A stretch of 64,000 nucleotides of DNA from Desulfurivibrio alkaliphilus AHT 2. Lineage in GTDB: Bacteria > Desulfobacterota > Desulfobulbia > Desulfobulbales > Desulfurivibrionaceae. Below are positions 1 through 64,000 of the stretch, in pieces; positions within the stretch are counted from its first letter, which is position 1; each line of letters starts with the position of its first letter. Made by a program: the position numbers and the translations under genes. The notes under the pieces are model-generated. The model worked only from the letters and a program-made list of their open reading frames with translations, had not been told where the DNA came from and searched no databases. The DNA lies in the NCBI RefSeq assembly GCF_000092205.1, contig NC_014216.1, positions 1,741,742 through 1,805,741 on the forward strand. Direction: 5' to 3'.

Positions 1-1207
1 CCAGCCGGCCCGTCGCCAGGCGGCGCAGGGCCTTCAAGACATGCCCCAAGGCATCGGGGGTATGGGCATAATCAACCAGCACCTCCACCCCCCGCCGCGA
101 GCGGAAGCGTTCCAGGCGCCCCGGGGGCGGCGCGGCGTCGGCCAGGGCGGCGGCGATGGTTGCCGGGGTCATCCCCAGGGCCAACCCCACCCCGGCCACA
201 CCCAGGAGATTATCCAGGTTAAAATCGCCCACCAGCGTTGAGGAGAGTCGCCACGCTCCCTCGCTGCTTTGCAGTTCAGCTTCGATGCCGGCCAGGCTCA
301 GGCGGCGGCGCAGCAGGCGCAGCTCGTTACCGGCAGCCCCGCAACGCCACAGCCGCACCTCGCCGGCCTTGGGCCGACGCCGGCAACCTGGCGGCAACAC
401 CCGGGGCGACAGCTCGTCAATCAACCGCTGGTTCCAGCAATCCAGGCTCGCATCGTCCTGTTCCGCCCGGCCGCTCAATACCACTGCAGCGGCGCCGGGC
501 TTGAGATAACGATTGAAAAGCAGTTTTTTACCGGCGAAGTAACTCTCCATATCGCCGTGGTAGTCCAGATGTTCATGGCTAAGATTGGTAAACAGGGCCG
601 CATCGAAGGCAATTCCCGCCACCCGCTGTTGCTCCAGGGCATGGGAGGAAACCTCCATGATCACGTGACTGACCCCGGCCTCGGCCATCTCCCGCAGCAG
701 GGGTTGCAGACTTTCCGGATCCGGCGTGGTATGCGTGGCCGGCAAGACCCGGTTGCGATAGCGATAGTTGACCGTACCGATTACCCCGGGCTCACCGCCG
801 GCCCGTCGGATCAAATCTTCCAGCAGGTAGGAAGCGGTGGTCTTCCCGTTGGTGCCGGTGATCCCGATCATGACCATTTCTTGCGCCGGGAAACCTCGCA
901 GCGCTGCGCACAGGCGGCCGAAGGCGGCCCGGGTGTCGGCGGTGGCCAGGTGCAGCACCTCCGGCGCCTTTTCCGTCGGCAGGCGGCAACCCGGTTGACA
1001 GAGCACCACCCGGCAGCCCTGCTTTACTGCGGCAGCGAGGAAATCATGACCATCCACCCGGCTGCCCGGCAGGGCGACAAACAGCGAACCGGGCCCGGCG
1101 CGGCGTGAATCGGCGGTAACAGTCGTTACCTCCAACTCGGCGCTCGCCCCTTCGGCCAGCACTGTATAGTCAACCGCCGCCGCCTTGATCAATTGCCGCA
1201 CCTTCAT
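1..1207 (-). CDS. murE: UDP-N-acetylmuramoyl-tripeptide synthetase MurE (partial, C-terminus beyond window)
   Basis: Cytoplasmic ATP-dependent ligase that adds the third amino acid (usually meso-diaminopimelate) to UDP-MurNAc-L-Ala-D-Glu in peptidoglycan synthesis. I translated the minus strand from ATG 1205-1207; about 402 residues are visible with no stop before the edge. A Mur-ligase P-loop GITGTNGKTTT lies near residues 114-125. The central-domain stretches HTTPDPESL, EVSSHAL and FTNLSHEHLDYHG are typical of MurE, and GRLERF and VDYAHTPDAL follow further on. The part that selects DAP or lysine is off the window, so substrate cannot be decided. The gene begins 5 bp after the ftsI-like stop, as expected in a dcw cluster. 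Confidence 0.95.
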   Translation of the reverse strand, partial: MKVRQLIKAAAVDYTVLAEGASAELEVTTVTADSRRAGPGSLFVALPGSRVDGHDFLAAAVKQGCRVVLCQPGCRLPTEKAPEVLHLATADTRAAFGRLCAALRGFPAQEMVMIGITGTNGKTTASYLLEDLIRRAGGEPGVIGTVNYRYRNRVLPATHTTPDPESLQPLLREMAEAGVSHVIMEVSSHALEQQRVAGIAFDAALFTNLSHEHLDYHGDMESYFAGKKLLFNRYLKPGAAAVVLSGRAEQDDASLDCWNQRLIDELSPRVLPPGCRRRPKAGEVRLWRCGAAGNELRLLRRRLSLAGIEAELQSSEGAWRLSSTLVGDFNLDNLLGVAGVGLALGMTPATIAAALADAAPPPGRLERFRSRRGVEVLVDYAHTPDALGHVLKALRRLATGRL

Positions 1208-1212
1208 GTTTA

Positions 1213-3204
1213 TTATGAACCGGCAGCCATCATCTCGCCACCCGGTACCCGCAGTTCGAGCACGCCTTCATCAACCTCACGCAACGGAGTTCCTGGCGGC
1301 GGCTCCTGCTTAACCACTCGACCGCTGCCCCTTACCTGGAAACGCAGGCCGGAGGGCTGCAATACCTGCAGCGCCTTGCGCAGGCTCAACCCCGTCACAT
1401 CCGGCATTCTCTCCGGCGCCCGACGAGTGGCGGCATGCACCTGCAGATCTCCGGCTTCCTGTTTGCCCAGCCAGTCATGATACAAAGCCTCTTTGCGGGC
1501 CAGAATCGCCGCTGGCGCCGGAGGGCTGGCGGCCTGCTCAAGCCTGCCGACCCACTGATCCAGATCTCGCACCACGCCCGCCAGCGGTGACGGCAAGGCC
1601 AGATCCAGGCGGGCCCGATCGACAAAAACCAAGGCCGCCAGTTCCGGCTTCTCAATCGGTGCCATACCCAGCATCACCGCCTGGTAGCGCTGCGGGGCGG
1701 CAGCCCGTTCAACTGCTGCGGCTCCCGCCTGCTCTTGGTGCTCAAGGCCCTGGCCGGAGAGCAGGCTTGCATTATCTGCCATCGCAATCTCCAGTTTTTC
1801 GGCGGAGGATCGGGCTTCAACCACCAGACTCTCATAGATGGCTACTTGACCCTGGTTTCCAGCCGTCGTGGCAAGCTCCTGCAGCATTTGACGATTGAAG
1901 CCAGCCGGCATGGCCGCAGCGGTTATCGCCGACTGCCGCGGCCAAAAATCTGCACCATCCCAAAAACCTCGGATCAGATGCGGCTCCACCGGTTGCCCCT
2001 GGTTAACCAACCGGCTGAAGGCCGCCAGCAAGGAAACTCCGTTAACCACGGCCCGGCGATCCATGAGCAGTTGCCGGCACTCATCGGCCGCCAGTTCCTC
2101 CACCTGCATGATTGGCCCCAGGCTTCGACCTTCCAGCAAATCCAGATTGCTGGCCTGGCAAAGCCCCATCAGTTGCAAAAAATCTTCCGCCAGGGCACCG
2201 GTAGCACGCCCGCTGCCGCCAAATCCGCTGGAAGCATAGACATCCGGCGCCAGCGGATACCACCAGGCTTCTCCCCCGGCCGGCAGTTCACCGTCGTTCG
2301 TGTGGTAAGCTGGCGCCAAACCACCTGTCTCTCCGGCCGCCCGCTGAAAAAGCTCTCCCAAGGCTCCGAGGTGCACCTGGGGCATGACGGCCCTGTTCAA
2401 CCGCTGCTCCGAGCCGGCGGCCCAGAAGCGATTAGGATCGTACCCCGGCAGGCTGGCCATGGCCAGCACCTCCCCGGTGTTAACATTCATGATCAGAGCA
2501 GCCGCGGCACTGCCGTCCGCCGTGCGCAATACCCGCTGCATGCGCTGCTCAAGTTCCCGTTGCAAAGCAAGGTCAAGGGTGCTGACCAGGTGCACCCCGC
2601 CCCCGGCGGTAACCCGATCGGGCACACCGGCCGCCGCCAGCCGAATATCGCTGATCCCGCCGCGCAGAATGTTATCGTAGGAAAGTTCTATGCCCGCCAA
2701 CCCCTGCTCGTCCTTTACAAACCCCACCACATGGGCGGCGCCGTCATGGTGCGGGTAGTACCGATGGGAACTGGGCATGGCGTATATGCCAGGCAATCCG
2801 CGGCCCAGCACTTCATCGGCCACTTCTTTTTTTACCTGGCGACTCAGCCACACGAAACTGCGTTCACTGCGCAGCGAGTCCAGCAAGTGCTGGCGGTCCA
2901 GATCCAGCAAACGAGCAACCTCGGCCGCCGTGGTCTCGGGGTCATTGACTTCCAGCGGCCGGGCGTACAGTGAGCTGAGCCGAAAACTCACCGCCAGGGT
3001 TTCAAAGTTGCGATCGTAAATATTGTTGCGCCGCAGGCTGGAACTTTCCACCAGGGTACCCTTCTGGTAGCCCGGGGCCAGCCTGGCCTCATCGGCTTCA
3101 GAAAGGCTGAACACCCCCCAGAGCGTCAGACCGAACAGCAGCGGCAGCAGAGTAAAAAAGAGCATTTTCCTGCCGCGCTGTTTAGCGCTCATGGTTCGGC
3201 GCAT
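1213..3204 (-). CDS. ftsI: FtsI/PBP3-like division protein with PASTA domain, catalytic motifs apparently lost
   Basis: The 663-residue protein occupies the ftsI position between ftsL and murE. It has a basic N-terminus, one membrane segment (LFFTLLPLLFGLTLWGVF), a PBP dimerisation region (NNIYDRNFETLAVSF, YPHHDGAAHVVGFV, GLAGIELSYDNIL), a recognisable transpeptidase-domain scaffold (LIMNVNTGEVLAMASLPGYDPN) and a C-terminal PASTA repeat (PDVTGLSLRKALQVL). Where class B PBPs have SxxK after the NRAV segment it reads QVHLGALGE. The SxN region reads ASSGFGG, and no KTG motif is found before the conserved RYQAVMLGMAPIEKPELAALV stretch. The fold therefore seems kept while transpeptidation is doubtful. 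The ATG at 3204 is preceded by GGAGG. A structural or regulatory role in the divisome is inference. Confidence 0.85.
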   Translation of the reverse strand: MRRTMSAKQRGRKMLFFTLLPLLFGLTLWGVFSLSEADEARLAPGYQKGTLVESSSLRRNNIYDRNFETLAVSFRLSSLYARPLEVNDPETTAAEVARLLDLDRQHLLDSLRSERSFVWLSRQVKKEVADEVLGRGLPGIYAMPSSHRYYPHHDGAAHVVGFVKDEQGLAGIELSYDNILRGGISDIRLAAAGVPDRVTAGGGVHLVSTLDLALQRELEQRMQRVLRTADGSAAAALIMNVNTGEVLAMASLPGYDPNRFWAAGSEQRLNRAVMPQVHLGALGELFQRAAGETGGLAPAYHTNDGELPAGGEAWWYPLAPDVYASSGFGGSGRATGALAEDFLQLMGLCQASNLDLLEGRSLGPIMQVEELAADECRQLLMDRRAVVNGVSLLAAFSRLVNQGQPVEPHLIRGFWDGADFWPRQSAITAAAMPAGFNRQMLQELATTAGNQGQVAIYESLVVEARSSAEKLEIAMADNASLLSGQGLEHQEQAGAAAVERAAAPQRYQAVMLGMAPIEKPELAALVFVDRARLDLALPSPLAGVVRDLDQWVGRLEQAASPPAPAAILARKEALYHDWLGKQEAGDLQVHAATRRAPERMPDVTGLSLRKALQVLQPSGLRFQVRGSGRVVKQEPPPGTPLREVDEGVLELRVPGGEMMAAGS

Positions 3205-3254
3205 CTTGATCCTCCTTCATGGCTGCCATCTCACATCTTTTACTTAACAGGCTG

Positions 3255-3587
3255 TCACGGACGCTGAACCTGCCCTTTCTTAGGCGGCTGGAGCCCCAGC
3301 CGGGCCGCTTCCGCCTCGATACGCTCCCGGGACCGCAGCTCATCACGCTGGCGGCTCAGCTCTTGGTGCTGCTGCAGGAGTTCTTCCTGCCGTAACTGCT
3401 CAACTTCCACCGCCCTCTCTCCCTGGTGCACCGACCAGGCCAGCCATAAGGCCAACACCCCCACCAGCAGCGCCAAGGGCACCGGCCCGGCCTTGCCTAA
3501 CAAAAAAAGGCCCGCCTCCCGGCCGGAGGTCCAGGCCCCCCGAGCCTGACTCCTGCCGCCCCGGCGGTTACCGCCCTGGCGGATCAT
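3255..3587 (-). CDS. ftsL: Cell division protein FtsL-like
   Basis: Small bitopic protein of 110 residues: a basic, glycine-rich cytoplasmic tail, one hydrophobic segment near residues 35-52 (VPLALLVGVLALWLAWSV) and a periplasmic coiled-coil rich in Glu, Gln and Arg, ending in the LGLQPPKKG type of tail common in FtsL. FtsL sequences are poorly conserved, so the call rests on size, topology and its place between rsmH and the ftsI-like gene. Its start codon overlaps the rsmH stop by 4 bp (ATGA), implying translational coupling. In the known system FtsL acts with FtsB and FtsQ to recruit FtsW/FtsI. Confidence 0.8.
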   Translation of the reverse strand: MIRQGGNRRGGRSQARGAWTSGREAGLFLLGKAGPVPLALLVGVLALWLAWSVHQGERAVEVEQLRQEELLQQHQELSRQRDELRSRERIEAEAARLGLQPPKKGQVQRP

Positions 3588-4495
3588 GCCGTCTCTTCCC
3601 GGCGCTCCGCCACCCGCAGTTTGGCACTGCGGGCTCGGGGGTTGCGCTGTAGTTCCGCCTCTTGCGGCTGCAGCGGCCGAGTGGTGAGAATCTTAAGGCG
3701 CGGATCCTCGCGGAAGGCCCGTTTGACCAGGCGATCCTCCAGGGAGTGGAATGAAATCACCACGAATCGCGCCTTGGGGGACAGAAACGAAGGGGCAACG
3801 GCCAGAATTTTTTCCAGATTTTCCAGTTCCCGGTTAACCGCAATCCGCAGAGCCTGAAAAACCCGGGTGGCAACATGAATGTTACGGGGATGAAAGCGAC
3901 GGGGCACCGCGGCGGCCACCAGTTCGGCCAGCTGCACGGTGGTGACGATGGGGGTTTGCTGCCGCTGTTTGACCAGCCACCCGGCAATGCGCCGAGCCTG
4001 ACGCTCTTCCCCGTAGTAATAAAAGATATCAGCCAGTTCAGCAGCGCTTAAGTCCCGGAGCAGATCAGCCGCGGTAAGCTCCTGCCGGCGATCCATGCGC
4101 ATGTCCAACGGCTCCGGCCGGCGAAAGCTGAAACCCCGGCCCGCCCCGGCCGCCTCGCCGGAGCTGTCCAACTGCAGCGAGGAGAGCCCCAGATCGAGCA
4201 GGATGCCGTCGATACGGCTGATCGCCAGTTCGGCCAAGGTCGCCTCCAGTTCGATAAAGTTGCACGGCTGCAAATGCACACGGTCGCCGAAGCGGGCCAG
4301 GTTGCTGCGGGCCCGGGCCAGAGCCTCCTGGTCCCAGTCAAAACCGATCAGCCGACCGGAAGGGCCGCTTTGCTCCAGGATGGCCGCGGCATGACCACCA
4401 AGGCCCAGGTTGCCGTCGACATAAATGCCGCCGGCGGCGGGCGCCAACCAGAAGAGGACCTCGGCCGGCATCACCGGCTGGTGGGCGGTGTCCAT
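3584..4495 (-). CDS. rsmH: 16S rRNA (cytosine1402-N4)-methyltransferase RsmH
   Basis: SAM-dependent methyltransferase of 303 residues (formerly MraW) that modifies C1402 in the decoding centre of 16S rRNA. The N-terminal HQPVMPAEVLFWL and the glycine-rich SAM loop VDGNLGLGGHA are family hallmarks. DGILLDLGLSSLQLD, a LDMRMD segment, FQALRIAVNREL and VVISFHSLEDRLVK follow in the expected order. Length is normal. It starts 5 bp after the mraZ stop and overlaps ftsL by 4 bp, so it is the second gene of the mraZ operon. Confidence 0.97.
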   Translation of the reverse strand: MDTAHQPVMPAEVLFWLAPAAGGIYVDGNLGLGGHAAAILEQSGPSGRLIGFDWDQEALARARSNLARFGDRVHLQPCNFIELEATLAELAISRIDGILLDLGLSSLQLDSSGEAAGAGRGFSFRRPEPLDMRMDRRQELTAADLLRDLSAAELADIFYYYGEERQARRIAGWLVKQRQQTPIVTTVQLAELVAAAVPRRFHPRNIHVATRVFQALRIAVNRELENLEKILAVAPSFLSPKARFVVISFHSLEDRLVKRAFREDPRLKILTTRPLQPQEAELQRNPRARSAKLRVAERREETA

Positions 4496-4500
4496 CGGCC

Positions 4501-4980
4501 CTAAAAGAGCCCCAGCTCCAGCAGGGACTGCTCGAATTCCGCAAACTGTTCACTGGTCGGCCGGCTGACCTGCTCCCAGGTCTCCTTGTCCCAGATCTCG
4601 AAGTAGGAGATCATGCCGTTTACCACCACATCTTTTTGCAGACCGCACTCTTCACGCAGATTGGGAGGCAACAGGATGCGCCCTTGGCGGTCCAGGGCAC
4701 ACTCCACCACCCCGCCGATCATGTAACGCATCATTTTGAGTTGCTGCGGGTGCTTTTTTCCCTGGGCCATCAAGCTGACTTCCAGCTCTTCCCAGGTGGG
4801 CAAAGGATAGGCCTTAAGGCAGGTTTTCCAGGGCATGACCATCAGCCGCTCATCGTATTGCTTGCGCAAAACGTCCCGGAAGCGGGTGGCGATGCTGAGC
4901 CGCCCCTTGCCGTCCAGGATATGATCCGAGCGCCCTCGAAAATGGTACACCGGCTGACGCGTTCTGCCTTCACCAATCAA
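4501..4980 (-). CDS. mraZ: Transcriptional regulator MraZ
   Basis: 159-residue protein with two SpoVT/AbrB-like half domains. The first contains FRGRSDHILDGKGRLSIATRFR and the second ALDRQGRILLPPNLRE; the DxKGR and DxQGR turns are diagnostic. MraZ forms a ring-shaped oligomer that binds repeated G-rich boxes upstream of its own gene and represses the dcw operon in E. coli. The start is a TTG (4978-4980), chosen because GGAGGAG lies just upstream and no ATG is nearby. The N-terminus carries about a dozen extra residues compared with the commonest form. Three candidate boxes lie upstream. Confidence 0.95.
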   Translation of the reverse strand: MIGEGRTRQPVYHFRGRSDHILDGKGRLSIATRFRDVLRKQYDERLMVMPWKTCLKAYPLPTWEELEVSLMAQGKKHPQQLKMMRYMIGGVVECALDRQGRILLPPNLREECGLQKDVVVNGMISYFEIWDKETWEQVSRPTSEQFAEFEQSLLELGLF

Positions 4981-5030
4981 TGATACTCTCCTCCCCGAAA
5001 AACCACATTAACCCCGCAACTAACGCCTTC

Positions 5031-5061
5031 ACTCCCCCTTTGCCCCCCTTTCCCCCACTTT
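5031..5061 (-). promoter_or_regulatory. Three MraZ-box-like direct repeats
   Basis: On the minus strand three units beginning AAA followed by a G run (AAAGTGGGGG, AAAGGGGGGC, AAAGGGGGAG) start at 5061, 5051 and 5041, exactly 10 bp apart, between the mraZ -10 element and its start codon. The known MraZ operator is a set of GTGGG-type repeats at 10-bp spacing, so these are the likely autoregulatory sites. Confidence 0.7.
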
Positions 5062-5075
5062 GCACCACCAAACCC

Positions 5076-5105
5076 CTTATAGTGATAAACAACCGTGGGT
5101 GTCAA
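5076..5105 (-). promoter_or_regulatory. Sigma70-type promoter of the mraZ operon
   Basis: On the minus strand TTGACA (5105-5100) is followed after 18 bp by TATAAG (5081-5076). It lies about 95 bp upstream of the mraZ start and directly upstream of the three MraZ boxes. Confidence 0.6.
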
Positions 5106-5264
5106 GAAAAAAAAGCGGTTAGGTTTGGCGGCAGAAAATTGTTTTTCTGCTTGCTTTAGTTTCAAAATCAATATACAGTTGCGCGCTTTTTCGGCGCCTG
5201 AAAATCAGGTCCGACTCCCACCAAAAGCCCACGGCACCCGCGTCACAATGTTACGCCATTACGC

Positions 5265-5349
5265 CGTAAACGTTCAGTCGTGCCCCAGGTGAGGCCTTGC
5301 AGCCAGACACCGCGCACCCCTGTACGTAAAGCCTGGCTGATCGTTTACG
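5265..5349. repeat. Palindromic intergenic repeat, copy A (asymmetric)
   Basis: An 85-bp element bounded by CGTAAACGTTCAG on the left and CTGATCGTTTACG on the right. The right part carries TGTACGTAAAGCCTGGCTGATCG, a core shared with copies B and E (similar TACGTAAGCCTGGCTGATCG). The right arm is about 25 bp shorter than in those copies, so this looks partly deleted. It lies about 60 bp upstream of typA. Confidence 0.65.
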
Positions 5350-5409
5350 CTTTGCCACGGACTGCTTAGCACGTGGTTGCAGCAAAACCCCCACCACAAC
5401 TGGAAAAAC

Positions 5410-7182
5410 ATGATAAACCAAGAAGAAATCAGAAACGTCGCCATCATTGCCCATGTCGACCACGGCAAAACCACCCTGGTGGACCAGCTTTTTCGCCAGA
5501 GCGGGATGTTCCGGGACAACCAGCAGGTCGCCGAGCGACTCATGGACTCCATGGACCTGGAAAAGGAGCGGGGCATCACCATCTCCGCCAAAAACGGCAC
5601 CTTTTTGCACAAAGGCTACCGCATCAATATCATTGACACGCCGGGCCATGCCGATTTTGGCGGCCAGGTGGAGCGGGTGCTGCGCATGGCCGACGGCTGC
5701 CTGCTGCTGGTGGACGCCCAGGAAGGCCCCATGCCCCAGACCTATTTTGTATTGAAAAAGGCCCTGGCGGCCAACCTGCCGGTCATCGTGGTGGTCAACA
5801 AAATCGATAAACCGGCGGCCCGACCCGACTGGGTGGTGGACCAGGTATTCGACCTTTTCGTTAAACTCGGCGCCCCCGACGAGCTGCTGGATTTCGCCGT
5901 GGTTTACGCCTCGGCCAAAGATGGCTACGCCTCCGCGGCCCTGCCGGTGACCAAGCAGGACATGAGCGCCATCGCCGATATTATGGTGGAACAGATCCCT
6001 CCCCCCGGCGGCAACCCGGCGGGGCCGCTGCAGATGCAGGTGAGTTCCCTGGACGCCTCCCCCTACCTCGGCCGCCTGGCCATCGGCAAAGTTACCGGCG
6101 GAACCCTGAACATCAACCGGGGGGTGCTGGTGTGCAAGCGGGACGGCTCCAGCAAGCCTGCCCGGATCACCAAAATTTACCGCTTTGAAGGCAATGCCAA
6201 GGTAGCCACTGAACAGGCGATCTGCGGGGAAATTGTGGCGGTGGCGGGAATGGACGACATTACCGTGGGGGAAACCTTTACCGACCCGGACAACCCCCAG
6301 CCGTTGCCGCTGATCGATATCGACCCGCCCACCATTGCCATGAATTTCCTGCCCAACGATTCACCTTTTGCCGGCCAGGAGGGCAAATTCGTCACCTCGC
6401 GGCACATCGAGGAACGCCTGCGCCGGGAGACCATCTCCGACGTGGCCCTCCAGGTAACCCCCCTGCAAGCAGGGGCCGGCTTTTCGGTGGCCGGTCGCGG
6501 CGAGTTGCACCTTTCCGTACTCATTGAAACCATGCGCCGGGAGGGTTACGAATTGCAGGTAACCAGGCCCCAGGTGATCATGCGGGAGGAAAACGGGGTC
6601 AAGCTGGAGCCTTACGAAGAGTTGACCATCGACGTCGATGAACAGTACAGCGGCACTGTGATTGAAAAACTGGGCGGCCTCAAGGGCAAGATGCTGGAGA
6701 TGCACCAGGAAAACGGGATGACCAGACTGCTCTACAAAATCCCCACCCGCGGGCTGCTGGGCTACCGCTCACAGTTCATGACCGACACCAAGGGCATGGG
6801 GGTAATGAACTACGTCTTTGCCGAGTACGGACCCTATGCCGGCGAGATCAAAAACCGCAGCAACGGCACCCTGCTGGCCATGGAAAACTGCACCACGGTG
6901 GCCTACGCCCTTTACAACCTGCAGGAACGGGGTCGGCTGTTTGTCGGGCCCGGCGAGCGGGTCTACAAAAACCAGATCATCGGTGAAAACAGCCGCGAAG
7001 GGGAGATGGTGGTTAACCCGGCCAAGGGCAAGAAACTGACCAACATGCGGGCTTCCGGCTCCGACGAAAACGTGGTGCTGACCCCGCCGGTGAAGATGAG
7101 CCTGGAAGACTGTATCGCCTACATCAACGACAACGAACTGGTGGAGGTTACCCCGGAGTCCATCCGGCTGCGCAAAATTTAG
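5410..7182 (+). CDS. typA: Ribosome-associated GTPase TypA/BipA
   Basis: Translational GTPase of about 590 residues needed for ribosome assembly or function under stress. All G motifs are visible: [10 protein letters not shown] (G1), RGITI (G2), DTPGHADF (G3), NKID (G4) and YASAK (G5). The EF-G-like domains and the TypA-specific C-terminal part ([18 protein letters not shown] and [16 protein letters not shown]) follow. ATG 5410 ([13 protein letters not shown]) is chosen over an in-frame TTG at 5377 because family members begin just before [14 protein letters not shown] strong hairpin follows the stop. Confidence 0.97.
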
Positions 7183-7197
7183 TAAGCGAAGTAAGCG

Positions 7198-7233
7198 AAC
7201 AGCCGCACCGCCCGAAGATGCGGTGCGGCTGTT
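7198..7233. terminator. Hairpin terminator between typA and yjbQ
   Basis: A perfect 14-bp stem (AACAGCCGCACCGC pairing with GCGGTGCGGCTGTT) with an 8-nt loop lies 15 bp after the typA stop, followed by CCTTT. The genes are convergent, so it may end both transcripts. Its loop-proximal CCCGAAGATGCGGTGC matches the arm of the palindromic repeat family, hinting at a common origin. Confidence 0.7.
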
Positions 7234-7251
7234 CCTTTACCGGTTATTAAG

Positions 7252-7674
7252 CTACTGGCCCAGCAAGTGCAGTTGCACCTTGCGGCGATGGGGGCCGGTG
7301 CGATGTTCCCAGAGGAAGATACCCTGCCAGGTACCCAGCACCAGGGCGCCGTCAACCAGAGGGATACCGATGGAGGTCTGGGTCAGGGCGCTGCGAATGT
7401 GGGCCGACATGTCGTCGGGCCCCTCGCTGCGGTGCCGCCAGTCGGGCTGACCGTCCGGCACCAGCCGGTTCATAAAGGTTTCCAGGTCGTGGAGCACATC
7501 GGGGTCGGCATTCTCCTGAATTACCAGGGAGGCGGAGGTGTGACGGCAAAACACCGTCAGCAGGCCGTCGCGCATCCCGCTTTCGGCCGCAAAGGCCCGA
7601 ACCTTGCCGGTAAAATCATACAACCCCCGGCCAGGGGAATGGATCTCCAGGATATAGCTCTTCTGTTTCGCCAT
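7252..7674 (-). CDS. yjbQ: YjbQ/UPF0047 family protein
   Basis: 140-residue single-domain protein of the YjbQ family. Family hallmarks are visible: VFCRHTSASLVIQENADP, the SEGPDDMSAHIRSAL segment, IPLVDGALVLGTWQGIFLWEHR and a terminal HRRKVQLHLLG. Members form trimers and have been reported to show weak thiamin phosphate synthase activity; the physiological role is unsettled. The conserved His and Asp residues proposed for metal or substrate binding are all present. It is convergent with typA and divergent from the PilT-like gene. Confidence 0.93.
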   Translation of the reverse strand: MAKQKSYILEIHSPGRGLYDFTGKVRAFAAESGMRDGLLTVFCRHTSASLVIQENADPDVLHDLETFMNRLVPDGQPDWRHRSEGPDDMSAHIRSALTQTSIGIPLVDGALVLGTWQGIFLWEHRTGPHRRKVQLHLLGQ

Positions 7675-7828
7675 TCTGCACCTGTCTCGCTTGCAGCATT
7701 AGTTATCCGCAATTATCCGCCTTCAACTTGCAGCTTACCCCGTTTTCCCACGGCCTGTCAACGTGCCGGACCTTCTCATCAAGCGCCGCACGGCGATGGT
7801 TTTGCCCCGCCCCCCAAGCTTTATGGGG

Positions 7829-7857
7829 TTGACAATCCACCCGCCAGCAGCTATAGG
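7829..7857 (+). promoter_or_regulatory. Sigma70-type promoter of the pilT-like gene
   Basis: TTGACA (7829-7834), a 17-bp spacer and TATAGG (7852-7857) lie about 60 bp upstream of ATG 7916. Its position downstream of an in-frame alternative start at 7763 argues for the shorter reading frame. Confidence 0.55.
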
Positions 7858-7915
7858 GCATTTATCCTCCCCCACCCTGACAATAGAGCAACTCCAGAGA
7901 CCCAAAGGGCCAGCG

Positions 7916-9094
7916 ATGAAAGAAGCGGAGATTAACTACTGGATTTCCTCCATGCTGGAGAGCTTCGACAATGTTTCGGACCTCAACGTCACCGTTAAAC
8001 GCCCTTTGCAAGTGGAAAGCTCCGGCCGGCTTACCCCGGTGGAAATCACCCCGCCGGTGGAGGAACTGACCCCTTTCCAGACCGAAGTGTTCGCCCTCAA
8101 CCTGATCAAGGGCAACAAGCGGCTGCTGAACGATCTGATCGAACACGGCTCCTGCGACCTTTCCCACGAGCTGGACACCAAGGCCCGCTTCCGGGTCAAC
8201 ATCTTTTTCCGCCAGGGGCACCTGACCACGGTGTTGCGGCGCTTGAGCACCGAGGTTCCCACCATCTCCCAGCTGAACCTGCCCGACGCCCTGAAAAAGA
8301 CCAATATCGACCGCACCGGCTTCATCCTGGTCACCGGCGCCACCGGCACCGGCAAGTCCACGACCCTGGCCGCCCTGCTGGACATGTTCAACAACGAGCG
8401 CCCCGAGCACATCGTAACCCTGGAAGACCCCATCGAGTTCGTGCACCAGCACAAAATGGCCACCTTCAACCAGCGTGAACTGGGCACCGACTTCGATGAT
8501 TTCGCCTCCGGCCTGCGGGCGGCATTGCGCCAGGCGCCGAAAATCATCCTGGTGGGCGAGATGCGCGACCGGGTCACCATGGAAATCGGTCTCACGGCGG
8601 CTGAAACCGGCCATCTGGTGCTCTCCACCCTCCACACCATCAATGCCGGCCAAACCATCAACCGGATCCTCGGCATGTTCGAGCACCATGAGCAGGGCCA
8701 GATCCGCAACCGGCTGGCCGACACCCTGCGCTGGGTCGTTTCACAACGGCTGCTGCCCAAGGAAGGAGGTGGCCGGGTGGCGGCTTTGGAAATCATGGGC
8801 ACCAGCCTGCGGGTGCGGGAATTGATTTTAAACGGCGAACAGGAAGACAAAACCTTCTACGACGTGATCGCCGACGCCCGGGCGGCGGGCTGGCAAACCT
8901 TCGACCAGCACATCCTGGACCTTTACGAACAGGGGAAGATCAACGAGAAAACCGCCATCGGGTATGCCACCCGCCGCACCGCGATAAACCGCGGACTGGA
9001 CCAGATCAAGGCGGCCAGGGGCGAAGAAACCTCTAAAATAAAAGATCTCAGCATGGAAGAAGGCGAAGAACAGGGCCGTCGCCGCCGTCGCTGA
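7916..9094 (+). CDS. pilT: PilT/PilU-type twitching motility ATPase
   Basis: Hexameric retraction ATPase family protein of 392 residues, acting at the cytoplasmic face of a type IV pilus. Visible motifs are RFRVNIF in the N-terminal domain, Walker A GATGTGKSTT, the Asp box HIVTLEDPIEF, Walker B IILVGEMRD and the His box STLHTINAGQTINRI. The C-terminus ends in a basic RRRRR tail and an acidic EEGEEQG stretch not usual in PilT. The start ATG 7916 gives MKEAEINYW, like other PilT/PilU proteins. No pilus structural gene is nearby. PilT and PilU cannot be separated here. Confidence 0.88.
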   Translation: MKEAEINYWISSMLESFDNVSDLNVTVKRPLQVESSGRLTPVEITPPVEELTPFQTEVFALNLIKGNKRLLNDLIEHGSCDLSHELDTKARFRVNIFFRQGHLTTVLRRLSTEVPTISQLNLPDALKKTNIDRTGFILVTGATGTGKSTTLAALLDMFNNERPEHIVTLEDPIEFVHQHKMATFNQRELGTDFDDFASGLRAALRQAPKIILVGEMRDRVTMEIGLTAAETGHLVLSTLHTINAGQTINRILGMFEHHEQGQIRNRLADTLRWVVSQRLLPKEGGGRVAALEIMGTSLRVRELILNGEQEDKTFYDVIADARAAGWQTFDQHILDLYEQGKINEKTAIGYATRRTAINRGLDQIKAARGEETSKIKDLSMEEGEEQGRRRRR

Positions 9095-9118
9095 TCTACT
9101 GTAACCGGGAGAAGATAG

Positions 9119-9868
9119 ATGCTGTCACAATGCCCTCACTGCCATAAGCAACTGCAACTGACCGAGGCGCAACGGGATAAGGTAGCCCAGGCCCTGGCCG
9201 CCCTGCCTGAAGGCAAGACCCTGAAAATCGGTTGCCCCCTTTGCCACAACCCCATTCATTTGCGGCGCGACGGCAGCCTGGCCCACGAAGCCCGGCCGGA
9301 GAGCGGGGCCGAAAAAGCCGCCAGCCCTCCCGCCGCGTCTTCCGCGTCCGCCGATCTACCCGACAAGGCTCCCAAGCCGCCGGACATCAGCCTGCTGCAG
9401 CAGGTGGATGAAAGCAGCGCCGACGAGGCCATCAGGGATGTTCCCCTGGCCATGATTCTCATGGCCGAAGGCGATAAACGCCGGCGGGTGACGGAGGCTA
9501 TGGAAGCCCAAGGTTACCAGGTGGAATTTCCGGAATCGGCCGCGGCGGCCATTGAGCGGATGAGGTTTGTCAGTTTTGCCGCCGTGGTCCTGCACAGCTA
9601 CTTTGAGGGCGGCAAGCTGGGCGATTCAAGCTTTCACCAGCACATGCGCAAGATGCCCATGGCCGGCCGCCGGCAGCTGCTTTACGTGCTCATCGGGCCG
9701 GAATTTAACACCCTTTATGACCTGGAAGCCCTGACCCTTAGCGCCAACCTGACGGTCAACGAGCAGGATCTCGACCGGATCAAGCTGATCATCAAAAAGT
9801 CCCGCCACGATCACCGACAACTCTTCGGCCCGCTCCTGCAGGTAATGCAGGAGCATGGCAAAATCTAA
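9119..9868 (+). CDS. Zinc-ribbon protein with degenerate receiver-like domain
   Basis: 249 residues in three parts. Residues 1-50 hold two cysteine pairs (CPHCHK and CPLCHN) with a hydrophobic strand before the first, like an MJ0042-type zinc ribbon. A Pro/Ala/Ser-rich linker follows. From about residue 105 a receiver-like alternation of strands and helices appears (PLAMILMAEGDKRRRVTEAM, AAVVLHSYF). The strand that should end in the phosphoacceptor Asp reads AAVVLHS, so phosphorylation is unlikely. It lies 24 bp after the PilT-like gene on the same strand with GGGAGA before its start, suggesting a shared transcript. Function unknown; a regulatory role for the ATPase is a guess. Confidence 0.75.
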   Translation: MLSQCPHCHKQLQLTEAQRDKVAQALAALPEGKTLKIGCPLCHNPIHLRRDGSLAHEARPESGAEKAASPPAASSASADLPDKAPKPPDISLLQQVDESSADEAIRDVPLAMILMAEGDKRRRVTEAMEAQGYQVEFPESAAAAIERMRFVSFAAVVLHSYFEGGKLGDSSFHQHMRKMPMAGRRQLLYVLIGPEFNTLYDLEALTLSANLTVNEQDLDRIKLIIKKSRHDHRQLFGPLLQVMQEHGKI

Positions 9869-9978
9869 CGTAATCGTTCAGCAGCACCGCATCTTCGGGC
9901 GATCAGCCAGGCTTACGTACAGGGGGTACGCTGCACCTGGCTGCTTGCCCGAACCTGCGGCACTGCTGAACGATTACG
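9869..9978. repeat. Palindromic intergenic repeat, copy B
   Basis: A 110-bp near-perfect palindrome beginning directly after the preceding stop codon. Outer arms are CGTAATCGTTCAGCAG and CTGCTGAACGATTACG. The inner part carries GATCAGCCAGGCTTACGTAC on one side and an imperfect complement on the other. It resembles copy E and could form a long hairpin at RNA level. Confidence 0.85.
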
Positions 9979-10024
9979 GCCCGTTAAACCGGTAGGTTAG
10001 CACCCCTGCCAACCGAGCCCTTTT

Positions 10025-10777
10025 CTACCTGAGCGACAAACGGATGATATGCTGCTCCCGGCCGATCTGCAGGGCCAGCCGCAACTCTTCCACGGTGTCG
10101 GCTTCCGCCCCCGGTTCACCGGGAAAGAAGAGTACCCCATAGCCGATCTGATTAGGCCGAATAGGCCCGCTGGTCAGGGATTTCTCCGCCAGATCGCGGC
10201 GCACCCGGGCGCCGATATCGGCGTAACCCTCGGCGCCACCGGCCAGCACCCCGCCGGCCACCCCGATGGCCGCGCCTTTGCCGGCGGCGGAGCCGACATT
10301 TTCCCCGGTAACCAAGGCGAAAGCAGCCCCCACCACGGCCCCGGCAGCACCAAGCAACAAGGCCGGGCGACCGGCTTCCCGCATCGTCTCGCCCACCTCG
10401 ACGTGCCCCTTGGCCCGGGCATGGGCCCGCTCCAGGGAAAGTACGGGCCAGGCCCGGTTTTCCTGATCAACCAGAAAGGTCTGGCCGGTATTGACCACCA
10501 CCTCATCCCGGCTGTCGTTCTGAAAAGTCAACTGCACCGGCAGCAGCCCGGCCCGGCGGGCGTTAAAGCCAAAGGCCTCCTGGGCCTGCTTGGGGTCAAC
10601 AAAGGCCACGGCACTGACCATCACCCCATTGATCTCCACCGCCCCCCGTTCGGGATCGGGCAGATCCAGCGGGGCCACCCGGTCACGGTAAGCGCAACCG
10701 CCCAGCACCAGCGAAAGCAACAGAACCAGCCCCAAAACCAAGACCCGGGCGCGGCGCCCGACAAAACAAGCGGACAT
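10025..10777 (-). CDS. Putative lipoprotein with glycine-rich segment
   Basis: 250 residues with a lipoprotein signal: basic start, hydrophobic LVLGLVLLLSLVL and lipobox LGGC. The mature part has a beta-type region (GVMVSAVAFVDPKQAQEAFGFNARRAG, VNTGQTFLVDQENRAWPV). A central Gly/Ala-rich hydrophobic stretch (ALLLGAAGAVVGAAFALV, AAIGVAGGVLAGGAEGY) resembles glycine-zipper segments that insert in or pack on membranes. The end looks structured (GYGVLFFPGEPGAEADTVEEL). I do not recognise a named family; outer-membrane or periplasmic location is inferred. An AAGGAG lies upstream of the ATG at 10777. Confidence 0.75.
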   Translation of the reverse strand: MSACFVGRRARVLVLGLVLLLSLVLGGCAYRDRVAPLDLPDPERGAVEINGVMVSAVAFVDPKQAQEAFGFNARRAGLLPVQLTFQNDSRDEVVVNTGQTFLVDQENRAWPVLSLERAHARAKGHVEVGETMREAGRPALLLGAAGAVVGAAFALVTGENVGSAAGKGAAIGVAGGVLAGGAEGYADIGARVRRDLAEKSLTSGPIRPNQIGYGVLFFPGEPGAEADTVEELRLALQIGREQHIIRLSLR

Positions 10778-10848
10778 AACCCCATCTCCTTATAATGAAG
10801 ATCCTCCGGGGCGGCGGGCCTTGCCCAAACCGTCCCCGAAGACCACTG

Positions 10849-12318
10849 CTAACGAACACTGATGGCCACAAAACGGTGCTGGCCGCCACGATTAACCAAC
10901 AGCAGCACCTCCCCCTTTTCCAGGGCGGCGGCCATCAGTTCAGCGTACTCGGTCAGGTTGCCGGCCGGCTGCTGATTGACCTCGACGATCACCTCGCCCC
11001 GGCGCAAACCGGCCCGCTGCGCCGGAGAGCCGGGCTCAACATGGGAGATCAACACCCCCACCTGCTCTTTGAGCCCCAGAGAACGGGCCACTTCTTCGGT
11101 CAGTTCCTGGACCCCCAGGCCCAGCTTTTCTTCGGCTTCACGGGTACGGGGCGCTGCGGGCTGATCATCTTCATCAAGTTTACCGATGGTGACCAGCAAC
11201 TCTGTTTCCTGGCCCCGGCGAATCACCTTCACCGGCACCTCACTGCCCACCGGTGTCTGAGCCACCAGGGTGGGCACCATGCTCATCTGGGTGATCTCTT
11301 TACCGTCGTACTCGACAATCACGTCTCCAGGACGCATCCCGGCCTCGGCCGCCGGGCTCTCCGGGGAAACCTCCCCCACCAGGGCGCCGATGGGCCGGTC
11401 CAGCTGGAACTGGCGCGCCAGCTCGGGGGTTACATGCTGAATCAGCACCCCCAGCCAGCCCCGGGTCACGGTGCCGTGTTCCTGGATTTGACCGATGATA
11501 TTCTTGGCCATATTCACCGGAATGGCAAAGCCGATGCCGATATTGCCGCCCCCCCGGGAGTAAATGGCGGTGTTTATCCCCACCATCTCGCCCTGCAGGT
11601 TGAACAGCGGGCCGCCGGAGTTGCCGGGATTGATGGAGGCATCGGTCTGAATAAAATTTTCATAGGGGCCACTGCCTAGAGACCGCCCCTTGCCGCTAAC
11701 AATACCGGCGGTAACGGTCTGCTCGAAACCAAAGGGATTGCCGATGGCAATGACCCAGTCTCCCACCCGCAGGGCCTCGGAATCACCCATTGTTACTGCG
11801 GGCAACGGATTTCTGGGTTCGATTTTGAGCAGGGCCAGATCGGTTTTAGGATCCCGGCCCACCACTTCCGCGTCATACTCTTCGAAGTTGGTCAGCCTGA
11901 TATTGATGGAGTCGGCGTTTTCCACGACATGGTTGTTGGTAACAATGTAACCATCAGGCGAAATAACCACCCCGGAGCCCAGGCTGGTACGCTGCATCTC
12001 TCGTGGGGGGGTGCCCCGGGGTGGAGTTCCCCCGGGAGGCCGGGAGTGGGGTGAGGGCAAGTCGAAAAAGCGCCGGAACAGTTCCGGCAGTTCCTCACCT
12101 TCGAAAAAGAATTGATGGGGGGAGCCGGGCGCCTGGACCGTCTGGGTGGTGTAGATATTGACCACCGACGGGCCGAGCTTTTCGGCCAGATCGGCAAAGG
12201 AAGGTGGCGGGGCCGCCCGGCCGGTGGCGGCGGCCAGCACCAGCAGAGCCGTAAGGGAGAACACAACAAACAGGCGGACCGCAGCCCCGCCCCGATGCAT
12301 GGTAATTGAGCGGTTCAT
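10849..12318 (-). CDS. degP: Periplasmic serine protease of the DegP/HtrA family
   Basis: HtrA protease/chaperone of 489 residues for periplasmic protein quality control. It has a signal peptide (RLFVVFSLTALLVLAAATGRA), the trypsin-like triad His (IVTNNHVVENAD), Asp (DPKTDLALLKI) and Ser (INPGNSGGPLFN), then two PDZ domains (GWLGVLIQHVTPEL onward and LGLGVQELTEEVARSLG onward). The Pro/Arg-rich loop after LPSPHSRPPGG matches the flexible LA-loop region. ATG 12318 is preceded by AAGGAG at good spacing; a longer TTG start at 12369 overlaps the promoter and is rejected. Together with the nearby ECF sigma factor it suggests an envelope stress module. Confidence 0.95.
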   Translation of the reverse strand: MNRSITMHRGGAAVRLFVVFSLTALLVLAAATGRAAPPPSFADLAEKLGPSVVNIYTTQTVQAPGSPHQFFFEGEELPELFRRFFDLPSPHSRPPGGTPPRGTPPREMQRTSLGSGVVISPDGYIVTNNHVVENADSINIRLTNFEEYDAEVVGRDPKTDLALLKIEPRNPLPAVTMGDSEALRVGDWVIAIGNPFGFEQTVTAGIVSGKGRSLGSGPYENFIQTDASINPGNSGGPLFNLQGEMVGINTAIYSRGGGNIGIGFAIPVNMAKNIIGQIQEHGTVTRGWLGVLIQHVTPELARQFQLDRPIGALVGEVSPESPAAEAGMRPGDVIVEYDGKEITQMSMVPTLVAQTPVGSEVPVKVIRRGQETELLVTIGKLDEDDQPAAPRTREAEEKLGLGVQELTEEVARSLGLKEQVGVLISHVEPGSPAQRAGLRRGEVIVEVNQQPAGNLTEYAELMAAALEKGEVLLLVNRGGQHRFVAISVR

Positions 12319-12367
12319 GGAATCTCCTTGCAAGCTTTTATGATTGTTGGCAAATGGATCAGGTTTC

Positions 12368-12395
12368 AATCTAATGGTTACCCGACGATTGTCAA
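12368..12395 (-). promoter_or_regulatory. Sigma70-type promoter of degP
   Basis: Minus strand TTGACA (12395-12390), 16-bp spacer, TAGATT (12373-12368), about 50 bp upstream of the degP ATG. It resembles a housekeeping rather than an ECF promoter. Confidence 0.5.
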
Positions 12396-12409
12396 GCCAG
12401 GCTGATTAC

Positions 12410-12449
12410 AAAAAAGGGACCGCTGCGGTCGGGCAGGCCGAGCGGTCCC
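12410..12449 (-). terminator. Rho-independent terminator of the sigma/anti-sigma operon
   Basis: Read on the minus strand, GGGACCGCT pairs with AGCGGTCCC and is followed by six T. It separates the anti-sigma gene from degP. A second small hairpin (CCCTTCGC with GCGAAGGG) lies just before it at 12457-12479. Confidence 0.75.
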
Positions 12450-12586
12450 TGGAGAGCCCTTCGCCATGAAAGCGAAGGGGGAAAGGAAGAAACAGGCGCG
12501 TCCAACGCACCCGATTTTAAGACAGCAGCTCGGGCGACAATGTTCCTGGTTCCTGAAAAAAACGCACCACCGGACCTGGCGGAGTC

Positions 12587-13456
12587 TTACTCCGGCTGCC
12601 GGAAGCGAATGGCAACCTGGACCGACTCCCGGTCTCTGGCGAAGTCAGGCGAAAGCGCCGCCACCGGCGCAATGGCGGCGGATTTGCCGGCCAGCAACTC
12701 CCGCAAGCGGGGAAGTTCACAGGGCGGCAGTTCCAGCAGCATCATCTCCCGGCCGGGATAACCCACCCGCCATGAAGACTGGGAGTTGCATTCCGTCAGG
12801 AAGTTGTCCAGGTCGTCACTGCGGGTAACCTGAAAAACCACCAAGACATCGGGGCGCTGCATATTCAACCCCGGCAGCGGTGAGCGATGGGCCGGGATGG
12901 TGTCGTAGCTGAGGCCGGGAGCAAGCCCGGGGGACGCGGCGGGGGCCTGATAAGAGCGGGGAGACGTGGCGGCCAGGGTGGCATCGGGCAGCGGCACCCG
13001 GCGACTCTCTCCGGCCAGGCCGGCCACCTGGCCGACCTGCTGCCGGTCGCCGGCCAGCTTCTCTTCCTGGCCGGCAACCGGCGGCCAGGGAATCATGGAG
13101 TTTTTCACCAGTACCGCCAGCAGCATGGCCGTGGCCACGGTACCGGCGGCCGTGGGCACAGACACCGAGAAATCCTGCCGCTGCCACCAGTCCAGCAACC
13201 GGGTGAACCAACTCGCAGTGGCCTGCCGCTGCTCCACCGCGGCCAGAATCCCGGGCAACAGTTCCGGCGGCGCCGGCTGCGGCTCCAGATCGTGGAGCCG
13301 TTCCATGGTGGCCTGAAACAGGTGCCACTGACGACGACATTCGGGACAGGCCGCCAGGTGGCCATCAAAGGCCTCCTGTTCCGGGCCGGTTAACTCCTGG
13401 TCCAGGCGGGCAGTGTACAGCGCTGGCAGTTGGGCACATTCCACAACACAATCCAT
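12587..13456 (-). CDS. Membrane-anchored anti-sigma factor with zinc-finger domain
   Basis: 289 residues. The N-terminal 60 residues form a ZAS-type anti-sigma domain with FDGHLAACPECRRQW, the HxxxCxxC zinc motif that in this family grips ECF sigma factors. A hydrophobic segment (AAGTVATAMLLAVLV, around residue 105) is a probable single membrane span. The C-terminal part, with QVTRSDDLDNFL and MMLLELPPCELPRLRELL, would be periplasmic and could sense envelope state. It lies 30 bp after the sigma gene, the standard arrangement, and ends before a terminator. The sensing input is unknown. Confidence 0.88.
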   Translation of the reverse strand: MDCVVECAQLPALYTARLDQELTGPEQEAFDGHLAACPECRRQWHLFQATMERLHDLEPQPAPPELLPGILAAVEQRQATASWFTRLLDWWQRQDFSVSVPTAAGTVATAMLLAVLVKNSMIPWPPVAGQEEKLAGDRQQVGQVAGLAGESRRVPLPDATLAATSPRSYQAPAASPGLAPGLSYDTIPAHRSPLPGLNMQRPDVLVVFQVTRSDDLDNFLTECNSQSSWRVGYPGREMMLLELPPCELPRLRELLAGKSAAIAPVAALSPDFARDRESVQVAIRFRQPE

Positions 13457-13486
13457 AGATAACCTCAGATGCTGTAACTGATTTTA

Positions 13487-14056
13487 CTACAAAACTTTTT
13501 CCAGACGACTTTTCAGGGCCAGCCGGGCCCGGTTCAGCTTGGACTTCACGGTTCCCAGCGGAATGGCTAAAATATCGCCGATCTCGTCGTAGGTAAGCCC
13601 TTCAATATCCCGCAACAGGATGATCTCCTTTTCCGCCGGCGCCAATTCGGCAATGGCACGACGAACCAGCCGATCCTGGTCACGGCGGCCCAGCACCCCC
13701 TCCGGCGATTCCCCGTCGGTCAGGTGCAGGGGACGATCGGGATCATCCAACGAACTGCTGCGAAAAAAACCGCGGCGCTGCAAGCGCTTGTATCGATTGC
13801 GGCAATGATTAAGGGCCAACTGGTAAAGCCAGGCCCCGAACTTGGCCTCATCACGCAGACTGGCCAAAGAGCGATGCACGGTGATAAAGATATCCTGGGT
13901 CAGATCCTTGGCCTCTTCTTCATCCTTGACGTAGTTGAGGGCCAGGTTGTAGATCCTTCCCTGGTGTAACCGGACCAGGTCGGCAAAGGCTCGCTCATCG
14001 CCTTTTCGTAGGGCTCGAACCAGTTCCGCGCTTTCGTTTTCTTCCTGTTTTGGCAT
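13487..14056 (-). CDS. rpoE: ECF RNA polymerase sigma factor (RpoE-like)
   Basis: 189-residue ECF sigma factor. Region 2 is visible as YNLALNYVKDEEEAKDLTQDIF and the following FGAWLYQLALNHCRN. Region 4 is EKEIILLRDIEGLTYDEIGDIL with the helix-turn-helix AIPLGTVKSKLNRAR. The ATG at 14056 (MPKQEENESAELV) gives the usual family length. Longer in-frame starts up to 14173 would run through the candidate ECF promoter and are disfavoured. It is followed by its cognate anti-sigma gene; envelope stress control is likely but inferred. Confidence 0.92.
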   Translation of the reverse strand: MPKQEENESAELVRALRKGDERAFADLVRLHQGRIYNLALNYVKDEEEAKDLTQDIFITVHRSLASLRDEAKFGAWLYQLALNHCRNRYKRLQRRGFFRSSSLDDPDRPLHLTDGESPEGVLGRRDQDRLVRRAIAELAPAEKEIILLRDIEGLTYDEIGDILAIPLGTVKSKLNRARLALKSRLEKVL

Positions 14057-14090
14057 ACGGAATAATAAAGGTTCGAGGTGCCTTCCGTAG

Positions 14091-14121
14091 TTACGGACAG
14101 CCGGTACCCCTCGAAAGTTCC
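14091..14121 (-). promoter_or_regulatory. Candidate ECF-type autoregulatory promoter
   Basis: Minus strand GGAACTT (14121-14115), 17 bp, then TCCGTAA (14097-14091), about 35 bp before the sigma start. GGAACTT is the classic -35 of RpoE-class promoters; the -10 is a weaker fit to TCTGA. Confidence 0.45.
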
Positions 14122-14338
14122 CGCCGCCGCTCATTTTTTTAAAACTGGTACATGGTAGCCGCAGACCCGCCACAAAGCAAGTTATTCACGGCCCCCCGTC
14201 CAGCCCCAAGCGACTTTGACGTTGCCCGGGAGAAAAAGTACGGCAACGTTGCCAGCGATTAAGATACTGTGTTAACTTATCGCTTGGTTTCAAGTGCGGT
14301 GCTGCTGGGCGGTTACAAGATTACCAAGCGAGGTGGCC

Positions 14339-14740
14339 ATGAGTCAGGAATTCGATATCGAAAAAATCATCCAGGATCTGAAAAAGATCATGCCTTTCAA
14401 AGATACCACCCAGGAAAGCGATATCGTGCTGATCATCGCCGACCAGCTGTTTTACGCGGTGGTCACCGACATCGCCCGGGACGACAGCCGGCGGGATGAG
14501 TGGTGGCATGTCACCTTTCAGCTGCTGACCATCCCCCCCCGGCAGGTAATCTGGACACTGCGGGAGGAACAGTTCACCGGCCAGGAGATCTTCACCATGG
14601 GCGGTGAAAAGCGATACATCAAGGCCATCTCCTGGCGCCCCGAAGATGGCACCCCGGCCGCCACTGAACCTGCCGCCACCGCTGCCAAGCCCGGCAAGAG
14701 TTCCCGCCGGCGCAAATCTCACCTGAAAGTCATCAAGTAA
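14339..14740 (+). CDS. Hypothetical protein, basic C-terminal tail
   Basis: 133 residues, not recognised. The first about 95 residues look like a compact alpha/beta domain (DIEKIIQDLKKIMPF, SDIVLIIADQLFYAVVTDIARD, WWHVTFQLLTIPPRQVIWTLRE, EIFTMGGEKRYIKAI). A low-complexity Ala/Thr/Pro linker follows, then a basic tail SSRRRKSHLKVIK that could bind nucleic acid. The ATG at 14339 has AGGTGG just upstream. It lies 25 bp before thiL and so may be cotranscribed with thiL, uvrB and the acyltransferase gene. Confidence 0.75.
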   Translation: MSQEFDIEKIIQDLKKIMPFKDTTQESDIVLIIADQLFYAVVTDIARDDSRRDEWWHVTFQLLTIPPRQVIWTLREEQFTGQEIFTMGGEKRYIKAISWRPEDGTPAATEPAATAAKPGKSSRRRKSHLKVIK

Positions 14741-14765
14741 CCGCCTCCTAACGGGAACCGCCACC

Positions 14766-15791
14766 ATGGCCACCGAACGTGACCTGATCACCGCCATCGC
14801 GCGCCGCGCCGCCGCCTTCGCCCCGGCAGCTTCGCCCTCCGGCCTGCGGCAGGGTATCGGGGATGATTGCGCCATCTGGCAGCCGACCCCCGCCACGGAC
14901 TCCCTGGTCACCACCGACACCCTGGTGGAGGGGGTGCATTTCGACCGCCGCTGGCACCCTCCTCGCCTGCTGGGGCGCAAGGCGGTGGCGGTTAACATGA
15001 GCGACATCGCCGCCATGGGCGGCACACCCCGTTATGCCCTGCTTTCGCTGGGCCTGGGCGAGGCGGAAAACCCCGCCTGGCTGGAGATGATGCTGGACGG
15101 CCTGGCCGAAGCGGTGGCCGCTTACGGAGCCGTGCTGATCGGCGGCGATACGGTAAAAAGCCCAGAACGGCTGCTATTAACGGTGACCATTATCGGGGAG
15201 AGCCCGGCCTCCCGGGCCTGCCTGCGTTCCGGCGGGCAGGCCGGCGACTCGATCTGGGTGGGCGGGCCCCTGGGACTGGCAGCCGGCGGTTTGGAGCTGT
15301 GCCGCCGGGATCTGGCCGCCGACCCCCAATGGCAGGAGGCGGTTCAAGCCCACCTTGACCCGCCGGCCCAGGTGGAACTGGGACGGCGGCTGGCGGCGGC
15401 GGGAGTGGTACACGCCATGATGGATCTTTCCGACGGCCTGGCCACCGACCTGGCTCATATCTGTGCGGCCAGCGGGGTCGGGGCCGAAGTGGAGGCGGAG
15501 TTGCTGCCGGTTCCCGACCTGCTGCACCGGGCCGCCGCCGTCTGCCAGGCCGACCCCCTCAACTGGGCCCTGTGCGGCGGCGAGGACTACCGCCTGCTGT
15601 TTACCGCCGATCCCGCCCGGGATGGAGCCATTGCCGAGCTGGGCCGCGACCTTGCCGACACCACCCTGACCCGCATCGGCCGCCTCACCGCCCCACCGCC
15701 CGGCGGCCCGGGGGTGCTTTTGCGAACCGCCGACGGCCAAAGCCGGGAAATCGGCTATGGCGGTTATGATCATTTTCGAACTGCCCCATGA
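14766..15791 (+). CDS. thiL: Thiamine-monophosphate kinase
   Basis: ThiL phosphorylates thiamine monophosphate to the active diphosphate cofactor with ATP. The 341-residue protein shows the family's AIR-synthase-like fold motifs: [47 protein letters not shown] and [15 protein letters not shown]. The C-terminal [11 protein letters not shown] is also conserved. The stop overlaps the uvrB start (ATGA at 15788), so the two are translationally coupled. Confidence 0.96.
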
Positions 15792-17800
15792 CCGAAGCCA
15801 ATCCTTTTGCCCTGATCACCGAATTTACCCCCGCCGGCGACCAACCGAGAGCCATCGAGCTTTTAAGCCGGGGGGTCAACCAGGGAGCGACCCACCAGGT
15901 GCTGCTGGGGGTTACCGGCTCGGGCAAGACCTTTACCATGGCCCAGGTGATCGCCGAAACCGGGCGCCCGGCGCTGATTCTGGCCCCCAACAAGACCCTG
16001 GCGGCCCAGCTCTACTCCGAGTTCAAAGAGCTTTTCCCCCATAACGCGGTGGAGTATTTTGTCAGCTATTACGACTATTACCAGCCGGAGGCCTATATTC
16101 CCCAGAGCGATACCTATATCGAGAAAGACTCGGCCATCAACGACACCATCGACAAGATGCGCCACGGCGCCACCCGGGCCCTGCTCACCCGCCGGGACGT
16201 GATCATCGTGGCCTCGGTCTCCTGTATTTACGGCCTGGGCTCGCCGGAGGAATACCTGAACATGCACCTGGCCCTCAAGGTCGGCGAGGATTACCCGCCG
16301 GTGGAAATCCAGCGCCGCCTGGTGCATATGCTTTACGAACGCAACGACTACTCCTTTCATCGCGGCACCTTCCGGGTCCGGGGCGATGTGATCGAGATCT
16401 TCCCGGTGCATGAAGAAGAACAGGCCCTGCGGGTGGAGCTGTTCGGCGACACCATCGAGGCTATCCGGGTGGTGGACCCCCTGCGCGGGGTGGTCCATGC
16501 CGAACAGGACGAAGCCACGGTCTTTCCCGGCAGCCACTTTGTCACCTCCCGGGAGCGCCAGCAGCAGGCCGTTAAGACCATTAAGGCCGAGCTGAAGGAG
16601 CGCCTGCGGGAGTTGGAAAGTGCCGGCCGCCTGCTGGAGGCCCAGCGCCTGGAACAGCGCACCAACTTCGACCTGGAAATGCTGGCCGAGTTGGGCTACT
16701 GCCACGGCATTGAAAACTACAGCCGCCATTTCACCGGCCGCCCGCCCGGCGCGCCCCCCCCCACCCTGCTGGACTATTTCCCCGATGACTACCTGCTGCT
16801 GGTGGATGAATCCCACGTCAGCATCCCCCAGGTGCGGGGAATGTACCGGGGAGATCGCTCCCGCAAGGAAACCCTGGTGGAGTACGGCTTTCGCCTCCCT
16901 TCCGCCCTGGACAACCGCCCGCTGATGTTCGACGAATTCGCCGCCCGGACCAACCAGGCCATCTACGTCTCCGCCACCCCCGGCGACTATGAGTTGGAGA
17001 TGGCCCAGGGACGGGTGGTGGAGCAGATCATCCGCCCCACCGGGTTGATGGACCCGGCCATCGAGGTACGCCCGGCCTCCGGCCAGGTGGACGACCTGTT
17101 GGCGGAAATCCGCCACCGGGCCGAGCGGAACGAGGCGGTCCTGGTGACCACGCTGACCAAGCGGATGGCCGAGGATCTGTGCGAATACTACGCCAATCTC
17201 GGGGTCCGGGTCCGCTATCTCCATGCCGACATCAAGACCCTGGAGCGGATGGAACTGCTCCGCGATCTACGCCGCCGCGAGTATGACGTGCTGGTGGGGA
17301 TCAACCTGCTGCGGGAGGGGCTGGACCTGCCGGAGGTCTCTCTGGTGGCGGTGCTGGACGCCGACAAGGAGGGGTTCCTGCGCAGCGAACGCTCCCTGAT
17401 CCAGACCTGCGGTCGGGCCGCCCGCAACGCCGATGGCCTGGTAATCCTCTACGGCGACCAGCTCAGCGAGGCCATGGCCCGCACCATCGCCGAAACCAAT
17501 CGGCGGCGGGCCATCCAGGCGGAGTACAACCGGGAGCACGGCATCACCCCCGCCACCATCCGCTCGCGGATCAAGGACATCATGGCCAGCATCTATGAAC
17601 AGGATTACGCCACCGTGGAGGTGCCGGAACAGGCTGTCGCCGAGGAGCAGCCGGTGTTCCGCAGCCGAGATGAGTTGCGCAAGGAGATCCGGCAATTGGA
17701 AAAGGCCATGCAGGAAGCGGCCAGGGAATTGGCCTTCGAGGATGCCGCCGAATTGCGGGATCGCATCAAGGTCCTGAAAGAGCAAGAACTTAACTGGTAG
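15788..17800 (+). CDS. uvrB: Excinuclease ABC subunit B
   Basis: Damage-verifying subunit of nucleotide excision repair, 670 residues. Walker [14 protein letters not shown], the beta-hairpin [18 protein letters not shown] that clamps the damaged strand, DESHVS (DEAD-like motif II), [24 protein letters not shown] and QTCGRAARN (motif VI) are all present. The C-terminal UVR motif ([20 protein letters not shown]) that contacts UvrC is also present. No uvrA or uvrC lies in the window. Confidence 0.98.
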
Positions 17801-17822
17801 ACGGAGTTACCCAAAAAACACC

Positions 17823-18509
17823 ATGGCCATCAAAAACCCCCATTTGCACGCCCTGTTCCGCCGCCTGGCACCGCCTCTTTATCACCTGGTCAGCCGGGGC
17901 CTGTTTGCCTCCTGCCGAGTGCGGACCCAGGGCCTGGAACATTTGCAACATTGCCTGGCGCGGCAGCCTTTTATTTCCGCCTGCTGGCATTATGCGGTGT
18001 TTTTTCATCTTTACCAGGTCAAGCGCCAGCAGTTGGCCCTGGACCCCAAGGCCCGCTGGGTGCTGATGGTCTCCGCCAGCGATGACGCCGAACTGCTCAG
18101 CGGCGCTTTGCGGCTGATGAACGCTGAACTGGTGCGCGGCTCCCGCAACCGGGGTGGGGTGGCGGCCCTGAAGAGCATGATCAGCCAGGTAAAACAGGGG
18201 GCCAACGCCGGCATCATCGCCGACGGCTCCCAGGGTCCGGCCCGCATCGCCCAGGCCGGGGCGGTGCTGCTGGCCTCACGCACCGGCGCCCCGATTCTGC
18301 CTTCGGCCTGGGCCGCCGACCGTTGCTGGCGACTGCGCTCCTGGGACCGCACCATGATCCCCAAGCCCGGCGCCCGGATCAGCTATCACTACGGCCCGCC
18401 CCTGGAGGTCCCGGCCAACATCAAGAGTGAAGAAACGGAAAAATACCGCCACGAATTGGAAGTTCGCCTTAACGCTCTCTACCTTGAGGCCATGGCCGCC
18501 TGCGGGTAA
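17823..18509 (+). CDS. DUF374 lysophospholipid acyltransferase-like protein
   Basis: 228-residue member of the DUF374 branch of LPLAT acyltransferases, thought to act on lipid A or lysophospholipids at the inner membrane. The HX4-type active-site region reads SACWHYAVFF. Downstream are VSASDDAELLSGAL, the conserved RGSRNRGGVAALK, IIADGSQGPARIAQAGAVLLA and GAPILPSAWAADRCWRL, all typical of the family. It starts 23 bp after uvrB. The substrate cannot be read from sequence. Confidence 0.88.
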   Translation: MAIKNPHLHALFRRLAPPLYHLVSRGLFASCRVRTQGLEHLQHCLARQPFISACWHYAVFFHLYQVKRQQLALDPKARWVLMVSASDDAELLSGALRLMNAELVRGSRNRGGVAALKSMISQVKQGANAGIIADGSQGPARIAQAGAVLLASRTGAPILPSAWAADRCWRLRSWDRTMIPKPGARISYHYGPPLEVPANIKSEETEKYRHELEVRLNALYLEAMAACG

Positions 18510-18613
18510 GCGATCACGGGGCACCCCACCTTGCGGCGATCAGCCCGGCTTGCGTACTGAGGTACGCGGCGCCGGTCTGCTTGCCGCAATCTGGGGCACC
18601 CCGTGACCGCTTA
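18507..18613. repeat. Palindromic intergenic repeat, copy C (diverged arms)
   Basis: A 107-bp palindrome starting at the TAA of the acyltransferase gene. The outer arms (TAAGCGATCACGGGGCACCCC against GGGGCACCCCGTGACCGCTTA read inward) differ from copies B and E yet still pair with each other. The inner GATCAGCCCGGCTTGCGTAC and GGTACGC...CTGCTTGCC match the family core. Confidence 0.8.
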
Positions 18614-18618
18614 CTCCT

Positions 18619-19077
18619 TTACCCATGTTCCATGCCCGGCAGGCGCACCAGCTCGAACCAGTACCGCTCCAACCCTTTCAGGGCGGCATTAAACTCTTCC
18701 ATCCCGGCAGGTTTGACGATATAGCCGGCGGCGCCGGCCTGGAAGCTGGCCTCGACATCTTGTGGGCTGTCCGAGGTGGTGAGAATCACCACCGGGATTG
18801 CCGCCAGGCCGGGGTCGGCCTTGAGTTCGGCCAGCAGTTCGCGGCCGTTCATCCGCGGCATGTTAAGGTCCAGCAGGATCAGGTGGGGGCGGGGGGCGGA
18901 GGCAAAACTCTCACCCTGGCGACGGAGGAAATCCAGGGCCACCAAACCATCTTTAACATGATGCAACCGGCAGGGCGCCTCGTTTTCTTCCAGCCCGAGT
19001 TGAACCAGGTGCGCATCCGCCGGCTCATCCTCCACCAGCAGGACATCAAAATATTTTGCACCGGCAAAATGTCTCAT
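18619..19077 (-). CDS. Stand-alone response regulator (Rcp1/CheY-like)
   Basis: 152 residues consisting of a single receiver domain. Acidic pocket VEDEP near residues 15-18, phosphoacceptor in HLILLDLNMPRMNG, the switch Thr in VVILTTSD and Lys in YIVKPAGMEEF are all present. The wide DFLRRQGESFASAPRPHLILLDL spacing is typical of Rcp1-type regulators that pair with phytochrome-like or hybrid kinases. No kinase is adjacent, so the partner is unknown. No output domain is present. Confidence 0.9.
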   Translation of the reverse strand: MRHFAGAKYFDVLLVEDEPADAHLVQLGLEENEAPCRLHHVKDGLVALDFLRRQGESFASAPRPHLILLDLNMPRMNGRELLAELKADPGLAAIPVVILTTSDSPQDVEASFQAGAAGYIVKPAGMEEFNAALKGLERYWFELVRLPGMEHG

Positions 19078-19307
19078 GGGGTCTTCAACCTCAACTGCTC
19101 GCCGCTTGGGTTCGGAGGTTCAACGCAACAGCGCCGGCGGCGTTGCCCACCGGCGGCGACATTGAATGTTCATCAGGCAGGATTGACAATATCTTATAAG
19201 CAGTTTTCCCACAACCCCGTTTTTACCATACCGGAAGGCATTAATTTATTATTATCTACCGACATGGAGCCAACCAAGCAGAGCACACGAGGAGAGCACA
19301 CGAGAAG

Positions 19308-20780
19308 ATGAGCAAGGCTGAAATCATCGATATTGAGCAGGCGGTCGATCGCCTGGAGCAGGAGGTTCCCAACTACCGGGTGCCGGTGGTCGATTTGATC
19401 GCCGTACAGAGCCAGGACCCATACAAGGTGCTGGTGGCAACCATTCTTTCGGCTCGCACCCGGGATGAAACCACCGCCGGGGCGGCAGCCCGGCTTTTCG
19501 CCCGGGCCCCGGACCTCGACACCCTGGCCCGGCTCAGCGAGGAAGAGCTGGCCAAACTAATCCGACCGGTGGGGTTTTTTCGTGCCAAGGCCGGTTATCT
19601 GGCCCGCCTGCCGGCGGCGCTGACGGCTAAATTCCGGGGTAAAATTCCCGCCACCGTGGAGGAACTGGTCCAGCTGCCGGGGGTGGGGCGCAAGACCGCC
19701 AACCTGGTGGTGGCGGTGGCCTTTGAACGGCCGGCGATCTGTGTTGACACCCATGTCCACCGGATCATGAACATCTGGGGTTACGTCAACACCACCACCC
19801 CCGAGGCCACGGAAAAGGCGTTGCGGGCCAAGCTGCCGCAACCTTACTGGCGCCGTATCAACTCTTTGCTGGTGGCCTTCGGCCAGGAAATCTGCCGCCC
19901 GGTGGGACCACACTGCGATCGCTGCCCGCTGGCCCAGCTCTGCCCCCGGCTGGGGGTCCGCCCCCGCAAGCCCCCGGCCCCGCGCCCCCCCATGTCCGCC
20001 GCCCCCGGCGGAACCTCCTTGCGGCTGGCCTCCTGGAACGTCAATGGGCTGCGGGCCATTGCCAAAAAAGGATTCGCCGAGCTGGCCGGAGAACTTGACG
20101 CCGACCTGCTGGCCATTCAGGAGATCAAGGCCCATCCGGACCAACTTCCCGCCGAGGCACGGGCGTTGCCGGGCTACCAGGCCTTCTGGCTGCCGGCCAA
20201 ACGCAAAGGATATTCCGGAGTAGCGATCTACAGCCGGCTGGAGCCGCTCAAGGTGCTTTACGGGATGGGACAGGAAGAGAAGTACGAGCAGGAAGGCCGG
20301 GTGCTTACCATGGAATTTGCCGACTTTTTTCTGGTCAACGCCTATCTGCCCAACGCCCAGCCGGAGTTGGCCCGCCTGCCCTTCAAGCTGGATTTCTGTC
20401 GCCATTTTCAGCAGTTTTGCGAGAACCTGGCGACCCAAAAAAACGTCGTGGTCTGCGGGGACTTAAATGTCGCCCACCGGGAAATCGACCTGGCCCGGCC
20501 CCAGGAGAACCAGCAGAGCCCCGGCTTTTCCCCGGCGGAAAGGGCCTGGCTGGACGGCTTCCTGGCCAACGGCTTCACCGACACCTTTCGCCTGTTCAAC
20601 CAGGAGGGAGGTAACTATACCTGGTGGAGTTATCGCGGCGGGGCCAGGCAGCGCAACGTGGGCTGGAGAATCGATTATTTCTGCATCGACAGCGCCGGTC
20701 GCCGGCGGGTGCGGGAGGCCGGCATCCGCCCGGAGATCATGGGCTCGGACCACTGCCCGGTAACCTTGACCCTGGGGTAA
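19308..20780 (+). CDS. Fused endonuclease III / exonuclease III (base-excision repair)
   Basis: One open frame of 490 residues joins two repair enzymes. Residues 1 to about 215 are an Nth-type glycosylase/AP lyase: helix-hairpin-helix LPGVGRKTANLVVAVA with the catalytic Lys, Asp in VDTHVHRI, and a C-x6-C-x2-C-x5-C iron-sulfur cluster (CRPVGPHCDRCPLAQLC). A Pro/Arg/Ala-rich linker (RPRKPPAPRPPMSAAPGG) follows. Residues about 233-490 are an ExoA/Xth-type AP endonuclease with ASWNVNGLRA, AIQEIKA, VVCGDLNVAHREIDLA, WRIDYFC and GSDHCPV. Both halves keep their active residues, so one chain could excise a base and process the abasic site. The start ATG follows GAGGAGAG-like sequence. Confidence 0.93.
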   Translation: MSKAEIIDIEQAVDRLEQEVPNYRVPVVDLIAVQSQDPYKVLVATILSARTRDETTAGAAARLFARAPDLDTLARLSEEELAKLIRPVGFFRAKAGYLARLPAALTAKFRGKIPATVEELVQLPGVGRKTANLVVAVAFERPAICVDTHVHRIMNIWGYVNTTTPEATEKALRAKLPQPYWRRINSLLVAFGQEICRPVGPHCDRCPLAQLCPRLGVRPRKPPAPRPPMSAAPGGTSLRLASWNVNGLRAIAKKGFAELAGELDADLLAIQEIKAHPDQLPAEARALPGYQAFWLPAKRKGYSGVAIYSRLEPLKVLYGMGQEEKYEQEGRVLTMEFADFFLVNAYLPNAQPELARLPFKLDFCRHFQQFCENLATQKNVVVCGDLNVAHREIDLARPQENQQSPGFSPAERAWLDGFLANGFTDTFRLFNQEGGNYTWWSYRGGARQRNVGWRIDYFCIDSAGRRRVREAGIRPEIMGSDHCPVTLTLG

Positions 20781-20804
20781 ACAATTGTTGCGGCGAAGCG
20801 CCAA

Positions 20805-21491
20805 CTAAAGGCGATCGTCGGCCGCTTTTGCCAGGGCCTCCCGTACCTCTTCACCCTCAAGCCAGCCCTGCAACGCCTCGGCCAACTGCTGCAGACCCCG
20901 GCGATGGGCGACCACCCCGCCAAAAGCGTCGGGGCTGGGCGCCTGCTGCCGGAAGGCAAACTTCCGCCGGCTTGCCGCCGTGCCGGCGGGGCTTATCAGT
21001 TCGGCCCTCACTTCCAGCAGGGTATGGCTGTCGGAGGCGGTCTGAAAGATTTGTACAAATTCATCCAGGGTCAACCGCAGCCGGCAGAGTTCCAGGCCGG
21101 CGGCCAGGGCTTGCGGTTCGGGCCATTCGGCGCCCTCCGGCCGGTCGCCCTCGGCGGTAAGTCGACCGTTGGCAAAGTAACGTTCCAGGCTGCGGGCGAT
21201 CATTTCCCCCGGCTCCGCCACCCAGCGACTCTCCCGGTACTCGCGCCGCCGCAACTCACCATCGTCCCGGTAGGCCAGGCGATACTGCATGGTCCGGCTC
21301 CGCAGCCAGGAAGGAACCAGTACCTCCACCCGGGGACCGGCCTGGCCGACCCGCACCGTGTTGGCAAGAGGCTCATCCTGGGGCAAGGGCAAGCGCAACT
21401 CGTAATAGGCCGGGGCCGGCGGCGGCTCCGCCACCAGACCGCAGCCGCTTATCCACAGCAGAACCACCAGCAGCGACAACCAGACACGCAT
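20805..21491 (-). CDS. ABC-transport auxiliary lipoprotein (PqiC/DUF330-like)
   Basis: 228 residues with a lipobox (VVLLWISGCG) after a short hydrophobic stretch. The mature protein shows YYELRLP, VEVLVPSWLRSRTMQYRL, WVAEPGEMIARSLERYF and a FVQIFQTASDSHTLLEVRAEL stretch, as in the ABC-type transport auxiliary lipoproteins linked to MCE operons. It is the last gene of the mla-like cluster, 41 bp after mlaD. It probably sits on the outer membrane or periplasmic side and helps move lipids handled by the MCE ring. Confidence 0.82.
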   Translation of the reverse strand: MRVWLSLLVVLLWISGCGLVAEPPPAPAYYELRLPLPQDEPLANTVRVGQAGPRVEVLVPSWLRSRTMQYRLAYRDDGELRRREYRESRWVAEPGEMIARSLERYFANGRLTAEGDRPEGAEWPEPQALAAGLELCRLRLTLDEFVQIFQTASDSHTLLEVRAELISPAGTAASRRKFAFRQQAPSPDAFGGVVAHRRGLQQLAEALQGWLEGEEVREALAKAADDRL

Positions 21492-21532
21492 CGATTCCTC
21501 CCTGAGCTTTCTTATATTGCCCCGGTAACCGT

Positions 21533-22486
21533 TCAGCGGGCGCTCTCACCCGGGCCCGGCTCCGGTTCCGCCCAACCCCGCAGCAGAAGCTCCGGGTTAA
21601 GCTCAAGCTCTTCAAGCAGATAGTTCAAACGCCGCGAGCCGGCACCGATATCCTCCAGCATCCGGTCGATTTTAGGTAGGGTTTCGGCCTGCAAACGCTG
21701 CCCGGCTTGCCCCAGTTCGCGGCCAAGTTCGGACGCCGCCGTCTCCAGCCGGGCGCTCATCCCGTCCAGGGAGACCAGCAGGGTCCGCAGATCATCCACC
21801 GCCGGCAGCGCCTCGCCCCCCAGTTGCTCCAAATTTTCCAGCACCGCCGCCAGCCGTTGCTGGTTGTCCGGCCCGAGCAGCTCCTGCATCGCCTCCAGGG
21901 TGGCCGGTAAACCCTCGAGGCCCTGGTCGATACTCTCACCGGCGGAGGTCAGTTGCACCACCATCTCATCAAACCGCACCTGGTTCTCGGCACTGAGAAA
22001 TTTCGCCAGATTATTGGACATCAGCTCAAGCCCCTGCATGGCCTCCAGGGCCGCCTCGGCGATCCTGGTAAGCATGCTGGGTTTCAACGGCAAACGGGGC
22101 GGGTACCCCGGCTCGGCCACCAGCGGCCGGGGGTCGGAACCATCATCCTCAAGCTGGACGTAGGCCACCCCGGTAACTCCCTGGGTGTCCAGAACCGCCA
22201 CGGTCCCCCGGGTGACCGGGAGTTGATCGTCAATCCTGATCGTCACCAGAATTTGGCGGGGATCCTCCGCATCGAGCCGGATATCGGTAACCTTGCCCGC
22301 CGCGATCCCCCTGAACCTTACATCGGCGCCCACGTTGAGGTTGCCGATATTGCCCTCGGTGACCAGAATGTATTCGCCCGCCAGCTCACGCTCACCGGCA
22401 AACCACCAGATGGCCAGCACCATCGCCGTGCCCAGCACCAAAACGAAAATTCCCGCCGCCAGGGCATAACTGCGGTTTTCCATCAC
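21533..22486 (-). CDS. mlaD: MCE-domain periplasmic lipid-transport protein (MlaD-like)
   Basis: 317 residues: one N-terminal membrane anchor (YALAAGIFVLVLGTAMVLAIWW) and one MCE domain around residues 38-120 (GNIGNLNVGADVRFRGIAAGKVTDIRL, TQGVTGVAYVQL). A long helical, coiled-coil-prone C-terminus ends with RLNYLLEELELNPELLLRGW. MCE proteins form hexameric rings that carry phospholipids between the membranes. The long helical tail is more like PqiB/YebT or mycobacterial Mce than the short E. coli MlaD. It is in the operon with the ATPase and permease. Confidence 0.92.
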   Translation of the reverse strand: MMENRSYALAAGIFVLVLGTAMVLAIWWFAGERELAGEYILVTEGNIGNLNVGADVRFRGIAAGKVTDIRLDAEDPRQILVTIRIDDQLPVTRGTVAVLDTQGVTGVAYVQLEDDGSDPRPLVAEPGYPPRLPLKPSMLTRIAEAALEAMQGLELMSNNLAKFLSAENQVRFDEMVVQLTSAGESIDQGLEGLPATLEAMQELLGPDNQQRLAAVLENLEQLGGEALPAVDDLRTLLVSLDGMSARLETAASELGRELGQAGQRLQAETLPKIDRMLEDIGAGSRRLNYLLEELELNPELLLRGWAEPEPGPGESAR

Positions 22487-22512
22487 GCTACTCTTTCAGT
22501 CACTTTGAGGTT

Positions 22513-22569
22513 GGTAATCGTGCTGCAGCACCGTATCTTCGTAATCGTTCAGCAGCACCGCATCTTCGG
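22513..22569. repeat. Palindromic repeat remnant, copy D (two tandem left arms)
   Basis: Two adjacent half-copies of the repeat arm: GGTAATCGTGCTGCAGCACC then GTATCTTCG, followed by CGTAATCGTTCAGCAGCACC then GCATCTTCGGT. Both match the left arm of copy B, with no right arm. It sits in the mlaF-mlaD gap. Confidence 0.65.
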
Positions 22570-22573
22570 TCCG

Positions 22574-23338
22574 TCACAAGGCCGTTGTCGTCGGCAGGCC
22601 AAAAAAACGCTCAACAAAGGGGTGCTGCAACTGCCTGGTTTCCTCCAGCGAGAGGGCGCTGATAATCCGCCGGTCGGCCAGCACCGCCACCCTGCCGGCC
22701 AGGGAACTCAAGGTGGCTACATCATGGGTAACCAGCACCACAGTGATCCCCAGCTGCCGCTGCAACCTCCTGATCAGCCGGACAAAGGCCACGCTACGAT
22801 CGGGATCCAGACCGGAGGTGGGCTCATCCAGCAGCAGCAGTTCCGGCTCCAGGGCCAGGGCCCGGGCCAGCGCCACCCTTTTCACCATCCCTCCGGACAG
22901 CTCCGCCGGCATCAACAGGGCATGTTCCGGTTCCAACTCCACCATGGCCAGCTTGTAAGCCACCAGATCCCGGACCTCCTCTTCCCGCACCACCCCCAGT
23001 TCACGCAAGGGGAAAGCAATATTATCCCCCACACTGAGGGCGGAAAACAAGGCCCCATGCTGAAAAAGCACCCCGAACCGCCGCCGCCGGGCCTGGCGGG
23101 CCAGGTAGTCCCCGGCCCACAGCGGCTCGCCGAACAGGAAAACCTCCCCGGCCGCCGGCCGGTTCAGGCCGATGATATGGCGCAGCAGGGTGGTTTTGCC
23201 GCTGCCCGAACCTCCCACCAGCGCCACAATCTCATCGGCCCGGATTTCCAGGTCCACCCCGTCCAGTACCAGGTTGGCTCCGAAACGGCAAACCACTCCC
23301 CGCAACTCCACCACTTTGCTCGCCGCTGTGCCCTTCAT
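22574..23338 (-). CDS. mlaF: ABC transporter ATP-binding protein (MlaF-like)
   Basis: 254-residue ATPase of the Mla/Ttg2 lipid transporter. Walker A GGSGSGKTTLLRHI, Q-loop region FGVLFQHGALFSALSVGDN, signature ELSGGMVKRVALARAL, Walker B LLLLDEPTSGLDP and the switch VLVTHDVATL are present. FQHGALFSALSV and the SGGMxKR signature are characteristic of MlaF. The start codon overlaps the mlaE stop by one base (TAATG), so translation is coupled. Confidence 0.96.
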   Translation of the reverse strand: MKGTAASKVVELRGVVCRFGANLVLDGVDLEIRADEIVALVGGSGSGKTTLLRHIIGLNRPAAGEVFLFGEPLWAGDYLARQARRRRFGVLFQHGALFSALSVGDNIAFPLRELGVVREEEVRDLVAYKLAMVELEPEHALLMPAELSGGMVKRVALARALALEPELLLLDEPTSGLDPDRSVAFVRLIRRLQRQLGITVVLVTHDVATLSSLAGRVAVLADRRIISALSLEETRQLQHPFVERFFGLPTTTAL

Positions 23339-24453
23339 TACAGGGGAACCCCGACGTTGCGCAGCATCACCGCAAACACCGCATCAACCAAAATCACCGT
23401 GGTGATGGCGGTAACCACCGAAGCCGTGGTGTGGGCCGCCAGGCTCTCGGTGTTGGGCCGGATACGCAGCCCGAAATGGCAGGCCACCAGCGCGATCAGC
23501 AGCCCGAACACGGCGCCTTTGCCAAGCCCGATGTAGAGGTTGGCAATGGGTACCACCTGCGGCAGTTTTTCCATGAAAAAGGCAAAACTGATTCCCAGTT
23601 GCATATTGGCCGACAACATGCCCCCCAGCAGGGCCACCGCCGAGGTCCACAGCACCAGCAACGGCATTACCAGGGTAAGGGCCAGCACCTTGGGCAACAC
23701 CAGGCGAATGGTGCGGGAAATCCCCATGGCCGCCAAGGCGTCGATCTCTTCGGTAACTCGCATGACGCCAAGTTGGGCGGTCATGGCCGAGCCGGAACGA
23801 CCGGCCACCAGGATCGCCACCAGCACCGGCCCCAGCTCACGTATAATCCCCAGGCCGAGGATGTCGATCAGATAGACCTCCACCCCAAAGGCCTCCAACT
23901 GCATGGCCGACAGGTAGGAGAGTACCACCCCGATGAGAAAGCCCACCAGCGCCGCCACCGGCATGGCCTTAACCCCAACCTTATACATGTTGGCGGAAAG
24001 CTCACGCAAAGGCCACTGGCGGGGATGGCGCACAAGGAAAAGCAGATCCAGCAGCAACTGCCCCAGCAGGGTAACCAGGTCGCGGGCATGGCCAAGGAAG
24101 GTGAACAGCATCGACCCCAGCAAAACCAGGGCCTCCAGCAGGGTAAAGCGGTGCGGCCGGGGCAGGGGCCTGCCGCTGTGGGCCGCCACCGCCGCAATCA
24201 CCCCCCGCAGTTCATCATTAATCTCCAGGTTTTTGGGCCAGCTTCGCCCCCAGTGCTGCCAGAGCAACATGGCGCCGAAGCTGTCCAGTCGCTCCACCTC
24301 GCGCAGGGACCATGATGCACCGGCCGGTGTCGCTTGCAATTGCGGCCGGATTGCCGCCAGATGACGGGCCAGTTCCCCCAGGGTCCAGCTACCCGCCAGT
24401 TGTCGGCCGTCACGGGCATCGATTTGCAGGCGGGGACGGGCCATGGGGGTCAA
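23338..24453 (-). CDS. mlaE: ABC transporter permease with N-terminal STAS-like domain (MlaE-like)
   Basis: Inner-membrane permease of the Mla-type system, 371 residues from TTG 24453 or 368 from ATG 24444. The first about 90 residues form a STAS/MlaB-like domain (VERLDSFGAMLLWQHWG), so the separate MlaB subunit of E. coli appears fused here. The remaining part has the MlaE family core: FIGVVLSYLSAMQLEAFG, ELGPVLVAILVAGRSGSAMTAQLGVMRVTEEIDAL and multiple membrane spans. The TTG overlaps the stop of the upstream kinase gene (TTGA), linking the two. Confidence 0.93.
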   Translation of the reverse strand: MTPMARPRLQIDARDGRQLAGSWTLGELARHLAAIRPQLQATPAGASWSLREVERLDSFGAMLLWQHWGRSWPKNLEINDELRGVIAAVAAHSGRPLPRPHRFTLLEALVLLGSMLFTFLGHARDLVTLLGQLLLDLLFLVRHPRQWPLRELSANMYKVGVKAMPVAALVGFLIGVVLSYLSAMQLEAFGVEVYLIDILGLGIIRELGPVLVAILVAGRSGSAMTAQLGVMRVTEEIDALAAMGISRTIRLVLPKVLALTLVMPLLVLWTSAVALLGGMLSANMQLGISFAFFMEKLPQVVPIANLYIGLGKGAVFGLLIALVACHFGLRIRPNTESLAAHTTASVVTAITTVILVDAVFAVMLRNVGVPL

Positions 24454-26369
24454 CCATTCCGGTCCAGCACCTGCCGGACCTTGGTCAGCAGGTCGTTGAT
24501 GGACATGGGCTTGCAGAGCAGGGGGGTCTGCCGGTCCAGGGAAACCTTCCGCCGCAGCAAATCGGGGGCATAACCGCTGGCAAAAAGGCAGCGCACCCCG
24601 GGGGCCTGGGCAGCAATGGCGTCGTAGGCCTCCTTACCGTTTAGCCGGGGCATGATCAGGTCAAAGAGCAGCAAATCGATCTCGTCGCGGTGCTGCTGGA
24701 ATTTGGCCACCGCATCTTCACCATCCACCGCCTCGATCACCCGGTAGTTAAACTTTTCGAGCACCGAGCGGGTCATTTGCCGGATAGCGGCATCATCTTC
24801 GGCCACCAAAATGGTCTCTCCGGCCCCCTTGAGGACAAGCTCGGGCGTCCGGGCGCCGGTTGCCCCCCGGCTCTGCCGGCCACCACCCACCAGCAAGGGC
24901 AGATAAATCCGGAAGGTGGTGCCTTTGTCGGGCTCACTGTACATCTGAATATACCCCTCATGCTGCTGCACGATACCGTAGGCCACCGCCAGGCCCAAAC
25001 CGGTCCCCTGCCCCACCTCCTTGGTGGTAAAAAAGGGCTCGAAAACCCGGCGACTGGTCTCGGGGCTCATCCCCTGACCGCTGTCGGAGACACTCAGCCG
25101 GGCATAAACCCCCGGCTTACCGTAACCATGTTCGGCAACAAAGTCGGCATCCAGTTCGATCAGGCTGGTGGCCAGGCTGAAAATGCCTCCGGTGGGCATG
25201 GCATCCCGAGCGTTGGTGGCCAGGTTCAGCAGCACCTGTTCCAGTTGATGGGCATCGGCCAGCACCGGCAGGGCATCCCGGCAGCACTCCACCCGCAACT
25301 CGATATCCTCGCCGATCATGCGCTGCAGGAACCTCTCCACTTGCACCACGACCTCATTGAGATCCACCGGCTTACGCTCGCTGCTCTGCTTGCGGCTGAA
25401 CAGGAGCAAACCCTGGGTCAGGTGGGCCCCCCGTTTGGACGCCGCCATGATCTGCTCCAGGTTGCCCCGCAGGGCCTCATCGGCGCTGGGGCTGAGCTGG
25501 CTGATCTGGCAGTAGCCGATGATGGCGGTGAGGAGATTGTTGAAATCATGGGCAATACCCCCGGCCAGGGTGCCCACCGACTCCATTTTCTGGGCCTGGC
25601 GCAGTTGCTCTTCCAGCTTGCGCTGTTCGGTGATATCGCGGGCGGAAGAGAGGGAGCCGGTCACCCGGCCCTGGTCATCTTTGAGCACCCGGGACCACCA
25701 GGCCAGCAGCCGGGCCTTGCCGTCACGGCGCCGCTGCAGGTTCTCTCGGTAGATCACCTCATCGCCGCCCGGCTGAGGATAGATCGTCTCGGCGGCGGAC
25801 TCTTCCCCGACCCAGAAGTCGGCCGCCGCGCGCCCCAGCAGGTCTTCGCCAAAAAAGTCAAAACCGGCGGAATTAGCCCAGGTGTATTCCTGGTTGGAGT
25901 CAACCTGGACGATGATATCCGGCACCGCCGCCAGCAGGGCCTGCAGGCGCTGCTGGGAGGCCACCAGCCGGGCTTCCAGTTGGGCCCGGACCCGTGCGTG
26001 GCGGATGGCCCGCAACAGATCGTCGCCGCTGACCCGGCCTTTGACCAGGTAATCCTGGGCCCCGGCCTCCAGGGTACTCAGGGCGAATTCGTCATCGGCA
26101 TGACCGGTGAGCACCACGATGGGGACAGTGGGCATCAGGGCGTGCACGGCCCGCACCGTCTCCAGGCCGCTGGAGTCGGGCAGGGTCAAGTCCAGCAGGA
26201 TCAGCTCCGGCATCAACCGGGTCAGGTAAGCTTTGGTCGCCGCCAGACTGTCGGCCACCTCCAGATTATAGCGCTTGGGGGCTGCTTCGGCCAGCAAGTG
26301 CTTGATCAGCGCGGCATCACCCGGCTCGTCTTCCACCAGCAGAATATGGCACTTATTTGCATCGCTCAT
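24450..26369 (-). CDS. Hybrid sensor histidine kinase (REC-PAS-HisKA-HATPase-REC)
   Basis: 639-residue soluble hybrid kinase with no membrane spans. Residues about 8-125 are a receiver ([27 protein letters not shown]). A PAS domain follows ([19 protein letters not shown]). The phosphoacceptor box is [19 protein letters not shown], then ATPase motifs [16 protein letters not shown] and [18 protein letters not shown]-terminal receiver ([26 protein letters not shown]) closes the protein. Its stop overlaps the mlaE start, which is unusual for a signalling gene and suggests control of, or by, envelope lipid transport. The signal is unknown. Confidence 0.93.
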
Positions 26370-26457
26370 CGCGTCCGCCTTTGGCCTTAGATCGCGGTAC
26401 CGGGTAACCGCTCACATAGCTTATTCCGGGCCTAACTATATGCCAAGGAATAAGTGG

Positions 26458-27570
26458 TCAGTTGCTGCCCAGGGAATCGGTCAGCCGCCGCAAGGCGGCG
26501 GGCAGATCGGCCGCGGCCGGCAACCGCAGGGTGGCGTGCCCCACCTTGCGACCCGGGGCTGCCGATTTGCCGTAGGCATGCAAGTGCAGCCCGGGGTGCT
26601 GCAACAGCTCGGCTGCCTTCGGCAATTCGCCGATAAAATTGAGCATCGCCGCCTGCCCTACCGGTTCCGTTGACCCCAGAGGCCAGCCGAGGATAGCCCG
26701 CAGATGATTGGCAAACTGACTGGTTTCCGTCCCTTCGATGGTCCAGTGGCCGGAGTTGTGAACCCGGGGTGCGATTTCGTTGGCCACCAGGCCCGTATCG
26801 GTCTGAAAAAATTCAAAGGCCATTACCCCGACATAATCAAAATGCTCCATAATCCGGCGGCTGTAATCCTCGGCCTGGGCCTGCAGAGGATCGCCGGGCC
26901 GGGCCAGGGAAAGATGGAGAATACCCTCCCGGTGGGTGTTTTCCGCCAACGGGTAGAAGACCATCTCGCCGTCGCGCCCCCGCACCGCCACCTGGGAAAC
27001 CTCGCGCTCAAAAGGCACAAAGGACTCCAGGATCAGTGCGCTTCCCCCCAGGCTATCCCAGGCCGCCGCCAAATCGGCCTCTTGGCGCAGCACCACCTGC
27101 CCTTTGCCGTCATAGCCCAGCCGCCTGGTTTTCAGCACCGCCGGCAAACCCAGCTCGGCCGCCGCTTCCTGCAACTCCTGCTTGGCAGACACCGGCCGGT
27201 AAGCGGGAGTGGGAATGGCCAGTTGCTGAAAGCACTCCTTTTCCCGCAGGCGGTCCTGGGCCGTCTCCAGCACCGCCGGCCGAGGGAAAACCTCCACCCG
27301 GCCAGCCAGAAACTCCAGGGCATCCACCGGCACGTTTTCAAATTCGAAGGTAACCAAGTCCACCTTTTGGGCCAGTTCCGCCAAGGCCTGCCGGTCGTCG
27401 AAGGACGCCACCGTTAAGGGTGCCACCTGGCCGCCGCAGGCGGCCGGGTTGGGATCCAGCATGGCAAACTGCAACCCCAGCGGATAGCCGGCCAGCGCCA
27501 GCATCCGGCCCAACTGCCCGGCGCCGATAATCCCTACTTTGCCCGTTTCGACACGCTCGCTCTTCATCAA
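26458..27570 (-). CDS. purK: 5-(carboxyamino)imidazole ribonucleotide synthase
   Basis: PurK carboxylates AIR with ATP and bicarbonate in purine biosynthesis. The 370-residue ATP-grasp protein has [60 protein letters not shown] and the catalytic-site [15 protein letters not shown]. Its start overlaps the purE stop by 4 bp (ATGA), giving a purE-purK operon that supplies two consecutive steps. Confidence 0.97.
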
Positions 27571-28076
27571 GCGTCGCCCCCCACCGGCAGGCGCGGATCG
27601 GGATCGGCCAGCACCGTAGCCGTTTGCTGCCGGCGAAACCTCTCCAGGGCGGCCGATACCGCCTCGTACTTGTTGGCCAGAATGGCGGCGGCGAGCAGGG
27701 CGGCGTTTTTGGCCCCGGCCGGACCAATGGCCAGGGTGCCCACCGGGATCCCGCCCGGCATCTGGACGATGGAGAGCAAAGAGTCCAGCCCGTTCAAGCT
27801 ACGGGACTGGACCGGCACACCCAGCACCGGCAAGGAGGTGCGGGCCGCCACCATGCCGGGCAAATGCGCCGCCCCGCCGGCCCCGGCAATAATTACCTCC
27901 AGGCCGCGCTCTTTAGCCCCGGCGGCATATTCAAACAACAACTCCGGGGTGCGGTGGGCGGATACCACCCGGACTTCATGGGCAACCCCCAGCTCCTCCA
28001 GGGTTTCCGTCGCATGACGCATGGTCTCCCAATCGCTGCGGGAGCCCATGATTACTCCAACCAGAAATTTTTCCAT
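27567..28076 (-). CDS. purE: N5-CAIR mutase
   Basis: PurE converts N5-CAIR to CAIR, the step after PurK. About 169 residues from ATG 28076 ([16 protein letters not shown]). The class I PurE motifs [29 protein letters not shown] and [10 protein letters not shown] are all there, and the active-site His is in the SAHRTPE loop. A longer in-frame start at 28112 adds residues not seen in the family. It is the first gene of the purE-purK pair. Confidence 0.97.
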
Positions 28077-28308
28077 CGACTGACTCTTTTTTAGGGTTAA
28101 ATCTTGCGCCACGCTCCGGCGCCGGCAAACCTGCTGAAATTATATTAAATTTATCTTTTTTGGGAAAGTTAATATATACAAAGCAGCAAACTACGTTTAT
28201 TATCTGTTAACAGCCAGGCGTCAGAGCCGCCAGGTTGCCCGCCCCGGCAGTCCGGCCTTACCCCCAGTAACTTATTAAAAAAACTTTGTTTTTGCTGCGC
28301 CCAAAACT

Positions 28309-29664
28309 ATGCGTAACTCCTCTTCCGCCACCAACCACTCCAGGCTGCAAAAACTCTTGTCCGGCAACGGCAGCGCCACTGGTTTCCGCTGGTTCGTCCT
28401 GGTGCTGCTGCCGGTCCTGCTGCTGTTGGCGCTGGCCGGGCAACGGGCCATTGCCGGTTGGGATCGAGCCGCCCTGAACCTGGGCTTTCTCGCCCTGCTG
28501 GCCGTGCTGGGCCTGCTGTTTCTGCTGCTGGCTTACATTCGCCAAACCCAGCTTACCCGGTTGCGCGCCACCCAGCAGAACATGGTCTTCGGCCTGGCCA
28601 ACCTGGCGGAAATGCGAGATCCCGACACCGGCAAGCACCTGGAACGCACCCGGGGTTACGGGGTGATCCTGGCCGACACCCTGCGCCGGCAACCAAAATT
28701 TCGCCGGCTGATCGACGATAAGTTTATCGCCAATCTTTACGATGCCGCCCCCCTGCATGATCTGGGCAAGGTCGGGGTTCCCGACCGTGTTCTGCTGAAA
28801 CCCGGCCGCCTGGACCAGGAAGAGTTTGCCGTGATCCAAAGCCATGCCACCACCGGGGCCCGCATTTTGGAGCGACTGATCGAAAAAATCGACGAACCGG
28901 TCCCCTTTCTGCTCATGAGCCACAAGATCGCCCTGCACCACCACGAAAAATACAACGGTTCCGGTTACCCGGCAGGGCTGGCCGGCGAGGACATTCCCCT
29001 GGAGGCAAGAATCTACGCCCTGGGCGATGCCTACGATGCCATTCGGGCCAAGCGCCCCTACAAGGCGCCGGTGACCCACCTGGAAACCGTGCAGCGTATT
29101 TATGCCTCCCGGGGTACCCACTTCGACCCGGACATCGTAAACGCCTTCCTGGACTGCGAAGAGCATTTCATGGAGCTGTTTGATTCCTACCAGGTTTATG
29201 ACGATGTCTACCTGCACCGTGCCAAAGCCGATGCCCAGGAGGGAGGCGGCATTGAGCCGGCGGTGGTCTGGAGTCGCGAATTTGAGTTGGGGTTGGACAT
29301 CATCGACCGGCAGCACCGGGAGTTGATCGAGCGGATCAACTCCTTACTGAACGCCGTCCGCCAGGGCAAGGGCCGGGAGGAGAGCATGACCTTGCTGCGT
29401 TTTCTGCAGGAATACGTGATCGAGCATTTCCGGTCCGAGGAAATTTACATGCGCCACATGGGCTACCAGGATTACGAGACCCACAAGGAAATGCACGATA
29501 CTTTCGTGGCCGATCTGCACGACCTGACGGCGGAAGTGGAGAAAACCGGCATCACCTCCGAGCACGTGGTGCAAATCAATAAACGGGTAATCAACTGGGT
29601 GGTGGCCCACATTTTTCTGGTGGACAAAAACCTGCGGGATTGCCGCCGACCCACCGAGCAATAA
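28309..29664 (+). CDS. HD-GYP phosphodiesterase fused to bacteriohemerythrin
   Basis: 451 residues. Two membrane segments near the N-terminus (WFVLVLLPVLLLLALAG and LGFLALLAVLGLLFLLLA) are followed by an HD-GYP domain, about residues 95-290. Its metal and family motifs are visible: HLERTRGY, LHDLGKVGVPD, HATTGARIL, HHEKYNGSGYPAGLAGEDIP and ALGDAYDAI. From about residue 325 a hemerythrin domain follows: FELGLDIIDRQHRELIERINSL, HFRSEEIYMRHMGY and ETHKEMHDTF with the di-iron His/Glu ligands. HD-GYP domains hydrolyse cyclic di-GMP; hemerythrin binds oxygen. An oxygen-gated turnover of c-di-GMP is a reasonable inference. Confidence 0.94.
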   Translation: MRNSSSATNHSRLQKLLSGNGSATGFRWFVLVLLPVLLLLALAGQRAIAGWDRAALNLGFLALLAVLGLLFLLLAYIRQTQLTRLRATQQNMVFGLANLAEMRDPDTGKHLERTRGYGVILADTLRRQPKFRRLIDDKFIANLYDAAPLHDLGKVGVPDRVLLKPGRLDQEEFAVIQSHATTGARILERLIEKIDEPVPFLLMSHKIALHHHEKYNGSGYPAGLAGEDIPLEARIYALGDAYDAIRAKRPYKAPVTHLETVQRIYASRGTHFDPDIVNAFLDCEEHFMELFDSYQVYDDVYLHRAKADAQEGGGIEPAVVWSREFELGLDIIDRQHRELIERINSLLNAVRQGKGREESMTLLRFLQEYVIEHFRSEEIYMRHMGYQDYETHKEMHDTFVADLHDLTAEVEKTGITSEHVVQINKRVINWVVAHIFLVDKNLRDCRRPTEQ

Positions 29665-29666
29665 AA

Positions 29667-29704
29667 AAAGCCGGCCCGTGGCGCTGCTGCCCCGAACCGG
29701 CTTT
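29667..29704. terminator. Bidirectional terminator between the HD-GYP gene and adk
   Basis: AAAGCCGG pairs with CCGGCTTT across a 22-nt loop. The minus-strand side ends in a run of seven or more T, so it chiefly serves adk; the plus side ends CTTTCTCCCTT. Confidence 0.7.
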
Positions 29705-29764
29705 CTCCCTTAACAGCCCGTCTCACCCCCCAGCGGCATCGCCGGCGAGCAAACCCTGGCCGCC

Positions 29765-30445
29765 TCAGTTCAACTCTTTCATAATCGCCTCGGTCACCTC
29801 ACCGATGGAGGGCCGGCCGTCCACCGAGATCACCTTGGTGCCGCCGCCGATTTGCTTGAAAAAATTAACCGCGGCCATGGTGCCGGTATTATCGTCGTAA
29901 TAAATATCGTGCCGCTTGTCGATGGCCTCGTCATCCTGGTCGTCGGGGCGGGTCTTGAGCTCGCCGCCGCAGACCCGGCAAACCAGCTTGCCGTCTTTTT
30001 CCACCGGCTTGATGGCATCGAAGGCGATGTGGTTGGGGTGGTTGTTGTCATTGACGCAAAGCCGCCGGCCGGTGATCCGCAGCTTGGCCACATCGCGGGG
30101 CAACACGATCTCGACCACGTAATCAAGCTTCATACCGGCATCGGCCAAGGCCTTGGCCAGGGTTTCCGCCTGCACCTTGTTGCGGGGAAAACCGTCGAGA
30201 ATCCACCCCTGCTTGCAGTCATCCTCCTGCAGGCGGTTGAGGATCATGGGAATGGTGATATCATCGGGGACCAGGTCGCCGCGATCGATGTACTCCTTGG
30301 CCTTATTACCCAGTTCGGTGCCGCCGCCGATGTTCTGGCGGAAGATGGCTCCCGATTCGATGTGGGGCATCCCGTATTTTTTCTGTACAATGGCGCCCTG
30401 GGTGCCCTTGCCGCTGCCGTTGGGTCCGAAAACCAGAATGTTCAT
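29765..30445 (-). CDS. adk: Adenylate kinase
   Basis: 226-residue adenylate kinase interconverting ATP, ADP and AMP. P-loop FGPNGSGKGTQG, GWILDGFPRN and the Arg-rich GRRLCVN entry of the LID domain are present. The LID is of the long type, with CRVCGGELKTRPDD and KRHDIYYDDN; cysteines at CVN and CRVCGG suggest metal or structural cysteines as in Gram-positive and deltaproteobacterial forms. The gene stands alone rather than beside secY. Confidence 0.93.
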   Translation of the reverse strand: MNILVFGPNGSGKGTQGAIVQKKYGMPHIESGAIFRQNIGGGTELGNKAKEYIDRGDLVPDDITIPMILNRLQEDDCKQGWILDGFPRNKVQAETLAKALADAGMKLDYVVEIVLPRDVAKLRITGRRLCVNDNNHPNHIAFDAIKPVEKDGKLVCRVCGGELKTRPDDQDDEAIDKRHDIYYDDNTGTMAAVNFFKQIGGGTKVISVDGRPSIGEVTEAIMKELN

Positions 30446-30535
30446 CGACTCACTCCTTTTGCGTGTTTTTTGAAAGAAAAACGGAAGGTCCGTGGTAACC
30501 GTTCACCAAGGGTACTAAACTGTCGGTCTAACGTG

Positions 30536-30647
30536 CCGTAAGCGTTCAGCAGTGCCGCATCTTCGGGCAAGCAGCCAGGCGCAGCGTACCCCCTGTACGT
30601 AAGCCTGGCTGATCGCCCGAAGATGCGGTGCTGCTGAACGCTTACGG
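30536..30647. repeat. Palindromic intergenic repeat, copy E
   Basis: A 112-bp near-perfect palindrome: CCGTAAGCGTTCAGCAG on the left and CTGCTGAACGCTTACGG on the right, with inner CCCGAAGATGCGG arms and the family core TACGTAAGCCTGGCTGATCG. It is essentially copy B in the opposite orientation. It lies upstream of adk. Confidence 0.85.
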
Positions 30648-30741
30648 TCCGTGTTCGCTGCGAGTGGGCAGAAATCACCGCGAACTATAAACCACGCCGG
30701 AGTGAATGCCAAACAAAAACTGCGAAAAAATGAATACCGCC

Positions 30742-30855
30742 TCAGCCGGCGCAACTCCGCCGGAATTCGGCGATTAAAAGCTTGCGGGCGGCGGAATCCA
30801 AACGAAAATAAAAGGGGCTGAGCATCAGAATTTTTATCGCTTCCCGGGTTGTCAT
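30742..30855 (-). CDS. Small conserved-looking protein (37 residues)
   Basis: An ATG at 30855 is preceded by GGGAGG at ideal spacing and opens a 37-codon frame beginning MTTREAIKILMLSPFYF and ending EFRRSCAG. The pattern of an amphipathic helix, a LSPFYFRL turn and a second helix rich in charged residues looks like a folded mini-protein. I believe similar short proteins occur in related bacteria, but I cannot verify this here. Function unknown. Confidence 0.5.
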   Translation of the reverse strand: MTTREAIKILMLSPFYFRLDSAARKLLIAEFRRSCAG

Positions 30856-30980
30856 GGCGCCCTCCCTGACTTAAGAGTTCCACGGTAAGTCCATGCCTGA
30901 CTTATCGGCCGGCAACCCGGAAGCTCTTTAAAGATTAAAGCACCTGCCGGCGCCCGGAAAGCGAAAACAAGGAGAACAGC

Positions 30981-31433
30981 ATGAGCAAAACCACCATTCA
31001 CTGCCCAAGTTGCGGTCACGCCTGGCAAATCTGGCACAACCCTCGCCCCACGGTGGACATCATCATTGAAACCGGGGAGGGCATCGTGCTGATCAAACGC
31101 CGCAACCCCCCGCAGGGCTGGGCCCTGCCGGGGGGCTTTGTCGACTACGGAGAAAGTCTGGAAACGGCGGCAATCCGGGAAGCCCGCGAGGAAACCGGGT
31201 TGACGGTACGGCTACGGGAACAACTGCATACCTACTCCGATCCCCGCCGGGATGCCAGGGGGCACACCATCAGCACGGTGTACCGGGCCGAGGCCACCGG
31301 CGGCACCCTGCGGGCCGGCGACGACGCCGCCAGGGCCGAGATTTTTCCGCTAACCCGGCTGCCGGAGCTGGTTTTTGATCATGATCGCATGGTGGCCGAC
31401 TACCTGGAGCGCCACCGGCGCCAAGGGTACTAA
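30981..31433 (+). CDS. Nudix hydrolase with N-terminal cysteine pair
   Basis: 150 residues. The Nudix box is complete across [18 protein letters not shown] and REETGL, so pyrophosphohydrolase activity on a nucleoside diphosphate derivative is expected. The N-terminus has HCPSCGHAW, half of a zinc ribbon as in NADH-pyrophosphatase-like or YjaD-like Nudix proteins, followed by [18 protein letters not shown] fits the ADP-ribose/NADH pyrophosphatase-like group. Substrate is not determinable. Confidence 0.92.
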
Positions 31434-31474
31434 CCTTCTGGCTGAACAAACCGTAACCGAACAGCCCGGGTCAA

Positions 31475-31904
31475 TCAAAAGGGGTAGCTCAACAACTCCT
31501 CGTGAGACAGCAGTTCACCACCTCCGGCGGCGGCAACAAACTTTTGCGCCCCGTCCCGAGAGGCAAAGGCCAGCGGCCGCGATTCCCCGGGCGCGGCCAC
31601 CACATAATAGGCCTCCGTCATCAGGACCTCATCCCCGGAATGGTAGTCAAAAACCTTGGCGGTGAACTGGAAGGTGGAGAGTTCGGTGGCGCAGAGTTGG
31701 GTGGTGCGCCAGTAAACGGCGCAGGCAATATCCGGATAGACCCTGATCCCGTAAATGTCGGCCACCACCGAATATTTGCGCTCCTCACCGCTGATCGGCG
31801 CCGCCAGCTGGCGACAGTCGGCCGTTTCGGCAACACTGAACAACGGCCAACCCGCAACCAGCAGCCATAAGGCTGCCAGCAACATCACTTTAAACTTCTG
31901 CATA
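31475..31904 (-). CDS. Periplasmic NosL-like protein
   Basis: About 142 residues with a signal peptide (VMLLAALWLLVAGWPLFSVAE). The C-terminal half (VFDYHSGDEVLMTEAYYVV, PLAFASRDGAQKFVAAAGG, LLSHEELL) resembles the NosL family of copper-handling proteins. The N-terminal part has three cysteines (DCRQ, IACAVY, QLCATE) but no clear Cys/Met copper motif. ATG 31904 is preceded by AGGGAGGA; longer in-frame starts are unsupported. The family link is a pattern match by eye. Confidence 0.6.
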
Positions 31905-32124
31905 AACAAATCCTCCCTCTGGTTAACCCGTGCCTGCCGGCTCCAAACCGCCGACTCATCCAATCTTGCGCAACACTTTCCTGGGCGCCGGGCCAGGCCT
32001 GCGGTTACCCTGCAAGCCTGGCCAGGACGTGTCAATCAAAGTAAATTTTATAACCACGGCGGAAGGAAGGCAAGGCAAAAGTGCCACATGGTGTCATTGC
32101 AACCGAAGCCGCGAGGCCAACTTC

Positions 32125-32153
32125 TTGACAGTAATCGATTAGAAGGCTAGTTT
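32125..32153 (+). promoter_or_regulatory. Promoter candidate of the tauE-regB-regA operon
   Basis: TTGACA (32125-32130), 17-bp spacer, TAGTTT (32148-32153), about 57 bp upstream of the transporter start. Confidence 0.45.
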
Positions 32154-32209
32154 GGGCAAATTCAGCATGATGGCCAGCCGACCAAGATCCGCAGGAGAAC
32201 CCGTTAACC

Positions 32210-33184
32210 ATGTACTTTCCCACCGCCGAAATTGAAGTCAGTCTCTGGATTCCCCCGCTGGTGGCGCTGGTTATCTCTTTTTTCACTTCCATGGGCGGGG
32301 TTTCCGGGGCCTTTCTGCTGCTGCCCTTTCAAATGTCGATTCTGGGCTATACCAGCCCGTCGGTCAGCGCCACCAACCAGCTGTTCAACATTGTGGCCAT
32401 TCCCGGCGGCGTTTACCGCTATTTTAAAGAGGGGCGGATGGTCTGGCCCCTGGTCTGGGTGGTGGTGGCGGGCACCTTGCCCGGCGTTTTGCTGGGGGCG
32501 ATTATCCGCCTTAGCTGGTTGCCGGACCCGGATCTTTTCAAACTCTTTGCCGCCGCCGTCCTGCTCTATATCGGCGGCCGCATGATCATCGACCTGCGGC
32601 GCCCCGCCGCCACCGCCCCGGGACAAGCCAACAGCGAACAACGCTTTCAGGAACTGGTACGCCAACACCAGCGGCAAAAGGCCGACGGCACGCAGGCGGG
32701 CGGCGCGCCCCTGCCGGTGGTGGAGGTTACCCATTTCAATTTCAAGCGGCTGGGTTACTCCTTTTACGGAGAGAAATTCGACATCCCCTTCTGGGGTATT
32801 TTCGGATTGAGCCTGGTGGTGGGCATGGTGGGCGGCATTTACGGCATCGGCGGCGGCGCCATCATCGCCCCTTTTCTGGTTTCCGTTTTCGGCTTACCGG
32901 TGTACACCATAGCCGGCGCCGCCCTCACCGGCACCTTTGTCACCTCGGTGGCCGGGGTGGCTTTTTACCAGTTTTTGGCCCCCTTTTACCCGGAGCTGAG
33001 CGTGGCCCCGGACTGGCTGCTGGGGCTGCTGTTTGGCCTGGGCGGCCTGGCCGGAATGTACCTTGGCGCCCGCTGCCAAAAATTTGTCCCGGCCCGGGCC
33101 ATCAAGTGGCTGCTCTGCCTGATTCTGCTGTTTACGGCCGGCAAGTACGGCACCGATTTCCTGCTTAACTATTTAATTTCATGA
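32210..33184 (+). CDS. TauE/SafE family membrane transporter
   Basis: 324 residues, about eight hydrophobic segments. Typical family sequence is visible in MGGVSGAFLLLPFQMSILG, SATNQLFNIVAIPGGVYRY and VVGMVGGIYGIGGGAIIAPFLV; both halves carry the GxxxG-rich repeat. A polar loop with VTHFNFKRLGYSFYGEKF separates the two halves. The family exports sulfite, sulfoacetate or other sulfur-containing anions. Its stop overlaps the regB-like start by 4 bp (ATGA), tying it to the redox pair. Confidence 0.88.
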   Translation: MYFPTAEIEVSLWIPPLVALVISFFTSMGGVSGAFLLLPFQMSILGYTSPSVSATNQLFNIVAIPGGVYRYFKEGRMVWPLVWVVVAGTLPGVLLGAIIRLSWLPDPDLFKLFAAAVLLYIGGRMIIDLRRPAATAPGQANSEQRFQELVRQHQRQKADGTQAGGAPLPVVEVTHFNFKRLGYSFYGEKFDIPFWGIFGLSLVVGMVGGIYGIGGGAIIAPFLVSVFGLPVYTIAGAALTGTFVTSVAGVAFYQFLAPFYPELSVAPDWLLGLLFGLGGLAGMYLGARCQKFVPARAIKWLLCLILLFTAGKYGTDFLLNYLIS

Positions 33185-34593
33185 ACACAAAACCTTTTGC
33201 CGGGCAAAGCCGGGCAACTGAAACCAGCTCCGGTATCGCCCTTAACTGGCTGCTGCGTTTGCGCTGGTGGGTTATCGCCTGCCAGATATTGCTGGTGCTG
33301 ACCATTCTGCTGCTGTTCCATGTCGCCATCCCGCTGCCGGTACTGGCCCTGATCATCAGCTTTGCCTTCGGCAGCAACCTCTATTTTCACTATCTGGTCC
33401 GCTATAAAGGCGGGGTCGGGGAACAGGCCATCATCGTGGTGATGTTCCTGGATGTGCTACTGTTTACCGCCCTGCTTTACGTTACCGGCGGCCCGATGAA
33501 CCCCTTCACCTTTCTCTATCTGGTGCATATCTCCCTGGGCGCCATCCTGCTGCGCCCGGCCTGGGCCTTAACCCTGGCCGGCCTGGCTTCGGTGGCCTAC
33601 GCCGCCCTCTTTCTGCTACCCGCCTACGCCCCCTCCCAGGACTTGGGCCTGGTGGCCCTGGACACCGTTTTTGCCCCCTGCCATGTACCGGGCGAAGAGC
33701 TGTTGTTTTTCGGCCGGGAAGTCTCCCCCCATCTGCAGGGCATGTGGGTGGCCTTTGCGATTACCGCTTTTTTCATCGTGTTTTTCGTCGGCCAGGCTTA
33801 TAAGGCCTTGGAGCGCCACCGCCAGGCCATGCAGCACATGCAGGAAGAACAGCGCAAAACCGAAAAACTGGCCTCGCTGGCCACCCTGGCCGCCGGCGCC
33901 GCCCATGAACTGGCCACCCCGCTGGCCACCATCGCCGTGGCCAGCGGCGAGATGCGCCACCAACTGCGCCATCTCGACCGGCAACCGGCCAAGGAACCGG
34001 CCAAGGACCAGAGCGGCGGCGGGGAGTTGCCAACCACCGAACTGCTGGAAGATGTGGAACTGATCCGGGGGCAGGTAGAGCGCTGCCGGGAAATTTTGTA
34101 CCAGATGGGCGCCGATGCCGGCGAACACCTGGGGGAAGGCACCACGGTGTTTCCGCTGCGCCGGGTGGTGGAGCAGGCCCTGGACAGTTTCAGCTCCGGC
34201 GAGCGGGAGCGAATTCTGGTGGACAACCAACTGGCGGACCTGGAAGTCAAAATTCCCCTGCGCACCTTCAGCCGGATTTTGCGGGGGCTGCTGAAAAACG
34301 GCCTGGAGGCCTCGCCGCCGGGGTGGGAAATCGAATTAAGCTGTCGTGAAGAAGGGCCTTTCCTGGTCTTCAGCGTCAGGGATCAGGGGGAAGGCATGGA
34401 CCAGGTCACCCTGCAACGAGCCGGCGAACCCTTTTTCACCACCAAGGAGGTGGGCAAAGGGATGGGGCTGGGGCTGTTTCTGGCCAAAACCGCGGCGGAG
34501 CATTTCGGCGGCGGCCTGAATTTCACTTCCCGCCGGGGCCAGGGCACCACCGTGAGCTTACGTTTGAAAAAAGACAGGATCAAGGCAAAATGA
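33181..34593 (+). CDS. regB: RegB/PrrB-like redox sensor histidine kinase
   Basis: 470 residues with six predicted membrane segments followed by a kinase core. The loop GGPMNPFTF matches the quinone-binding GGxxNPF motif known from RegB. The H-box is AAGAAHELATPLATIAVA, the ATPase part has LLKNGLEASPPG, VRDQGEGM and [19 protein letters not shown]. RegB phosphorylates RegA when the quinone pool or cytosol becomes reduced. It is coupled at both ends (4-bp overlaps) with the transporter and the regA-like gene. Confidence 0.9.
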   Translation: MNTKPFAGQSRATETSSGIALNWLLRLRWWVIACQILLVLTILLLFHVAIPLPVLALIISFAFGSNLYFHYLVRYKGGVGEQAIIVVMFLDVLLFTALLYVTGGPMNPFTFLYLVHISLGAILLRPAWALTLAGLASVAYAALFLLPAYAPSQDLGLVALDTVFAPCHVPGEELLFFGREVSPHLQGMWVAFAITAFFIVFFVGQAYKALERHRQAMQHMQEEQRKTEKLASLATLAAGAAHELATPLATIAVASGEMRHQLRHLDRQPAKEPAKDQSGGGELPTTELLEDVELIRGQVERCREILYQMGADAGEHLGEGTTVFPLRRVVEQALDSFSSGERERILVDNQLADLEVKIPLRTFSRILRGLLKNGLEASPPGWEIELSCREEGPFLVFSVRDQGEGMDQVTLQRAGEPFFTTKEVGKGMGLGLFLAKTAAEHFGGGLNFTSRRGQGTTVSLRLKKDRIKAK

Positions 34594-35135
34594 ACGCCAA
34601 AGAACAAAGCATTCTGCTGGTGGACGACGAGGTCGATTTTCGCAAAAGGCTGGGCAAGGCCTTCGCCCGTCGTGGTTATAAGGTTTACGAGGCGGACGGC
34701 TACGAGTCAGCGCTGGCGTTGATCCGGCAGGAGAACCCGGCCCAGGCGGTGATCGACCTGCGCATGCCGGGCAAATCCGGCCTGGAGCTGGTGGCCGCCG
34801 CCGCCAGGTTGCCCGAGCCGCCGGCCATGGTGGTGCTGACCGGTTACGGCAGTATCGCCACCGCCACCGAAGCCATTCGGCTAGGTGCCCTTTCCTACCT
34901 GCCCAAACCGGCCGACGTCGACGATATTATCCAGGCTTTCAACCATGACCCGCAGCGGGAGCCGGAGCCGGCGGCGGAGGATTTCGCCGCCCCTTCCCTG
35001 GCCCGAGCTGAATGGGAGCACATCAACCGGGTGCTCAACGACTGCCAGGGCAACATCTCCCAGGCCGCCCAGCGCCTGGGCCTGCACCGCCGCACCCTGC
35101 AACGCAAGCTGCAGAAATACCCACCAAAAGCCTAG
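34590..35135 (+). CDS. regA: RegA/PrrA/ActR-type response regulator
   Basis: 181 residues: receiver with LLVDDEVDFRKRL, phosphoacceptor VIDLRMPGKSG, VLTGYGS and YLPKPAD, a short acidic/Pro linker, and a Fis-type helix-turn-helix at the end (LNDCQGNISQAAQRLGLHRR then TLQRKLQK). This matches RegA/PrrA, global redox regulators of respiration. Its start overlaps regB. The direct targets here are unknown; the transporter in the operon is an obvious candidate. Confidence 0.92.
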   Translation: MNAKEQSILLVDDEVDFRKRLGKAFARRGYKVYEADGYESALALIRQENPAQAVIDLRMPGKSGLELVAAAARLPEPPAMVVLTGYGSIATATEAIRLGALSYLPKPADVDDIIQAFNHDPQREPEPAAEDFAAPSLARAEWEHINRVLNDCQGNISQAAQRLGLHRRTLQRKLQKYPPKA

Positions 35136-35141
35136 CTTTTT

Positions 35142-35813
35142 TCAGGCGTTAAGGGCTTTAATCACCGGCAACTGCTCCCACAGTTCAATGATGTTGTAGC
35201 AGGCCAGATCCTGCTCCAGGCGGAAGATGTTTTCCAGCGGCATCCCCAGCAGCCGGCACAAAATCACCCGATTAACCCCGCCGTGGGCCACCACCCCGAT
35301 GTTGCCACCGGGATGCCGGGCCAGTATGGCTTCCAGGGCGGCCTGCCCCCGCTGCGCCACCTCCAGGGTGCTTTCCCCCTCGGGAGGCGCAAAACGTACC
35401 GGATCGGCCGCCCAGGCGGTAAAGGCCTCGGGGAAATCGCGCTTGATCTCGGCAAAGCTCAGGCCCTCCCAGACCCCGAAATGGCGCTCCCGCAACTCCG
35501 GCTCCACCACCGGGGTCAAGCCGTGGGGGGCGGCAATCAGCTCGGCGCTCTTCACTGCCCGGATCAGCGGGGAGCAGTAAACCACCTCCAGCCCTTCCGT
35601 GGTGGCCGCTTCCTCTTCATCATGGACCACCCGCAGATAACTTTGCCGCCGCTGCCGGAGCAACTCCGCCAGCGCCCGGCGCAGGCGCTGGGCGGTGTGC
35701 CGCACCTGCTCCAGACCAGTGGCCGACAGGGGCACATCCAAACTTCCTTTATAACGGGGAATATCCGAACCTTCGGTTTCCCCGTGCCTTACCAGACAGA
35801 GAGTCGTAACCAT
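35142..35813 (-). CDS. cobC: Histidine phosphatase, probably alpha-ribazole phosphatase (CobC-like)
   Basis: 223-residue phosphoglycerate-mutase-like phosphatase. The catalytic CLVRHGETEG, YCSPLIRAVKSAELIA, ELRERHFGVWEGLSF and VVAHGGVNRVILCRLLGMP carry the His/Arg/Glu/His residues of the branch-1 active site. It overlaps cobS by about 25 bp on the same strand. In that context dephosphorylation of alpha-ribazole phosphate in the cobalamin lower-ligand pathway is likely. A general phosphatase role cannot be excluded. Confidence 0.82.
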   Translation of the reverse strand: MVTTLCLVRHGETEGSDIPRYKGSLDVPLSATGLEQVRHTAQRLRRALAELLRQRRQSYLRVVHDEEEAATTEGLEVVYCSPLIRAVKSAELIAAPHGLTPVVEPELRERHFGVWEGLSFAEIKRDFPEAFTAWAADPVRFAPPEGESTLEVAQRGQAALEAILARHPGGNIGVVAHGGVNRVILCRLLGMPLENIFRLEQDLACYNIIELWEQLPVIKALNA

Positions 35814-36604
35814 AGCAGCACCAGCAAAAGAAAAAGGATTTCCGCCAATTCGTTGACCGCCCCCAGGGTATCACCGCTCATCCCCCCGAATTGCCGCCGG
35901 CTAAAGGCAACCGCCAGCCGACCAAAAAGATAAAGGGCCGGCGGCAGGAGCAAATAAAAGATTGCGGAATAGGACGGCAAAAAGCCCGCCAGCAGCCAGC
36001 CGACAGCGACCAGGGGCAGCAGCAGGGCCAGGGCGTTCCAAAGCAGTTCCCGCCGCCCCACCGCGCCGATGAACAAACGCCCCAAACCTTCCGGCCGGGC
36101 GGGTGCGGCCCGGTACATGGCGGTGACCATGGCCCACTTGCCAAAGGCCGGCAACAGCAGCAGACTGGAGTAGTAAACGGCGTAAGAGGAGTGGGAAAGC
36201 TCCTTGAGCGCGTAATACTTGAGGATCAACGCAAAAAAGATGGCCAGCAGGCCCATGACCCCGGTGGCCGAGTCCTTCATCACCTCCAAGCGCCGGAGCA
36301 GATCCCGCTCCCGTTCGCCGCTGCTTTTCACCGCCAGGGCATCAAAGGTATCGGCCAGGCCGTCGAGATGGAAGCCGCCACTTACCAGCACCAGGGCCAG
36401 GACCACCAGCCACAAGGCCAGGTCGGGGTGAAAAAGCCGCCCAGCCACCATTTCAACGCCAATCAACAGCAACCCCTGCAGCAGCCCCACCGCCACAAAG
36501 GCGGCGGCACTGCGGGTAATGGCCCGCTCACTGAGCATCGTACCACCGCCCGGCAGCGGTACGATGGTTAAAAACCGCGCCGCCGGCAGAATATCTTTCA
36601 GCAC
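35789..36604 (-). CDS. cobS: Adenosylcobinamide-GDP ribazoletransferase
   Basis: 271-residue membrane enzyme joining adenosylcobinamide-GDP to alpha-ribazole at the end of cobalamin synthesis. The conserved GGFHLDGLADTFDAL with its Asp residues, preceded by LTIVPLPGG and followed by a MKDSATGVMGLLA segment, is diagnostic. Several hydrophobic spans follow, and GGMSGDTLGAVNELAE near the end matches the family. It is upstream of and overlaps cobC. Confidence 0.95.
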   Translation of the reverse strand: MLKDILPAARFLTIVPLPGGGTMLSERAITRSAAAFVAVGLLQGLLLIGVEMVAGRLFHPDLALWLVVLALVLVSGGFHLDGLADTFDALAVKSSGERERDLLRRLEVMKDSATGVMGLLAIFFALILKYYALKELSHSSYAVYYSSLLLLPAFGKWAMVTAMYRAAPARPEGLGRLFIGAVGRRELLWNALALLLPLVAVGWLLAGFLPSYSAIFYLLLPPALYLFGRLAVAFSRRQFGGMSGDTLGAVNELAEILFLLLVLLWLRLSVW

Positions 36605-36782
36605 CCCAAGCTCCCGGGTTATTGTTTCGTCTCAAAGCCAAACGTTATCAACGGAAGGCCGATTCGGCAAAATTCAAGCGCCACATGTTGTCATATTTTG
36701 CAGAATTGAGAAACGTTTATTTGGACTGAATTGCACCTTAACCCAACCATTTTCAAACAATGACCACCTTCCCGCACCAGCT

Positions 36783-37898
36783 TCAAGGCCAAGCCAGATC
36801 ATAGCTGACGCTTCGGCCCTTGCCGGGGTTCTGAATCAGAATCTTTTTGTTGAGCAGATCGCTGATTTCCCGGTAGCTGGTGGCCCGGCTGGCCTTGGTC
36901 ATGCCCGCATACTTCCGGGTGGTCAGGCCGCCGCTGAACCCTTCTGGACCGGCATCAAGCAAACGGTTGATCACTTTGCGCTGCCGGTCGGTCAACGATA
37001 CCCGGCCGTTTACCTCCCAGAACCGGGCCTTGCGCAGCACCGTGCCAATGAGCTGGTCTGATTTGGCCACTGCCCGTTCAAAACAACCAAGAAACCAGAC
37101 CAGCCAGTCGGTGATATCAAGACCGCCGCGCTGACATTTTTCCAGCACCTGATAATATTGTGCCCGTTCTTCCAGGATCTGGACCGAAAGGCTGTAATAG
37201 CGCACCGAAGACTTTTCATCCTGGGCCAACGCCATGTCGGTGACCGCTCTGGCCAGGCGGCCATTGCCATCCTCATATGGATGTATAGTCACCAACCAAA
37301 AGCCGGCCAGAGCAGCCCGCAATATCCCATCCATTCGGCCCTGCTTTTCCTGCCACCAGTTGAGAAATTTATCTATTTCTCCTTCGACCTTTTTACCGGG
37401 TGGGGCCTCGTAGTGGATCTTCTCGCGACCCACCGGGCCGGATATGACCTGCATGGCGGCTTCGCCGCGAAAAGCGCCCACCTTGATCCGGTGCAATCCG
37501 GAAAAACCGCCCGGGAACAGAGAGGCTTGCCAGCCGTGAAGCCTTTCCACGGTCAAAGGCTGATCGTAGTTGACCGTGGCGTCAAGCAGAACATCCACCA
37601 GCCCTTCGGTGTAGCGATCCTGTCTGGACGCTCCGGCTTCCGGCAATCCCAGTCGCCGGGCCACGGAAGAACGTACTGAGTTCGGGTTAAGAATCTGGCC
37701 TTCGATGGCCGAAGTCTGCATAACTTCGGCCGTCAGCACCTGGGCCCTGGCCTCCAGGCCCAGTTCCATCCCCAGAGAGGCCACCCGGCCCAGGAGCCGG
37801 CCTCGCATGAAGTTACACCGGCCCAGCACTTCAAGCACCGCATCGCTGCGCCAGGTAAAATGTGGCCACGCTTTATCTTGCCAGATGTATCGAGTCAT
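36783..37898 (-). CDS. Fic-domain protein with N-terminal DUF4172-like domain and HTH-like tail
   Basis: 371 residues. The Fic core reads TIHPYEDGNGRLARAV, the HxFx(D/E)GNGxxxR motif with Tyr for Phe, so AMP transfer to target hydroxyls is expected. An inhibitory-helix motif T-S-A-I-E-G (pattern TxxxEG) near residue 60 marks an N-terminally autoinhibited class. The start region IWQDKAWPHFTWRS is the DUF4172 type. The C-terminus (ISDLLNKKILIQ after RKYAGMTKASRATSYRE) looks like a winged helix able to bind DNA, which fits autoregulation at its own promoter. No separate antitoxin gene is visible. Confidence 0.92.
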   Translation of the reverse strand: MTRYIWQDKAWPHFTWRSDAVLEVLGRCNFMRGRLLGRVASLGMELGLEARAQVLTAEVMQTSAIEGQILNPNSVRSSVARRLGLPEAGASRQDRYTEGLVDVLLDATVNYDQPLTVERLHGWQASLFPGGFSGLHRIKVGAFRGEAAMQVISGPVGREKIHYEAPPGKKVEGEIDKFLNWWQEKQGRMDGILRAALAGFWLVTIHPYEDGNGRLARAVTDMALAQDEKSSVRYYSLSVQILEERAQYYQVLEKCQRGGLDITDWLVWFLGCFERAVAKSDQLIGTVLRKARFWEVNGRVSLTDRQRKVINRLLDAGPEGFSGGLTTRKYAGMTKASRATSYREISDLLNKKILIQNPGKGRSVSYDLAWP

Positions 37899-37907
37899 TT
37901 GTCACCT

Positions 37908-37961
37908 GTAATCGCTTCAATATTTGAACTAATTATAGGTGGTAATCGCTTCATATTGCAA
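37908..37961 (-). promoter_or_regulatory. fic promoter with twin direct-repeat operators
   Basis: On the minus strand TTGCAA (37961-37956), 18 bp, TATAAT (37937-37932) form a promoter. Two identical 12-bp repeats, GTAATCGCTTCA on the plus strand, at 37908-37919 and 37942-37953 flank the -10 element, 34 bp apart. This is a likely operator pair for a repressor, perhaps the Fic protein itself. Confidence 0.55.
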
Positions 37962-38296
37962 CCAGATTCTCTCTTGCCTGTTTTACCGCACCGCCGGCCC
38001 CCTGGCCTCCAGAGTGGTTACCAGGTACCACTTCCAGAACGTCGACCAAGGCGCCGGCGGGCTCTTCCGCAAGGCCAACCATCTGGCCCGAGGCACCCTT
38101 GAAAAAACCAGGCGATCAACGCCGAGCAACGCAAGACTGGCCACCTCGGAGCTTCTCTGAGCCGTAACCAGAGGAGTAACCGACCAACTGAACCTACCGC
38201 CGCCACAGGACTTGATCAACCGGCGGCGGTGGTATGACAGCCAAGGTCAAAATAATCAGCAAATACTGCCAAGATAATCTGGAAAATCAGGGTCGT
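37962..38296. other. Intergenic stretch between fic promoter and CRISPR array, no gene seen
   Basis: Short open frames exist on both strands (for example 37983-38219 minus) but they have no convincing ribosome site or recognisable protein. I see no tRNA, terminator or transposon remnant. It is the trailer side of the type I-E array. Confidence 0.5.
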
Positions 38297-40829
38297 TTAA
38301 TCTGGGGGGCAACAGCGGGGAACATGCCTTGGCCCGAAGCCGCCTGGTTTGGCCGGATGCTTCATCCCCGCGAGTGCGGGGAACATGACGGTGAAGCCCT
38401 GCTCCTGCCAATCGAAGCCGGTTCATCCCCGCGAGTGCGGGGAACATGACGGTGAAGCCCTGCTCCTGCCAATCGAAGCCGGTTCATCCCCGCGAGTGCG
38501 GGGAACATTCCAGCAGCTCCTCCAGCTGCAGGCCGCCGATCGGTTCATCCCCGCGAGTGCGGGGAACATTAGTCGGAGCGGATCAGCGCCACCATGTCGG
38601 TCGGTTCATCCCCGCGAGTGCGGGGAACATTTTCACTGTGCCCCAGCAGCTCCTGAACCAGCCGGTTCATCCCCGCGAGTGCGGGGAACATTGGATAGAA
38701 AAACCAAAAGAATCGCCCGACCACGGTTCATCCCCGCGAGTGCGGGGAACATCCGGGGTAAGTTGCGGTGCGGTTACCCCACAGCGGTTCATCCCCGCGA
38801 GTGCGGGGAACATGGTCGGGGTCGGGGTGGCGGTGTCTTTAATTTCGGTTCATCCCCGCGAGTGCGGGGAACATACCCTGCGTCGGGTCCAGAAGTATGC
38901 CACCACCGGTTCATCCCCGCGAGTGCGGGGAACATGGCGCTGTAGCGGTGGGGTTTGCCGTCGCGGCCGGTTCATCCCCGCGAGTGCGGGGAACATCAGT
39001 TACCCACCACAAACCCACCCACCTAACACGGTTCATCCCCGCGAGTGCGGGGAACATGGTTGCGGAACATCTTGAAGTGTTTCATGGCCTCGGTTCATCC
39101 CCGCGAGTGCGGGGAACATTGCGCCACCCATGATGCAATTGCGGCTCGCACCGGTTCATCCCCGCGAGTGCGGGGAACATCTGGACCTCCTTGCAGAAGC
39201 CGGAATCAAAGCCGGTTCATCCCCGCGAGTGCGGGGAACATTTCGCCCGCTGCACCGTGGTTTCCGGCTGGGCCGGTTCATCCCCGCGAGTGCGGGGAAC
39301 ATGATGACCTGTCGGACATGCAGTTCGGCGAGGTCGGTTCATCCCCGCGAGTGCGGGGAACATGGGATCAGCGCCAGCGGGCGTCCCTCGTCATCCGGTT
39401 CATCCCCGCGAGTGCGGGGAACATTCAGTTGCATGATGCTCCTCCCTGGTCATAGCCGGTTCATCCCCGCGAGTGCGGGGAACATTCCTGTATCGAACGC
39501 AACGCACCCCGCAGGTACGGTTCATCCCCGCGAGTGCGGGGAACATCGCTTGCGCCGCTCCTCGCTCATCTCAGAGACCGGTTCATCCCCGCGAGTGCGG
39601 GGAACATGCCTCCGTGTCCGGACCGAACGACAGGTTGACCGGTTCATCCCCGCGAGTGCGGGGAACATCCCGATGCTGGAGCGGGTACCACGTTCTCATC
39701 CCGGTTCATCCCCGCGAGTGCGGGGAACATTGGTTGGAGGGGCTGGAATGGTAGCCACTGAGCGGTTCATCCCCGCGAGTGCGGGGAACATGAAAGATAC
39801 CTGACCACTGCTATTAAGCCTGCCGGTTCATCCCCGCGAGTGCGGGGAACATGTAATACCGGGGTGTTGGCAGGTTTACATGGGCGGTTCATCCCCGCGA
39901 GTGCGGGGAACATAAGTATGCCCTGCAAATGCAATGGCAAATGGCCGGTTCATCCCCGCGAGTGCGGGGAACATAATTATTGAAGAGGAGGTGTGGCCGT
40001 GAGATACGGTTCATCCCCGCGAGTGCGGGGAACATCTCAACCAGGAGGCAACACGATGAACGATGCACGGTTCATCCCCGCGAGTGCGGGGAACATGCGG
40101 TGTCGGCTGGAAGTACACCATTGACCGGCGGTTCATCCCCGCGAGTGCGGGGAACATCGGCTGCAGCGGTTCGACACTATTTATCTTTGCGGTTCATCCC
40201 CGCGAGTGCGGGGAACATGACCCTGACCGAATCACGCCAATATGCTGCCCCGGTTCATCCCCGCGAGTGCGGGGAACATGAGGCTGCCGAGGCTATGCAC
40301 CAGCCCCGCGCCGGTTCATCCCCGCGAGTGCGGGGAACATACTCTACGAAAAAGAAGTTTCCGGTTTCGGTTCGGTTCATCCCCGCGAGTGCGGGGAACA
40401 TAAATAAACCAACCGGGGCCGGGCAACCGGCCCCGGTTCATCCCCGCGAGTGCGGGGAACATGACACCCGCATCCAAGACGGCAAGCTACATTTCGGTTC
40501 ATCCCCGCGAGTGCGGGGAACATAGCTCTGCCTCGAACGTCACGCCGGGGAAATGCGGTTCATCCCCGCGAGTGCGGGGAACATTCCTCGTGCGTTGCCC
40601 CCGCCTCGTCTCGTACCGGTTCATCCCCGCGAGTGCGGGGAACATTCGTCAGGATCATACAACGGGTCATCCGGGTGCCGGTTCATCCCCGCGAGTGCGG
40701 GGAACATACCTCGTACAAGTCACGTTGTCCGCCGAACGTCGGTTCATCCCCGCGAGTGCGGGGAACATCAGCGTCTTGATGCCCTTGTCTCGCAATTCGT
40801 CGGTTCATCCCCGCGAGTGCGGGGAACAT
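38297..40829 (-). CRISPR. Type I-E CRISPR array, 41 canonical repeats plus one decayed
   Basis: Repeats are 29 bp with a 61-bp period (32-33-bp spacers). On the plus strand each begins CGGTTCATCCCCGCG and ends GCGGGGAACAT; the central CCCCGCG and CGGGG form the Cas6e hairpin. The reverse complement resembles the E. coli I-E repeat and would give a 5' handle ATGAACCG, so transcription is on the minus strand with the leader at the 40829 end. The first canonical repeat (38358-38386) has its first three bases altered, and one period further left (38297-38325) a decayed copy keeps only the last 11 bases intact, as expected of the trailer. The two trailer-most spacers are identical (38387-38418 and 38448-38479). 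No I-E cas genes lie in the window. Confidence 0.95.
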
Positions 40830-40952
40830 TTCTGTTAATGGCCAATTAAAATGACCCACTACTGGCCAACAATTTTGACCCACCCCGAGGAGTGGTCAAG
40901 CGGCCATAAAGCGATTAGTGTCCCCGACTATTTACGGACAGGAGGGGATCTG

Positions 40953-42491
40953 GTGAAGGAGTGGGTTATGATTCACAAAATTAAAGCGTTACACGGTGAC
41001 GGAGGTGGGTTGTCGGTCCGTGCTATTGCCTTGGAGCTGGGTGTTTCTCGTAACACGGTACGCAAGTATCTGCGCTTGGATGAGGCGGTCATCAGCCAGG
41101 CGCAGGTTGACCGGGCACGCCATAAGCGTTTGGACATGCACCGGAGCTATATCATTTATCTTTTAGAAACTTATCCCCGCCTCAGTGCGGTGAAAGTGGC
41201 TCGCAAGCTGCGGGAGAAGGTCAGCGGGTTGGCGGTGTCTGATCGGAGTATCCGCCGTTATGTATCGGTCCTGAAAGAGACCGGTGTTGTGGCTCAAAAG
41301 CGCTACTATGAACCGATTATTGATCATGTGCCGGGGGTTCAGTGCCAGGTTGACCCGGGTGAGCTGCGCGGGGTGCTGGTCGGTGGCGAGCCACAAACCC
41401 TGTACTTTGTGGTGTTCGTCTTATCTTTTTCCCGGCTGATGTACGTCGGTCTTTCCTTTGAGCCCATTGATACCGGGCGTTTTATCCAGCTTCACGATGA
41501 GGCGTTCCGTTACTTTGGCGGTGTTACCGAGGAATGTGTTTACGACCAGACCAAGTTGGTGGTCATCGAGGAGCTTTACCGTGAGTTGACGCTTAATCAG
41601 CGCTTTGCTGAATACGCGGCCACGGTGGGTATGCGGGTCCACGCTTGCGAGGGTTATGATCCCGAGAGCAAAGGCAAGGTCGAAGCCGGAGTCAAATATG
41701 TCAAACAGAACTGCCTGTATGGCGAGACGTTCAGCGGCCGGCAGGATCTGCGCCGTTATGTTCGGCAGTGGCTGGACGAGGTGGCTAACCAGCGAACCCA
41801 TGGCACCACCGGGCAGGTTCCCCGGCATCATTTCGAGACCGAAGAGCAGGCGCATCTGCACCCCTATCTGACCCCTGCCGGCTTAACGGTAGCGGCCAGT
41901 GAGCGGCGCAAGGTTGACAAGACCGGGCTGATCTCCTGGCGGGCCAATCGTTACTCGGTGCCCATGGCCTACCAGGGTGGCCAGGTCGGGGTGCAAGTCG
42001 AGGATGGACAATTGCAGGTCATCGACCTTGGCCGTGGCGAAAAGATCGCCTCCCATACCGTTTGCCTGGAAAAAGGCCAGATCATCAAAAACACCCATCA
42101 TTACCGTGATCACAGCCAGCGGCTCCAGGAGCTGGAAGGGGCGGTATGTGCATTACTGGGTCAGCCGGCGGGCGAGCGATTGTGCCAAGTGTTGAAAAGC
42201 ACCTCGCCCCGGATTTACAAAGATCAACTGGTGGCTGCCGTTCAGCTGCTCAAGGCGGAAGAGACCCTTGACCAGGCCCTGGTGGACCGACTGGCCCAGC
42301 GGCCCACGTTGACCGCCACGACCTTGAAACGCTATCTGGATTCCTCCCGCCGCTCAAAAGAACGGGGGCGCGACAGCATCACGGCAACGGGGCTTCCGGA
42401 TGCCGAAATCCAGTTGGGCCAGTATGCATCGTTAACAGCCGGCCATGGTGACCACCCCTTCGGCCAGGAGGTGAACCATGGATGCCATTGA
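40953..42491 (+). CDS. istA: IS21-family transposase IstA
   Basis: 512 residues from GTG 40953, chosen because GGAGGGG lies just upstream and MKEWVMIHKIKALHG matches IstA starts. An N-terminal helix-turn-helix (LSVRAIALELGVSRNTVRKYL) binds the IS ends. The DDE catalytic core shows Asp in VQCQVDPGELRG, Asp in VYDQTKLVV and Glu in ESKGKVEAGVKYVK. It catalyses strand transfer with IstB. The frame is intact and overlaps istB by 14 bp. Confidence 0.94.
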   Translation: MKEWVMIHKIKALHGDGGGLSVRAIALELGVSRNTVRKYLRLDEAVISQAQVDRARHKRLDMHRSYIIYLLETYPRLSAVKVARKLREKVSGLAVSDRSIRRYVSVLKETGVVAQKRYYEPIIDHVPGVQCQVDPGELRGVLVGGEPQTLYFVVFVLSFSRLMYVGLSFEPIDTGRFIQLHDEAFRYFGGVTEECVYDQTKLVVIEELYRELTLNQRFAEYAATVGMRVHACEGYDPESKGKVEAGVKYVKQNCLYGETFSGRQDLRRYVRQWLDEVANQRTHGTTGQVPRHHFETEEQAHLHPYLTPAGLTVAASERRKVDKTGLISWRANRYSVPMAYQGGQVGVQVEDGQLQVIDLGRGEKIASHTVCLEKGQIIKNTHHYRDHSQRLQELEGAVCALLGQPAGERLCQVLKSTSPRIYKDQLVAAVQLLKAEETLDQALVDRLAQRPTLTATTLKRYLDSSRRSKERGRDSITATGLPDAEIQLGQYASLTAGHGDHPFGQEVNHGCH

Positions 42492-43218
42492 ACGAACAGC
42501 CACCAAATACCGCAACTTGCGGCTCAACGCGACGGCCAGCCGGCTGCCGGAACTACTGGCCCGGGCCGACGCCAATGAGCTTTCCTATCTGCACCTGGTG
42601 GAGATGATGGCCGACCACGAACTGGAGCAACGAACCGGTAAACGGATCGCCCTGAACCGCCGGAAAGCCGGCTTCCCCGCCGAAAAAATTCTGGAAGGTT
42701 TCGACTACCGTCACCAGACCACAATAAACAAGCGCCAGGTCAATGCCCTGCTGGATTTCGACTTTATCGATCAGCGTAATAATGTGATTTTTATTGGCCC
42801 GCCGGGTGTCGGCAAAACCCATTTGGCCATTGGGATTGGCCAAAAAGCCATTAACGCCGGCTACAAGGTTCTGTTTCGCAGCGCCCTTGATCTGGTTGAG
42901 GAACTGGAGCTGGCGGAAATGAAAGGTGAACTGAAAAAAAAGGTCAGTCAGTTGGTTAAGTTTGACCTCATGGTCATCGACGAGCTCGGCTACCTGCCGA
43001 TGAGCCGGCAATCACGCTATAATTTGTTCCAGCTAATCAACAGTTTCTACGAATACCGGTCGTTGATCATCACGACCAATAAAGACTTCACCCACTGGGG
43101 CGAGTTCTTTCATAACGACAACGTGGCAGTGCCGATCATTGATCGCATTATCCATCATTCACACATCTTTATGCTAGGAGGAGAAAGTTATCGGCTAAAA
43201 CAGAAAACGGCCCAATAG
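42478..43218 (+). CDS. istB: IS21-family helper ATPase IstB
   Basis: 246-residue AAA+ ATPase related to DnaC that assists IstA in target capture. Walker A GPPGVGKTHLAIGIG, Walker B LMVIDELGYLPM and sensor I LIITTNKDF are present. The N-terminal LRLNATASRLPELLARA and MADHELEQR segments match IstB. The frame is intact and ends about 60 bp before the right IS terminus. Confidence 0.95.
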   Translation: MDAIERTATKYRNLRLNATASRLPELLARADANELSYLHLVEMMADHELEQRTGKRIALNRRKAGFPAEKILEGFDYRHQTTINKRQVNALLDFDFIDQRNNVIFIGPPGVGKTHLAIGIGQKAINAGYKVLFRSALDLVEELELAEMKGELKKKVSQLVKFDLMVIDELGYLPMSRQSRYNLFQLINSFYEYRSLIITTNKDFTHWGEFFHNDNVAVPIIDRIIHHSHIFMLGGESYRLKQKTAQ

Positions 43219-43279
43219 TGGAGGTGGGGTGGGTCAAAATTGTTGGCCAAAGGTGGGTCAAAACTAATGGCCATTGACA

Positions 43280-46200
43280 GCTGCCTGTGCGGCAGTGAAC
43301 AAGTCCACCGGCTTTGCCGATATGGACCTGTGTTTCTGAGCTGCCTGTGCGGCAGTGAACATTTCACCATCATTCGACGGCGGAATTCGTCCTTTCTGAG
43401 CTGCCTGTGCGGCAGTGAACGGAACGTGCTTTTTTTGCCACCGGCGGTTCATTTTCTGAGCTGCCTGTGCGGCAGTGAACTCTTGCCGGAAGCAACTCCG
43501 ATTGACCCACCATTTCTGAGCTGCCTGTGCGGCAGTGAACTGATGGCCCGGACATCGGCGACATTGAAGGATTTTCTGAGCTGCCTGTGCGGCAGTGAAC
43601 ATCCGATCTGGAGCAGTCCCTAAACTCGATCTTTTCTGAGCTGCCTGTGCGGCAGTGAACAAAAACCGTTGCATGGCCTTCTGACTGGGTATTTTCTGAG
43701 CTGCCTGTGCGGCAGTGAACCCGAAACTTTGCCCCTGTGGTAAGCCGGTCAATTTCTGAGCTGCCTGTGCGGCAGTGAACAATACTGTGAGCCCTGCAAA
43801 GACATCCTTTTTTTTCTGAGCTGCCTGTGCGGCAGTGAACAAACCCCGCCGCAAGCGGGCCGGCACTGTTGATTTCTGAGCTGCCTGTGCGGCAGTGAAC
43901 ACATTATGACCGGACCGGGCCGGGGTTCTGTTTTTCTGAGCTGCCTGTGCGGCAGTGAACGATAATTACCGCCATGGTTTACCCCCGTTTGCTTTCTGAG
44001 CTGCCTGTGCGGCAGTGAACATCGGGGTGGTCCCGGTAATACGCTTCAATCAATTTCTGAGCTGCCTGTGCGGCAGTGAACGTGGCCCTTTGCTTCAGCC
44101 GGACAACCATCTTTTTCTGAGCTGCCTGTGCGGCAGTGAACTTGTACTTACTTTCTTTCTTCTTTGCCATTTTTTTCTGAGCTGCCTGTGCGGCAGTGAA
44201 CGAAGCGCAGCGACTTGCGGAACTCTTCGACCTTTTCTGAGCTGCCTGTGCGGCAGTGAACCCTGTGTTGCGTTTTTATACCTTACCTAGTAGTTTCTGA
44301 GCTGCCTGTGCGGCAGTGAACTTGATGAGTGTAAACCTTATTAATTTCGTCTTTTTCTGAGCTGCCTGTGCGGCAGTGAACATACCGGAAACCGCAATGG
44401 AGTATTTAATGTTATTTCTGAGCTGCCTGTGCGGCAGTGAACAACGACGCCTTCAACATGGTCAGCCTGACCAATTTCTGAGCTGCCTGTGCGGCAGTGA
44501 ACGCAGATCACCCCGGCCATGGTCGATGCCTACAATTTCTGAGCTGCCTGTGCGGCAGTGAACTTTTCCTTGGGACATCCCTTACAGCGACGGATTTTCT
44601 GAGCTGCCTGTGCGGCAGTGAACCACAAACCTCCCCGCGATATAGCATTCCGGGCTTTCTGAGCTGCCTGTGCGGCAGTGAACCTTTGCCCGGCTAGCGC
44701 CCAGCCACTCAAGCTTTTCTGAGCTGCCTGTGCGGCAGTGAACACGGTGAAAATCTTGTCGCCGGTTTCGTTAATTTTCTGAGCTGCCTGTGCGGCAGTG
44801 AACTTACGTCGGCCATTGTATACTTTGCCTTTTTTTTTCTGAGCTGCCTGTGCGGCAGTGAACTCCGCTGCGCGCGATTTGATCTCAAGCCTCATTTTCT
44901 GAGCTGCCTGTGCGGCAGTGAACAAGACACCCTGGTATGTGATGCGTGATCTGTTTTTCTGAGCTGCCTGTGCGGCAGTGAACTACTTGTCACTCCCCAC
45001 CACATAACCGCAAATTTTCTGAGCTGCCTGTGCGGCAGTGAACCGCCCTCTCTGTCACCCCTGAATGCCCAAGCATTTCTGAGCTGCCTGTGCGGCAGTG
45101 AACGGAAAGAGATGGACAACAGTTAACTATTGAGATTTCTGAGCTGCCTGTGCGGCAGTGAACATATTCAGCCCGTGAAATAGGCGAGGAAACCTTTTCT
45201 GAGCTGCCTGTGCGGCAGTGAACTTAAACAACTTGGCAGAATTGAAAAGCTTTTTTTTCTGAGCTGCCTGTGCGGCAGTGAACATAAGAGGTTTTGATTG
45301 GTGTTGGGGGTAATGTTTCTGAGCTGCCTGTGCGGCAGTGAACTCGGATATCACCGAGACGCAGACCACGATCCATTTCTGAGCTGCCTGTGCGGCAGTG
45401 AACTCCTCCGCCAATCGTGATCCGAACCCCGGTCATTTCTGAGCTGCCTGTGCGGCAGTGAACGGTGCGATGGAAGTTTACCCGGTTGAATACGATTTCT
45501 GAGCTGCCTGTGCGGCAGTGAACGTAACTCTTGACGCACTCCTTGCATTTGTTAATTTCTGAGCTGCCTGTGCGGCAGTGAACGCCATTTGTTTGTGGGC
45601 ATAAAAGTCCGACAGTTTCTGAGCTGCCTGTGCGGCAGTGAACTTGCCATCTTATCTTTCAGCACCCGATCACCATTTCTGAGCTGCCTGTGCGGCAGTG
45701 AACGTTGAAAATAACCCTCATCGTTTCACCTCGATTTTCTGAGCTGCCTGTGCGGCAGTGAACTATGGATCAAATGTCGCCTGGGTGATGGGTATTTTCT
45801 GAGCTGCCTGTGCGGCAGTGAACTAGTAGCCCTTTACCGGCTATATACTGCAATATTTCTGAGCTGCCTGTGCGGCAGTGAACAAATGTCGACTGGTTGA
45901 TGGAGATGGGTTGGTTTTCTGAGCTGCCTGTGCGGCAGTGAACTAACCGATTTTGTTTTGACGCCAAAACCTAAATTTCTGAGCTGCCTGTGCGGCAGTG
46001 AACTTCCCGGAGAGCCCGGTCAACCCGGCCTTCCTTTTCTGAGCTGCCTGTGCGGCAGTGAACACGGCGGGAGCCGCGCCGTTTGTTGTCATGATTTTCT
46101 GAGCTGCCTGTGCGGCAGTGAACGGCAGGATCATCATTGTCTGCACCCCTTGTTTTTTCTGAGCTGCCTGTGCGGCAGTGAACATCACCATCCCATTAGG

Positions 46201-49200
46201 GCCGGTGCGGGGGAATTTCTGAGCTGCCTGTGCGGCAGTGAACGGTGACAACATCCTCGCCGCCCCTGTCTGGTCTTTCTGAGCTGCCTGTGCGGCAGTG
46301 AACGCTTTTGGACAAACTTTTTGGTTCCAGCCAGCTTTCTGAGCTGCCTGTGCGGCAGTGAACCTGGTAAGCTTTCACAGCCTTTTTCAGGATCATTTCT
46401 GAGCTGCCTGTGCGGCAGTGAACGACGGGGCAGGCCGGCGAGAATCCAGAGGCGCATTTCTGAGCTGCCTGTGCGGCAGTGAACGATCATGGTCCGCATG
46501 CTGCTGCCCTGGATCATTTCTGAGCTGCCTGTGCGGCAGTGAACCCTTGCAGCGCCGCCCATAGCCGCTGGCCGTATTTCTGAGCTGCCTGTGCGGCAGT
46601 GAACCAGAAAATGCTCGGACGGGTGCTCCCGCCAGATTTCTGAGCTGCCTGTGCGGCAGTGAACGTTGTTATCAGCCGGGCTGGTGCGGATGGTCCATTT
46701 CTGAGCTGCCTGTGCGGCAGTGAACGCCCTTGGCTGCCATTTGGTGCCGTCAAGCTGGTTTCTGAGCTGCCTGTGCGGCAGTGAACCAAATGACACCTTC
46801 ACAAATTGCCAGGATATTTTTCTGAGCTGCCTGTGCGGCAGTGAACTGTTCTCAACATCCCACCATCCGTCGCTGTAATTTCTGAGCTGCCTGTGCGGCA
46901 GTGAACTTTCAGTGCCTCGTTGGCGTCTTTGTGGCCCAGTTTCTGAGCTGCCTGTGCGGCAGTGAACCCTGCGTAGCAGTTTCCGGGGCCGGAACTCAAT
47001 TTCTGAGCTGCCTGTGCGGCAGTGAACGAAATCAGAATTGAGGAAGACGGGACGGTGAATTTCTGAGCTGCCTGTGCGGCAGTGAACTCGAAACTGACAC
47101 ATTGCTTGACCTGGGGGATTTTCTGAGCTGCCTGTGCGGCAGTGAACACCTGGGCAGAGATCCCCGCCAGCCATTACAATTTCTGAGCTGCCTGTGCGGC
47201 AGTGAACGCGAAGTCGGCCCATATCCCGGACTTGTTGCCTTTCTGAGCTGCCTGTGCGGCAGTGAACCAGACGGTGAAACGGTGTCGCGAGTTGAAAGCT
47301 TTCTGAGCTGCCTGTGCGGCAGTGAACCTCCCCCTGGTCCATGGCGTCAAGGGTGAACTTTTCTGAGCTGCCTGTGCGGCAGTGAACCGGGATGATGAAG
47401 AATACCGGGGCGCGATTGATTTCTGAGCTGCCTGTGCGGCAGTGAACCCTGGCAAGGTAACCATATCGCAAACGGTTCTTTTCTGAGCTGCCTGTGCGGC
47501 AGTGAACTATTGTAATCGGCCCCAATGAAGTGCCCCTTTTTTCTGAGCTGCCTGTGCGGCAGTGAACGCAGAATCTCGAATGATCCGCCATGACTTTGTT
47601 TTTCTGAGCTGCCTGTGCGGCAGTGAACGAACCACTGCTTTCCGGCCTGCGGCTGGTGCTTTTCTGAGCTGCCTGTGCGGCAGTGAACGTATCTTTTCCC
47701 TGACGGGCACCAGTCCGGCCAGTTTCTGAGCTGCCTGTGCGGCAGTGAACTACCGAGTAGTTCCACTGATGTCCGTCGCCCTTTTCTGAGCTGCCTGTGC
47801 GGCAGTGAACAAGGCAAAACCGTGAGTTGATTGCCCTGCACCTTTTCTGAGCTGCCTGTGCGGCAGTGAACAACGCAAGTCAGCGTTACGGTCCCCCCAG
47901 AGTTTTCTGAGCTGCCTGTGCGGCAGTGAACTTGCAGGAGTCATCGTTCCGCATGGTGCCGGGTTTTCTGAGCTGCCTGTGCGGCAGTGAACCATTTTGT
48001 TGATGTATGGTGCCAAGCCTTCAATTTCTGAGCTGCCTGTGCGGCAGTGAACTCCACCGGGCCGCTGGAACCCGCCCCGTTTTATTTCTGAGCTGCCTGT
48101 GCGGCAGTGAACGTTGCAGGTGCCGTCCGGCTCTTTGTCTCTTTTTTCTGAGCTGCCTGTGCGGCAGTGAACGCCCGAGTACCCGCGCTGATTCCCGTCC
48201 GCTGATTTCTGAGCTGCCTGTGCGGCAGTGAACGTTGCACGGCAAGGTTAGAGTGGCAGAGTTCATTTCTGAGCTGCCTGTGCGGCAGTGAACGCGTTTG
48301 GCATTGACCGGGCCATTATCACCGATTTCTGAGCTGCCTGTGCGGCAGTGAACCTTCTGCGCCAGTCTGACAAGGAAATGGTTCATTTCTGAGCTGCCTG
48401 TGCGGCAGTGAACATACCAGCAGTGATGAATTGATATGGTTTATGTTTCTGAGCTGCCTGTGCGGCAGTGAACCTGGCCGCCATCGGCGTTGGTGCCGCG
48501 ATTTTTTTCTGAGCTGCCTGTGCGGCAGTGAACATAAGCACTTCCCCTTCGGAGATTCACCGACTTTTCTGAGCTGCCTGTGCGGCAGTGAACGATACAG
48601 GGGCGCTTATGGTGGTCGGGGGTCTTTTCTGAGCTGCCTGTGCGGCAGTGAACTCCATGTCATCGGCATTTGTCGGCTGCACACTTTTCTGAGCTGCCTG
48701 TGCGGCAGTGAACCAAATGGTGGATGAAATGATTGAATACCTTCATTTCTGAGCTGCCTGTGCGGCAGTGAACGCCGGGGATCAGTCGGGTGCGCAGGTC
48801 GTCCTTTTCTGAGCTGCCTGTGCGGCAGTGAACCTTTGGACGGAGCCGGTTCGGCGGTTGTTTTATTTCTGAGCTGCCTGTGCGGCAGTGAACCGGTGGA
48901 GCAACAAAGCGAAGCGTCGGGCCTTTTTCTGAGCTGCCTGTGCGGCAGTGAACTTGCTCGGCCATGATGTACCCGGCGAGAGCATTTTCTGAGCTGCCTG
49001 TGCGGCAGTGAACGACGGCGGGGATGCTGTTGTGTTCCCGTATCTTTTCTGAGCTGCCTGTGCGGCAGTGAACGTTGTAGGGTCGTTGGGGTCGAAATTA
49101 CCCTTTTTCTGAGCTGCCTGTGCGGCAGTGAACACAAGTTTTTTGTCATTATTCGCCTCTTGCTTTTTTCTGAGCTGCCTGTGCGGCAGTGAACCTCCAG

Positions 49201-50215
49201 CCAGGCCAGGGAGTACTGATAGTACTTTTCTGAGCTGCCTGTGCGGCAGTGAACTGATCCCTGACGATGTGATTTCCTTTTCTGATTTTCTGAGCTGCCT
49301 GTGCGGCAGTGAACCGGCAGATACGGGCCGCAACGGAGGAGTAGGATTTCTGAGCTGCCTGTGCGGCAGTGAACGTGGTAGCCCACATCATTCCACCCCC
49401 TGGCCATTTCTGAGCTGCCTGTGCGGCAGTGAACTTCACGATATTCATTTTATTTGCCTCATTATTTTTCTGAGCTGCCTGTGCGGCAGTGAACATCTCC
49501 TTGTTCAATCAATCCAACTGCGTCGTTTTCTGAGCTGCCTGTGCGGCAGTGAACACAGCCTCCCCCGGCATTCCCGGCAGTTGTCATTTCTGAGCTGCCT
49601 GTGCGGCAGTGAACCTTCACCCGGTGGCTCGATCGGAGTTGCTTCCTTTCTGAGCTGCCTGTGCGGCAGTGAACCATACACTACTCCGGGCGATGGGGGT
49701 GGTAATTTTCTGAGCTGCCTGTGCGGCAGTGAACCCTGTAAGCCAAGGTACTTGGCCACTTGTTGCTTTCTGAGCTGCCTGTGCGGCAGTGAACGTTGCG
49801 GAATTCTCCGACCTTGTATCCCAAATTTTTCTGAGCTGCCTGTGCGGCAGTGAACGTCGGGAAGGTTGATGGCGTCGATGTTGATCATTTCTGAGCTGCC
49901 TGTGCGGCAGTGAACCTTTATAGCGTGTCGTCTATCCGGGCGGCTATTTTCTGAGCTGCCTGTGCGGCAGTGAACTTTGCCCGGTACTTGCTGGCCTGGC
50001 GCTTGGTTTTCTGAGCTGCCTGTGCGGCAGTGAACTCGGGGTCACTTTTGAGCCTGCCCCCGGTCAATTTCTGAGCTGCCTGTGCGGCAGTGAACGGTTG
50101 AGGTTGCTCATGCTTGGACCTGCTCCTTTTCTGAGCTGCCTGTGCGGCAGTGAACGATTTCGCCAACCTGCACGATGCCTGGCTGAATTTCTGAGCTGCC
50201 TGTGCGGCAGTGAAC
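43280..50215 (-). CRISPR. Type I-F CRISPR array, 116 repeats and 115 spacers
   Basis: Repeats of 28 bp (plus strand TTTCTGAGCTGCC to GCGGCAGTGAAC) alternate with 32-bp spacers, fifteen of them 33 bp, at a 60-61-bp period. The count comes from the span and the observed phase shifts. The reverse complement starts GTTCACTGCCG and ends CAGCTCAGAAA, the I-F form cut by Cas6f, so transcription is on the minus strand from the leader next to cas6f. Repeats look invariant across the array. The leader-distal repeat (43280-43300) lacks its first seven bases because the IS element ends there. Confidence 0.97.
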
Positions 50216-50342
50216 AGTTAATAATTTTTGTAACTATTTGATTTTCAAAGACCATTAAGGCAAATAGCCATAAAACCATTTTAAGAAGCGAGAAATATAA
50301 GCACAATAATTCAAGAACCTACGAAACGCGAAACTAAAAGGG
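50216..50342 (-). promoter_or_regulatory. Type I-F array leader with IHF-type site
   Basis: AT-rich 127 bp between cas6f and the first repeat. On the minus strand AATCAAATAGTTA (plus 50231-50243) is a full match to the IHF consensus WATCAANNNNTTR and lies about 16 bp from the leader-repeat junction. In type I-F and I-E systems IHF bends the leader for spacer integration. Confidence 0.7.
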
Positions 50343-50897
50343 TTAAAACCATGGTACTGTGGCCTCATTACTCAGGCCATACGAAGAAAATCGTCCGGTT
50401 ACGGGTTTTTCCTGCAGCGAGCCATGTTGAATAAATAGCCGAAACTGTTGTCCCGTTGTCTGGCTCTTTAGCTGTACAAACGGTAGTTTTAGGCGCCCTT
50501 CCCTGGCACGCTCCTTTTGCTGCTCCGCATTCTCTTCACTTAGCCATCCCTTTTTTACGGAACGTCGATATAGTCGATCCACGCTGCTTTTTGCCTGCAC
50601 CCTTTTAACTGTTCGGTATTGGCAACTGTCAGGCACTTTCGCAATACCAGACACACGGGTGTAATCTTTCATACCTTGGATCCAATTCAAATCCATGAGA
50701 CGCTTTAAAGATTCTTCGCTGCCGTGAATGCGTAATTTCGAGTTGAGTTTTTTTCCAAACTCCGGGAAGCTTACCCCAATCTCTTGCTTTCCGTTCTCAG
50801 CCAAAGCTCTGTGCAATTTGGCAAACAAAGCGTTCATTAGAATGCTGTCCGGAAATTCCGGGTCAGGTAGCAGACTTATTTCTACATAGCAATCCAT
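50343..50897 (-). CDS. cas6f: CRISPR endoribonuclease Cas6f (Csy4)
   Basis: 184 residues from ATG 50897 (MDCYVEISLLPDPEF), matching the family start; longer frames to 51005 run into cas7f. The catalytic His is at position 29 in LFAKLHRAL, as in Pseudomonas Csy4. The RVQAKSSVDRLYRRSVKKG arginine-rich helix that inserts in the repeat hairpin, and the end SQTTGQQFRLFIQHG with final VPWF, are conserved. It cuts the I-F repeat transcript and stays bound to the crRNA 3' hairpin. It is the last gene of the operon, 11 bp after cas7f. Confidence 0.96.
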   Translation of the reverse strand: MDCYVEISLLPDPEFPDSILMNALFAKLHRALAENGKQEIGVSFPEFGKKLNSKLRIHGSEESLKRLMDLNWIQGMKDYTRVSGIAKVPDSCQYRTVKRVQAKSSVDRLYRRSVKKGWLSEENAEQQKERAREGRLKLPFVQLKSQTTGQQFRLFIQHGSLQEKPVTGRFSSYGLSNEATVPWF

Positions 50898-50908
50898 GGC
50901 CATCACCA

Positions 50909-51928
50909 TCAGTCTGATTTTTCGCCAAAAACTCCTCCGCGAATCAACGTGGCAATAACGTAATGCTGTTGTTCTACAGGGGGCACTTTGTTTTTGATCA
51001 CCCATGAGTCAAGTAAATTGTAAAAATCCATTTTTTCCTTCGGTTGACGATACGCTTTACCACGGTTAGTCACCGAACCGTACGGCTCAACCGCGATGGG
51101 ACCGATTTCGTCCGCTTCAGGATGCCAGGTATCTATGGTCCTCAAAGCATTGCCGATTTTTTGAGAATGAAGCGCCGCCACTCCATCCACTTGGTACAGG
51201 GTTTTACTTTTCCGGCTGTTTCCGCCGCTATCCAACACCAACTCTTGTGAAGGAAAAACCTCCTGGCCGGCTCCAATCAGGGCATAGGCTTCGATAAGCA
51301 AAAACGAAAAAGACTCCCCCGCCAACCCTTGCCTGATGACCTCAGCCATTTCAGCCAGTTCGCCGCCAGAATTGGCAAAATCACGCAACTCGTATTGGCT
51401 GGCAGAAAAAATCCACTCCTTCATGGTTTGCTGATCCTTTATATGTCGCACCCGCACTTCAACCTGCTCGGCTCCGACCCTGTTGCGCCAGAGAAAACGG
51501 GCGTTTGCTATGTTTGTCGCGTAACGATGCGCCAGGTCAGCAAGCCCGTGGTTATCAGCATAAGATTTAATAACCGTTGCCAGAGCTTCCTGGTACGCGG
51601 AATCATTACAGGCCGAAGGCTGGTCGATTTTCCCCAATACCCGCAGGCTGAAACTTACCCTTAAGGTATCAGCATCAAAAGGAAGAGCGGCCACATCAAC
51701 CCTTTGAAGATTGGGTTTTTGAATTTCGGCATCCAGTTTGGCCGGATCATTCTGGATGCTGCTTTTTAAACGATTGGAAATGGTTCCCCTGACATCTTTG
51801 CCAATGATGGTCACTGGCCGCCAGTTGCTGCCATTTTCACGTTCGGTCCAGTTACCGGCATGCATAAGAGCATCGGAATTTGCCAATTTGCGTTCAAAAG
51901 CCAGAACAGATGCAGTTTTTAAAGCCAT
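50909..51928 (-). CDS. cas7f: CRISPR backbone protein Cas7f (Csy3)
   Basis: 339-residue subunit of which six copies coat the spacer part of the crRNA in the I-F Cascade. Family hallmarks: N-terminal [55 protein letters not shown] and [19 protein letters not shown]. Length is typical. It follows cas5f by 15 bp and precedes cas6f. Confidence 0.96.
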
Positions 51929-51943
51929 AACCTCCTCCTTTTC

Positions 51944-52903
51944 TTAATTTGCTGTTTTTTCGGGCTGATAATCATTTTTACACAAATACCAACCAGATTC
52001 CGGATCAACATCGTAGCGCCAAACCAACTGCTGTATCTTGCCAAGACGATGAGGACTCAACCATTCGCCAATGGAATATGCCGACTCCACAAAACGAAAA
52101 GGAACCGAGGAATCTCTTGCCTTGAGCACCTCTCCGGGCTCGAACAGGTCGGAAATCCCTCGATACCCAACAGTAATGGGCACCAACCAGCCTTTTCCCG
52201 GTTTCGGGATGTATTGCCACTCAACCTTGCCGGAATGATCGTCCTGATTTTCGTTATCGCCCTCTACAACCGCCATGAATTTCAAAGCAGAAAAATCAAG
52301 CCAGGCATCCATCGCATCCATCTCTGGATTTTGCTGGAAGCATTTTTCGGTATGTTGGGCCAGCAAATCGGCTCGCTGGACAAGAGCGAAGCCTGGAAGC
52401 AATTTACGTAATTGCCGGCGTTCAAATTTTGCCAGCGAGGCCTCTTCCTCCGGCAAACGCACAAGCTCTATGGCCCCAACCTCCAGAATAGTTCCACCAG
52501 CCAGCCGATGTTCCAGCAGCAATTGTTCAATTTGTTCCGTGACTTCTTCAGGGTCCAGATTAATGGGAACCTCGCCGTCACATGGAATTATCATTGACAC
52601 GTCCATGTGCATCCGACCCTCTTCGACAAATGACGCCGTTTCGCCCTGCTTGGTTAAAGGATTTCGAGTCAGCGCAAACACATAATCCCCCCATCCCTTG
52701 GGCTGGTGAGCATTGACCTGAAAATCATGGCATACAATTCCACACCCATTGGGTTGCAGAGAAAAATGAGGAGGTAACTTTCTGGAAATAGCGTGGACAA
52801 AACCCAAAAAATTGGATATGGCCGGGAAACCCCACGTCACCCCGGCAATGGCATTGGCGTTTTCGACTTTTATATTTCGTAAAATCAGCATGGTATCCAT
52901 CAT
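51944..52903 (-). CDS. cas5f: CRISPR Cascade subunit Cas5f (Csy2)
   Basis: 319-residue RAMP-like subunit that caps the 5' handle of the crRNA together with Cas8f. The start region LILRNIKVENANAIAGVTWG then FPAISNFLGFVHAISRKL is close to Pseudomonas Csy2. Later stretches GWGDYVFALTRNPLTKQG and WLVPITVGYRGISDL also match. Its start overlaps the cas8f stop by 4 bp (ATGA). Confidence 0.95.
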   Translation of the reverse strand: MMDTMLILRNIKVENANAIAGVTWGFPAISNFLGFVHAISRKLPPHFSLQPNGCGIVCHDFQVNAHQPKGWGDYVFALTRNPLTKQGETASFVEEGRMHMDVSMIIPCDGEVPINLDPEEVTEQIEQLLLEHRLAGGTILEVGAIELVRLPEEEASLAKFERRQLRKLLPGFALVQRADLLAQHTEKCFQQNPEMDAMDAWLDFSALKFMAVVEGDNENQDDHSGKVEWQYIPKPGKGWLVPITVGYRGISDLFEPGEVLKARDSSVPFRFVESAYSIGEWLSPHRLGKIQQLVWRYDVDPESGWYLCKNDYQPEKTAN

Positions 52904-54273
52904 GCGTGCACCTCCGGCTCATCGTGCAGATCGTCTTTGAGCAGTCGAAGTTTACTGGCAAGCAAACTTTGCCATTCTCGATGTTCCATATCACCGAGTT
53001 TGAGCAGATCGGATTTGAGGTTGTGGTTAAGCCAAAGAGCAAAACGATCAGCGATTTCCACCTGCCAATCATTTTTTTCACGCTCTTGGGCGAATTCGAC
53101 ATCTTTCGCAACGCGACGAGGGTCAAGCCAAAGCTGTTCAGCACGGTGTAGGCGGCAATCCGGGGAGGCGCTCCACCCCCCCACACCTGCAAGCTTTTGA
53201 ATACTTGCCGCGTATTGGACAAGCAGGTCCATCAGTTCATCAATGTAAGCTCCCCGGCGTTCACGGATGGTTATGGTGCTAGTTTTTTTGGCGTTTTTCT
53301 CAAGGAACCGTCGCAAGTCTTTAATAGTCCCATGCGCCCGAAAGCCAAAATGGTGCCATGAAAAAACGGTTTTAACTTTCAGAGGGGGGGTAAGTTTCCG
53401 TACCCAAGAAGGAGGAGAGCATTGCAGCAAAAAAGCTGAGCCATTCCTTCTTGCATTCAATTGGCTGATATTTTGTGCATTAGAGCCGCCAAATTTTTGC
53501 ATGGCCGTGTTGGGGTAATCGACAACCTTAAATACGCTGAACTTCTTATCACGTTTTGCTTTTCTACCCTCCTTGGCCTCCTCGCCGAATCGGGCTGTTG
53601 CGATACGTTCATACAGAGCTTGAGCAAATGAGGATGAATATAACGGCGCCACAAGATGATAACCTCCTGAACTATCTGGAAAATAAATCTGCTTTGACAG
53701 CTTGTGCGCACCCGTTTCCTTGTTGTCGAGAGCCCGGCAAAAACCTGTCAACCAGGAGCTGGCCTGTTGTTCGTTTTTCGCAATTGGCAACAGCGGAGCA
53801 ATATCCCCTTGCCTGATAAATTCAATCAGAGCCACGCCATCAACTTCCAGTTGAAGCAGTCCAGCCACATCTAAAGCGGCCGCGTTTCCCACAACATCTA
53901 TGGCCGGCTTATGCAAAGACGCTGTACTGAGCAGCGAGTTTTGCCGGTAACTTTCAGGTTGAGTTTCACCACCAACGGCATACAAACTACTGCCCCTGGC
54001 GTCTGGATGGGTATACTTCAGGGCATGGGTAACCATTTGGATCTGCTTGGCCCGGGCGGCTGCATCAGTCAACCATTCGGAAACTTCGTACTTGGCCTCC
54101 TGCGTTTGGCGCTTTTCCGCCAACTCTTGCTCCAGGCTTGCCAGCAGGTTGGGGTCGGAGACTTTTTTGCGCTCACTATTGGCTTTTTTGTCAAAATCTT
54201 CGAGCTTTGCATCCCTTCTAACCCGGATATATTCCACAATTTTCTGTGACATGACCGCCGCTCGTTGCTCCAT
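52900..54273 (-). CDS. cas8f: CRISPR Cascade large subunit Cas8f (Csy1)
   Basis: 457-residue subunit that reads the PAM and clamps target DNA in I-F Cascade. N-terminal KIVEYIRVRRDAKLEDFDK, the ATHALKYTHPDARG-like stretch (VTHALKYTHPDARGSS), FGGSNAQNISQLNARRNG with SAFLLQCSPPSW following, and WLDPRR match the Csy1 family. A GGGGGT lies upstream of ATG 54273. A 66-bp gap separates it from cas3, where a promoter is possible but not clear. Confidence 0.95.
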   Translation of the reverse strand: MEQRAAVMSQKIVEYIRVRRDAKLEDFDKKANSERKKVSDPNLLASLEQELAEKRQTQEAKYEVSEWLTDAAARAKQIQMVTHALKYTHPDARGSSLYAVGGETQPESYRQNSLLSTASLHKPAIDVVGNAAALDVAGLLQLEVDGVALIEFIRQGDIAPLLPIAKNEQQASSWLTGFCRALDNKETGAHKLSKQIYFPDSSGGYHLVAPLYSSSFAQALYERIATARFGEEAKEGRKAKRDKKFSVFKVVDYPNTAMQKFGGSNAQNISQLNARRNGSAFLLQCSPPSWVRKLTPPLKVKTVFSWHHFGFRAHGTIKDLRRFLEKNAKKTSTITIRERRGAYIDELMDLLVQYAASIQKLAGVGGWSASPDCRLHRAEQLWLDPRRVAKDVEFAQEREKNDWQVEIADRFALWLNHNLKSDLLKLGDMEHREWQSLLASKLRLLKDDLHDEPEVHA

Positions 54274-54339
54274 AATTACCCCCTTGATTAAGTTTTAGCC
54301 ATATTGTTGCCCAGGAATATCGATGACCTGTCCGGGATT

Positions 54340-57300
54340 CTAAACAAGTTCGTCATACACCCCCAATCCTTCGTGATACAATCTGGCTTCCTGTTTTTCC
54401 GACAGACCGATGGTCCCGAACACCCTACTGGCCTGATCAAGATCCATATCCAGCGACTCGGACAACTCCAGCAAAATTCGGGCGATATTGTTATCACCCC
54501 AAAATGAAATCCCTCTTTGTGCCAATATCACGTTGGCCGGTCGGAGTGTTTGGGCAGCAGGTATCAGCACACCACCCCTCTGTTGATCAACCATTTTGAA
54601 TTGTGGCTCATCGCCCTCGTCTTCCAAATGGAACATATACTCCACTCTCGGCTCACTTTTGCGGAAAGGGCTACGACGCTGCAACTCGAAGCACCAATGG
54701 GCATGATGTTCCCACCAAAGAGCGGCATAGCTTTTTATATTCAGGTCATTATTACCGAATAACCGCGCTGCTGTATGGGCATGTTCCAGGTCCACCAGGT
54801 TATTTTTAAAATCAAGAGGGTTCCGTTCCACAATCCGGGGTATGGCCCGGACGATTCGCCATTGCTCCGCCTCAAGCAGATCATGAAGGTCGTGGGAGCC
54901 AAGATTGAAGCTTTTCGACTCAAAACCCGGCTTTTCAAATGCCACCTCACGCCCGATCAGTGCCTTGTAATTCTTGGAGAGAATCCGCAGGTTGGATGTG
55001 TCCGGAGTTCCACCTCGATGTCGCAGAATCCTCCCGGCCAATTGGATTATCGACCGCATGGAACTGGGCTCGACAATCGCCCAATCGTAATCATGGTCTC
55101 GCCCTACCTCTGCCACCGCCGTGGCCAGCACCACAAAGATATGGTTTTTCTCCGGGTGAGCGGAGATTGTTCGGGCAATTTCCCCACCGGGATGCCAAAT
55201 GGCGTCCTTTTCATGTCTGGTCAACGCTGCATCCAGGCGACGCTCCATAGCGGAGCGTACGGCCAACGGATGCTGACTGTGGTAAGCACAGTAATGAATA
55301 TGAAAGTCAGGCGGCGGTTCTTTCGTTAGCAGCTGTTTTGCCACCGCCACCAAGGGATTGATATTGGCCATCCGCAATAGCCCGATAGAAACCCGCTTGC
55401 CGCTTTTGGGATGAGTTGTCGCATGACAATCATGCAATTCCCTTATCGACTGCTCAGAGACATCGGCTATGGCCGCAATAGCCGCATCAGAATTACATTC
55501 TGCTACTTCAACCGGCAACAACTCAGCTTGCCGTACCGGGTCAGCATCGAGTAGCCTGGTTACTCTTTTGCCGGCAAATGATTCATGGGCGGCGATAAAA
55601 TCTTCCGGATCGTGATGGTCGCTTTGGGACGCCTCTATTTCATCAAACCAGGCACAACAAATATTTACTTTTCGGCCAGGCTCTCCGTAGACATCCTGAA
55701 AAATCCGACGGCCAGCAGCATAGGCGGCAAAAAGGGCTTTGATTAATGATGGCGGCAAGGTGGCCGAGGAAAGCAAAACTTTGGAGCCGAGCATTCCAGC
55801 CCAGTGGACCAGTCGAGTCAGCGCCGGCAAGTCATCAAGATCAAAATCATCGGGCTCATCAAGTACCAGGTCGGATGTAAACAAGCGCAGCATAGGGGCA
55901 ATCTGCCGACCGCCCCGGTCGCACTCAGTCGCTGGCATCAGATGATCTATGGTGCTGACCAGAATCGGGGCACTTAACAGTTGGTGCAGTTTGGGAGAGC
56001 AGTTGTTCAGCCATTTGCCTATCACGCCATCATCCAGCGACCCATCGTAGCTGACATACTCCTGTTCGGAAAACAGCTCCTCAGCCGACTCCGAGGATTG
56101 AGCTTCGCTCGCTTCATCATAAAGTCGGCTCACTGCCCTGGAGCCGATCAGGACCGCCAAATCATCGTCTTGCAAACCGAGGCGTTCTCGCAGCGCACTG
56201 CCGGTTTGCAGGGTCAATGTCCGCAAACCCAGGGCCACACTGAAACGGCAGCCAATATTCTCGTCGGCCAGGCCGTACATGATACGGGCGTTGGCAAAGG
56301 TTTTACCACAGCCGGTCGATGCCATGTTGACCCCGAAAAAACCGTGCTCAAGAGCCCTCCTTCTGGTGTTGCAGGCCAAATCGTAAGCCCGGTCTTGCCA
56401 ACGAAATCGTTCCTTGGTGCTGCGTTGCTTAAATTTTCTGTGACGGGTAATTGCCGGCAAAGTGCGCCTTATAAAACTGAGCCCGCGGGCCACAACAAGG
56501 GCGTTGCGAGAAACACCGATAACGTGTTCATCCAGTTTCTGTTTCAGGTTGCCGGTGGGTTTATCGGTGTTGGCAAAGGCTTTATAGTGGCTGCACTGCC
56601 AGAGCGTGTTGGGTTCGCGGGATGAGTAATAATGATCTGCCAGCATCAAAGCCAGCCTGGCCATGTGCATGGTGAACGGCTCACTCATCCAGTCCCGGTC
56701 AAAAAAGCTTTTTCCGGCCCGGCTTAAAGCTCTGGCCGCCAGTGACCGAGCTTTGTGGCGCCAGGTTTTGCTGCGCAGGGGGACACCATGGGGAAAGGTC
56801 CATATTGCCTGTTCATTTTTTGCTAACTCCGACGGGGGTATCCTCCCGGAATTCCAAGCCGAATCAAAAATAAAACTTTCCAGCCATTGGTCAATTTGAC
56901 CCAGCGGAGGAGCATTACCTTCCTGGTCCTTGCCAGGCCATTTAGGCAAACGATGATGGGCCACAATCAGCCAGCCAACGGTTTTAGCCAGTGGAGTTTG
57001 CAGGGTGCCGAAAGGATTGCCGAGTCGTTTATCAAGTCCATCCTTGCGCAATGCCGCCAAAAGCGATGATTCATCCTCCCCGTTGATCCGGCTTAGTTTT
57101 TCCAGCCATTCCCAATCCGTACAGCCAGTCACAAAAGCCTGAAAAATCCGCAAAGAAACCCATTCGTGTCGAAATGCTTCTTTGGTTTTGCTCTTTGTTT
57201 TCGCCTTTAATTTGGCCTGAAAAATCTTATTTGCCTTGCCAAAATCGTGAAACAACCCTGCCAATCCCGCCAGCAGAGCTACATCTTCCATGGTATGCCA

Positions 57301-57615
57301 GTCATTTTCCCGTTCCGTGCGGAGTATGTCACGGGTAGTCGTATTGGTTGGCACCGCTCCACTGGCGCTGAATTTTCGAGCGTTGCCAACAATCCAGAGC
57401 ATTTCCGTCCGATTGGCCGCTCTTATCCAGTGGCAGGCCACGGCTGTGTTGCGCCGAGCACTCCTGCGCAACATTTTGCGCAGTGTGTGCAGGCCTTCCT
57501 GGGTAATGGCGGTTTGCCAGGTACGTTCCCCTTTACGTTCTGCAAAATGATCCAAAACCCGACGTGTTACGGGCAGAGCATTCTTGCTGCACTGCGAAAT
57601 CAAAAGGATATTCAC
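54340..57615 (-). CDS. cas3: Cas2-Cas3 fusion nuclease-helicase (type I-F)
   Basis: About 1091 residues from GTG 57615, whose GTGA overlaps the cas1 stop. The first about 95 residues are the fused Cas2 domain (NILLISQCSKNALPVTRRVL, HTLRKMLRRSARRNTAVACHW). An HD nuclease follows (AGLAGLFHDFGKANKIFQAK), then the SF2 helicase with Walker A ASTGCGKTFANARIMYGL, motif II DLVLDEPDDFD, LLSSATLPPSL and QLAGRILRHRGG. In I-F systems this protein both joins Cas1 in adaptation and degrades targets. All key motifs are intact. Confidence 0.96.
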   Translation of the reverse strand: MNILLISQCSKNALPVTRRVLDHFAERKGERTWQTAITQEGLHTLRKMLRRSARRNTAVACHWIRAANRTEMLWIVGNARKFSASGAVPTNTTTRDILRTERENDWHTMEDVALLAGLAGLFHDFGKANKIFQAKLKAKTKSKTKEAFRHEWVSLRIFQAFVTGCTDWEWLEKLSRINGEDESSLLAALRKDGLDKRLGNPFGTLQTPLAKTVGWLIVAHHRLPKWPGKDQEGNAPPLGQIDQWLESFIFDSAWNSGRIPPSELAKNEQAIWTFPHGVPLRSKTWRHKARSLAARALSRAGKSFFDRDWMSEPFTMHMARLALMLADHYYSSREPNTLWQCSHYKAFANTDKPTGNLKQKLDEHVIGVSRNALVVARGLSFIRRTLPAITRHRKFKQRSTKERFRWQDRAYDLACNTRRRALEHGFFGVNMASTGCGKTFANARIMYGLADENIGCRFSVALGLRTLTLQTGSALRERLGLQDDDLAVLIGSRAVSRLYDEASEAQSSESAEELFSEQEYVSYDGSLDDGVIGKWLNNCSPKLHQLLSAPILVSTIDHLMPATECDRGGRQIAPMLRLFTSDLVLDEPDDFDLDDLPALTRLVHWAGMLGSKVLLSSATLPPSLIKALFAAYAAGRRIFQDVYGEPGRKVNICCAWFDEIEASQSDHHDPEDFIAAHESFAGKRVTRLLDADPVRQAELLPVEVAECNSDAAIAAIADVSEQSIRELHDCHATTHPKSGKRVSIGLLRMANINPLVAVAKQLLTKEPPPDFHIHYCAYHSQHPLAVRSAMERRLDAALTRHEKDAIWHPGGEIARTISAHPEKNHIFVVLATAVAEVGRDHDYDWAIVEPSSMRSIIQLAGRILRHRGGTPDTSNLRILSKNYKALIGREVAFEKPGFESKSFNLGSHDLHDLLEAEQWRIVRAIPRIVERNPLDFKNNLVDLEHAHTAARLFGNNDLNIKSYAALWWEHHAHWCFELQRRSPFRKSEPRVEYMFHLEDEGDEPQFKMVDQQRGGVLIPAAQTLRPANVILAQRGISFWGDNNIARILLELSESLDMDLDQASRVFGTIGLSEKQEARLYHEGLGVYDELV

Positions 57616-58589
57616 CGGCCCACCTTGCTTAGAGCGGATGCTGTCTCTTTCAGACAATCGATCATGATATCCAGGGCGCCGAAACGGTTGAAACCCTGAG
57701 TGCAACGTTGCCTGAACTCCATATCATCCTCACCGTTTGTAGCCGCGATGAAAGCCTGCGGCAAGACCATGGCATCCTTGACCAAATCAGCGATATCAAA
57801 GACCAGACCGCCCCGGCGGGTTTTACCGTGTAAAACCGACAAACCATGCGGTAGCCCCAAAACCCAGGCCGCCGTGGCTCCCAATCCGTAAGCCAGATAG
57901 TTACCGTGATCCAGAAAACGATTGGCCGCGTCAATCCCCGCTCCGCGTTTTGAACGGGTAAAGTCGCCATATCGAACTGTGTTTGCTGCAATCTTGTAAA
58001 GTGCTTTGGTAAGTTTCGCCTCCTGAGCCAGGATTTCATTGGTATCTATGGCCTGTTCCGTTTTGGTGCGAAACTCTGCCAATAAACCAGTCAGCTTGGA
58101 TTCATCAACAACAAAGCCATCTTCCCGCTCCAGTTTTTTACCAAGCCAGATTTTGGCAATCTGTTCCATACGCACCACCTGGAACCCCTTGGCTGCTTCA
58201 ACACGTTTTTCTTCGTCAAACCAAAAGCTTACCCAGTGCTGCAAATACTCTGTCGGCCGGTATTCGCTTTGTGAGGTCAACCATGAAATGTCAACCTGCA
58301 CTTCATTGGCGGCGAACAGTGGCGTTCCATCGCCACCGCAAAAACCAACCAATACTCCCGCTTTGGCCAATTCCCGCATCGCCGACTGGGTAATGGAAGT
58401 GCCGGTGCCAAGCAGGATTGAAGTGGTATTGGCAATGGGGATATTCCAATACAACGATTTTCTGCCCTCTTCGGTTACATATTCAACCCGGCCACCGCTG
58501 ACCAGCACCCGGCAATGTTCCAGATAGTAAATATTGGCGCGCTTGGAATGAAGAATCGTTTTCAAGTCTGAGGGGGTAAAATTTTCCAT
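57612..58589 (-). CDS. cas1: CRISPR integrase Cas1 (type I-F)
   Basis: About 325 residues from ATG 58589 (MENFTPSDLKTILHSKRANI), the family start; an upstream GTG at 58601 adds four residues. Conserved stretches EYVTEEGRKSLYWNIPIAN, LLGTGTSITQSAMRELAKAG and VLVGFCGGDGTPLF are typical of Cas1f. The metal-binding Glu (AQEAKLTKALYKIAANTVRYG), His (LSVLHGKTRRGG) and Asp (VFDIADLVKDAM) are present. It inserts spacers at the leader end with the Cas2 part of Cas2-3. Confidence 0.97.
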   Translation of the reverse strand: MENFTPSDLKTILHSKRANIYYLEHCRVLVSGGRVEYVTEEGRKSLYWNIPIANTTSILLGTGTSITQSAMRELAKAGVLVGFCGGDGTPLFAANEVQVDISWLTSQSEYRPTEYLQHWVSFWFDEEKRVEAAKGFQVVRMEQIAKIWLGKKLEREDGFVVDESKLTGLLAEFRTKTEQAIDTNEILAQEAKLTKALYKIAANTVRYGDFTRSKRGAGIDAANRFLDHGNYLAYGLGATAAWVLGLPHGLSVLHGKTRRGGLVFDIADLVKDAMVLPQAFIAATNGEDDMEFRQRCTQGFNRFGALDIMIDCLKETASALSKVGR

Positions 58590-58639
58590 CGTAGTAGTCA
58601 CCCGCTTAATAGATATATTTGAATGTGTGGTGCTTTTTG

Positions 58640-59278
58640 CTAAAACGAGGCAGAAAAAAGCTTATTTTTGCCCCAACAACCCCAGTTATTCAATTCATTC
58701 TGCACAAAAGTGGGCAGCCCCATATCACGGCAAACCCGGATGGTGTGGCCGGTGCCGCCGGCAAGCGGATTTTCCGGGTTGGCGAAGAAGAAGGCGAAAT
58801 TGGCCGGCGGTAGCTCCAGCGAGGGGGCGCCCACCACTTTCAGGGCGTCACGCATCAGGTACATTGCCTTGTTGGTTAAACGGTTGCGGCCCCGCTCCAG
58901 AAAGCCCTGCACCAGGTTTTGCAGATCCGGGGAGGCGGCCAAGGTGACCTTTGCCACTTCGGCAAGCTCTTCCGGTGCCAGATCGGCCAGGGAGAATACC
59001 CTTGCCTGGGGCCTGAGTCGTTTTTTACCGGCACCGGGGTAAGGGAGGATGTATTCCCGCCGGTTGGGGTCAATCTCCGCCAAGCCCTTGAAAAAGAGGG
59101 TGTCCGAGCCCTCGGCGTTACCGCTGCGGAAGATCGCTGCCGGCAATAATTCGGCCAGTTTGGTTGCCAGAGAGATCAAGCGCGGGGCCGCTTCAGCGGG
59201 TACTTTGCGTGTGCCCTCAAGGAGAATGACCGGCTGCCGGATTTTTTCAGCCTGTTCAAGAAAAGCTTCCGCCTTCAT
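58640..59278 (-). CDS. SLOG/DprA-like Rossmann-fold protein next to cas1
   Basis: 212 residues, not a named Cas protein. The pattern VILLEGTRKVPAEAAPRL, then AAIFRSGNAEGSDTLFFKG, and near the end NPLAGGTGHTIRVCRDMG with a following LPTFVQNELNNW resembles SLOG/LOG-type nucleotide-binding Rossmann folds such as DprA (RSGNAxGSD and GGTGHT as ligand loops). SLOG proteins sense or process nucleotide ligands and recur in phage-defence loci. It is on the cas strand about 50 bp upstream of cas1 and could be the operon's first gene. A defence role is inference. Confidence 0.65.
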   Translation of the reverse strand: MKAEAFLEQAEKIRQPVILLEGTRKVPAEAAPRLISLATKLAELLPAAIFRSGNAEGSDTLFFKGLAEIDPNRREYILPYPGAGKKRLRPQARVFSLADLAPEELAEVAKVTLAASPDLQNLVQGFLERGRNRLTNKAMYLMRDALKVVGAPSLELPPANFAFFFANPENPLAGGTGHTIRVCRDMGLPTFVQNELNNWGCWGKNKLFSASF

Positions 59279-59412
59279 TTTTTACCGCCATTTTTACGCA
59301 TTTTTTGCTCAAAACATGGTGTACTGCCTTACTTTCATATCACACCTACCTTATCATTTTGTGTCTGGGTAAAATTTATTTTGGCGTTTGGGTCATTTTT
59401 TTCGCCGCACAT

Positions 59413-59490
59413 TTTTGATTTGCCGGCTGAGGACGGTACAACTCAGCCAACGCCCCGGCCTCACAGGCTATTTCTGCTCACAGGCCGCGT
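59413..59490 (-). pseudogene. Degenerate second copy of the 3' end of the WYL regulator gene
   Basis: Read on the minus strand in a frame different from the BRO gene, this stretch gives AEIACEAGALAELYRPQP, close to AEIQREAKALAELYRRPP at the end of the WYL gene (60042 onward). The similarity continues into the A/T-rich downstream sequence with a shared CACACCTACC and a TGTC(C)TGGGTAA-like segment (59333-59400 against 59968-60040). It therefore marks a duplication whose left copy has decayed. Confidence 0.6.
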
Positions 59491-59890
59491 CTTCCAGCAT
59501 GGTTAAAACCGTGTCGAGATTAGTCTGGCAACCATGCGGGGGTACCGGTTCCGCAGCTACCCTGGCCAGCCATCGCTTGAAAATCTCTGCTTTGGGTGAG
59601 GAAACGGATTGCACTATCCGGAAGATGCCTTCGAGGGTGACGCAATCGGTTCGGCGTATCCTGCCATCGGACGCCGGCAGTTCCAGGGCGCAACACAAGG
59701 TCCCAACCTCGCAGCCCTCCGCTTCAAGGCTCTGCTGCAACTGTCGCCAGGATGCCGCGCCATCCGATTGATCAGTAAGCGCCCCGCTGACATCCTCAAC
59801 CGCAAACCACCACTCGCCCTCATGGCGGGCTTGCCGGATTTTTCTCCCTTCAAAAGCAATGGGTAAGGTTTCTTTCTCTCTCACCGCCAT
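59468..59890 (-). CDS. BRO-N domain protein (phage antirepressor-like)
   Basis: 140 residues with the BRO-N fold: LPIAFEGRKIRQARHEGEWW then FAVEDVSGALTDQSD, SDGRIRRTDCVTLEGIFRIV and SPKAEIFKRWLARVA. Such domains bind DNA and occur in prophage antirepressors and in chromosomal cassettes. The usual C-terminal domain is missing: the last codons (ACEQK) run into the degenerate WYL-gene remnant, so the end may be a secondary stop. GGAGGG precedes ATG 59890, and a perfect palindrome lies 34 bp upstream. Confidence 0.8.
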   Translation of the reverse strand: MAVREKETLPIAFEGRKIRQARHEGEWWFAVEDVSGALTDQSDGAASWRQLQQSLEAEGCEVGTLCCALELPASDGRIRRTDCVTLEGIFRIVQSVSSPKAEIFKRWLARVAAEPVPPHGCQTNLDTVLTMLEDAACEQK

Positions 59891-59923
59891 TCCCTCCGCA
59901 CGGCGTACCTGCCAACTTCACCG

Positions 59924-59954
59924 GGCAACTGTTGCATTTTGTGCAACAGTTGCC
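59924..59954. promoter_or_regulatory. Perfect palindrome upstream of the BRO gene
   Basis: GGCAACTGTTGCA and TGCAACAGTTGCC flank TTTTG: a 13-bp perfect inverted repeat with 5-nt centre, 34 bp upstream of the BRO start. There is no T run on the minus strand, so it looks like an operator more than a terminator. Confidence 0.6.
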
Positions 59955-60041
59955 TTCCCCTCATAACACACCTACCCCGTCAACCAGTGTCCTGGTAATT
60001 TTTTTTTTGGAAATTTTGGTTTTTTTCACGGGCAATTCGTT

Positions 60042-61046
60042 TCATTTTTCTGTTTTTCCGTCTCCCGCCGGCGGCCTCCGGTACAGTTCGGCCAATGCCT
60101 TGGCTTCGCGCTGAATTTCTGCCCTCAGACCGGCTGGAGCCAGCACCTCGGCGTCGGCGCCGAACTGGAGCAGGCGGAGCTTGATTTCCCGGTAGTCGGC
60201 CACAGGCAGGGTCAGCAGCAGGCCGCCGTCCGGGGTGGCTTCCAGGCGTTGGTCCGGGTGCCAGAGCTGTTCCTTTATCCAGGGGGCGCGGGCCGGGGTG
60301 AAGCGGATGATTGCCGTTTCCGGGGAGCGGCCCTGGAAGATGCCGTAGGCTCCTTCCAGGTGGGGCAGCCATTCCCGGCGGGGGTGCGGGGTGAAGGTTT
60401 CTGTGCTGATCTGTGGATTCTGCATTCGGGAAAGGACGAACTTGCGCCAATCGCAGCGCTTACGACAGCGGGCCAGCAGCACCCAGTTGCCCTGATAGTG
60501 TTGCAGGTGGTGGGGTTCCACCAGGCGGGAGTGGTAATTGCCGTTTTGATCGAGGGGGGATGAGTAATCGAAGGCAAAGAGGCGCTGTTCCAGCAGGGCC
60601 TTGGTGGCCGGCCGGAAGACCTCGGCCGGGGCCGGAGCGTAGCCCGGCCAGGTGGCGGAGAATAGTTGATCGAACTTTTCCGCCGCAAGACCGTGGTCGG
60701 CGATCTGTTGCAACAGTTTGCGATTAAGGGAGGCGATGGCCTGGCTGATCAGGCCGTCGGCACAACAGGAAAGCAGATTCCTGGCCAGCAGGACGGCGAA
60801 AATCTCTTCCTGGCTGAGCCAGAACGGCGGCAGTTGAAACTGATCGTCCAAGTAAGTGTAGCCCCGGCGGGCGTGCACATAGTGCAGGGGGGCGTCGAAC
60901 TCCACCCGCATGGCCTCGATGGCGCGCCCGGCGGTACGTTCGCTGATTCCAAACTCGGCAGCCAGGGCCGGGGCATTGGGAAACCGCTCCCGGCGAATCT
61001 GTTGATCAAACCAGTGGTAACGCGCATAAACCAGGTTGCTCCCCAC
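60042..61046 (-). CDS. WYL-domain transcriptional regulator
   Basis: About 334 residues from GTG 61046, or 373 from an unsupported start at 61163. The N-terminus has a winged helix (RYHWFDQQIRRERFPNAPAL then AAEFGISERTAGRAIEAM). The middle and C-terminus form a WYL domain (AFDYSSPLDQNGNYHSRLVE then PHHLQHYQGNWVLLARCRK) and a WCX extension (YREIKLRLLQFGADAEVLAP). WYL domains sense nucleic acid or nucleotides, and such regulators often control phage-defence genes (BrxR and CapW are known cases). It lies upstream of the BRO, SLOG and cas genes on the same strand. Confidence 0.85.
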   Translation of the reverse strand: MGSNLVYARYHWFDQQIRRERFPNAPALAAEFGISERTAGRAIEAMRVEFDAPLHYVHARRGYTYLDDQFQLPPFWLSQEEIFAVLLARNLLSCCADGLISQAIASLNRKLLQQIADHGLAAEKFDQLFSATWPGYAPAPAEVFRPATKALLEQRLFAFDYSSPLDQNGNYHSRLVEPHHLQHYQGNWVLLARCRKRCDWRKFVLSRMQNPQISTETFTPHPRREWLPHLEGAYGIFQGRSPETAIIRFTPARAPWIKEQLWHPDQRLEATPDGGLLLTLPVADYREIKLRLLQFGADAEVLAPAGLRAEIQREAKALAELYRRPPAGDGKTEK

Positions 61047-61279
61047 AACGCCCCCCTGCGTTAATGCCAACTTGGTTGCCTGCCGTTGCCTGCACAAACC
61101 AAAGCAAACGGCGAGGCGGAGCCCAAAAATGCCGGATAAACAACCGGCAGGATTCCGCTGCAAACAGTATCAGTAAAATGGCCATGCCGCCGCAAGCGTG
61201 CCCCGGTGGCTTGAGCCATGCAAGCTACCAGGCTTTCTTAAGGTACTCGAAATGTTTTTTGAAGCAAGAAGTTAACCTT

Positions 61280-62509
61280 TTAAGAAGCAACCGCCTTGGG
61301 CGAGGCCGGGGCGGCGAGGGCCAGGGTGGCGGCGATCAGGCAGTAGGCGGCCATGGCCAGGGCCAGGGCCGGAACGCCCAGGCCGCTGTCCAGCAGCAGA
61401 CCGGCCAGGATGGGAGCGACGGCGGTGGAGAAGACGATGGCGGCGTGTACCAGGGAACGGATGGCGCCCAGGTGCAGCACCCCGTAACGATCGGCCCAGA
61501 TGGTACCGCCGGCGGTGGTGGCCAGGCCGATACTGGCCCCCAGCAGGGCCAGGTAACAATAAAGCACCCAGGGGCCGGTGAAGGCCGCCAGCAACAGCAG
61601 CCCGCCGAACATGGGCAGCAGGGCCAGGGGCAGGGAGCGATGGGAACCCAGCCGGTCCACCAGCGGCCCGGCCACCACCAGGCTCAGCAAATGCCCCACG
61701 GCAAAAACCACAAAGGCGCCGGCCAGCAGCTCCAGGGACCAGCCCCGCAAGATAACCAGCGCCGACTGGTGAAAGAGCATGGCGGTGACCACAAAAGGGG
61801 TGGCCATCACCGCCGGCAGCAGAAAGTAAAAGCCCGGCTCACGCAGTACCTCGGCCCGGGTAAACTGTTGCGGGCCGGCCGGATCAGCGGCGGCGGCCTT
61901 GGCCGGTGCCGGCGTCTCCCGGCTCAAAGTACGCAGCAGGGGCAAGATCACCAGCAGCAGGAACAGTACCGCCGCCAGCCAGGGCCAGCGCCAGTCGCCC
62001 CGGGTCATCAGCAAGACCGCCGCCGCCGGCAGCAGGGCCTCGCCCAGGGGAATCCCCAGCGCCCCCAGGGCCACCGCCTTGCCCCGGTGGGCGGCAAAAT
62101 AGCGGGCGGCGGCGGTCATGCCCAGATGGGCCACAAAACCCTGGCCGCCAAAGCGGATCAGGACAAAACCGGCAAAGAGCAGCCAGACGCCGGGGGCCAG
62201 GCCGATCAGCAGACAGCCCAGGGCCAGCACCACCACCGCCAGGTTAACCGCCCGGTTTAACGGCCAGGTATCGGCCAGGGGGCCAAAACGCAGCAGCAGC
62301 AAGGCACTTACCAGGGTGGCGCCACTGTAGAGGCCGCCGTACATGGTATGGGAAAGGTTGAAAGCGTCCCGCAGTTCCTCACCAAAGACCGAAACATAAA
62401 AGGTCTGGCCAAAACTGGAGGTGGCCACCGCCGCCAGCGGGAAAAGCGCCAGGCGGGGATGAACGGCAAAAAGGGCGCCAAACCCCTGGAAGAAGTTTTT
62501 AATCATCAT
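61280..62509 (-). CDS. Major facilitator superfamily transporter
   Basis: 409 residues with about twelve hydrophobic segments in two halves joined by a charged loop (TLSRETPAPAKAAAADPAG). The motif after segment 2 (RFGPLADTWPLNRAV) and its repeat GPLVDRLGSHRSL in the second half are MFS motif A. It lies 16 bp after bioF, so it may be cotranscribed; biotin or pimelate precursor transport is possible but not shown. The substrate is not readable. Confidence 0.85.
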   Translation of the reverse strand: MMIKNFFQGFGALFAVHPRLALFPLAAVATSSFGQTFYVSVFGEELRDAFNLSHTMYGGLYSGATLVSALLLLRFGPLADTWPLNRAVNLAVVVLALGCLLIGLAPGVWLLFAGFVLIRFGGQGFVAHLGMTAAARYFAAHRGKAVALGALGIPLGEALLPAAAVLLMTRGDWRWPWLAAVLFLLLVILPLLRTLSRETPAPAKAAAADPAGPQQFTRAEVLREPGFYFLLPAVMATPFVVTAMLFHQSALVILRGWSLELLAGAFVVFAVGHLLSLVVAGPLVDRLGSHRSLPLALLPMFGGLLLLAAFTGPWVLYCYLALLGASIGLATTAGGTIWADRYGVLHLGAIRSLVHAAIVFSTAVAPILAGLLLDSGLGVPALALAMAAYCLIAATLALAAPASPKAVAS

Positions 62510-62525
62510 GGACCCCGCCGATTCG

Positions 62526-63689
62526 TCAGCGCTGCAGCAGTTCGGTGGCGATAATCGCGGCGGCGGCGCTCAGGTCTTCAATATCCAGGTGATTGGTCAC
62601 CGAAAAGCGCAGGCGGGCCTGGCCGGCGGGCACCGTGGGGGGGCGCACCGCCGTTGCGTAAATCCCGCGCTCCTGCAGCCGCCGGGCAAGGGCCAGGGTG
62701 GCCTGGTTTTCGCCCACAACCAGCGGCACAATCTGGGACGGCCCCAGGTCGGCCTCAACCCCGCCGTGGGTCAGGCCGCTTTTAAAGATCTCCACCCGGT
62801 GCCACAAATCCTGTCGCAACTGCGGCTCTGCCGCCAGCAATTCGACGGCGGCCAGGGCGGCGGCGGCACTGGCCGGCGGCAGGGCGGTGGAAAAAATAAA
62901 ACTGCGAGCCCGGTTGAGCAGAAAGGAAATCAACCGCTGCTCTCCGGCCACATAAGCCCCGTAGCTGCCCAGGGCCTTACCCAGGGTGCCCATCACCAGA
63001 TCCACCCGGTGGGCCAGCCCTTCCGCCGCCAGCAAGCCGGCCCCGTTGTCGCCGAACAGGCCGGTGGCATGGGCCTCGTCCACCAGCAACAGGCAGCCAT
63101 AGCGCTCCTTCAGGGTCACCACGTCAGCCAGGGGGCAGATATCGCCGTCCATGCTGTAGAGGGATTCCACCACAATCAGGGCTTCTTTGGCACCCCGGTG
63201 CCTTTTCAGCAGATCTTCAAGATGATTGCAGTCGTTATGGGCAAAGCGATGCAGCCGGGCCCCGGCCAGGCGGCAACCGTCCTGGATGCTGGCGTGATTG
63301 AGCTTGTCGCTGAAAATCACGTCGTGGCGCCCCACCAAGGCCGGAATCAGCCCGATATTGGCCAGGTACCCGCTGCCGAACAGCAGCGCCGCCTCCTGCT
63401 CCTTGAGCCGAGCCAGGGCAAGTTCCAGCTCCCGGTGCAGCTCGAAATCGCCGCTCATCAGGCGGGCGGCGCCGGCCCCGGTGCCGTAACGGCTCAGGGC
63501 CTCGGCGGCGGCCACCAGCAGCAGAGGGTGGCGGGTTAAGCCAAGATAGTCGTTGGAGGAAAAATCCAGCAGGTCATGAGCCACCGCCTCCAGGCGCACC
63601 CGGCCGCCGTCGGGATGGAGCAGACCGGGCAGTTGCCGCAACCGGCCCTCTTTTTGCTGGCGTTTGAGATAGGCGGCAATATCAACCAT
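62526..63689 (-). CDS. bioF: 8-amino-7-oxononanoate synthase
   Basis: 387-residue PLP enzyme condensing pimeloyl-ACP/CoA with alanine in biotin synthesis. FSSNDYLGLTRHPLL, GTGAGAARLMSGDFELHREL, SLYSMDGDICPL, VDEAHATGLFG and the PLP-lysine loop VMGTLGKALGSYGAYV are all typical. The start ATG 63689 gives MVDIAAYLKRQQKEGRL. It is 30 bp after bioB on the same strand. A 2-amino-3-ketobutyrate ligase is the main alternative, but bioB next door argues against it. Confidence 0.94.
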   Translation of the reverse strand: MVDIAAYLKRQQKEGRLRQLPGLLHPDGGRVRLEAVAHDLLDFSSNDYLGLTRHPLLLVAAAEALSRYGTGAGAARLMSGDFELHRELELALARLKEQEAALLFGSGYLANIGLIPALVGRHDVIFSDKLNHASIQDGCRLAGARLHRFAHNDCNHLEDLLKRHRGAKEALIVVESLYSMDGDICPLADVVTLKERYGCLLLVDEAHATGLFGDNGAGLLAAEGLAHRVDLVMGTLGKALGSYGAYVAGEQRLISFLLNRARSFIFSTALPPASAAAALAAVELLAAEPQLRQDLWHRVEIFKSGLTHGGVEADLGPSQIVPLVVGENQATLALARRLQERGIYATAVRPPTVPAGQARLRFSVTNHLDIEDLSAAAAIIATELLQR

Positions 63690-63719
63690 TCAACAAACCT
63701 CACGGGCAATGATCTTCGG

Positions 63720-64000
63720 TTAAGCCCAGAACTGCTGCATTTCCCGGGCAAACTTGCGGTCAGCCTCGACACTGCGCCCCCGCTGGGTGAGATAGCCGCC
63801 GATCATCATGCCGTCGGCCCCGGCCTGAAAAGCGGTGGCCAGGAAATCTTCCAGGGCCGTCTCCCGGCCTCCAGCCAGGCGGATGCAGACCTTGGGCAGT
63901 AGCAGGCGGAAGATAGCAATACTGCGAACAATTTCTCTAATCGGCAAGGGCTCGATGCCGGCCAGGGGGGTGCCCGGCAGGGGAATCAGAAAATTCAGCG
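63720..64000 (-). CDS. bioB: Biotin synthase, C-terminal part (partial)
   Basis: About 93 residues of the C-terminus are visible: PLPGTPLAGIEPL, IREIVRSIAIFRLLLPK, VCIRLAGGRETALEDF and GADGMMIGGYLTQRGRSVEAD. The LPK...RLAGGRE segment is the end of the radical-SAM barrel of BioB, which inserts sulfur into dethiobiotin. The cysteine motifs of the iron-sulfur clusters are outside the window. It precedes bioF in the operon. Confidence 0.92.
   Translation of the reverse strand, partial: LNFLIPLPGTPLAGIEPLPIREIVRSIAIFRLLLPKVCIRLAGGRETALEDFLATAFQAGADGMMIGGYLTQRGRSVEADRKFAREMQQFWA

Follow-up and report, generated by a model that had tools for sequence, protein, structure and literature searches.

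A conserved single-chain fusion of endonuclease III and exonuclease III in the Desulfobulbales, a probable two-step base-excision-repair enzyme

Desulfurivibrio alkaliphilus AHT2T is described as a strict anaerobe of soda lakes (PMC5016858). It belongs to the order Desulfobulbales (NCBI taxonomy), and the window analysed here is a stretch of 64,000 nucleotides of its genome, at 1741742-1805741 of contig C1. At positions 19308..20780 of the forward strand, which also carries all the other features of the gene described below, lies a fused nth-xth gene of 490 codons and a stop, recognized by domain models and by full-length relatives. Its frame opens with ATG at 19308, ends with TAA at 20778-20780 and has no internal stop in the translation, so the coordinates and the 490-residue length given by the original prediction are exact. 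The protein is formed by an Nth domain (endonuclease III), a linker of about 25 residues and an Xth domain of the exonuclease III/APE1 type.

The Nth domain comprises residues 1-221 (19308..19970) and matches the Pfam models HhH-GPD (PF00730, residues 43-177, 88.1 bits) and HHH (PF00633, residues 109-136, 39.2 bits), both above cut-off. Its score with the NCBIfam nth equivalog TIGR01083 is below the cut-off (177.5 vs 211.7 bits), and by that model it is a divergent Nth-family domain and not that equivalog. Lys129 (19692..19694), in the motif LPGVGRKTAN, is the expected Schiff-base lysine of a bifunctional glycosylase, while Asp147 (19746..19748), in the motif VDTH, is the expected catalytic aspartate; we take their E. 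coli counterparts to be K120 and D138. The 4Fe-4S loop occupies residues 196-212 (19893..19943) and has the spacing C196-X6-C203-X2-C206-X5-C212.

The Xth domain, of the exonuclease III/ExoA/APE1 type with an EEP fold, comprises residues 237-490 (20016..20777) and is supported by Pfam, NCBIfam, PDB matches and fold. It matches Exo_endo_phos (PF03372) at residues 241-482 with 100.1 bits and passes two NCBIfam cut-offs, those of TIGR00633 (298.8 bits, cut-off 99.05) and TIGR00195 (283.5 bits, cut-off 182.55). Its catalytic and metal-binding residues are N244, E272, Y346, D385, N387, D456, D481, and H482. Among them, Glu272 (20121..20123) is the expected metal ligand and His482 (20751..20753) the expected catalytic histidine, presumably equivalent to E34 and H259 of the E. 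coli enzyme. The linker, residues 213-236 (19944..20015), is rich in Pro, Lys, Arg and Gly, is modelled with low confidence (pLDDT block means of 55-72) and contains an in-frame ATG (Met229, 19992..19994), which is a possible internal start and has no Shine-Dalgarno-like sequence upstream. Among the 60 PDB matches listed of 91, each sequence has one matched stretch, in either the Nth or the Xth half.

An AlphaFold2 model built from 34 alignment rows has a mean pLDDT of 83.4 and a pTM of 0.64, a value that gives no confidence to the relative placement of the two domains. The first half is all-helical, up to residue 195 within the Nth domain, residues from about 191 to 240 are weak (pLDDT block means of 55-74), and the second half has the EEP fold with a poor loop at 434-453. 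In a fold search the modelled Xth part, from about residue 232-237 to 490, aligns with XthA, Mth212 and APE1 with Z scores of 33-36 (36.2 for H. pylori XthA). These matches cover the Xth part only, so the fold of the Nth half is assigned from its sequence and from the all-helical model.

Conservation was evaluated in 84 distinct fused proteins, after removal of four duplicates and one interrupted copy. Lys129, Asp147, the four cysteines of the iron-sulphur loop and the eight Xth residues named above are identical in 84/84, and the sole variable position among the catalytic residues checked is Tyr442, which is Tyr in 82 proteins and Phe in two. The lesion-reading loop has Arg at position 50 in all 84. 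The mean frequency of the most common residue is 0.75 for residues 11-221 and 0.71 for residues 237-490, and falls to 0.39 for residues 222-236; beyond its first few residues the linker is not conserved in sequence. Its length, counted from the last Cys to the SWNVNG motif, is nevertheless kept at 20-32 residues in 81 of the 84 proteins (median 26), with 52-61 in the other three. Both halves thus look catalytically complete as far as their residues tell, in agreement with the original prediction of a complete Nth with its 4Fe-4S motif and catalytic Lys and Asp, and of a complete Xth with its metal and His residues.

The fusion was counted as present in a genome if the best match had E<1e-150, a value that only matches to both halves reach in these listings. 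By this threshold 190 of the order's 257 genomes have a full-length fusion, spread over 11 of its 15 families; among the 148 genomes with at least 90% completeness and at most 5% contamination, 118 have it. Relatives of the same genus (L083, L084, L167) are likewise fused, and fused relatives outside the genus are mostly 56-66% identical. The survey of relatives proposed with the original prediction therefore describes a common state of the order with secondary splits, not a peculiarity of one genome. Outside the order, the sample consisted of 375 genomes of the phylum (394 minus 19 that belong to the order), and the fusion is present in three of them, two from one family (G319, G615) and one from another (G431).

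From the 67 genomes of the order below the threshold, 36 were re-examined, plus G189 and G048. Two of the 36 have a single frame with a long linker (G200, G201), eight have adjacent split nth and xth genes (G012, G014, G074, G192, G194, G195, G197, G198), ten have an Nth and an unlinked Xth that is 44-50% identical, and eight have an Nth with no Xth match; five have fragments, mostly at contig ends, and three have distant relatives only. G189 has one fused frame of 555 residues. In G048 (L168, 1376-2889, plus strand) the fused gene is interrupted within the Nth half and reads as two overlapping frames, owing to assembly error or decay.

A wider scan of genome contigs, based on six short peptide patterns of the D. 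alkaliphilus fusion, retained 80 of 101 loci. Ten of them (L003-L012) are full-length and are labelled Desulfobulbaceae, Desulfobulbus, Desulfocapsaceae or plain Deltaproteobacteria. No fusion beyond the phylum is present among the 80 loci retained by the six patterns, a scan that may miss fusions of distant groups. The longer Xth frames at L023, L031, L033, L047, and L055 have no glycosylase domain by Pfam. A mobile or phage origin was considered and rejected, as a tblastn search of 50,697 phage and 72,556 plasmid records gave none in which one place covered 80% of the query.

The history of the gene was traced with two quickly built trees, one of 121 Nth and one of 121 Xth domains, which include only 13 of the Xth-only loci from L013-L082. 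In each of them the split genes are nested within the fused ones: the split gene of G074 stands beside the fused gene of G073 with supports of 98 and 100, and five split genes of the genus g4 fall inside the 15-member g4 group (support 98, Nth tree). Fused and split Xth domains form one group with four lone Xth domains (two outside families) with a support of 92, and a tree in which fused and split Xth make a single clade is not rejected by the AU test (p 0.175). Given the nested splits and this constraint, these sequences are most simply read as one fusion that later underwent fission, with separate origins not disproved. On the best reading, the fusion has one origin, at the base of the order or close to it; most members have kept it, and repeated fission, loss of Xth and rare transfer came later. 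The trees intersperse the fused genes from outside the order with the order's own, a position that suggests acquisition by transfer.

Some of the fissions came about when palindromic repeats landed between the domains. At the splits of G192 and G074 the linker holds an interspersed palindromic repeat; G200 and G201 have a similar insert that leaves the frame open. Copies with at most two mismatches number 46 in G192 and 89 in G200 for a 22-base pattern and 23 in G074 for another pattern, and a reversed control pattern has no copy in G192 or G074. At L113, L117, and L119 of genus g4 and at L116 of G074, the repeats are seen to sit exactly between the domains and provide either extra linker in frame or a stop.

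In a subclade of the family f7 (L131-L140, L169, L170, L191-L195) the fusion-type Nth is found alone and an Xth that is 44-50% identical is encoded elsewhere. This lone Xth is placed far from the fused clade (support 100). Since a tree constrained to unite it with the fused clade is not rejected by the AU test (p 0.226), we only lean towards the reading that the fused Xth was lost in the subclade and that another Xth stands in its place.

No conserved operon surrounds the fused gene. Its flanking genes are shared only within the genus, so the retention of the fusion is not accounted for by linkage or an operon. In the window, the downstream region 20805-24453 on the opposite strand has frames judged by eye as Mce/Mla lipid-transport-like, comprising a small protein with a lipoprotein-like N-terminus, an MlaD-like protein, an ATPase and a permease; the frame at 20805-21491 (minus strand) has no NCBIfam match. 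In five f7 loci (L173, L179, L180, L182, L187) an HhH-GPD frame of 362-437 residues, probably MutY judging by its size, adjoins the fused gene and is read from the opposite strand.

The D. alkaliphilus genome also encodes a second HhH-GPD protein, of 258 residues (L002, 1189-1965, plus strand, near position 1826836 of contig C1). Its best NCBIfam model, below cut-off, is a 3-methyladenine glycosylase, and it looks monofunctional, since its lysine motif reads GPETAD and has no Schiff-base Lys. With the fusion as query no further Xth is found in the genome. Endonuclease IV (Nfo) is encoded, with 282.2 bits for TIGR00587 (cut-off 129.65), and consequently the Xth half is neither the only AP endonuclease encoded nor indispensable for AP incision. 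Nfo scores above the cut-off in 19 of the 22 genomes of the order chosen for this comparison, and it is present in the five chosen genomes that have an Nth with no Xth match (G017, G212, G213, G220, G232). At L149 a second TIM-barrel protein of the AP_endonuc_2 family (2442-3281, minus strand) adjoins endonuclease IV and faces it. The fusion is not essential, as genomes with split genes, with no Xth and with an unlinked Xth exist.

The reading that we favour, and consider probable, is that of a two-headed base-excision-repair enzyme that derives from a single old fusion and passes its product from Nth to Xth along a tether. From the conserved active sites and the narrow range of tether length, which are read directly from the alignment, we infer the activities, the hand-off and its benefit. 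By family resemblance, the Nth domain, which belongs to the archaeal/NTHL1-like type of iron-sulphur HhH glycosylases, would flip out an oxidised pyrimidine and remove it by means of Lys129 and Asp147, and may then nick the AP site by β-elimination and leave a 3' unsaturated-aldehyde block. The Mg-dependent Xth domain, again by analogy with its family, would hydrolyse the 5' side of the AP site or strip the 3' block, and its product would be a 3'-OH that a DNA polymerase can use. The flexible tether might hold Xth close to Nth, so that the toxic intermediate passes on without awaiting a free Xth, and the release of the product from Nth might be faster. With about 25 residues keeping Xth near the Nth product, either route would end in a 3'-OH on one protein.

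Published accounts of Nth-type enzymes describe a glycosylase and β-elimination lyase that excises oxidised pyrimidines and leaves a 3'-PUA, a block that must be removed; the lyase step proceeds slowly, and an AP endonuclease, APE1, can bypass it (PMC13022620, PMC12190888). The original prediction held that the gene couples base removal and AP-site incision, which are normally the work of separate enzymes. The single-chain fusion is real, but in this family the two activities are not normally apart, as Nth-type enzymes already do both. What the fusion would add is Xth-type hydrolytic AP incision and cleaning of the 3' end on the same chain, with coupling between the halves as a predicted property. 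A further step, to which we give only tentative credence, is that the protein is a natural single-chain repair channel, in which a single polypeptide deals with the damaged base, the AP site and the blocked 3' end and does not let them go between steps.

The main rival, which we regard as unlikely though the most serious, is that two independent enzymes merely share a chain, which gives them equal expression and is kept by neutral inertia with no hand-off. The unconserved linker sequence, the tolerance of fissions and of Xth loss and the presence of Nfo as a backup for AP incision are all compatible with it. Yet independent enzymes would not readily explain why 190 of 257 genomes retain the fusion, with identities of mostly 56-66% beyond the genus and no conserved neighbourhood, nor why linker length stays narrow in 81 of 84 proteins.

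It is more improbable still that the gene has a second product besides the full-length fusion, a free Xth that starts within the linker. Many linkers retain Met-Lys/Arg-Phe at the old Xth start, which is where the Xth of split relatives begins. A Shine-Dalgarno-like motif precedes 25 of 57 linker ATGs vs 74 of 442 other in-frame ATGs, in 24 of 83 genes, with a Fisher p of 1e-5 that overstates the enrichment because the rows, being related, do not count as independent. However, acidic codons (GAG GA) mimic such a motif, much of the signal comes from the single genus g4, 35 of the 83 genes have no linker ATG, and the ATG at 19992 of the D. alkaliphilus gene has no such motif. A free Xth is thus possible in some relatives, judging from these motifs, and is not supported in D. 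alkaliphilus.

That one half is now a non-catalytic DNA-binding or structural module is very unlikely. The sub-threshold score of the Nth half with the NCBIfam nth model would fit this idea, as would R50, which replaces the Gln that we take to be carried at this position by the E. coli-type lesion-reading loop; but the Nth Lys, Asp and four Cys and the checked Xth residues are invariant, apart from the one Tyr position that is Phe in two proteins, and the solved Nth 9nzc also reads RTRDE in its lesion-reading loop. Finally, there is a negligible probability that a base-calling error in the C-rich run ahead of 19992 joined two genes. Seven consecutive C shortly before the in-frame linker ATG could speak for it, and the original prediction named a frameshift whose correction splits the frame as one way in which it might fail. 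Conservation across the order (190 of 257 genomes, 84 distinct fused proteins from many assemblies, same-genus relatives included) excludes frameshift error or chance, and the genome is finished as a single contig of 3,097,763 bases, the value published for AHT2T (PMC5016858).

How the toxic product of a glycosylase is passed to an AP endonuclease with no stable complex is a standing question of base excision repair. Separate glycosylases and AP endonucleases are described as handing over dynamically, with stable complexes absent (PMC7465369), and both active-displacement and passive kinetic-trapping models have been proposed (PMC12190888). With a conserved fusion at hand, and with close relatives whose two domains have separated again, this question can be tested directly. 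If the single-chain channel is true, fused and split orthologues within one genus would be natural tethered and untethered versions with which the value of a hand-off can be measured. The fusion may also serve as a ready two-step reagent that turns oxidised pyrimidines into clean 3'-OH nicks, and as a marker architecture for the order.

Both halves belong to known enzyme families, and what is new is the conserved fusion of consecutive steps of one pathway. No published description of an Nth-Xth fusion was found among the open-access titles and abstracts listed, while the annotation of protein databases may already show the architecture; the fusions reported in PMC1839093 and PMC8307549, as far as these sources were covered, are of other kinds. 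With endonuclease III (TIGR01083/PF00730), whose nearest solved members are 9nzc/9nzd and then human NTHL1 (7rds/7rdt), the first half shares the HhH-GPD fold, the catalytic Lys and Asp and the 4Fe-4S loop. It differs by the Xth added at the C-terminus and by an RTRD loop, shared with 9nzc, in place of a Q-containing one. The second half resembles the exonuclease III/ExoA/APE1 family (TIGR00633, PF03372), in which the nearest solved proteins are Mth212, H. pylori XthA, B. subtilis ExoA, and APE1, by 42-48% identity over about 250 residues, by the EEP fold and by the catalytic residues, and differs by the Nth fused at its N-terminus. A uridine endonuclease of the Mth212 type was rejected as a candidate. 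The uracil contacts of Mth212 include Lys125 and Ser171 (PMC8307549); Lys125 corresponds to K360 (84/84), but Ser171 corresponds to P405 and is Pro in 52 and Ala in 32 of the 84 proteins, so Mth212-like uracil activity is not predicted.

Among natural fusions of repair proteins, the alkyltransferase-endonuclease V of Ferroplasma acidarmanus likewise joins two DNA-repair activities in one chain (PMC3489907, PMC7690668), but its enzymes are different ones and do not follow each other in one reaction path. The Ada-AlkA fusions are likewise natural bacterial fusions with a base-excision glycosylase (PMC1839093), but they combine a regulator with the glycosylase and have no AP endonuclease. Human NTHL1 and APE1 perform the same two consecutive steps, and APE1 stimulates or bypasses the lyase step of the glycosylase (PMC13022620, PMC12190888, PMC7465369). 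Unlike the two halves of the fusion, they have no covalent link and are described as forming no stable complexes (PMC7465369), while in the Desulfobulbales the two domains are held on one chain.

What the first reader, a model, noticed from the sequence alone, without database searches (positions are those of the whole stretch)
40829..43300. IS21 element fuses a leaderless I-E array to a truncated I-F array
By repeat orientation the I-E leader should start at 40830, but the IS begins 3 bp away and its other end lies inside a type I-F repeat. There is no target duplication. This suggests an IS-mediated deletion that removed the I-E leader (and perhaps I-E cas genes) and the old end of the I-F array. 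The 41 near-identical I-E repeats imply recent activity before the loss.
Basis: partly seen in the sequence, partly recalled or inferred. Interest (0 to 1): 0.75.

Follow-up and report, generated by a model that had tools for sequence, protein, structure and literature searches.

The report
IS21 truncates and joins CRISPR arrays
In the soda-lake bacterium Desulfurivibrio alkaliphilus, a jumping gene sits exactly where the working half of an old type I-E CRISPR system has been lost, joining the leftover memory array to a newer type I-F system; this is a clear case of a known kind of IS-driven CRISPR loss, and the same rare kind of jumping gene also borders a cut-off I-E array in two other species.

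Summary
A 2,447-bp IS21-family element (40833-43279) lies 3 nt beyond a 41-repeat I-E array (38358-40829). Its other end lies inside an I-F repeat that has lost 7 nt (43280-43300), followed by 115 perfect I-F repeats and a complete I-F cas operon. There is no target duplication, whereas the genome's other copy (one SNP different) has a perfect 5-bp one. The genome (3,097,763 bp, matching D. alkaliphilus AHT2) has none of the I-E cas genes tested for and only one cas1, which is cas1f. A congener, Desulfurivibrio sp. AMeS2, keeps a full I-E locus with nearly the same repeat; its leader and cas genes are on the side where the window has the IS. A Bro-N gene that heads the I-E operon in relatives survives in the window beside cas1f. 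So the I-F locus now sits between the head and tail of a former I-E locus. This supports an IS-associated deletion of the I-E cas genes, leader and probably newer spacers. Precedent: IS6110 deletions in the M. tuberculosis CRISPR locus. New twist: two other copies of this rare IS group also border I-E arrays without target duplication, a suggestive but unproven pattern.

The parts
38297..38325 (-). decayed oldest I-E repeat remnant (AGCGGGGAACAT core, one 61-bp step left of the array)
   Evidence: direct reading (reprinted); marks the leader-distal end
38358..40829 (-). type I-E CRISPR array, 41 repeats of 29 bp, 40 spacers of 32-33 nt; crRNA sense is the minus strand
   Evidence: orientation confirmed by the congener's cas-leader-array order
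40830..40832 (.). TTC (GAA in array sense): 3 nt between I-E repeat and IS; does not match the leader end AGT seen in relatives
40833..43279 (+). IS21-family element, 2,447 bp, no target duplication
40851..42491 (+). istA transposase, 546 aa
42478..43218 (+). istB ATPase, 246 aa
   Evidence: PF01695 E 8.5e-78
43280..43300 (-). type I-F repeat cut by the IS (21 of 28 nt left)
43333..50215 (-). type I-F CRISPR array, 115 identical intact repeats (116 with the cut one)
50216..50342 (-). presumed I-F leader, AT-rich, between array and cas6f
   Evidence: position and composition
50343..58601 (-). complete I-F cas operon: cas1f, cas2-3f, cas8f, cas5f, cas7f, cas6f
59468..59890 (-). Bro-N domain gene; its relatives lie just upstream of cas3e in two relatives, so it is read as the surviving head of the lost I-E operon
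60042..61163 (-). WYL-domain regulator; an 81% identical relative lies upstream of Bro-N and cas3e in the congener

Best explanation
The window holds a decapitated type I-E locus. An ancestor had WYL, Bro-N, the I-E cas genes, the I-E leader and a longer I-E array. An I-F cas operon and array, not found in any other genome of the same family sampled here, came to lie between Bro-N and the I-E part. A deletion bounded by this IS21 element then removed the old end of the I-F array, all I-E cas genes, the I-E leader and probably the newest I-E spacers, leaving one IS copy without a target duplication. The most likely route is homologous recombination between two direct IS copies, one in the I-E array and one in the I-F array, or an adjacent deletion made by a single copy. 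The I-F system looks intact and should still work. The 40 I-E spacers are an orphan memory without Cas6e, Cascade or an adaptation site. Shown: the anatomy, the absence of the tested I-E cas genes, the missing duplication, and the intact counterpart in the congener. Inferred: the order of events, the deletion route and loss of function.
For: No I-E cas gene found in the complete genome. The congener AMeS2 has cas3e, cas8e, cas11e, cas7e, cas5e, cas6e and cas1e, then a leader and a 109-repeat array whose repeat differs at 1 nt. Bro-N lies just upstream of cas3e in G011 (7 bases between them) and upstream in AMeS2, and its homologue lies upstream of cas1f here, with homology ending near the Bro-N stop. 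In the 27 genomes of the family searched, Csy1 is found only in this one, while Cse1 is in 7 others. The 5-bp duplication is missing, against a perfect one at the second copy. The 3 nt next to the IS are not the conserved leader end. Loss of duplications through IS recombination or adjacent deletion is documented (PMC11708052), as are IS-bounded CRISPR and cas deletions (PMC7708916).
Against: No intermediate with two IS copies or with I-E and I-F cas side by side was found. The second genomic IS copy is 620 kb away with its own matched duplication, so it is not the partner. Beyond WYL and Bro-N there is no synteny with AMeS2, so the ancestral order rests on two flanking genes plus the array. 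No spacer is shared with AMeS2.
Confidence: 0.75

Rival explanations
1. One-step replacement: an incoming I-F locus replaced the I-E cas genes by recombination, and the IS came along or arrived at the joint rather than making the deletion.
For: I-F cas sit exactly between Bro-N (head of the I-E operon in relatives) and the I-E array, and I-F is found only in this genome within the family.
Against: A later simple insertion should have left a 5-bp duplication, as in the second copy; none is present. The I-F array is broken exactly at the IS end.
Confidence: 0.15
2. The two arrays were already joined, with an I-F repeat end abutting an I-E repeat, and the IS inserted at the joint with a small target loss.
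For: The GAA next to the IS plus the first A of the I-E repeat equals the last four bases of the I-F repeat (GAAA); only TCA would be missing.
Against: Three free bases are about a 1 in 64 coincidence and several such readings were possible. Insertion of this IS makes a 5-bp duplication, not a 3-nt loss.
Confidence: 0.05
3. Inversion or translocation: the I-E leader and cas genes were moved elsewhere by IS recombination.
For: Two IS copies exist in the genome.
Against: No I-E cas genes found in the single-contig genome, and the other IS copy has a matched duplication.
Confidence: 0.02
4. This IS21 subgroup favours type I-E arrays or their repeats as targets, so the array is a hot spot rather than a chance victim. 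This would add to the deletion model rather than replace it.
For: Of 14 copies with both flanks known, 3 (window, AMeS2, Methylotuvimicrobium buryatense) border I-E arrays, all in the same relative orientation, and in M. buryatense the IS end is inside an I-E repeat. The other IS end in the window is inside an I-F repeat.
Against: Small numbers; the window copy was the starting point, so it is ascertained. If the two Desulfurivibrio cases share one origin the remaining excess is p about 0.04-0.11. Eleven other copies are not at arrays. Insertions in dispensable DNA persist more often.
Confidence: 0.18

Closest known systems
IS6110-bounded deletions in the CRISPR (DR) locus of Mycobacterium tuberculosis, e.g. 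the Beijing deletion from csm4 to an IS6110 next to a spacer (PMC7708916)
   Same: One IS at the deletion joint, IS ends inside repeats or spacers, loss on the cas side, explained by recombination between two IS copies.
   Different: IS6110 and a type III-A locus in many isolates; here an IS21-family element, one genome, and the joint fuses two different subtypes (I-E and I-F).
IS transposition into cas genes (PMC10359306)
   Same: IS activity inactivates CRISPR immunity in nature.
   Different: Insertions into cas genes; here a deletion removed the cas genes and leader and left the array.
Adjacent deletions and IS-IS recombination leaving IS copies without target duplications (PMC11708052)
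   Same: Same signature: IS at a deletion joint without duplication.
   Different: Shown for IS150, IS5 and IS481; the paper's main text does not mention IS21.
Desulfurivibrio sp. AMeS2 I-E locus (L067/G002, NZ_JARGDQ010000006.1)
   Same: Near-identical I-E repeat, same WYL and Bro-N neighbours, same IS (91%) at the array, also without duplication and in the same relative orientation.
   Different: The IS is at the old end there; cas genes, leader and young spacers remain, and there is no I-F system.

Membership tests
IS21 family | istA transposase followed by overlapping istB ATPase | tested here: met
   istA 40851-42491, istB 42478-43218; IstB_IS21 E 8.5e-78; about 69-71% DNA identity to annotated IS21-like elements on plasmids
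IS21 family | inverted ends beginning TG, with short target duplication | tested here: met
   TGTTAATGGCCA...TGGCCATTGACA; 5-bp duplications at 8 other copies; absent at this copy
type I-E CRISPR array | 29-bp repeat of I-E sequence with 32-33 nt spacers | tested here: met
[quoted passage not shown]
   Cse1, Cas7e, Cas6e absent genome-wide; only Cas1f present; cas5e, cas11, cas2e and cas3e were not searched as families
type I-F CRISPR-Cas system | cas1f, cas2-3f, cas8f, cas5f, cas7f, cas6f beside an I-F array | tested here: met
IS-mediated CRISPR deletion (IS6110 type) | IS at the joint without target duplication, flanks from two separate places | tested here: met
IS-mediated CRISPR deletion (IS6110 type) | sister strain with the undeleted state or two IS copies | tested here: inconclusive
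   AMeS2 shows an intact I-E locus but is another species without I-F; no intermediate was found

The most novel reading that the evidence does not exclude
A subgroup of IS21 elements (ends TGTTAATGGCCA/TGGCCATTGACA) repeatedly targets or erodes type I-E CRISPR arrays in a fixed orientation, leaving joints without duplications, and so repeatedly truncates CRISPR memory in unrelated bacteria.
Probability: 0.18. Interest if true: 0.65.

Novelty: new member of a known kind. Interest (0 to 1): 0.42.

Why it matters
It gives a readable case of subtype turnover: the head (Bro-N) and tail (array) of a lost I-E system frame the I-F system that now occupies the locus, and an IS marks the joint. It explains one orphan array and one truncated array by a single kind of event. 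If the recurrent association of this IS with I-E arrays holds up, it would mean that some transposons preferentially trim CRISPR memory.

Tried and rejected
Spacers of both arrays, of AMeS2 and of M. buryatense were compared with the window, its flanks, the IS and the relatives' cas loci. In the part of the output returned (it was cut), only chance-length matches appeared, so there is no sign that self-targeting or anti-cas spacers drove the deletion. No phage protospacers were found; the two phage-collection hits were low-identity, and the Saccharomonospora one spreads over many pieces as repeat matches would. No I-E leader-like sequence was found in the window. The phylum-wide IS search found only three genomes of 395 with the element. 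The promoter scan in the IS is no better than shuffles. Inversion was rejected because the other IS copy has a matched duplication.

Full report
Observation. The I-E array has 41 repeats (38358-40829), 40 of them identical, with a decayed repeat further left at 38297-38325. After TTC, the IS runs from 40833 to 43279. The next base, 43280, is base 8 of a 28-bp I-F repeat, and 115 perfect I-F repeats follow to 50215, with a complete I-F cas operon at 50343-58601.

Calibrating the missing duplication. The genome is complete and carries exactly two full copies of the IS. The other copy, one SNP different, is flanked by ACTGT on both sides, which fixes the ends and the 5-bp rule. Among relatives with both flanks readable, seven more copies have perfect 5-bp duplications. 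The window copy has ATTTC and GCTGC. Its lack of a duplication is therefore real and not a wrong choice of end.

Identity of the genome. The contig is 3,097,763 bp, the same as the published size of Desulfurivibrio alkaliphilus AHT2 (PMC5016858). That paper's table gives 2 under 'CRISPR repeats', which fits the two arrays here.

Leader side and missing genes. The first repeat there follows the leader in the orientation that puts the window's leader to the right of 40829. In the window's genome Cse1, Cas6e and Cas7e are absent and Cas1f is the only Cas1. A DNA search with 4.7 kb of the congener's locus also found nothing, but on its own that is weak.

Framing by the old locus. Bro-N ends 7 bases before cas3e in G011, and WYL plus Bro-N lie upstream of cas3e in AMeS2. 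Their homologues in the window (59468-61163) lie upstream of cas1f, with one 212-aa open frame without a known domain between, and DNA homology to AMeS2 stops near the Bro-N stop codon. Among 27 genomes of the family, 7 have Cse1 and only the window's has Csy1. The simplest reading is that the I-E locus is the old resident and the I-F locus the newcomer, now filling the place of the I-E cas genes.

Where the break lies. The leader ends in AGT in AMeS2 and in G011, but the three bases between IS and array here read GAA. The break is therefore probably inside the I-E array and an unknown number of newer spacers was lost too.

Mechanism. Two routes fit: recombination between two direct IS copies, one in each array, or an adjacent deletion by one copy. 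Both are documented causes of IS copies without duplications (PMC11708052), and the first is documented for CRISPR loci (IS6110 in M. tuberculosis, PMC7708916). They cannot be told apart from one genome. The identical repeats and the single SNP between IS copies suggest a recent event, but this is inference.

Recurrent association. AMeS2 has the same IS (91%) eight bases past a repeat at the old end of its I-E array, with no duplication. Methylotuvimicrobium buryatense 5G has a related IS (53% IstA identity) with one end inside an I-E repeat at the leader-distal end of an array next to I-E cas genes, again with no duplication. The IS has the same orientation relative to the array in all three. 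Of 14 copies with both flanks known, the 3 at arrays lack duplications and 8 of the 11 others have them (Fisher p 0.055). Setting the window copy aside, the chance of 2 array copies among the other 13 is 0.0007 to 0.007, taking 0.3% or 1% per copy as the background (assumed values), but 0.04 to 0.11 if the two Desulfurivibrio cases are one event. This is a lead, not a result.

Verdict. The finding is sound and well explained. Its kind is known; the fusion of two subtypes and the recurrence of the same IS group at I-E arrays are the parts worth following.

Noticed in passing
L073:9928-12449 (Methylotuvimicrobium buryatense 5G): A related IS21 element ends inside an I-E repeat at the leader-distal end of an I-E array next to I-E cas genes, with no target duplication.
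   Followed up: partly
L051:11345-13791 (Desulfurivibrio sp. AMeS2): A 91% identical copy of the IS cuts off the old end of the I-E array, without duplication, its other end lying beside a transposase-like gene fragment.
   Followed up: partly
window 38387-38418 and 38448-38479: The two oldest I-E spacers are identical, a local duplication.
   Followed up: no
L051:2450-3439: In AMeS2 a 329-aa gene matching PADLOC candidate PDC-S23 sits between cas6e and cas1e inside the I-E operon.
   Followed up: no
window 43481-43512 and 49615-49646: Two I-F spacers match each other in inverted orientation over 24 nt at 92%, as overlapping protospacers on opposite strands would.
   Followed up: no
L002:1501-3947: The second genomic copy of the IS is inserted in the istA-like gene of a different IS21-like element, with duplication ACTGT.
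   Followed up: yes
window 59468-59890; L053:18019-18552; L050:14149-14754: A Bro-N domain gene lies just upstream of cas3e in two relatives, suggesting a regular companion of these I-E operons.
   Followed up: partly
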